A stretch of 25,239 nucleotides of DNA from a virus, in IMG/VR virus record IMGVR_UViG_3300010368_000098, positions 1-25,239 of that record. One strand, written 5' to 3'. Shown in pieces: positions 1 to 25,239 of the stretch; within the stretch, counting starts at the first letter, position 1, and every line of letters begins with the position of its first letter. The position numbers and the translations under genes were made by a program. Under the pieces are notes generated by a model. It made no database searches, had not been told where the DNA came from, and saw only the letters and a list, made by a program, of their open reading frames with translations.

Positions 1-573
1 ATGAAATTCAGTGCAAAGGATGGTTCGTTTGTGCGCCAAGACCGGCACCAAACATCCGAGGGAACTTGGGAAAAGAGCGAAACCGAAATGGAATTGCCCT
101 TCAAGGTGGTGATGGATATGGATAAGATTGAGGTTGGCTTCATCGCCTTCACTCAGACTGGCCCCGACTTTCGTTTCGTCCAAGTGGGCGAGCCAATGCC
201 GGTCAAGCCAAGCGACGAACACAAGGAAGGCTTCCGCATCCGCATGTACAACAAGGAAATCGGCCTGCGTGAGATGAGTAGCAGCAGCAAGATCGTGCGT
301 AATCAGATGAACGATCTGCATGATGCCTACTTGTCTGGCAAAGCCGACAATCCCGGCAAGGTGCCAGTGGTTGAGATCACCGGCAGCGACCGCATCCAGA
401 TCGAAACCAAGGCGCAAGGAACGCAGACGTTCCGCTCGCCAAAGTGGTCGATTGCTGGTTGGGTTGATCGCCCGGCTGGATTAGATAAGGCAGAACCTGC
501 CCCAGAACCCACCCCAACAGTCGCACCGGCTGCTGTTGTCCCTGCATCAGTCGAGGGCGCTGACTTGTTTTAG
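1..573 (+). CDS. Putative ssDNA-binding-like replication accessory protein
   Basis: 190-residue protein starting at the first base of the window. Residues 30-155 alternate beta-rich stretches (KVVMDMDKIEVGFIAF; PVVEITGSDRIQIE; WSIAGWVDRP) that would suit an OB-like fold. Residues 156-185 are a low-complexity Pro/Ala/Glu linker, and the protein ends EGADLF. A folded core, a flexible linker and an acidic tail ending in Phe is the architecture of single-stranded DNA-binding proteins such as bacterial SSB and T7 gp2.5, where the tail recruits partner enzymes. The gene sits just upstream of the primase-helicase, which fits a role at the fork. I see no catalytic motif. The similarity is architectural only, so ssDNA binding is an inference; it could be another beta-rich phage protein. 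Because the window begins exactly at this ATG, its ribosome binding site cannot be seen. Confidence 0.6.
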   Translation: MKFSAKDGSFVRQDRHQTSEGTWEKSETEMELPFKVVMDMDKIEVGFIAFTQTGPDFRFVQVGEPMPVKPSDEHKEGFRIRMYNKEIGLREMSSSSKIVRNQMNDLHDAYLSGKADNPGKVPVVEITGSDRIQIETKAQGTQTFRSPKWSIAGWVDRPAGLDKAEPAPEPTPTVAPAAVVPASVEGADLF

Positions 574-583
574 CGGTGGTAGT

Positions 584-623
584 GACCGGCGGCAGGGTTT
601 TTTCTCCCCCCTAGCCGCCGGTC
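584..623 (+). promoter_or_regulatory. Inverted repeat (10-bp stem) between gene 1 and primase-helicase
   Basis: GACCGGCGGC at 584-593 is matched exactly by GCCGCCGGTC at 614-623. Inside, AGGG (594-597) can pair with CCCT (609-612), leaving a loop that contains a T6 run. The T run lies inside the loop and not after the stem, so this is not a classic intrinsic terminator on the + strand. It may be a processing or attenuation hairpin in the 85-nt gap, or a protein-binding site. The pairing is read directly; the function is inferred. Confidence 0.5.
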
Positions 624-658
624 ATGTCTCAGGGACAAAGGGGGATAGGGATAATAAG

Positions 659-2464
659 ATGACAAATATTGCAGCATATATAGAGCAGGTCGCCATCCAT
701 TATTGGGGTGAGCCGACTAGCAGGCGCGGCACTGAGATCCGCTGGGGCAACCACGGCAGCAAATCAGTTGACACGCGCAAAGGCGTTTGGACAGATTTCG
801 AGACTGGCGCTGCGGGCGGGGTGGTTGACCTTGTGCGCGCCAACGAACCAGCGTCTATCAACGGCAACATTCCTGACGTGCTTGAAAGAAAATTCGGCAT
901 CAGCAAGCAGCAGCAAAAGAGCCTGCCAGTGACGCCGAACATGTCTCGCGCTTATGATTATTATGACAGCGACGGCGTGTTGGCTTATCAGGTGCTGCGT
1001 TTCGACAACCCCAAAACATTTAGACAAAGACGCCCAGATGACCGGGGTGGCTGGATCAATAGCATCAAAGACATTGACCCGCTGCCATACAACCTACCGG
1101 CAATCATGCAAAACCCACAAGCGCCAGTATTTATTGTTGAGGGCGAGAAATGCGCCGATGCACTGATTGAGCTTGGCCTGATCGCTACGACCAACAGCGG
1201 CGGCTCAAAGAATTGGAAGCCGGAACTGGCGCAGTATTTCGCTGATCGCAATGTCGTGGTGCTGCCCGACAACGATGAGGCCGGGCAAGCACACGCCGAC
1301 ACAGTGATTGCGGCTTTGCACGGCACATCTGGCAAGATCAAGCGATTAGATTTGCCCGGCTTGCCACCCAAAGGCGATGTAGTGGATTGGCTGGCGGCAG
1401 GCAACGCCAAGAAAACGCTGCTTGACCTAGCGCGTCAAGCGCCAGTGGTTGAAGTAGCGCCAGAGCCGAAGCCTGACATTTATCCGCTGTATGATGAGCA
1501 TTACCTGATGACGATGCCGCCAGTCGAGTGGATGATTGACGGTGTACTTACCAAGCACGGCTTCAGCGTCATGTATGGCGCACCCGGCACCGGCAAGAGC
1601 TTCATAGCTATTGATATGGCATTGTGTATGTCGCACGGCTTGGCGTGGCACGGCAGGCAAACAAAGCAAGGCGTTGTGCTATACATAGCCGGTGAGGGCG
1701 TTGGCGGCCTTGGTAAGCGCGTAAAGGCGTGGAAGCTGCACAATAAAGTCGAGGATACCGGCCTGTTGCGCGTATTGCCTATGGCTGTTGATATGATGGA
1801 TGAAGAGAGCATCGACAAGCTGCTGCGCACTATTGACAGTCTCAATGAGGATTTTAGCTGCTTGGTTATTGACACTGTGGCTCGCAGCATGACCGGCGAG
1901 GAAAACAGCGCAACAGATATGAGCGCGTTCATCAGGGGCTGCGACGCAGTGAAGCATCACACCGGCTGCGGCTTGCTGGCAATACACCACGCGGGCAAGG
2001 ACGCCAGCCGGGGCATCAACTCTATGCGCGGTAGCTCGGCACTAGCTGGCGCTGCCGACACCGTGTTGTCGGTTGGCAAAGCTGAAAACATCGTGGCGCT
2101 CGGTATGGAAAAGCAAAAAGATGCCGAGCCAATGGACAAGATCACGTTTGAAATGACGCCAGTGGCGCTGCTGGATGACAGCAGTGTCGTAATGAAACCC
2201 ATAGAGGCACAGGGCGCGACCAAGAAGCAAGACCTGTCAGCGCGGCAATATCATGCCTTCCAATCGCTGCAAAATACACTGATAAAGCTGGTCGTTGATA
2301 CCTTGTCAGTTGATCAATGGCACGAGGCGCATAGGTCGAAATCACCCGATTTAACTAGCGCACAACGCAAAGATGCGCGTCAGGGACTGCAAGATAAGGG
2401 TGTGGTGACGGTGCATGAGGGTAAAGTGTGGATTAACAAAGAGATAGCGGGAAATGTGGGGTGA
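659..2464 (+). CDS. Primase-helicase: TOPRIM domain plus RecA/RepA-type ATPase
   Basis: 601 residues from ATG 659; an in-frame TTG at 536 would add 41 unlikely residues overlapping gene 1. A purine-rich GGGGGATAGGG lies 9-19 nt upstream. Residues 1-85 form a small N-terminal domain without an obvious zinc-binding Cys set. Residues 155-245 are a TOPRIM domain: FIVEGEKCADAL (158-169) with the catalytic Glu, NSGGS, then VVVLPDNDEAG with the DxD pair (204-206). Residues 285-470 are a RecA/RepA-like (AAA_25-type) ATPase with Walker A GAPGTGKS (307-314) and Walker B CLVIDT (401-406), followed by HHAGKDASRGINSMRGSSAL, typical of RepA-like helicases. A helical C-terminal tail follows. The protein should prime and unwind DNA at the phage fork. 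Lack of an N-terminal zinc ribbon is unusual for a T7 gp4-like primase. No DNA polymerase gene lies in the window. Confidence 0.93.
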   Translation: MTNIAAYIEQVAIHYWGEPTSRRGTEIRWGNHGSKSVDTRKGVWTDFETGAAGGVVDLVRANEPASINGNIPDVLERKFGISKQQQKSLPVTPNMSRAYDYYDSDGVLAYQVLRFDNPKTFRQRRPDDRGGWINSIKDIDPLPYNLPAIMQNPQAPVFIVEGEKCADALIELGLIATTNSGGSKNWKPELAQYFADRNVVVLPDNDEAGQAHADTVIAALHGTSGKIKRLDLPGLPPKGDVVDWLAAGNAKKTLLDLARQAPVVEVAPEPKPDIYPLYDEHYLMTMPPVEWMIDGVLTKHGFSVMYGAPGTGKSFIAIDMALCMSHGLAWHGRQTKQGVVLYIAGEGVGGLGKRVKAWKLHNKVEDTGLLRVLPMAVDMMDEESIDKLLRTIDSLNEDFSCLVIDTVARSMTGEENSATDMSAFIRGCDAVKHHTGCGLLAIHHAGKDASRGINSMRGSSALAGAADTVLSVGKAENIVALGMEKQKDAEPMDKITFEMTPVALLDDSSVVMKPIEAQGATKKQDLSARQYHAFQSLQNTLIKLVVDTLSVDQWHEAHRSKSPDLTSAQRKDARQGLQDKGVVTVHEGKVWINKEIAGNVG

Positions 2465-2477
2465 CCATCCCACACTC

Positions 2478-2550
2478 ATCGCACATCTGTCGCAGGGTGG
2501 GGCGGGTGCGATGATCCCTAGGGATCGCACCCTACCATCGCACCCCACCC
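2478..2550 (+). repeat. Cluster of ATCGCACCC repeats and nested palindromes (candidate origin or operator)
   Basis: The gap between the primase-helicase stop and the next gene carries ATCGCACCC at 2524-2532 and 2537-2545, a partial copy ATCGCACA at 2478-2485, and the reverse complement GGGTGCGAT at 2504-2512. A perfect 14-bp palindrome, GATCCCTAGGGATC, lies at 2513-2526. GGGTGGGG (2495-2502) is complementary to CCCCACCC (2543-2550). GGGTGCGATG (2504-2513) can pair with either right-hand copy, so mutually exclusive hairpins are possible. The cluster ends one base before the Shine-Dalgarno of the next gene. It could be an origin with iterons, an operator or a translation-control structure; the sequence does not decide. 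Confidence 0.6.
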
Positions 2551-2563
2551 AAAGGAGGGTAAA

Positions 2564-3130
2564 TTGAAGGGAAAAATAAGTAAGCCAAGCAAGCAACACT
2601 ATGCGCCTAGTCAAATGGCGATGAGGCGGATGCAGGATGCGCTGCATGAATATGATCGAGCCGCAACAGCAATGGAAGCGAAGTGGGGTGTAGATAGATT
2701 ACCGTGGCTGGTTGAGCAGGGATTGCGTGGTAGATTTGAAGCGCAGATGGATCTGTTGAATAAGGCCATTGAGGATCAGCACGATGTTGAGCATCAGGTG
2801 TCGGTGACATTGCGGGGATTGGCTGCGCTTGAGCAAGCTGCTATCGCTGCCGGGCATAAGCCGCTGACTGGTGAGTATTGGGAAGCAGCAATGGATGATG
2901 GCAAGGTGCTGGCAATTACGCGCAGTAACTATGAGGCGGGCAAGGTGGCGAAAGAAAACCGCGAGATGGTGGTCTACAGCATTGATGAGATCGCAGCTAT
3001 CGTGTCAGGCTGGCGTAAGGACAAGGCCGGGCAAGTGGCAGAAATGGCGAAAGAGATGTTCCCCGGCGCTGCTGTTGAGAAGGTAAGAACAAGAACTGAA
3101 AAGGAACTGAATGATGAAATCCCTTTCTGA
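2564..3130 (+). CDS. Helical protein with an SSB-like C-terminal tip (DEIPF)
   Basis: 188 residues. The start is TTG at 2564, chosen because a near-perfect Shine-Dalgarno AAAGGAGGG (2551-2559) precedes it by 4 nt and no in-frame ATG lies nearby. The sequence is almost entirely helical and I recognise no named domain. The last six residues are NDEIPF, closely matching the tip of bacterial SSB (DDDIPF in E. coli), the docking site for primase, RecQ, Exo I, PriA, RecO and others. The body does not look like the OB fold of SSB: it contains EYDRAATAMEAKWGVDRLPWLVEQGLRGRF and similar amphipathic helices. It may present an SSB-type tail to host or phage replication enzymes. It overlaps the next gene by 20 bp and sits between primase-helicase and an initiator-like protein, so a replication role is likely but inferred. 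Confidence 0.85.
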   Translation: MKGKISKPSKQHYAPSQMAMRRMQDALHEYDRAATAMEAKWGVDRLPWLVEQGLRGRFEAQMDLLNKAIEDQHDVEHQVSVTLRGLAALEQAAIAAGHKPLTGEYWEAAMDDGKVLAITRSNYEAGKVAKENREMVVYSIDEIAAIVSGWRKDKAGQVAEMAKEMFPGAAVEKVRTRTEKELNDEIPF

Positions 3131-3776
3131 AAACAAGCGACCGTGGTCTGTGGTGCCAATGCGTTGCTTTAGCGACAGGCAGCTTAACGAAACCGACCTG
3201 CGTGTGCTTGGTGCTTTGTGTGGCTTTACAAACCGACACGGTGTGTGCTGGCCGTCTATGGATACGCTGATGAGTGTTAGCAGTATGAAGAGCCGCACGT
3301 CGGTGCATCAGAGTGTTAAGAAGCTCAAGAAACTGAAGTATGTGCGTCAACTAAACCCAAAGGATTACCAAGAGACAATGACAGGATGGAAGAGCAACAG
3401 GTATCAAGTTTTGTGGGATGGTGACGAAGCGTTGCCCAGATGGGAAGATGTACAGTCTGCCAAGCCATTGCAGTTACGCAGTGATGCAGACGATGAACCT
3501 AAAGAGATAGGGGGTCTGGGGGATGTAGACTTATACACTCACACACCCGACGACCCAGCCGCCGAGGCGATAGCTCACACATATCTGAGCGCGGTGCAGC
3601 AGGCGACAGGTCAGGTCAGGATGTATGACAACGAGATAGCACACGCCCGGCGGCTGGCGCTCGCTGGCTTCACTGCGGCCGACGTGCGGGCAGCAACCCT
3701 CAACACTTGTGACGCTGCGCTTGAGCGGCGGGCAGGGGTGCCATCGCTCTACGACGTTGCAGAGGCTATGCTATGA
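3111..3776 (+). CDS. Winged-helix replication initiator-like DNA-binding protein
   Basis: 221 residues, starting ATGATG at 3111 and overlapping the preceding gene by 20 bp. Residues 10-95 look like a winged helix of the HTH_36/replication-protein kind: FSDRQLNETDLRVLGALCGF (first helix), GVCWPSMDTLM (the W-PS-TL signature at the start of the second helix), SRTSVHQSVKKLKKLKYVRQL (recognition helix and wing). Residues 96-145 are an acidic, probably flexible linker. Residues 146-221 are a second helical domain (AAEAIAHTYLSAVQQA; AHARRLALAGFTAADVRAATLN). A DNA-binding N-terminus with a separate C-terminal helical module resembles phage O-type or DnaD-like initiators. It may bind the repeat cluster at 2478-2550, about 560 bp upstream. 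A transcriptional regulator role is the main alternative. The stop shares bases with the next start (ATGA). Confidence 0.8.
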   Translation: MMKSLSENKRPWSVVPMRCFSDRQLNETDLRVLGALCGFTNRHGVCWPSMDTLMSVSSMKSRTSVHQSVKKLKKLKYVRQLNPKDYQETMTGWKSNRYQVLWDGDEALPRWEDVQSAKPLQLRSDADDEPKEIGGLGDVDLYTHTPDDPAAEAIAHTYLSAVQQATGQVRMYDNEIAHARRLALAGFTAADVRAATLNTCDAALERRAGVPSLYDVAEAML

Positions 3777-4033
3777 TGTACCGCGCAGCAAACGTTGGTT
3801 TGTCGGTGTACAGCGCAGAAAAAAACGATCCTGCCGCCGCGCAAAAATCGACCCCTTGCCCCCCGCCATCGCCCACTGCGATAGGGGGGTGTCACACAAA
3901 ATTTTCGCCCCAAACGCGCAAACCGTGCCGCGCTTGCGATGCTGGCTGGATACGTCAGCCGGACGGCTATGGTTGCGTCGAATGGACATCGTGCTATTCT
4001 TGTGGGGGAACAGGAGAGGCCGATGATATATGA
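3773..4033 (+). CDS. Small DnaJ-type zinc-finger protein (CxxC pair)
   Basis: 86 residues, ATG 3773 overlapping the previous stop (ATGA), with AGAGG at 3761-3765 as ribosome binding site; ATG 3776 is equally possible. The C-terminal half has CRACDAGW and CYSCGGTG separated by 16 residues, the paired CxxCxGxG-like knuckles of the DnaJ zinc-binding region, expected to bind one Zn. The N-terminal half is low complexity (AAAQKSTPCPPPSPTAIGG) and its DNA holds a strong hairpin. Other reading frames are also open here on both strands, so the gene call rests on the overlap, the ribosome binding site and the cysteine pattern. Function is unknown; such modules are also seen in short phage proteins with no chaperone role. 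Confidence 0.75.
   Translation: MMYRAANVGLSVYSAEKNDPAAAQKSTPCPPPSPTAIGGCHTKFSPQTRKPCRACDAGWIRQPDGYGCVEWTSCYSCGGTGEADDI
3859..3889 (+). other. Strong GC hairpin inside the zinc-finger gene
   Basis: CCCCCC (3859-3864) pairs with GGGGGG (3884-3889); inside it ATCGC (3868-3872) pairs with GCGAT (3878-3882), leaving a CCACT loop. That gives eleven base pairs with a small asymmetric internal loop, followed by TGTCACAC and not a T run, so a simple terminator is unlikely. It could slow or modulate expression of the downstream small genes, or bind a protein. It shares the ATCGC core with the repeats at 2478-2550. The structure is read directly; any role is inferred. Confidence 0.45.
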
Positions 4034-4190
4034 GGGCGACGGCTCATTTGAGCGAAAGTTGAACAACCAACAATGCCCACGCTGTCGTAGCGCGATTGTA
4101 TTGCGGCGTGACGACGCGCAGAAAAGGGAATATGATTGCAGCGTATGTAATTTAAAGATTATTGATGTAAAAAGGGATGACGAAAGATGA
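4023..4190 (+). CDS. 55-aa zinc-ribbon protein
   Basis: 55 residues from ATG 4023. This start is chosen because AGGAGAGG (about 4011-4018) is an excellent ribosome binding site and the gene then overlaps the previous one by 11 bp; an upstream in-frame ATG (3939) would add 28 residues without a good site. The sequence contains CPRC and, 17 residues on, CSVC (NQQCPRCRSAIVLR; REYDCSVCNLK): a compact four-Cys zinc ribbon with basic residues between the knuckles, as in many nucleic-acid-binding ribbons. It ends in an ATGA overlap with the DUF6378-like gene. The partner and function are not known. Confidence 0.85.
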   Translation: MIYEGDGSFERKLNNQQCPRCRSAIVLRRDDAQKREYDCSVCNLKIIDVKRDDER

Positions 4191-4468
4191 ACAGATACGA
4201 GTTATTGGATGCGGCCAAGGATACTGTGGCGGATCGCGGCGAGGATTACGGCAGCATTTGGGAGAACCACGAGCGCATTGCTATTATTTGGACGGCGCTC
4301 ATTGGCATACAGATTGAGCCGGAGCATGTAGCTATGATGATGGCCGGGGTGAAGTTAGCTAGGTTAGCGGCGACGCCCGATCATCAGGATAGCTGGGTGG
4401 ATCTGGCTGGCTATGCCGCAACAGGATCGGAGTGTTTGCATGTCAGGCAAAACAACGCCAACGATTAG
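4187..4468 (+). CDS. DUF6378-like phage protein
   Basis: 93 residues, all-helical. RGEDYGSIWENHERIAIIWTAL near residue 17, MMAGVKLARLAATPDHQDSWVDLAGYAATGSE in the middle, and the overall length match a widespread phage family I know as DUF6378, whose members share the RGxDYG, ENxxRIAxxW and DSWxDxAGYAA blocks. The family's function is not established. The arrangement of helices with conserved acidic residues is reminiscent of all-alpha nucleotide-related folds, but I cannot show a catalytic set. It lies between a zinc ribbon and the small terminase subunit with ATGA-type overlaps on both sides, so it is co-translated with packaging genes. Confidence 0.88.
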   Translation: MNRYELLDAAKDTVADRGEDYGSIWENHERIAIIWTALIGIQIEPEHVAMMMAGVKLARLAATPDHQDSWVDLAGYAATGSECLHVRQNNAND

Positions 4469-4841
4469 ACAGCAGCGGGCGGCGCTGGCTGCGTCTGACG
4501 AAGATCGGCGCGAGGCGGTGGTGCAAGAGTTAGAGGCGATTGGCGCGGGCGAGGCGACTGACGTTGTTCAGTGGGATGATATGGGTCGGGTGACGTTAAC
4601 GCCGAGTGATCAATTGTCGGATCGCGCCCGCCGGGCGGTGAAAAAGGTTAAGGTTACGCCCAATCAGTTTGGCAATCAGATTGAGGTTGAGATGCACGAT
4701 AAGTTGTCGGCGTTGAGGCTATTGGCGAAGCATCGCGGGTTATTAGAGCCTAATGCGAATGATCAGAAGCCAAGTATGATTGGCATTAACATTACTGGGC
4801 CGACGGCGAAGATCGTCGAGATCGAGGGTGATGATGGGTAA
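4440..4841 (+). CDS. terS: Terminase small subunit (Terminase_2-like), short form
   Basis: 133 residues from ATG 4440, preceded by CGGAG at 4428-4432; ATG 4413 in the same frame would add nine residues inside the upstream gene. The C-terminal two thirds match the Terminase_2-type small subunit: VVQWDDMGRVTLTPSDQLSDRARRAVKKV, then IEVEMHDKLSALRLLAKHRGLL, the characteristic HDKLxALxxLxxHxGL block. Small terminase subunits bind the packaging site and stimulate the large subunit's ATPase and cutting. The usual N-terminal helix-turn-helix that recognises DNA in this family is missing or very reduced: only about 40 helical residues precede the conserved part. The large subunit follows after one small zinc-ribbon gene, consistent with this assignment. 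Confidence 0.85.
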   Translation: MSGKTTPTIRQQRAALAASDEDRREAVVQELEAIGAGEATDVVQWDDMGRVTLTPSDQLSDRARRAVKKVKVTPNQFGNQIEVEMHDKLSALRLLAKHRGLLEPNANDQKPSMIGINITGPTAKIVEIEGDDG

Positions 4842-5058
4842 GGTCATTGATATGAAGGATTACATCAGCGTCCGTTTTTTTAAGCAGGATATATTGTGTG
4901 GATATTGTGAGCAGTTGACGCGAGGCCGGGTATATGATGGCGGTGAGGCTATTGTTTGTTCGGTATGCAGTGGGCCTATGCTTGAGTTGAGCAGTGATGA
5001 TTATGCTGGCGAGTCCACTATTATTTTTGAACCAGAGGATTATGATGGCGCGAGCTAG
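4834..5058 (+). CDS. 74-aa zinc-ribbon protein between terminase subunits
   Basis: 74 residues from ATG 4834 (ATG 4831 immediately upstream is also in frame); GAGGG at 4824-4828 gives better spacing to 4834. It contains CGYC and CSVC about 20 residues apart (DILCGYCEQLTRG; EAIVCSVCSGPM), a zinc ribbon, followed by a strongly acidic C-terminal tail (SSDDYAGE; FEPEDYDG). It overlaps the small terminase subunit by 8 bp and the large subunit by 14 bp, so it is inserted between the two packaging genes and translated with them. It might be a packaging cofactor, but nothing in the sequence proves that. Confidence 0.82.
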   Translation: MGKVIDMKDYISVRFFKQDILCGYCEQLTRGRVYDGGEAIVCSVCSGPMLELSSDDYAGESTIIFEPEDYDGAS

Positions 5059-6598
5059 AGCAGCAACAGACAGATCACCCCGGCGTCGCAAGCAGCCAAC
5101 GACTGAGGCTTTGGCGGGGTTGAGTTTAGATTTTTCGGAAAGTCCAACAGTATGGGAATTTTTGCAAGACGACAGTTTCGTGCGTGGATTGATGGGGCCG
5201 GTGGGATCTGGCAAAACATTCGGTTCGTTAGCGGAAGTGATGTTGAGGGCGGTGAAACAGGAGCCATCGCCGATAGATGGGATCAGATATACTCGGTTTG
5301 CAGTTATAAGGAACAGCTACCCAGAGCTACGCACGACCACGATTAAGACGTGGCAGGAGTTATTTCCTGAGAATGTTTGGGGGCCGATGCGCTGGTCGCC
5401 GCCTATTACACATCACATCAAGCTGCCGCCGCGTGATGGCGCGGCTGGGCTTGATTGTGAGGTGATCTTTTTGGCGCTGGATCAGCCTCGCGACGTGCGG
5501 AAATTGTTGTCGTTAGAGTTGACCGGCGGTTTTATTGATGAGGCGCGAGAGTTGCCAAAGGCTGTGGTTGATGGCTTGACATCGCGTGTCGGTCGTTTCC
5601 CGACTAGGGCGAATGGCGGTTGTACTTGGCGCGGCGTGTGGATGAGTACCAACCCGATGGATAGTGATCACTGGTGGCATCAGTTAGCCGAGAAAAATCC
5701 TATTCGCGGAAAGTATCCTTGGAAGTTTTACAAACAGCCCGGCGGTGTAGTTGAGGGAACGAAAGAGCATGAGGATGCTATATTCTCGGCTGATAAATAT
5801 TGGATCAACAACCCGAAGGCCGAGAACGTAAATAATTTACCGCCCGGTTATTACGAACAGCAGTTAGCGGGCAAAAGCATTGACTGGATCCAGTGTTACG
5901 CTGGGGCGCAGTATGTTTATGTGCAGGACGGCAAGCCGGTCTGGCATGAGTTTGTTGATAGCATGATGTCGGCTGACGTTCACATTGAGCCGGGTTGGCC
6001 GGTGCATATTGGGCTTGACTTTGGTTTGACGCCTGCGGCTGTCTTTGGGCAGAAGATGCAGAATGGCCGGTGGCACGTTGTGCATGAGCTAGTGGCGTTT
6101 GATATGGGTCTGGAAAGGTTTTGCCATCATTTGATGGCTGACATACAACAGCACTTTCCAAAATCAGATGTATTGATCTGGGGTGATCCGGCTGGTGTAA
6201 AACGTGATGAGATTTTTGAGGTGACGGCGTTTGAGCATTTACGCACGATGAACCTTCACGCTAGGCCAACCAGCACCAACGACTTTATGGTGCGGCGCGA
6301 GGCCGGTGCTATGCCGATGAACAGGTTGATTGATGGTAAGCCGGGTCTGCTGGTTAATCGCTCTTGTGTCAAGACGCGCAAATCTTTGGCTGGTGGTTAT
6401 CATTTTAAACGTATGGCGGTGGGTGCGGGTCAGGAACGGTTCCGCGATGTGCCTAATAAAAACCAGCACTCGCACGTTGGTGATGCGTTTGGGTATTTGA
6501 TGCTGGGGGCTGGTGAGGTGCGCAGTATTACACGCAACAGCCAGTTTAGTAATCAGTTTAAGCAAGCCACTGCTAATATGGATTTTAATGTCTTTTAA
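5045..6598 (+). CDS. terL: Terminase large subunit (packaging ATPase and nuclease)
   Basis: 517 residues from ATG 5045, chosen over ATG 5042 because AGAGGA (5034-5039) sits 5 nt upstream. Residues 1-20 are basic. The ATPase domain has Walker A GPVGSGKT (51-58), a Walker B GGFIDEA (161-167) with the catalytic Glu, and a coupling-like STNP at 201-204. The nuclease domain (about 315-490) carries the three acidic residues of the RNase H-like fold: D325 in HIGLDFGLTP, D381 in IWGDPAG and D480 in HSHVGDAFGYL. The protein is expected to cut concatemers and drive DNA into the prohead through the portal. Length and motif order match podovirus terminases. The subunit lies well before the portal, whereas in T7 the terminase genes are at the far right end. 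Confidence 0.97.
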   Translation: MARARAATDRSPRRRKQPTTEALAGLSLDFSESPTVWEFLQDDSFVRGLMGPVGSGKTFGSLAEVMLRAVKQEPSPIDGIRYTRFAVIRNSYPELRTTTIKTWQELFPENVWGPMRWSPPITHHIKLPPRDGAAGLDCEVIFLALDQPRDVRKLLSLELTGGFIDEARELPKAVVDGLTSRVGRFPTRANGGCTWRGVWMSTNPMDSDHWWHQLAEKNPIRGKYPWKFYKQPGGVVEGTKEHEDAIFSADKYWINNPKAENVNNLPPGYYEQQLAGKSIDWIQCYAGAQYVYVQDGKPVWHEFVDSMMSADVHIEPGWPVHIGLDFGLTPAAVFGQKMQNGRWHVVHELVAFDMGLERFCHHLMADIQQHFPKSDVLIWGDPAGVKRDEIFEVTAFEHLRTMNLHARPTSTNDFMVRREAGAMPMNRLIDGKPGLLVNRSCVKTRKSLAGGYHFKRMAVGAGQERFRDVPNKNQHSHVGDAFGYLMLGAGEVRSITRNSQFSNQFKQATANMDFNVF

Positions 6599-7070
6599 CT
6601 GGCGTCAAGACTTATCTAGCAATCAAGCTGTTACTATTGTGCCTTTTCATTGGGGTCACGCAATGCTGGCAGAATTAAGGCCGATGGATAAGGAAAATTT
6701 TGACACTATCCCTAATTATATTGAGTTGTTGAAAGAATATGGTCACGACGATTTATCTTGCACGGCGATGGTAGACGGCAAGGTCGCTTGCTGTTTTGGA
6801 GTTTTTAAACATTGGCCGGGTGTGGCAGAGGGTTGGATGATGACGACTGATAAGGTTGCAACAAATCCTATATCGCTTACGAGGGGTGCTATTAGATATT
6901 TCGATAAGATTGCTATAATACTTAAATTAAAAAGATTACAGCTTACTGTAGACTGCAATAATTCGTTTGCAATCAACTGGGCAAATGCGTTAAAATTCAC
7001 ACCAGAGGGCGTGTTGAAACAATACGGCCCAACCGGCAATGATTATGTGATGTATGCGAGGTATTTTTAA
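6588..7070 (+). CDS. T7 gp13-like internal/assembly protein (GNAT-like fold)
   Basis: 160 residues from ATG 6588, overlapping the terminase stop by 11 bp. The pattern HAMLAELRPMDKENFDTI, then MVDGKVACCFGVFKHWPGVAEGWMMTTD, a long helix with RGAIRYFDKIAI, LTVDCNNSFAINWANALKF and a final VMYARYF follows the acetyltransferase-like fold of T7 gp13 and its DUF2833 relatives. In T7 gp13 is needed for virion assembly. The acetyl-CoA loop motif (Q/RxxGxG/A) is not obvious, so catalytic activity is doubtful. Placement right after terL and before the portal is usual for marine podoviruses. An ordinary GNAT acetyltransferase is the alternative. The ribosome binding site is weak, suggesting translational coupling. 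Confidence 0.8.
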   Translation: MSFNWRQDLSSNQAVTIVPFHWGHAMLAELRPMDKENFDTIPNYIELLKEYGHDDLSCTAMVDGKVACCFGVFKHWPGVAEGWMMTTDKVATNPISLTRGAIRYFDKIAIILKLKRLQLTVDCNNSFAINWANALKFTPEGVLKQYGPTGNDYVMYARYF

Positions 7071-7291
7071 TGGGTAGTCTTTTTGGTAGATCGAAAGCTC
7101 CGGCGCCCGATCCAGAGTTGAAGGCAGCGCAAGAGCGTCAACAGCAGCGCCTTGATGCGCAAGAACAGCAAAAAATGGCCGCAATTGCAGCGCGTAAACA
7201 AGCGCGTATGGTGGGTGGCAAGCGTATGTTGTTGTCTGCTGATCGTCCAGATGCAGAACTTGGGATTACCAAAACAACACTTGGATCATAA
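7070..7291 (+). CDS. Small helical phage protein, function unknown
   Basis: 73 residues; the ATG shares a base with the preceding stop (TAATG). An N-terminal GSLFGRSKAPAPDPEL leads into a long charged helix rich in Gln, Ala, Arg and Lys (AAQERQQQRLDAQEQQKMAAIAARKQARMVGGKRMLL), probably coiled coil, and a short C-terminus with GITKTTLGS. Proteins of this shape are common just upstream of the portal in marine podoviruses, but I know of no assigned function. The position suggests a minor head or head-assembly component. Confidence 0.85.
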   Translation: MGSLFGRSKAPAPDPELKAAQERQQQRLDAQEQQKMAAIAARKQARMVGGKRMLLSADRPDAELGITKTTLGS

Positions 7292-7301
7292 GGAAAAAGC
7301 T

Positions 7302-7343
7302 ATGAATAAGAAAAAAGGCAAAGGCAAGGGTTACGGTAAGTAA
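7302..7343 (+). CDS. Possible 13-residue basic microprotein
   Basis: ATG 7302 opens a reading frame of only 13 codons, MNKKKGKGKGYGK, before TAA. It has its own ribosome binding site, AAGGA at 7290-7294, at good spacing, and its stop shares bases with the start of the next gene (TAATG), the same coupling used by its neighbours. Without it there would be a 51-nt gap in a tightly packed operon. It may be a true Lys/Gly-rich peptide or just a translational relay for the downstream gene. Too short for any homology judgement. Confidence 0.5.
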   Translation: MNKKKGKGKGYGK

Positions 7344-7504
7344 TGCCAGAAAAAAAAGAAGTCTGGGATAAGAAACGCCCAAAGGGTTTGGGGAAATCTA
7401 AACCTTTATCGTCAGCAAAAAAACGTTCTGCAATGAGAGCGGCTAAAAAAGCTGGCCGCCCTTATCCAAATCTCATTGACAACATGAGGGCAGCGCGTGA
7501 CTAA
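7343..7504 (+). CDS. 53-aa Lys-rich basic protein of marine phage type
   Basis: 53 residues from ATG 7343 (TAATG junction). The sequence begins MPEKKEVWDKKRPKGLGKSK, continues with PLSSAKKRSAMRAAKKAGRPYPNL and ends in IDNMRAARD. The blocks VWDKxRPKxLGKSKxL and AGRPYPNLIDNM are, from memory, recurrent in short proteins upstream of the portal in marine phages; their function is unknown. The protein is highly positively charged and small enough to bind DNA or capsid interior, but nothing demonstrates this. It overlaps the following GTG-started gene by 8 bp. Confidence 0.85.
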   Translation: MPEKKEVWDKKRPKGLGKSKPLSSAKKRSAMRAAKKAGRPYPNLIDNMRAARD

Positions 7505-7772
7505 GAAGGCACATCAGGCTCCGGGTGGTGGCTTGAATGAAGCTGGTCGCAGACATCACGAAGCTAAAGACGGCGGCGACCTAAAGCGCCCGGTTAAGAC
7601 TGGCACTGGCCCGCGCCGCGTTTCTTTTGCTGGCAGGTTCGGCGGTATGGCTGGCCCTGAGAAAAAGCCGGATGGCTCGCCCACTAGATTAAAAAAGGCA
7701 CTGAGCGCGTGGGGCTTTGGGTCAAAGCAAGCTGCCAGAAATTTTGCGAAGAGGCACAGAAAAAATGCGTAG
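7497..7772 (+). CDS. DUF6321-like basic protein (GTG start)
   Basis: 91 residues. The start is GTG at 7497, the only start codon ahead of the conserved N-terminus, with GAGGG (7485-7489) 7 nt upstream; it overlaps the previous stop. The protein has GGLNEAGRRHHEAKDGGDLKRPV, then RRVSFAGRFGGMAGP, then KPDGSPTRLKKALSAWGF. These blocks (GGLNxxGR, LKxPV, R--SFxxRFxGM-GP, G-PTRL--AL-AWG) are those of a phage family I recognise as DUF6321. Its function is unknown. Net charge is strongly positive. It overlaps the portal by 8 bp and is very likely co-produced with it. Confidence 0.88.
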   Translation: MTKKAHQAPGGGLNEAGRRHHEAKDGGDLKRPVKTGTGPRRVSFAGRFGGMAGPEKKPDGSPTRLKKALSAWGFGSKQAARNFAKRHRKNA

Positions 7773-9330
7773 TGTTGAGGAAATCCTAAAACGTCACGAT
7801 ATTGCGCAGCGCCGCAAAGACAATTGGCGGCAGATCTACGAAGATTGTTATGAATTTGGCTTGCCTCAACGCAATCTTTACGATGGTTATTATGAGGGCG
7901 GTGGATCTCCGGGGCAGAATAAAATGGCCCGCGTGTTTGACAGTACCGCGATTAATGCCACTCAGCGTTTTGCCAATCGCATCCAGTCGGGCTTGTTCCC
8001 GCCCTATGCGCCGTGGTGCCGGTTAGAGCCGGGGCCAGAAATCCCAGAAGATCGGCAGATTGAGGCGCAGATGGCGCTGGATATGTACAGCGACACAATG
8101 TTTAGCGTTCTGCGCCAGTCTAATTTTGATTTGGCTATGGGTGAGTTTTTGCTAGATCTGGCAGTTGGCACGGCCTGCATGTTAGTGCAGCCCGGCGACG
8201 AGCTAACGCCGATCCGCTTTACTGCAGTGCCGCAATATCTAGTCGCAATCGAAGAGGGCGCACACGGCAAGGTTGATAATGTTTACCGCCGTATGCGGAT
8301 GAAGGGCGAAGCGATTATCCAGCATTGGCCTGACGCAGAAATCCCAGAGCGTATGCAGCGCATGATTGACGAAAAGCCAACCGAAGAGATTGAGCTTATT
8401 GAGGCAACGCTATACGAGCCTGAGATGGGTGAGTTTTGCTATCACGTTATTTGGCCCGAGGGTAAGGCTGAGTTATTAAAGCGCTACATGAAATCGTCTC
8501 CTTGGATTGTGGCGCGTTATATGAAAGTGTCGGGTGAGGTTTATGGCCGTGGGCCGCTAGTTACCGCTATCCCAGACATCAAGACACTAAACAAAACGCT
8601 AGAGCTATTGCTTAAAAATGCCAGCCTGTCGATTGCCGGTGTTTATACCGCCGCCGATGACGGCGTTCTAAACCCGCAGGCAATCCGCATTGCGCCGGGT
8701 GCTATTATCCCAGTGGCGCGCAATGGCGGGCCGCAGGGCGAGAGCTTGCGCATGTTGCCGCGCTCCGGCGACTTTAACGTGTCGCAGATTATCATTAACG
8801 ATTTGCGCATGAATGTTAAAAAGATTTTGCTTGATGACACGCTGCCGCCGGACAATATGAGCGCAAGGTCTGCGACAGAGATTGCAGAACGCATGAAAGA
8901 GTTGGCGCAGAACCTTGGATCTGCCTTTGGTCGCTTGATTACTGAGACAATGGTGCCGCTGGTTGGCCGTATCCTTTATGTGATGGATGAGCGCGGTTTG
9001 ATTGAGATGCCTTTGCGCGTCAATGGCCTTGAGGTTAAAGTAACCCCGGTCAGCCCGATTGCGCAGGCTCAGAATATGGGGGATATCGAGAAGATTATGC
9101 AGTGGGTGCAGATGTCAACGGCTCTTGGGCCAGAGGGTCAGATGGCGGTCAAGACTGGCAGCATTGCAGATTATGTTGCCGACAAGCTAGGCGTCCCAGC
9201 AGAATTACGCACCACGCCTGCTGAACGTCAGCAAATTATGGAGCAAGCAATGCAAGCCGCACAAATGGCGGCGCAGGCAGAGGCGGGTGTAGAGCCACAA
9301 GGTGAGGCACCCACAGAAGGGATGATCTAA
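7765..9330 (+). CDS. Portal protein (T7 gp8-like head-tail connector)
   Basis: 521 residues from ATG 7765, preceded by AGAGG at 7750-7754; T7 gp8 is 536 residues. The N-terminal RRKDNWRQIYEDCYEFGLPQRNLY, the DSTAINATQRFANRIQSGLFPPYAPWCRLEPG block, SPWIVARYMKVSGEVYGRGPLVTAIPDIKTLN and the ARSATEIAERMKEL helix are hallmarks of the Head-tail_con family. Twelve copies should form the vertex ring through which DNA is packaged and ejected, and to which the gp11-like adaptor docks. The C-terminus is a Gln/Ala/Met-rich helix (QQIMEQAMQAAQMAAQAEA), consistent with the flexible barrel seen in gp8-type portals. The stop shares a base with the next ATG. Confidence 0.97.
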   Translation: MRSVEEILKRHDIAQRRKDNWRQIYEDCYEFGLPQRNLYDGYYEGGGSPGQNKMARVFDSTAINATQRFANRIQSGLFPPYAPWCRLEPGPEIPEDRQIEAQMALDMYSDTMFSVLRQSNFDLAMGEFLLDLAVGTACMLVQPGDELTPIRFTAVPQYLVAIEEGAHGKVDNVYRRMRMKGEAIIQHWPDAEIPERMQRMIDEKPTEEIELIEATLYEPEMGEFCYHVIWPEGKAELLKRYMKSSPWIVARYMKVSGEVYGRGPLVTAIPDIKTLNKTLELLLKNASLSIAGVYTAADDGVLNPQAIRIAPGAIIPVARNGGPQGESLRMLPRSGDFNVSQIIINDLRMNVKKILLDDTLPPDNMSARSATEIAERMKELAQNLGSAFGRLITETMVPLVGRILYVMDERGLIEMPLRVNGLEVKVTPVSPIAQAQNMGDIEKIMQWVQMSTALGPEGQMAVKTGSIADYVADKLGVPAELRTTPAERQQIMEQAMQAAQMAAQAEAGVEPQGEAPTEGMI

Positions 9331-9599
9331 TGAACACCGACGGTTGGGACAGTTTACAAAGTATAAATCCAGATATCGCAGAAAAGCAGCAGGTTGATAA
9401 AGATGATATTGACCGGCTTTATCTGCGTGTATTCGCCAGTGATGATGGGGCTAAGTTGCTCACCCATCTACGATCACTGACAATAGAGCAGCCAACGTGG
9501 TATCCCGGCGAAGAGGCCAGCCACGGCTATGCTCGCGAAGGCCAAAATAGTTTGGTCAGAGAAATCGAGCGACGCATGAAAAGGGCTAGAAACCTATGA
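9330..9599 (+). CDS. Bbp19-like small phage protein
   Basis: 89 residues; TAATG junction with the portal. The central part, YLRVFASDDGAKLLTHLRSLTIEQPTW, and the end, GYAREGQNSLVREIERRM, match the short Bbp19 family of phage proteins, whose signature is a helical N-terminus followed by P-W-P-----SHGYAREGQ-SLV--I. It is regularly found between portal and scaffold in podoviruses. A structural or assembly role is presumed but not demonstrated. It overlaps the scaffold gene by four bases (ATGA). Confidence 0.87.
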   Translation: MNTDGWDSLQSINPDIAEKQQVDKDDIDRLYLRVFASDDGAKLLTHLRSLTIEQPTWYPGEEASHGYAREGQNSLVREIERRMKRARNL

Positions 9600-10366
9600 A
9601 TGAAACTGAGGGTCTGTTGGCCGAAGCTCAAGTTGAGAGCGACGATAACCAACAGCAAACAGAAGAGGCAATCTCACACGTTAAACCTGACGGCGAGACT
9701 GTTTCTAGCGACGCAGTAGCGTCAGAGGAAGCAACCGAAAAACCTGAGTGGTTGCCAGAAAAATTCAATAGCGGTGAAGATCTGGCAAAGGCTTATTCTG
9801 AGTTGCAAAAAAAGTTTTCTCAGGGCAAGCACAAAGCACCAGAGCAATACGATGAGAGCGTATTTGCCGATGCCGGTATTCCAGAAGATGATGAGCTTTA
9901 CAGCACTTACAAAAACTGGGCTAAAGAAAACGGCATTAGTCAATCGGCTTTTGATGAGCTAGCCGGAAAGTTTATTTCTATGGCTGGCGAGGAAACAGCC
10001 GCCGCAGAAGTTTCATACAAAGAAGAATATGAAAAACTGGGCAACAATGCTGATGCTGTGATTAAGTCAATGACTGACTGGGCATCTAGCCTAGTGCGCA
10101 AGGGTGTTTGGTCGCAGGATGATTTTGATGAGTTCAAGATTATGGGTGGTACAGCCCAAGGCCTAAGAGCTTTGCAGAAAGTGCGCAGCTATTACGGCGA
10201 CAAACAAATCCCGGTAGATGTTGCGCCGATGGCCGGTGCGCCGTCTAAAGAAGAATTGATGGCAATGGTCGGAAAGCCAGAATATCAGACAGATCCAGCC
10301 TATCGAATAAAGGTTGAGAAAATGTTTGAACAAGCGTTTGGCAACGACGATTACGCACCAATTTAA
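9596..10366 (+). CDS. Capsid assembly scaffolding protein
   Basis: 256 residues, starting within the previous stop (ATGA). It is highly acidic, with a disordered N-terminus rich in Glu, Asp and Gln (residues 1-50), then EKPEWLPEKFNSGEDLAKAYSELQKKFSQ, a sequence typical of podovirus scaffolds, long helices in the middle, and a C-terminal helix that would be expected to contact the capsid. Scaffolds of this T7 gp9-like type are present in proheads and leave before DNA filling. Position immediately before the capsid gene supports the call. Transcription of this gene can be separated from capsid by the hairpin and promoter that follow. Confidence 0.92.
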   Translation: MNETEGLLAEAQVESDDNQQQTEEAISHVKPDGETVSSDAVASEEATEKPEWLPEKFNSGEDLAKAYSELQKKFSQGKHKAPEQYDESVFADAGIPEDDELYSTYKNWAKENGISQSAFDELAGKFISMAGEETAAAEVSYKEEYEKLGNNADAVIKSMTDWASSLVRKGVWSQDDFDEFKIMGGTAQGLRALQKVRSYYGDKQIPVDVAPMAGAPSKEELMAMVGKPEYQTDPAYRIKVEKMFEQAFGNDDYAPI

Positions 10367-10371
10367 ACCAG

Positions 10372-10399
10372 TGACGGCGGTTGTTTACAATTGCCGTCA
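10372..10399 (+). terminator. 12-bp hairpin after scaffold, overlapping the capsid promoter
   Basis: TGACGGCGGTTG (10372-10383) pairs over its full length with CAATTGCCGTCA (10388-10399), two pairs being G-T, around a TTTA loop. What follows is TTATATATATAAT, not a pure T run, so termination would be partial. The loop and first right-arm bases are the -35 of the promoter at 10384-10412. The element may thus act both as attenuator of read-through from scaffold and as an operator over the promoter. Confidence 0.6.
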
Positions 10400-10412
10400 T
10401 TATATATATAAT
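10384..10412 (+). promoter_or_regulatory. Near-consensus sigma-70 promoter for the capsid gene
   Basis: TTTACA (10384-10389; one mismatch to TTGACA), a 17-bp spacer and a perfect TATAAT (10407-10412). The start of transcription would fall near 10418-10420, leaving a leader of about 126 nt before the capsid ATG. A dedicated strong promoter is expected for the most abundant structural protein. It uses host-type signals, in line with the absence of a phage RNA polymerase in this window. Confidence 0.65.
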
Positions 10413-10419
10413 CCCTATT

Positions 10420-10511
10420 GACAGACAATCACACCTGACCTGTCGCAAACGCTTGGGGGCGTAGCGTATATGCCCAAGCCGCAGCCCGGAAAGGATACCT
10501 GCTAGGCGCTA
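10420..10511 (+). ncRNA. Candidate structured 5' leader of the major capsid mRNA
   Basis: Consecutive potential helices follow the predicted transcript start: GACAG (10420-10424) with CTGTC (10440-10444); GCTTGGG (10451-10457) with CCCAAGC (10473-10479); GCAG (10481-10484) with CTGC (10499-10502); and TAGCG in the loop of the second helix (10462-10466) with CGCTA (10507-10511), which would form a pseudoknot. About 20 unpaired nt and the Shine-Dalgarno AAAGGAATAGG then precede the ATG. There is no reading frame here. The structure could stabilise the mRNA, set capsid yield or bind a protein. It is a manual pairing, not a computed fold. Confidence 0.5.
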
Positions 10512-10544
10512 ATCGTGTTTTAACTTTTACAAAGGAATAGGAAA

Positions 10545-11378
10545 ATGGCTGTAGGCATTTCCAACGCTTTTGTGCAGTTGTTCGATGCGGAAGTGAAGCA
10601 GGCCTATCAAGCATCACGTGCTTTGGCTGGCGTTACTCGCGAAAGAACAAGTGTCGAAGGCAATCAGGTGAAGTTCCCGAAAATCGGGAAAGGCACCGCA
10701 ACAGTCCGCGTACCGCAGACTGACGTTACCCCTCTCAACGTGACTTACTCGCAAGTCACAGCAACAATGTCCGACTATATCGCTGCTGAATACAGCGACA
10801 TTTTCTCACAGCAGAAGGTCAATTTCGACGAGAGACGTGAGCTTGTCGCTGTTGTGGGGGCTGCTATCGGGCGTCGTATGGATCAGCTTGTCATTGATGC
10901 GCTCAATGCAGCTTCCTCACCATCGACTGTGGCAACATCTGTTGGTGGCGCAGGCACAAACATGAACCTTGCAAAGCTGCTTGCAGCTAAAAAGGCTCTG
11001 GATGTGAAGAACGTACCGGCAGAAGGTCGTTGCATGATCATTCACGCAAACGGCTTGTCAGCATTGCTGGACGAGACTGAACTGACCAGCAGCGATTTCG
11101 CTACTGTCAAGGCTCTCTCAACTGGCGAGATCGACACCTTCCTTGGCTTTAAATTCATCACACTAGGTGATCGTGATGAAGGTGGCCTGCCTCTCCCATC
11201 AACCCGCACTTGCTTTGCGTTCCATCGCGATGCAATCGGTATGGGTATCGGCATGAACCAAAAGTCTGAAATCAACTACGTTCCTGAGAAAACGTCGTTC
11301 CTAGTTTCTTCAATGTTCTCCGCTGGTGCGGTTGCCATTGATGACGATGGTATCGTCAAAATCTCAGCGACTGAATAG
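10545..11378 (+). CDS. Major capsid protein
   Basis: 277 residues from ATG 10545 with a strong ribosome binding site (AAAGGAATAGG, 10531-10541). The N-terminus FVQLFDAEVKQAYQASRALAG, the VEGNQVKFPKIGKGTATVR block, RRMDQLVIDALNAASSP, RCMIIHANGLSALLDE and a C-terminal FLVSSMFSAGAVAIDDDGIVKI are typical of podovirus capsid proteins with the HK97 fold. It is shorter than T7 gp10A (345). It should form the icosahedral shell built on the scaffold encoded just upstream. It has its own promoter, hairpin and long leader, and a strong terminator-like hairpin follows one gene later, so capsid expression appears separately controlled. No frameshift extension is evident. Confidence 0.93.
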   Translation: MAVGISNAFVQLFDAEVKQAYQASRALAGVTRERTSVEGNQVKFPKIGKGTATVRVPQTDVTPLNVTYSQVTATMSDYIAAEYSDIFSQQKVNFDERRELVAVVGAAIGRRMDQLVIDALNAASSPSTVATSVGGAGTNMNLAKLLAAKKALDVKNVPAEGRCMIIHANGLSALLDETELTSSDFATVKALSTGEIDTFLGFKFITLGDRDEGGLPLPSTRTCFAFHRDAIGMGIGMNQKSEINYVPEKTSFLVSSMFSAGAVAIDDDGIVKISATE

Positions 11379-11393
11379 AAAGGAGTTTAGAAA

Positions 11394-11666
11394 ATGGCTT
11401 TCTCTTCAGCAGGATGGAACGTGATTGGCGCAGCTAAAAAAGGCAACGCGCCAAGCATGTACACTTACACATCAGCAGACGCAATTGCGACTGTGAACAC
11501 AGCCGGATACTTCAACGACCTGTCAGACACAGTGGCAGTCGGTGATGTGATCTTTGTTCACGACAGCGCGACCCCAACAATGTCAATCGTTGTTGTTCTG
11601 TCAAACGCATCTGGTGTTGTTGACGTATCAGACGGCACGGCTGTATCAGTCGCTGACGCAGACTAA
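11394..11666 (+). CDS. Small capsid-associated (possible decoration) protein
   Basis: 90 residues, 16 bp after the capsid stop, with AAAGGAG at 11379-11385. It has an N-terminal SSAGWNVIGAAKKGNAPSMYTY, then TSADAIATVNTAGYFNDLSD, then VGDVIFVHDSATPTMSIVVVL and a threonine/valine-rich end. Such proteins follow the capsid gene in many marine podoviruses; the beta-rich content and NTAGYFND/GDVI pattern suggest a small beta domain on the capsid exterior or a head-fibre base. The placement in the capsid transcription unit, before the hairpin at 11674, implies high expression like a decoration protein. The function is inferred from position. Confidence 0.85.
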   Translation: MAFSSAGWNVIGAAKKGNAPSMYTYTSADAIATVNTAGYFNDLSDTVAVGDVIFVHDSATPTMSIVVVLSNASGVVDVSDGTAVSVADAD

Positions 11667-11673
11667 CCTAAGT

Positions 11674-11693
11674 GGGGCCGGGCAACCGGCCCC
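11674..11693 (+). terminator. Perfect GC hairpin downstream of capsid unit
   Basis: GGGGCCGG (11674-11681), GCAA tetraloop, CCGGCCCC (11686-11693), followed by CCTTTCCCTATTTT. The stem and GNRA loop are very stable; the T tract is interrupted, so it is probably a partial intrinsic terminator that lowers transcription into the tail genes relative to capsid, or an mRNA 3' stabiliser. Confidence 0.7.
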
Positions 11694-11717
11694 CTTTCCC
11701 TATTTTGGAGTGGCGCA

Positions 11718-12332
11718 ATGGCGGCTGGTGATACCAAACTATCAATTTGTTCTGATGCTTTGATTATGCTGGGCGCTGCGCCTTTATCATCATTTGCCAC
11801 TGGCACCGACGAGGCGCAGGTGGCTGATCGTCTTTATGACGATGTGCGCGACACGCTTTTGATGCAATATGCCTATTCTTGGTCTGTGCAAAAAGTTAAA
11901 ATAGCGCAGCTTGCCAGCACACCAATCAATGAATGGAAATACACTTACGCGCTACCCGGCGACATGCTTGGCAATCCAAAGGCTGTATTTAACACAAGCT
12001 CGGTTGGCTCGCGTCCTGTCAGAGATTTTGAAATCTACAACCTTGGCTTATACACAAATTACGAAGAGGTTTGGATTGACTACCAATTCCGGCCAGAGCC
12101 TGCCATATTCCCGCCTTACTTTGTGCGGCTGTTGAAGATGGCATTGGCTGCGGAGTTTGCCGAGCCAATCACAGACCAAATCACTAAGGCTGAGTATTAT
12201 CACGGCAAGGCTTATGGCTCGCAGTCTGAAAATATGCGCGGCGGTTTAGTTCGCGTTGCAATGAATATTGACGGCGCTGACCGCCCGGCACAAACAATAC
12301 AAGAGTTCCCGCTTTCAGACATAAGGTTCTAA
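11718..12332 (+). CDS. Tail adaptor / tail tubular protein A (T7 gp11-like)
   Basis: 204 residues (T7 gp11 has 196), with GGAG at 11707-11710 before ATG 11718. The protein opens with KLSICSDALIMLGAAPLSSF and continues EAQVADRLYDDVRDTLLMQYAYSWSVQ, ALPGDMLGNPKAVF and ITDQITKAEYYHGKAYG, the standard pattern of the gp11 family: ICSDALxxLG, Y, LL--Y-WSFA-like helix and Y-LP-D. Twelve subunits join the portal to the nozzle. The next gene, gp12-like, starts two bases after the stop. A strong hairpin separates it from the capsid unit. Confidence 0.95.
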   Translation: MAAGDTKLSICSDALIMLGAAPLSSFATGTDEAQVADRLYDDVRDTLLMQYAYSWSVQKVKIAQLASTPINEWKYTYALPGDMLGNPKAVFNTSSVGSRPVRDFEIYNLGLYTNYEEVWIDYQFRPEPAIFPPYFVRLLKMALAAEFAEPITDQITKAEYYHGKAYGSQSENMRGGLVRVAMNIDGADRPAQTIQEFPLSDIRF

Positions 12333-12333
12333 T

Positions 12334-14541
12334 ATGAGCCGGATCATCCAGATACAAAATGATTTTACCGCTGGGGAACTAGACCCAAAACTAAGAGCGC
12401 GTAACGATATAGCCCAATATAAATCTGGCCTCAGTACCGCTCGCAATGTCACTGTGCAGCCGCAGGGCGGCGCAAAAAGACGTGATGGCAGCAAGTTTAT
12501 TACGCAGCTAGATAGCGGCGCTGCTAATGCAGTGCGGATGGTGGGTTTTGAGTTTAGTGTCTCAGACAGCTATATGCTGGTGTTCACGCCCGGCAAAATG
12601 TATGTATTTAAAGATGGCGCTTTAATTACCAACATTAATGGCAGCGGTAATGATTTTTTAACTGTCGCCAGCTTAACTGCCGCAATTCTGCCCGAAATGA
12701 ATTGGGTGCAATCAGCCGACACTGTTATTGTCGTGCATGAAGATTTGACGCCAATTAAAATTGTGCGTGGTGCGACTGATAGCGACTGGACTGCCAGCGT
12801 TATTACTTTTAACTTTATTCCTAAATATGCTTACACACTTAATATTAACACCCCACAGTTTACCATTACGCCCAGTGCGACCAACGGCAACATTACAATT
12901 ACAGCGTCAGCCGTAACGACAGACAATGGAACCGCACAAGCTGGCACAAGTAACACTATTACCTTGAAAGCCGCGACTAGCTACACTAGCGATGACCAGT
13001 GCAATGGGTTGTCGTTGCATTTGACTGCTGGCACTGGGTCTGGACAACATCGACACATATCTGACTATGATGCCACCACAAAAATAGCGACAGTGTTTCC
13101 GGCGTTTACTACAGCGCCAGATAACACGACACAATATTCAATAAAAGCATTTGGCGCTGATAGTGTTGATGAATACTTTAATGCTGCAAATGGTTTTGGC
13201 CGGGCGCGTATAACAGAATATGTAAGCGACACATCTGTAAAGGCATATGTTGAAGTGCCATTTTTTGACACAAGTGCTTTGGTGTCAGGTGATTGGGAGC
13301 TTGAATATGGCTATGAGGATGTGTGGTCTGCGGCTAGAGGCTACCCACGGTCAGTCACTTTTCACGAGGGGCGTTTGTATTTCGGCGGCACTAAAAGCAG
13401 GCCGTCTACATTGTTCGGGTCTAGGGTAGCAGACTTTTTTAATTTTAACCCCGGCGAAGCTCTTGATGATGCGGCTGTTAGCGCCACCTTGGATACTGGT
13501 ACATTTAACGCTATTATTGATATTTTCTCAGGCAGAAACCTGCAAGTGTTTACCAGTGGTGCTGAGTTCTTTGTGCCGCAGTCGCTTGACGCACCTATTA
13601 CGCCGAGCAATTTAATTGTAAAACAGCAGACTGCTTTTGGCATGAAGCCGGGCATCCGCTTGCAAAACGTAGATGGCTCGACCTTGTTTATCCAGCGTCA
13701 GGGCAAGGCGCTACAAGAGTTCTTGTTTAGTGACGCAGTGCAAGCTTACACATCTTCTAAAATTTCTTTGCTGTCATCGCATTTGTTAAAGAACCCAGAA
13801 GAGATGGCGGTGCGCGTTGCAACGTCAACAGATGAGGGTGATCGGCTAATGATCGTCAATGGCGATGATGGCACGATTGCTTGCTATACTTTGTTGCGCA
13901 GTCAGAACGTAATTGCTCCAGCCGAGTGGACGACAGACGGTGAGTATATAAATATCGGCGTTGACGTTGATGACATTTACACTGTGGTCAAACGTACTGT
14001 AAATGGCGCAGATGTTTATTATGTTGAGTTATTCGACACTGACGTTTTAGTTGACTGCGCTCTGACTGGCGGCGCTGCTAGCTCAGTAAACGTGACACAT
14101 CTTGAGGGCAAGACCGTTGACATTATTCGCGATGGGGTAAATGAACCAGCGCAAGTTGTCCCGGCGTCACCCTTTACTGTGACATTTGCCCGGCCAGCCA
14201 CTGCTACCCATCAGGTTGGTTTAGATTTTGCTCTTGAGATTAAAACTCTGCCAGTTGAGCCTAAACTTGCCAGCGGGTCTCTCAAGGGATTTAAGAAGCG
14301 CATATTTGAAGTAAACGCTGAATTGTTTGCCACGCAGTCACTAACTATTGACGGCAAATCTGTGGCGTTCAGAAATTTTGGCGCAAATGTTCTTGACAGT
14401 TCAGTGCAGGAGTTTACTGGGCTAAAGACATTGGGCGGCATTTTAGGGTATACTTACGATGGTCAAATCACAATCGGTCAGGACGTGCCACTAAAAATGA
14501 CACTGCTTGGCTTAGATTACAAAGTTAGTGTAGGTCAATAA
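12334..14541 (+). CDS. Tail nozzle / tail tubular protein B (T7 gp12-like)
   Basis: 735 residues (T7 gp12 is 794). The N-terminus IIQIQNDFTAGELDPKLRARNDIAQYKSGL followed by RNVTVQPQGGAKRRDGSKFI is diagnostic of the family (FxGGExSP-like, Y-GL--N--P-GG---RPG). In the middle are RSVTFHEGRLYFGGTKSRPSTLFGSRVADFFNF and TGAEFFVP, the beta-propeller repeats. Hexamers should form the tail tube below the adaptor. The protein is rich in beta strands and Thr/Asn. No break or frameshift is seen. The next gene starts one base after the stop, at ATG 14543. Confidence 0.93.
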   Translation: MSRIIQIQNDFTAGELDPKLRARNDIAQYKSGLSTARNVTVQPQGGAKRRDGSKFITQLDSGAANAVRMVGFEFSVSDSYMLVFTPGKMYVFKDGALITNINGSGNDFLTVASLTAAILPEMNWVQSADTVIVVHEDLTPIKIVRGATDSDWTASVITFNFIPKYAYTLNINTPQFTITPSATNGNITITASAVTTDNGTAQAGTSNTITLKAATSYTSDDQCNGLSLHLTAGTGSGQHRHISDYDATTKIATVFPAFTTAPDNTTQYSIKAFGADSVDEYFNAANGFGRARITEYVSDTSVKAYVEVPFFDTSALVSGDWELEYGYEDVWSAARGYPRSVTFHEGRLYFGGTKSRPSTLFGSRVADFFNFNPGEALDDAAVSATLDTGTFNAIIDIFSGRNLQVFTSGAEFFVPQSLDAPITPSNLIVKQQTAFGMKPGIRLQNVDGSTLFIQRQGKALQEFLFSDAVQAYTSSKISLLSSHLLKNPEEMAVRVATSTDEGDRLMIVNGDDGTIACYTLLRSQNVIAPAEWTTDGEYINIGVDVDDIYTVVKRTVNGADVYYVELFDTDVLVDCALTGGAASSVNVTHLEGKTVDIIRDGVNEPAQVVPASPFTVTFARPATATHQVGLDFALEIKTLPVEPKLASGSLKGFKKRIFEVNAELFATQSLTIDGKSVAFRNFGANVLDSSVQEFTGLKTLGGILGYTYDGQITIGQDVPLKMTLLGLDYKVSVGQ

Positions 14542-14542
14542 T

Positions 14543-14977
14543 ATGGGTATGGTATCGACAGTATTTTCGGCTTTTATGCAAATTCAAGCTGGCGCTGCGG
14601 CTGCACGAGGTTACGAGCAGCAAGCCACTATGCAGCGTATGCAGGCCAAGACCGATGAGCTTAGATATAGAGAGCAGGGGGTGGCTGTTCTTGACAACAT
14701 TTTGCGCACACAAGCGTCTATTACTGCTAGGGCTGCGGCTGGTGGCATTGACCCATTCAGCGGCAGCGCAAAATCACTTAATCAGTACGCAATGGCGAAG
14801 GGTGCGCAAGAGCTTTACACAACGAGAGAGAGCGGCATCATTGCGCTTAGAACTGGTGATATGCGGGCTGATGTAAGTTTATCACAGGCAAAATCTGAGA
14901 GAATGGGTGCTATGGCAGGCGCGTTTAGCACAGTGGGCAGTTATATGGCTGGGCAAGCTAAGTTAGGGGGAGCTTAA
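14543..14977 (+). CDS. Internal virion protein, gp14-like ejection protein
   Basis: 144 residues (T7 gp14 has 196). After VSTVFSAFMQIQAGAAAARGYEQQA come heptad-like helices (MQRMQAKTDELRYREQGV), then RAAAGGIDPFSGSAKSL, a glycine/serine turn typical of gp14-like proteins (the GxxPxSGS block), and alternating helices ending GSYMAGQAKLGGA. The small Ala/Gly-rich, mostly helical make-up and place between the nozzle and the gp15-like gene fit an ejection protein that forms the outer-membrane pore. I rely on position and the GIDPFSGS block; there is no catalytic motif. Confidence 0.85.
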   Translation: MGMVSTVFSAFMQIQAGAAAARGYEQQATMQRMQAKTDELRYREQGVAVLDNILRTQASITARAAAGGIDPFSGSAKSLNQYAMAKGAQELYTTRESGIIALRTGDMRADVSLSQAKSERMGAMAGAFSTVGSYMAGQAKLGGA

Positions 14978-16695
14978 TGGCTGAACTACCAAGATACCGC
15001 CCATTAGGCGTGACGATACAGCCATTGCCCGGCGTTGATTTTGCTGCGGCTGGTCGTGCTAGAGCGGCCGCTTTTAATGAGATTGCTCGCGGCTTAGATA
15101 TGATGTCTAAATATGCGTATGAGAAGCAACAGTATCAAGCTGCGGCTGAAGGCCAACGATACGGTGCTGAGAAAGCCCCAACGCAAGCGCAGTTAGAAGA
15201 GGCCAAGAAAGAGGGCGCAGATATTGCAGAAATGCTGCCCGGCGATGACTATACGGTTTTTGGACGCGCCGCTAGAAAAACATCGCTTGACATTATTATT
15301 GACCAATCAGAGATGGAAGCGCGTAAGTCGCTGACTGCGTTGCGCCTTGAGGCAGATCAAACTGATATGCCAGCAACAGAACTTAGCGCCAAAATTAATG
15401 GCCTGATTTCTGGATATTCTAGCAATCTTTATGAATTAAACCCTGCCGCCGGGTCTAAGTTTCAAGCGGCTATGTCAACAGTGGGCAACACGGCTCTGCT
15501 GTCGCACTCGCAGTCACTGGCAAAGAAGGCAGAAAAACAGCAAGAGGTTGCTGCGCTTGCTTCTATTGATATGATTGTTAATGAATATGTTGAACAAGAA
15601 ATAAAAGCGGGAACAACATTTAATCAAGAAACTGGCGAAGTTGTTACTATTGATCAAAAGCTTGACTTTTTAAGAGCAAAAATTGCAAGCGAAGGTTATT
15701 ACGTTGGCGATAAGGCATTAGTCAAGCAAGGCCTTGCTGCGTTTGATAAAAAGGTTGTGCAAGTAAAAACTGGTGCGGTTGCAGATTTTGTTTTAGAAGA
15801 CCCGATTAAAAACACTGATGATCTATTACAAGGTAAACAATTAAGCAACCCGCACATTCAAGATATTATAAATAACATGAATGATGCAGAACGCAGGGAA
15901 GCTGTAAAATTGTCTATTGATTTAGCCGATAAGCAGCGCAGCAGAGATGCTCAAATTGAAACAGCTAATAGAAGAAAGCGCGTTGATGCGGTTGATAATT
16001 TGTTGCCAGAAATTGCAGATGCAAAGATTAGGGGCGAAACAGATCGCTTATATGGTTTGCTTGGCAGGCTCAGAGAGTTAGATGGCGCTAAGTATGAAAG
16101 CATTGCGTCTGCCATTCACACTGAGGGCGGTATAGACGACGCAGACGTCGTGGCCGGGCTTAATCGTCTTGCGCTAAACAACCAATTAAGTTTTGAAGAC
16201 ATTAATACAGCCGCTAAAAATAGGCAGATTTCATCATCCACACATCTGCGTTTGCTTAGTGATCTTGAGGGGCAGCGCAATGAAGACTTTAAATTTGCAG
16301 TGGATTATGCAAAAGATGCGCTTGGTTATCCGACAACAAACAAACTGAGCTTTACTGATGAGGAACAACTTGCAGCGCAGCAAGTTGCAAAGCTACGCAA
16401 TGAATTGCGTCTTGCTAAAAGGCGTAACCCTGAACTTGATAGCACAGAGTTTATGATTAAGCGCGTAAAAGAAATACAAGCTGAAAAAACTTACACGACA
16501 GAACAAATTAGCCAAGCTGACGTTGCTGTTAAGGGTCTTGCAATGAAACTAAAGAAGCTTGGTTATTCTGTTGATCGTGACAGCGATTGGCAAGACATTC
16601 AGTCTGCCTTGACGCAAGCTGTATCTGATCAAAAGTTTGATCCACGCGAGGCCGATGGTCTTAAAAAATCATTTACAATATTAGGATCGCAGTAA
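14977..16695 (+). CDS. Internal virion protein, gp15-like
   Basis: 572 residues (T7 gp15 has 747), TAATG overlaps at both ends. Residues 1-45 have the conserved opening PRYRPLGVTIQPLPGVDFAAAGRARAA. The remainder is almost completely alpha-helical with many short heptad stretches and no enzyme motif. In T7, gp15 and gp16 form the ejection assembly that spans the periplasm and drives genome entry; this protein has the right size class and neighbours for that role. The PxGVDF opening is a pattern I know from marine podovirus ejection proteins. Base composition drops in the second half (more AAA, AAT, TTT codons) relative to the capsid genes. Confidence 0.85.
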   Translation: MAELPRYRPLGVTIQPLPGVDFAAAGRARAAAFNEIARGLDMMSKYAYEKQQYQAAAEGQRYGAEKAPTQAQLEEAKKEGADIAEMLPGDDYTVFGRAARKTSLDIIIDQSEMEARKSLTALRLEADQTDMPATELSAKINGLISGYSSNLYELNPAAGSKFQAAMSTVGNTALLSHSQSLAKKAEKQQEVAALASIDMIVNEYVEQEIKAGTTFNQETGEVVTIDQKLDFLRAKIASEGYYVGDKALVKQGLAAFDKKVVQVKTGAVADFVLEDPIKNTDDLLQGKQLSNPHIQDIINNMNDAERREAVKLSIDLADKQRSRDAQIETANRRKRVDAVDNLLPEIADAKIRGETDRLYGLLGRLRELDGAKYESIASAIHTEGGIDDADVVAGLNRLALNNQLSFEDINTAAKNRQISSSTHLRLLSDLEGQRNEDFKFAVDYAKDALGYPTTNKLSFTDEEQLAAQQVAKLRNELRLAKRRNPELDSTEFMIKRVKEIQAEKTYTTEQISQADVAVKGLAMKLKKLGYSVDRDSDWQDIQSALTQAVSDQKFDPREADGLKKSFTILGSQ

Positions 16696-19094
16696 TGAAC
16701 CTAGAGCGAGAATGGGATAAAACATATTACCTCAAGAACTCTGGGCTTGAGGTTGACGCTGTTATGCAAGAGGATGGCACGGTCACCGCGCAAAGCATAG
16801 ACCCAACCGGCAAAACTTTGGGTATGGCTGATGTGTTTGGCGGCGGTGTAAAGCCTGACATTTACGCGCTTTCACAAGCTGCCGGTGCGCCTGTTACTGA
16901 GGCCGAGGTTGCCGGTACTATGGGCGGCGTAGTCCCCGGCGCTGCTATTGGCGCAGCAACTGCTATTCCTGATATTGCGGCTCTGGTTAAGGGCGGTGTG
17001 CAGGCGGCGACTGCCGAAGAGGGTAGCCGCATTGAGGAGTTCTTAAAAGGATTTAGCAGCATCTCTGGCGTCATTGGGTCAGAGAAAGCGTTTGAGCTTT
17101 ATGATGCTGGCGTTGATATGTTGCCAATCAGCGATGAGGCCAAACAAGGTTTGAAGCAAGGCGCATTGGTTGGTGAGGTTATTGGTTTTGGCACTGGCGC
17201 TAAGAAAGGCGCAGAGGCTGTTGGTGGATATGTAGAGGGCGCACCAGCGCGGCTAGAGGAGGCCAAGAGCGGCGTCACGCTTGGTATGGGTGCCGATCCT
17301 ACACAAGTGATTGATGAGGCTATTGTGGGCGTTCAGAAAGCGTTTGGTGGAGCAGGCAAAGTTGATCAAAACAGCCTCCTATCTGAAGTAGGCGAGGCTT
17401 CTATGAAAGACGCGCCACAATCATTTGGCGCTGGGTCTTTTCCGCTAACAAAGGAAAACCTGCAAAAAGCTGATGAAACAACTAAATTATTGGTTTCTAA
17501 AATATTAGAAAAAAACCCAGATGCGGCTATTGGCTTAACAAGAAGTGGTAGCGCCGCTGGCGACAGCAATTATTTAACTGTTAAGACAGCAGACGGCAAA
17601 TGGGGGCAGGTTAGGGTCTCAGATCACGGGACAGGAACCAAACGGATAAATGATTATTTGGATCAATTGCCAATGACCCCACCGCCAGAAGGCAAACAAG
17701 TGTTCGGTCAAATTTCTAGGAAATCATTTGACAATAAAATAGAGAAAATTGTTAATGAGGTTGCCGGTCAAAAGCTGATGGGCGGGGCAAGGCAAGTTGA
17801 AGCAAACCCAAATAGAATATCAACTAGGCTTCCAACCGCAAAGGCAGCAACAGAAGACCCAATTGCGCAGCCACTGCAAATCGGGCTAGATGAAGTTGCG
17901 GCTGATCCTGTTGTGTTTGAGCATAATGTTGGGATTGTTAAAAACTACCCGAACATGACTGAGGCAGAGGCGGCATTGCCGCCAGCCGAGGCTGGTGAGG
18001 CATTTATTGAACACGCAAAAAACAATCTGCTTTGGGTGTTTGACAAAGTGCCAGAGCAAACCAGAGAGCGTTCTAAAAAATGGTATGATGGCGCTAGAGC
18101 AATTACTGACAAATGGTCTGAAAAATACAATCTGCCAGATAGCTCTATTGCCGGTGTTCTTGCAGCGTTATCGCCACAAAAAGATTGGTATATGAATGTA
18201 AGTCTTGCCGAGCGCGTCTTGGATATAATGAGTAACCAACAAGACACAGTATTTTCTAAAGAGATGTTAAAAACTGGTTTGGAAAAATTTAACAAGCCAC
18301 AAGATCAGGCTATAATCAAAGCTATCTCAGAAAAGAAATTATCTGAACTTGAATTGCCAGCAGAAAAAGCTATTTGGCTGCGCCTGCATGATGAGACATA
18401 CGCTGACAGAAGCCATCAAATTGTGTCACCAGAAGGTGATTTTATTGGCACAGCTATGACCGGCAAAGGTGAACCCAAAGGCACAGGCTGGGGATCAATT
18501 GTTGAAATTTCTAAAGCTGTTTCTGCTTTTGAAAGTGGCGGTGATAAAAATGTTTTGACCCCATTGATGGGAACAAAGCACAAGGTTCGCAGTTTCTATA
18601 ATAATATCCTTGATCCTAATGGGCCAAATGGTGACGTAACAATTGACACACACGCTGTTGCTGCTTCTTTGTTGAGGCCGTTATCTGGTCAAGCTACAGA
18701 GGTGCATCACAATTTTGGTAGCAGCCCAGCAAAAGCAAAGCAGGGCGCTGATTGGCTTGGAGCAACTAAGAACTCAGCAAAAACTGGTGTTCAAGGGAAC
18801 TATGGATTGTATGCTGAAGCATACCGGCGAGCCGCAGCAGAGCGCGGCGTTTTGCCTAGAGAAATGCAGTCTATAACTTGGGAAGCTGTGCGCGGTTTGT
18901 TTACTGACAAATTTAAAGGTCAGGCCAAGAATGTAGAGGATGTCAACAATATATGGTACAAATACAGAAAAGGTGAGGTAACTTTAGATGAAGCAAGAAA
19001 TGCAATTGAACAACGAGCAGGCGGCATCAACCCCCCAACTTGGCAGCGACCCAGTGGTGCAGTTGATGAACAAGTACAAAATACCGCTGAATAG
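16695..19094 (+). CDS. Large ejection protein with polyvalent-type enzymatic-looking domain
   Basis: 799 residues, TAATG junction. Residues 1-110 contain a Gly/Ala-rich hydrophobic stretch (about 72-105) that could interact with membranes. Residues 275-330 hold a small module with SAAGDSNYLTVKT and GQVRVSDHGTG (305-314). Residues 435-740 form a helical domain: KWYDGARAITDKWSEKYNLP, GVLAALSPQKDWYMNV (487-502), TKHKVRSFYNNIL (627-639), VTIDTHAVAASLLRP (648-662), NYGLYAEAYRRAAAERG and MQSITWEAVR. The VTIDTHAVAAS block resembles the VDTHxxRV catalytic segment of HhH-GPD DNA glycosylases (endonuclease III). I associate this domain with DUF7178-like phage proteins, with uncertainty. It occupies the place of part of T7 gp16, so it is probably packaged and ejected. 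No lytic transglycosylase motif is evident. Its end is overlapped by the 66-aa gene. Confidence 0.82.
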   Translation: MNLEREWDKTYYLKNSGLEVDAVMQEDGTVTAQSIDPTGKTLGMADVFGGGVKPDIYALSQAAGAPVTEAEVAGTMGGVVPGAAIGAATAIPDIAALVKGGVQAATAEEGSRIEEFLKGFSSISGVIGSEKAFELYDAGVDMLPISDEAKQGLKQGALVGEVIGFGTGAKKGAEAVGGYVEGAPARLEEAKSGVTLGMGADPTQVIDEAIVGVQKAFGGAGKVDQNSLLSEVGEASMKDAPQSFGAGSFPLTKENLQKADETTKLLVSKILEKNPDAAIGLTRSGSAAGDSNYLTVKTADGKWGQVRVSDHGTGTKRINDYLDQLPMTPPPEGKQVFGQISRKSFDNKIEKIVNEVAGQKLMGGARQVEANPNRISTRLPTAKAATEDPIAQPLQIGLDEVAADPVVFEHNVGIVKNYPNMTEAEAALPPAEAGEAFIEHAKNNLLWVFDKVPEQTRERSKKWYDGARAITDKWSEKYNLPDSSIAGVLAALSPQKDWYMNVSLAERVLDIMSNQQDTVFSKEMLKTGLEKFNKPQDQAIIKAISEKKLSELELPAEKAIWLRLHDETYADRSHQIVSPEGDFIGTAMTGKGEPKGTGWGSIVEISKAVSAFESGGDKNVLTPLMGTKHKVRSFYNNILDPNGPNGDVTIDTHAVAASLLRPLSGQATEVHHNFGSSPAKAKQGADWLGATKNSAKTGVQGNYGLYAEAYRRAAAERGVLPREMQSITWEAVRGLFTDKFKGQAKNVEDVNNIWYKYRKGEVTLDEARNAIEQRAGGINPPTWQRPSGAVDEQVQNTAE

Positions 19095-19188
19095 AAAAAA
19101 TTATTTGGATATTGCTTATTTTGGCGAAGCTCCAAAAGAGTTAAGCGCAGAAGAAAAGCTTGAACTGCCAGAGCAGTTTCGCGAGTAA
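18988..19188 (+). CDS. 66-aa gene overlapping the end of the 799-aa gene
   Basis: 66 residues from ATG 18988, preceded by AGGTGAGGT (18971-18979). It overlaps the last 107 bp of the preceding gene in another frame and runs on to 19188. The conserved-looking part lies outside the overlap: KYKIPLNRKNYLDIAYFGEAP followed by LPEQFRE. The pattern Y-IPLTRENYL-LAY-G-PPEEL--E-E-ELP is one I recognise in short proteins of marine phages, usually next to large structural genes. The N-terminus (MKQEMQLNNEQAASTPQLGSD) looks like a disordered extension made possible by the overlap. The function is unknown; association with the 968-aa protein that follows is likely from linkage. Confidence 0.85.
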   Translation: MKQEMQLNNEQAASTPQLGSDPVVQLMNKYKIPLNRKNYLDIAYFGEAPKELSAEEKLELPEQFRE

Positions 19189-19199
19189 AGGATTTAATG

Positions 19200-22103
19200 A
19201 TGGCAATATCTAACGTCACAGAAGAACAAATTGACATCCTGACTGGCACCACCAGTCAGACGCTGGCAGAGCCAACACCTGATGCCGATGTGGCTTTAGA
19301 TACCCTTGCGACTGAGCAAGACATTACGCCTGAGATGATCACGCCTGTTGAAGAGCCGGGGCCAATCCAGCTTGCGGGTATGGGCGATGCAATAACCGGC
19401 GTTGTTAAGAGTGTGGCTGGCCGCGTTAAAAAAGCAGAAGAAAAAGTTTTGCCACCATTTCCTGATAAACCAATTCACGAGATTGGTGGTCAGGTAATTA
19501 TTAGGCCAGCAACCGAAGATGAAATGAAAACTGTCGATCTTCTGACCGGCGGTAAATATAAAAAGGGCATTAACTTTCCGCGCATTGCCGAAAGCCTCGG
19601 TGAGTTTGAGATGGCTGATTATATGGCTAGGCTCAAAGACGCAAACAAGGATTTGTTTGAGCAAGCCCGGCGCGGCACATTTAATTTTAATGATATGCTT
19701 AAAGCCGCAGAAGAGCAGGGAATTGACAACATCCTGACAGAGTGGTTAACGCGCAATGCCGGGCAAACAGCCAAACCAGAAGAGCTAGTTGGCGGCATGT
19801 TGGCAATTGTCCAAATTACAAAAGAGACAGATGAGTTAGCTGTAGCTGCTGGTAAATTGCCAGCAGGGCCAGAGCGCGACGCGGCGATGAACAGATTTTA
19901 TCAAATGGGTACGATCCGCGCCAATCTCTATGCCAACGTGTCAGGGGCAAGCAGTGAGGCTGGGCGCTCGCTTTACGCTATCCGCGCTTTTGGCGAAATG
20001 ACTGGTGAAAATTATGCGGCCACGGCATCTGAGCTTGGTAGCTTATTTGGCGCTGATGGGCCGCAGGATTTTGAGTATATTCATACGATGTATATGGCAC
20101 TGCCAAAGCCGGGCCGGGCTAAGTTTTTGCAGCAGGGTATTATGTCTAAAACTATGGATGTGATCACTGAGGTCTGGATTAACAGTATCCTGTCACACCC
20201 AACAACACATATGGTCAACATCGCTGGCAACAGCATGTTTATGATGACTAGAGTTGCTGAGACTTATCTTGCGGCTGTTATTGGCAGAGGCCGATCTGCC
20301 ATCACCGGCAACACTGAGCGCGTACAAGCAAGAGAAGGTTTTGTGCAATTGGACGCAATCCGCACAAGTATTGCTGATGCGTTTGTTGTGGCCGGTAAAA
20401 CACTTTTGACTGAAGAGGCATCAGATCTTGCGTCCAAAATTGATGTGCGCCAACGCCGGGCTATTGGTGATAGTGGCGACCCGCGTGTAATTTATGATCA
20501 AATCAGCAGTGGCAACATAGCCGCTGGAACATTAAACATAATTGGCTCGCAATTGCGTATGGGCGGCAGGCTGTTACTCACTGAAGATGAGTTTTTCAAG
20601 GGCATTGGTTATCGTATGGCTTTAAGCCAAGAAGCGGCAGAACGCGGCGCAAATATGTTTGATCAAACTCTTGCGGCTGGTAAAACTTTAGATGAGGCTA
20701 AAGCTGCTGGCGCGGCTGAAGAGGCCCGCATCCTTACAAACCCCCCAGAAATTGTGGTGCAAAACTCAAAGGATGCCGCTAGGCAAATGACATTTCAGTC
20801 AGACCTTGGTGGGTTTCTTGGTGATATGCAAGGTGCAATGTCTCATCCATTGCTAAAATTATTTGTGCCGTTTTATAAAACACCAACAAACGTGATGAAA
20901 GAAACATTAAAGCGCACACCACTTTCGCTGGCGTTTCCAAGCACCAGAGAAGCATTGAAGGCTGGTGGCAGAGCCGCCGATAAAGAAATGGCAAAGATTG
21001 CGCTTGGGTCATCTGTTATGGGGATGTTTGCTTATAGTGCAATGGGGCTTGATACACCTGATAATGATGTAATGATTTTAGGATCAGGGCCATCAGATTT
21101 TAAAGCAAAACAAGCAATGGCTCGACAAGGCTTGCAGCCCTTCTCAATTAATTTTAAAAACAGAGATGAGGCTGGCAAGTGGGATGGAACTTATACATCT
21201 TACACTTATTCACGTTTTGATCCTGTTTCGGGCTTGCTTGCTATGGCAGCGGACTTTGCTTATTACTCGCAGTATGAAGATGATGTTGGCGTGTTAGAAA
21301 ACCTAGCTGCGGCTAGTGCGTTGGGCATTGCGCAATATTCTATGCAGCTTCCATTCTTACAGGGAGTGGAAGAAATGGCTTCTATATTTAGGGGCGGCAA
21401 AGACCCAAAAGCAATATTAACTAAAATGCAAGAAATGGCTGGGCAAAAACTTACAGAGGCTGGTTTGTCTCTTGCGCCTACAGTCTCATCTTTTACGGCT
21501 GGTCTTACTAGAATTGATGACCCGACTGCCCGGTCTACCTTATTACCCAAAGAAGGGATGTTTGGTGAAGATCCAACACAAGTGCCAGCTTTTATGCGTG
21601 GCTTTTATACGGCTTTACAAAAAGCCAAAGCGCGTAATCCATTCTTCAATGATACATTGCCGCCAAAGCTCAACCTTTGGGGTGAGCCAATGATGGTTGG
21701 TTCTGGGTCTGGCTGGGAATTTGTTAATCCTGTTCGCATCCAAGAAAGCAAATATTCGCCGGTTGATGAAGAGTTGCAAAGTCTTGGCGGCGGCATCACT
21801 ATGCCAGACAAAAAGCCAGATGGTGTTTTGCTCAATGCTGACCAATATAACAAATTTATTCTCTACCAAAGCAAAATGGACGCAGACGGCAATATGCCCG
21901 GTGATGATGGTTATGATATATCGACCACATTGTTGCCAAGCCTAGAAGCTATGATTGGGACAAATTATTACAAAGAAACATTTAGCAAAGAAGATAAACT
22001 AACGATGATTGTTAATCGTGTAAGCATGTTTAGACAAAGAGCAAAAATGCAGCTTAAATTAAGCGATGAAGACTTTGCGATTAAGGCGGCTGCACTGCAA
22101 TAG
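19200..22103 (+). CDS. Large internal virion / ejection protein (LPD38-like region)
   Basis: 967 residues from ATG 19200 (ATG 19197 is also in frame); AAAGGA at 19187-19192 spaces better to 19200. The N-terminal 75 residues are acidic and Pro/Thr-rich. Then come a mostly helical middle with YANVSGASSEAGRSLYAIRAF, the signature SHPTTHMVNIAGN (about residue 333), and LLKLFVPFYKTPTNVMKETLKRTPL (about 548-575), which I recognise as resembling the LPD38 large-polyvalent-protein domain. Hydrophobic stretches near 600-620 (ALGSSVMGMFAYSAMGL) and 680-720 could insert in membranes. The C-terminus has a Trp-Glu-Phe-Val-Asn motif, NPVRIQESKYSPVDEEL. With the gp15-like and 799-aa proteins it probably fills the T7 gp16 role in genome delivery. 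No enzymatic motif is visible. Confidence 0.85.
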   Translation: MAISNVTEEQIDILTGTTSQTLAEPTPDADVALDTLATEQDITPEMITPVEEPGPIQLAGMGDAITGVVKSVAGRVKKAEEKVLPPFPDKPIHEIGGQVIIRPATEDEMKTVDLLTGGKYKKGINFPRIAESLGEFEMADYMARLKDANKDLFEQARRGTFNFNDMLKAAEEQGIDNILTEWLTRNAGQTAKPEELVGGMLAIVQITKETDELAVAAGKLPAGPERDAAMNRFYQMGTIRANLYANVSGASSEAGRSLYAIRAFGEMTGENYAATASELGSLFGADGPQDFEYIHTMYMALPKPGRAKFLQQGIMSKTMDVITEVWINSILSHPTTHMVNIAGNSMFMMTRVAETYLAAVIGRGRSAITGNTERVQAREGFVQLDAIRTSIADAFVVAGKTLLTEEASDLASKIDVRQRRAIGDSGDPRVIYDQISSGNIAAGTLNIIGSQLRMGGRLLLTEDEFFKGIGYRMALSQEAAERGANMFDQTLAAGKTLDEAKAAGAAEEARILTNPPEIVVQNSKDAARQMTFQSDLGGFLGDMQGAMSHPLLKLFVPFYKTPTNVMKETLKRTPLSLAFPSTREALKAGGRAADKEMAKIALGSSVMGMFAYSAMGLDTPDNDVMILGSGPSDFKAKQAMARQGLQPFSINFKNRDEAGKWDGTYTSYTYSRFDPVSGLLAMAADFAYYSQYEDDVGVLENLAAASALGIAQYSMQLPFLQGVEEMASIFRGGKDPKAILTKMQEMAGQKLTEAGLSLAPTVSSFTAGLTRIDDPTARSTLLPKEGMFGEDPTQVPAFMRGFYTALQKAKARNPFFNDTLPPKLNLWGEPMMVGSGSGWEFVNPVRIQESKYSPVDEELQSLGGGITMPDKKPDGVLLNADQYNKFILYQSKMDADGNMPGDDGYDISTTLLPSLEAMIGTNYYKETFSKEDKLTMIVNRVSMFRQRAKMQLKLSDEDFAIKAAALQ

Positions 22104-22129
22104 ACTACAGGCAACAAATGGTTTATAAT
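22101..22129 (+). promoter_or_regulatory. Sigma-70-like promoter for the tail-fibre gene
   Basis: TAGACT (22101-22106; four of six match TTGACA), a 17-bp spacer and a perfect TATAAT (22124-22129), in the only sizeable gap (51 bp) in this region. Transcription would start near 22136, 19 nt before the fibre ATG. The -35 overlaps the stop codon of the previous gene. It would let fibre, chaperone and lysis genes be transcribed independently of the ejection genes. Confidence 0.5.
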
Positions 22130-22154
22130 CCCAGAATTGAAATGAGGCAACGCA

Positions 22155-24659
22155 ATGGCTGATTACAACATTAACGCAATTACACGCCGCCGCGTGTTTA
22201 CTGGCTCGGCAGGCGTTGGGCCGTATGCGTTTACTTTTGAAATATTAAATCAAGACGATTTAGCTGTTTATTTCAACGAGACTAAACTAACAATCACGAC
22301 AGATTACACCGTCACGATTAACGCCAACGGCACCGGGTCTGTGACGCTGATTGTTAATGTTGGTGGCAACGTGCCACAAACACCAGTAGCAGCGGATCAA
22401 GTCATTGTCGTGGGAGCGCGTGACATTGAGCGCGTCACAGACTTTGTAACAGCCGGTGACCTGCTTGCATCGAGCCTCAATGAGCAGCTTGACGCGCTGA
22501 CCATTTTTGACCAGCAACTGGCCGAGGAAGGTCAGCGCTCAATGCGAGCGCCAGTTTATGACCCGGCACTGGTGGCTGACGGCGGCACACTTGACATGAC
22601 CTTGCCCGCCAAGGCTGATCGCGTTGACGCGGTTCTGGCATTTGACACCGACGGCAACCCGATCAAAGGGCCAACGGTGTCTGGAATTACAACTATGACA
22701 GCCTTGGCCGCTGACATTACGACACTAGCCGATATTGAGGATGGCACTGTAGCCACTGACGCTATTAGCAATACGGCTACTGTTGTATCTGACATTCCCA
22801 CGGTTGCAGGCATTGCTTCTAACATAACCACAGTAGCGGGTGTTGCTGCTGATGTTACTACGGTAGCCAACAACATAACAGAAGTTACTACTTTTTCTCA
22901 GGTTTACCGTGTTGGAGCAACAGACCCCACATCAAATAATGATGTAGGCGATTTATTTTACAACACAACCTCAGACACATTAAAGGTTTGGCAGGGTGCT
23001 GCTTGGGTAATTGCTGCCAGTGAGATTGCTGGTTACTTGCCTGTCACTGGTGGCACGATAACTGGTGATTTAACGCTGTCTAACGGTGGTTATGATATTC
23101 TGTTTGATCAATCAGAAAGACATTTACTCTTTAAAAATGGTACTAAAGCGGCTTTCGGTTCAATTCCCTCTAGCGGTGCTAATCCTAACACAGCAAATAT
23201 TGAGATTTATCGAAACAATTTAGAGGGAGCCGTTATAGGTTTTGCAGACACAAGTCCAACTGTCGGCAGTAAAAATCCTAGCTATATAAAAAACTTAACG
23301 GCAGATGTAAATTATATTCAGTTTACACCAACACAAGATGTTGCATTATTCTATAATGGAGTTGAAAAGTTTGCGACTGAAAATACTGGTGTCGGGGTAA
23401 TAGGGGATATCAATGTATCAGGCTTAGTCGATGGCAGAGATGTAGCGACAGACGGAACAAAATTAGATGGTATTGAGGCGTCAGCAGATGTTACAGACGC
23501 GGGGAATGTAAACCCGCTTGTTGATGCCCACCTTAACCAAAGCACTGCGTCAAGTGGTGAGTTACTAAGCTGGAACGGTTCTGACTATGACTGGATTGCG
23601 GCTGGTGGCGGCGGTGATTTGCTGGCAGCTAACAATCTCAGTGACCTTGCTAGTGCTAGCACTGCTAGATCAAACCTTGGCTTAGGCACAGCAGCAACGA
23701 CAGCATCCACTGATTACGCCACAGCGGCACAAGGCACAACCGCTGACGCAGCGTTGCCACGCACTGGCGGTGCAATGACAGGGGCTATCACAACCAACTC
23801 GACTTTTGATGGACGAGATGTGGCTACAGATGGTGCCAAGCTCGATGGCATTGCAGCAGGCGCAAATAACTATGTACATCCAAATCATACTGGCGAAGTC
23901 ACCAGCACAGCCGATGGCGCAACGGTTATTGCTGATAATGTTGTTGATGAAGCTAATCTAAAAGTCTCTAATGCTCCCACAAATGGATATGCTTTAACGG
24001 CGCAATCTGGTGCGGCTGGTGGTTTAACGTGGGCTGCCGTGTCTGGCGGCTCATACAGCGATAGCGATGTTGACACCCATCTAAACACATCAACCGCAGC
24101 AACGAATGAGGTTCTTAGTTGGAACGGCTCTGATTACGATTGGGTTGCTCAGTCTGGCGGCGGTGGGGGTGGTTCTTATGAATTGGTGTCACACACCACA
24201 ACCAGCAGTTCTACAACTTCTGTGGTTTTTGATAACCTAAATGATGACTACATAACCTATCAATTAGTTATGAACTGGGATTTAGGTTCAGCGCAAAGCA
24301 ATAGACCTAACATAAAGGTTTATGATGGTGCGACACAAATAACTGGTATGACTGTTCATAGAAGCACAAGTGGAAGTCAAACCAATGGAACTAGCGAAAG
24401 TATCATTGAATTGGTGCGTGAATTCAACTCCAGATATTTTTCCGCTGTTATTGATATGTGGGGAATAGGTTTAACTAATAAACCATTTCAATTATTAGGT
24501 CACGGATATACAAGCTCAACCTCAAATTCAATTTGTGAAGTTGGGGCGGTAGCTGCGCCAGCGTCAGGGGTAACAGTCGACAAGATCGAAATTCTGTCAA
24601 CTTGGAGCAACATTCCAGCCGGAGCGAATTTAACGCTTTATGGCAGAAAATCGGCATAG
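22155..24659 (+). CDS. Tail fibre, T7 gp17-type N-terminus with repeat modules
   Basis: 834 residues from ATG 22155; TGAGG at 22142-22146. Residues 1-145 are the T7 tail-fibre N-terminal attachment domain (RRRVFTGSAGVGPYAFTFEIL, VVGARDIERVTDF, LNEQLDALTIFDQQLAEE). Residues about 180-255 are an imperfect repeat rich in ITTVAG-type units, likely a trimeric stalk. Then come LPVTGGTITGDLT, a DILFD/IEIYRNN/VALFYNG beta module, DGRDVATDGTKLDGI, VDAHLNQSTASSGELLSWNGSDYDW, second copies of these units, and a C-terminal domain (residues 675-834) with YELVSHTTT, IKVYDGATQIT and a final AGANLTLYGRKSA, presumably the receptor-binding tip. The tip is AT-rich (about 36% GC over 24241-24540, counted by hand) against about 65% in one N-terminal line, pointing to modular exchange. 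Confidence 0.92.
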   Translation: MADYNINAITRRRVFTGSAGVGPYAFTFEILNQDDLAVYFNETKLTITTDYTVTINANGTGSVTLIVNVGGNVPQTPVAADQVIVVGARDIERVTDFVTAGDLLASSLNEQLDALTIFDQQLAEEGQRSMRAPVYDPALVADGGTLDMTLPAKADRVDAVLAFDTDGNPIKGPTVSGITTMTALAADITTLADIEDGTVATDAISNTATVVSDIPTVAGIASNITTVAGVAADVTTVANNITEVTTFSQVYRVGATDPTSNNDVGDLFYNTTSDTLKVWQGAAWVIAASEIAGYLPVTGGTITGDLTLSNGGYDILFDQSERHLLFKNGTKAAFGSIPSSGANPNTANIEIYRNNLEGAVIGFADTSPTVGSKNPSYIKNLTADVNYIQFTPTQDVALFYNGVEKFATENTGVGVIGDINVSGLVDGRDVATDGTKLDGIEASADVTDAGNVNPLVDAHLNQSTASSGELLSWNGSDYDWIAAGGGGDLLAANNLSDLASASTARSNLGLGTAATTASTDYATAAQGTTADAALPRTGGAMTGAITTNSTFDGRDVATDGAKLDGIAAGANNYVHPNHTGEVTSTADGATVIADNVVDEANLKVSNAPTNGYALTAQSGAAGGLTWAAVSGGSYSDSDVDTHLNTSTAATNEVLSWNGSDYDWVAQSGGGGGGSYELVSHTTTSSSTTSVVFDNLNDDYITYQLVMNWDLGSAQSNRPNIKVYDGATQITGMTVHRSTSGSQTNGTSESIIELVREFNSRYFSAVIDMWGIGLTNKPFQLLGHGYTSSTSNSICEVGAVAAPASGVTVDKIEILSTWSNIPAGANLTLYGRKSA
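23430..23480 (+). repeat. Fibre repeat A, copy 1 (DGRDVATDGTKLDGIEA)
   Basis: A 17-residue unit that recurs at 23808-23858 with two changes at the end (AKLDGIAA). It is coded with many synonymous differences, so the protein and not the DNA is what is conserved, arguing for old duplication or modular assembly with structural selection. Confidence 0.8.
23520..23600 (+). repeat. Fibre repeat B, copy 1 (27 residues, SWNGSDYDW)
   Basis: The unit starting VDAHLNQSTA and ending LSWNGSDYDWIA recurs at 24069-24149 as VDTHLNTSTA ending LSWNGSDYDWVA. Both copies are followed by a Gly-rich hinge (AGGGGD; QSGGGGGG). The copies bracket repeat A copy 2. Confidence 0.8.
23808..23858 (+). repeat. Fibre repeat A, copy 2
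   Basis: DGRDVATDGAKLDGIAA, the second copy of the unit at 23430-23480. It is preceded by LPRTGGAMTGAIT, itself a second version of LPVTGGTITGDLT (near 23037), so the whole TGG-TG plus DGRDV module appears twice. Confidence 0.8.
24069..24149 (+). repeat. Fibre repeat B, copy 2
   Basis: VDTHLNTSTAATNEVL continuing to SWNGSDYDWVA, the second copy of the unit at 23520-23600, directly before the Gly-rich hinge and the AT-rich C-terminal tip domain. Confidence 0.8.
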
Positions 24660-24667
24660 GAGTTATT

Positions 24668-24919
24668 ATGATAAAAGTTGTAAATGGTGTCGAGGTTACT
24701 TTAAGTGAAGATGAAATTGCGGCAGTTAATTCAGAAAATGCGGCACAACAAGATTACTTAGTTCGTAATCAGAGAGACTCGCTGTTGCAGCAATCAGATG
24801 TTTACGCACTAGCTGACCGCATTACAGACGCTTGGACTACTTATCGCCAAGCTCTGCGTGACATACCATCACAAGCTGGCTTTCCTTTTAGCGTAACTTG
24901 GCCGACTAAGCCGGAGTAA
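24668..24919 (+). CDS. Tail fibre assembly chaperone-like protein
   Basis: 83 residues from ATG 24668, with AGGAG at 24658-24662; a longer in-frame start at 24602 would lie inside the fibre gene. It opens MIKVVNGVEVTLSEDEIAA and then has VRNQRDSLLQQSDVYALAD and WTTYRQALRDIPSQAGFPFSVTWPTKPE. The RDxLLxxSD, YRQALRDIP, GFP and VTWPTKP pattern is the tail assembly chaperone family found after tail-fibre genes, whose members assist fibre folding or attachment. Gene order directly after the fibre supports the call. Confidence 0.92.
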   Translation: MIKVVNGVEVTLSEDEIAAVNSENAAQQDYLVRNQRDSLLQQSDVYALADRITDAWTTYRQALRDIPSQAGFPFSVTWPTKPE

Positions 24920-24923
24920 AACT

Positions 24924-25100
24924 ATGAACGAAGAAAACAAAGTCATTCTGGATGTTGCTGCTGGCACCGGCACGTTTGCGGCCTATATGGCTATGGTGCC
25001 GGATTTTGTGGCTTTGTTTACCGGGATTTGGGTCTTGATACGCATCATTGAAACCGATAGCGTCAAAGTCATAATCAAAAAGCTACAAGGTCGTGTTTAA
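24924..25100 (+). CDS. Holin-like small membrane protein
   Basis: 58 residues from ATG 24924, four bases after the chaperone stop. A short N-terminus (MNEENKVI) is followed by a hydrophobic region, residues 9-41 (VAAGTGTFAAYMAMVP; FVALFTGIWVLIRII), that could make one long or two short membrane helices split at the Pro-Asp, and a basic tail (KVIIKKLQGRV). The size, topology and place at the end of the structural genes resemble short podovirus holins, which open the inner membrane at lysis. No endolysin is in the window; one may lie just downstream. It overlaps the next gene by 8 bp. Confidence 0.8.
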   Translation: MNEENKVILDVAAGTGTFAAYMAMVPDFVALFTGIWVLIRIIETDSVKVIIKKLQGRV

Positions 25101-25239
25101 AGCAATCGTACTTGCTTGTGCGATAGCAGCCCCAACTGAATGTATTGAGTTTCACGATGTTCGTGGGCCATATGCCACAATAGAGGCTTGTGAGGAACGA
25201 GCGATGACTATGGGCAGAGACATTGGTGAAATGGCTCAC
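25093..25239 (+). CDS. Small exported or membrane-anchored protein, cut by window end
   Basis: 49 codons visible, incomplete at the 3' end. The start is GTG 25093, overlapping the holin stop, with AAGG at 25087-25090. The N-terminus, FKAIVLACAIAAPTEC, looks like a short signal or anchor; then CIEFHDVRGPYATIEACEERAMTMGRDI. Two cysteines (17 and 33) could form a disulfide in the periplasm. The pattern DxRGPYxTxExCxxRAxxM recurs, to my memory, in short proteins after holins in marine phages; the function is not established, but a lysis-accessory role is plausible from position. Confidence 0.75.
   Translation, partial: MFKAIVLACAIAAPTECIEFHDVRGPYATIEACEERAMTMGRDIGEMAH

Follow-up and report, generated by a model that had tools for sequence, protein, structure and literature searches.

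The window examined in this study is a 25,239-nt stretch of viral DNA (IMG/VR record IMGVR_UViG_3300010368_000098), and all positions given here refer to it. The major capsid protein gene is located on the + strand at 10545–11378; its product belongs to PHROG 3437 and is a distant relative of T7 gp10A. Upstream of the gene is a gap of 178 nt (10367–10544), the longest between evident genes of the window, as the preliminary description of this DNA had stated. The hairpin and the near-consensus promoter which that description placed in the gap were also found. Folding gave a 14-bp terminator-like hairpin on the + strand at 10370–10401, 3′ of the upstream capsid-assembly gene. A sigma70-type promoter for the capsid transcript, TTTACA-17-TATAAT, with 11 of 12 matches, lies on the same strand at 10384–10412, and its −35 element falls within the loop and 3′ arm of the hairpin. 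Terminator and promoter are fused in this way in the window (10370–10412) and in the equivalent regions of its clade, the T-rich tail being the promoter spacer. Of 41 distinct relatives, 35 had the hairpin, whose stem occurred in 25 different sequences, and TTTAC was inside it in 27. Another sigma70-type promoter match (11/12), which may be due to chance, was seen at 18289–18316, inside a 799-aa gene (16695–19094).

The distance from the end of the −10 element to the first internal-loop motif of the leader was scored in relatives with a promoter match of at least 9/12, and it was 9–11 nt in all 45. Because of this spacing, the first hairpin of the leader in the window clade, P1, is expected to begin at about +1. 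At the other end of the leader, a Shine-Dalgarno-like AAGGA was identified from the sequence at 10532–10536 (+ strand).

Structure and covariation of the leader

The RNA 3′ of the expected start folds into consecutive helices, as had been proposed, and as a whole stretch it folded better than dinucleotide shuffles (z = −2.7). Because single-sequence folding energy proves little, homologous leaders were sought. Since nucleotide BLAST of the leader region against phage records found nothing, the search relied on protein. The capsid protein yielded 80 loci in IMG/VR, and comparison of their upstream regions showed a common architecture with a drifting sequence.

The window-clade alignment (A2) contained 30 distinct leaders and supported a structure consisting of P1, a pseudoknot with stems S1 and S2, and a hairpin, P3. 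Standard pairs made up 98.2% of the 659 cells, and two-sided changes were present in 11 of the 22 pairs. The covariation was 0.363, compared with 0.194 in shuffles, and when the partners were slid by 1–3 columns only 28–39% of cells were paired. RNAalifold recovered P1, S2, and P3 from A2 when no structure was given.

All of the elements are on the + strand. P1 (10420–10444) has stems 10420–10424/10440–10444 and 10429–10430/10437–10438, which enclose an internal loop of ACAA (10425–10428) opposite a lone C (10439); its helices were 97–98% paired, with two-sided changes in 5 of 7 pairs. The pseudoknot (10450–10475) consists of S1 (10450–10453/10463–10466) crossed by S2 (10457–10461/10471–10475). 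These two crossing helices with short joining loops are those of an H-type pseudoknot, and both covaried: S1 was 99% and S2 98% paired, with two-sided changes in two and three pairs, respectively. The closing pair of S2 was G-U in 14 of the 30 leaders, which marks the + strand as the RNA strand. The AAG following the pseudoknot (10476–10478) was invariant (30/30). P3 (10481–10502) has stems 10481–10484/10499–10502 and 10486–10487/10493–10494, and its lone C (10485) opposite AUAC (10495–10498) is the P1 loop on the other strand. P3 is part of the structure that covaried in A2, and it had two-sided changes in another clade (L220).

The pseudoknot of the preliminary description was drawn differently. 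A pseudoknot is present, but its partners had been misassigned: the covarying pseudoknot is local (10450–10475), whereas the pairing of TAGCG (10462–10466) with CGCTA (10507–10511) was only 79% paired in the 30 distinct leaders, with a covariation of 0.170 versus 0.155 in shuffles. The first bases of that long-range pairing (10462–10466) belong to S1. Two other candidates were rejected. The minimum-energy hairpin GCUUGGG/CCCAAGC had no two-sided change, and one of its pairs was broken in 13 of 30 leaders; in CsrA-type GGA sites, the A was not conserved in group B (GGCUAAC). The search for covariation in homologous leaders, which had been proposed as a check, was carried out and covariation was found, though for another structure and another pseudoknot than those first described.

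Two further clades were aligned, the HTVC010P-like clade (A4, 39 leaders) and the L220 clade (A5, 28 leaders). The HTVC010P-like leaders have two hairpins in the middle and no pseudoknot; they were 98.4% paired with 12 two-sided pairs, in an alignment in which some rows are off by one column at P3 (an alignment, A1, was discarded for such shifts). Without a given structure, RNAalifold found P1, the middle hairpins, and the inner part of P3 in A4. Leaders of the L220 clade have no separate P1; instead, the second loop is re-formed by a stem that encloses P3. This stem covaried (0.432 versus 0.178). Because it rebuilds the same loop, we conclude that the loop is kept rather than the topology. 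Slid controls failed in all three clades.

A shared internal loop tied to one capsid family

One internal loop, G-AYAM-C facing G-C-C, occurs in both P1 and P3, with its strands exchanged between the two hairpins. Three of its bases were present in both hairpins in 30 of 30 A2 leaders: the first and third bases of AYAM, each an A, and the lone C. The loop bases of A4 and A5 agreed almost fully, so that AYAM and the lone C hardly vary across the three clades. The common core of the leader is one or two AYAM/single-C loops closed by G-C pairs, and some leaders have kept only one copy. The pseudoknot, which separates the two loop copies, is specific to its clade and absent from other clades. That the unpaired loop bases are nearly constant while the helices vary points to recognition. 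In Yersinia phage YeP5 (L575), P1 plus P3 are replaced by two tandem P3-type hairpins, at distances of 37 and 99 nt upstream of the capsid gene, with the sequences CAG[C]CCGG..CCGG[ATAC]CTG and GAG[C]CGG..CCG[ATAC]CTC.

A covariance model, R1, detected the element in the window as well as in each of the 78 relatives with an uncut leader; the weakest of these matches (E 0.74) was in a divergent subgroup, where the element was clear by eye. A scan of 30 whole phage records with R1 gave one match each in 23, located at the capsid leader, none in six, and in one (SI2) only a weak off-site match on the opposite strand (E 0.07). In these scans each record had at most one copy, before the capsid gene. 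The SI2 record (“Dunaliella viridis virus SI2”, L317, NC_023841.1) lists an algal host but has a tailed-phage gene order, and its capsid protein is 47% identical to that of the window phage; it is probably a bacterial phage. A second model, R2, which was built from A4 only, matched window-clade members and the leader of Methylophilales phage MEP301. Vibrio phage CKB-S2 has a short form of the element (E about 1e-6). The forms in group C and CKB-S2 consist of P1 and P3 only (66–69 nt), whereas the window form has the pseudoknot besides.

DNA-pattern scans, which are blind to protein, led to more distant capsid clades. The P3 pattern gave 119 matches, of which 85 were 40–65 nt before a capsid gene of the PHROG 3437-type family; the remaining matches look like chance. 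A strict two-hairpin pattern had no match in the genome contigs collection. Among cultured or database phages, a P3-type hairpin preceded the capsid gene in 13 of 23, a somewhat optimistic figure since the descriptor was partly tuned on pelagiphage leaders and then scored, with a wide margin over the controls (0.4 of 23 shuffled; 4 of 342 other windows). The carriers include HTVC010P, Lederberg, HTVC203P, Greip, HTVC100P, Skadi-4, and YeP5. No element was detectable in the relatives Vibrio phages 1.257.O, 1.138.O, and D105, ZP6, and HTVC028P. All seven capsid proteins tested had PHROG 3437 as their best match, and that of the window has distant similarity to T7 gp10A. Two of the database records, OQ414635.1 and OQ414636.1 (L321, L320), apparently have swapped locus tags: the record named Hodr bears EXVC032PBaldr tags and the record named Baldr bears EXVC031PHodr tags.

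These results demonstrated that the leader is a structured + strand RNA, kept by compensatory change and tied to one capsid protein family. It is almost certainly a real, selected RNA element.

Possible functions of the leader

The second loop was at a steady distance from the capsid AUG, with medians of 46, 42, 45, and 38 nt, and the last loop copy was usually 38–50 nt before the AUG. The transcription context was not constant. The window clade has its own promoter, whereas in the HTVC010P-like clade the upstream stop codon abuts P1 and no promoter was seen. In L405–L484 and L120 the upstream gene ends with a stop codon that adjoins or falls inside P1; a terminating ribosome there would cover P1, so that translational coupling is possible. 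The association with the capsid start is preserved even where the association with a promoter is not. This favors a role in how the capsid mRNA is translated or degraded over one in transcription, and the leader probably acts post-transcriptionally on this message.

A trans-acting factor would recognize the paired AYAM/C loops and set the translation or decay of the capsid message. Our best guess for this factor is unassembled capsid protein, whose binding would start at the twin loops and extend towards the ribosome-binding site, and the resulting feedback would couple capsid synthesis to assembly. The exclusive pairing of the leader with one capsid family favors the capsid protein itself, although such pairing could reflect shared descent alone. 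Also against capsid feedback, the element and the ribosome-binding site do not overlap, some leaders have a single loop, relatives without a detectable element manage, and binding of its own mRNA by an HK97-fold capsid protein is not known to us. We therefore name the capsid protein as the binder only tentatively. A more doubtful extension is that the twin loops might be a capsid-protein operator throughout a broad set of T7-like tailed phages, the HTVC010P-type pelagiphages among them.

The leader could instead be a high-expression leader served by the host, which we consider possible but somewhat unlikely. Its folded 5′ end would shield the capsid mRNA from 5′-end-dependent decay or mark a stable processed end, UUUAACUUU and the Shine-Dalgarno sequence would also favor ribosome loading, and a conserved host component, namely the ribosome, an RNase, or an RNA chaperone, would be the binding partner. 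The position of the window-clade P1 at the expected +1 with near-constant spacing fits such a role, as does a layout like that of the T7 gene 10 leader, and a host factor would explain why the loop is constant across hosts while the capsids diverge to about 30% identity. However, stability would require only a plain hairpin and not the near-invariance seen in the loop bases, and a generic booster should spread, whereas the element was found at capsid genes only.

It is unlikely that the leader is a put-like antitermination RNA, which would bind elongating host RNA polymerase and allow read-through of the late operon. HK022 put binds the zinc-binding domain of the β′ subunit of RNA polymerase and suppresses termination; its RNA is ~70 nt long and works without a phage protein (PMC9378689). 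The leader, like putL and putR, is a cis RNA near a phage promoter, and in the window clade right after it. Its pseudoknot-free forms (~65 nt, two stem-loops) resemble HK022 putRNA (PMC9378689), and the two stem-loops with internal loops within about 70 nt that characterize put were found in the group C and CKB-S2 forms. However, put RNAs serve early operons, whereas the leader is present in one copy, always directly before the late capsid gene at a steady distance from the AUG, and in two clades it is inside an operon without its own promoter. The two also differ in internal structure (PMC9378689). In a 6.5-kb stretch of HK022 (NC_002166, 26000–32500), within which the exact put coordinates are unconfirmed, R1 matched only at chance level (11 bits, E 0.68) and R2 did not match. 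Terminator-like sites in window positions 5240–25239 were not above shuffles (24 versus 21.2).

A riboswitch-like leader sensing a metabolite in late infection would account for a compact pseudoknotted fold with invariant unpaired bases, but it is very unlikely, because the gene is always the capsid gene, the pseudoknot is missing from other clades, and no expression platform was seen near the ribosome-binding site. The idea that this region, the largest gap of the window and one with inverted repeats, has no RNA function and is instead a DNA element, such as a cruciform or a site of packaging or replication, or a chance folding in a conserved spacer is extremely improbable given the G-U pairs, the covariation of both crossing stems, the occurrence of one loop on either strand of different helices, and the failure of slid controls in all three clades.

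If the capsid-feedback mechanism is true, free capsid protein of T7-like tailed phages feeds back on its own mRNA via a folded leader. To our knowledge, little is known about post-transcriptional tuning of capsid synthesis in tailed phages, and the leader is a compact and testable entry point to it, a marker for the capsid family, and possibly a strong expression leader. Its shape is more conserved than the surrounding DNA, and the phages carrying it include the HTVC010P-type pelagiphages, which reportedly rank among the most abundant phages in the ocean.

Comparison with known RNAs

Searches of Rfam 15 with gathering and relaxed thresholds gave no family match, either for the window or for ten relatives that represent several clades; the best sub-threshold matches (E 5–7) were on the other strand. 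No description of the leader was found in the open literature, a search mostly without subscription journals, so that absence there is no proof. With covariation in three clades and exclusive association with capsid genes, the original suggestion of an undescribed leader RNA of the capsid mRNA has held up, and the control of capsid yield or mRNA stability that went with it is plausible. From these sequence comparisons the leader appears to be a new RNA family among structured regulatory mRNA leaders.

The T7 gene 10 leader has a similar order of elements: a promoter, a 5′-terminal hairpin, TTTAACTTT, a Shine-Dalgarno sequence, and then a homologous capsid gene. TTTAACTTT occurs in the window at 10519–10527 (+ strand), and the same 9-mer is at the same place in T7, where UUAACUUUA has an enhancer role. 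A 9-nt identity with the T7 leader was reached by 24 of 2000 shuffles, and similar words just 5′ of the Shine-Dalgarno sequence were present in part of the relatives only. The T7 leader (L579) differs in having a plain hairpin, no AYAM/C loops, no pseudoknot, and a promoter for the phage RNA polymerase; the 5′ hairpin of the window, with its conserved internal loop, is not of the T7 type.

Autogenous operators of phage proteins include the T4 gene 32 pseudoknot and the MS2 coat operator. The leader differs from these in belonging to the capsid gene of a dsDNA tailed phage, and its binding by the capsid protein is a proposal. It resembles them in that the site is folded and lies close to where the regulated gene begins, and they are the model for the favored mechanism.
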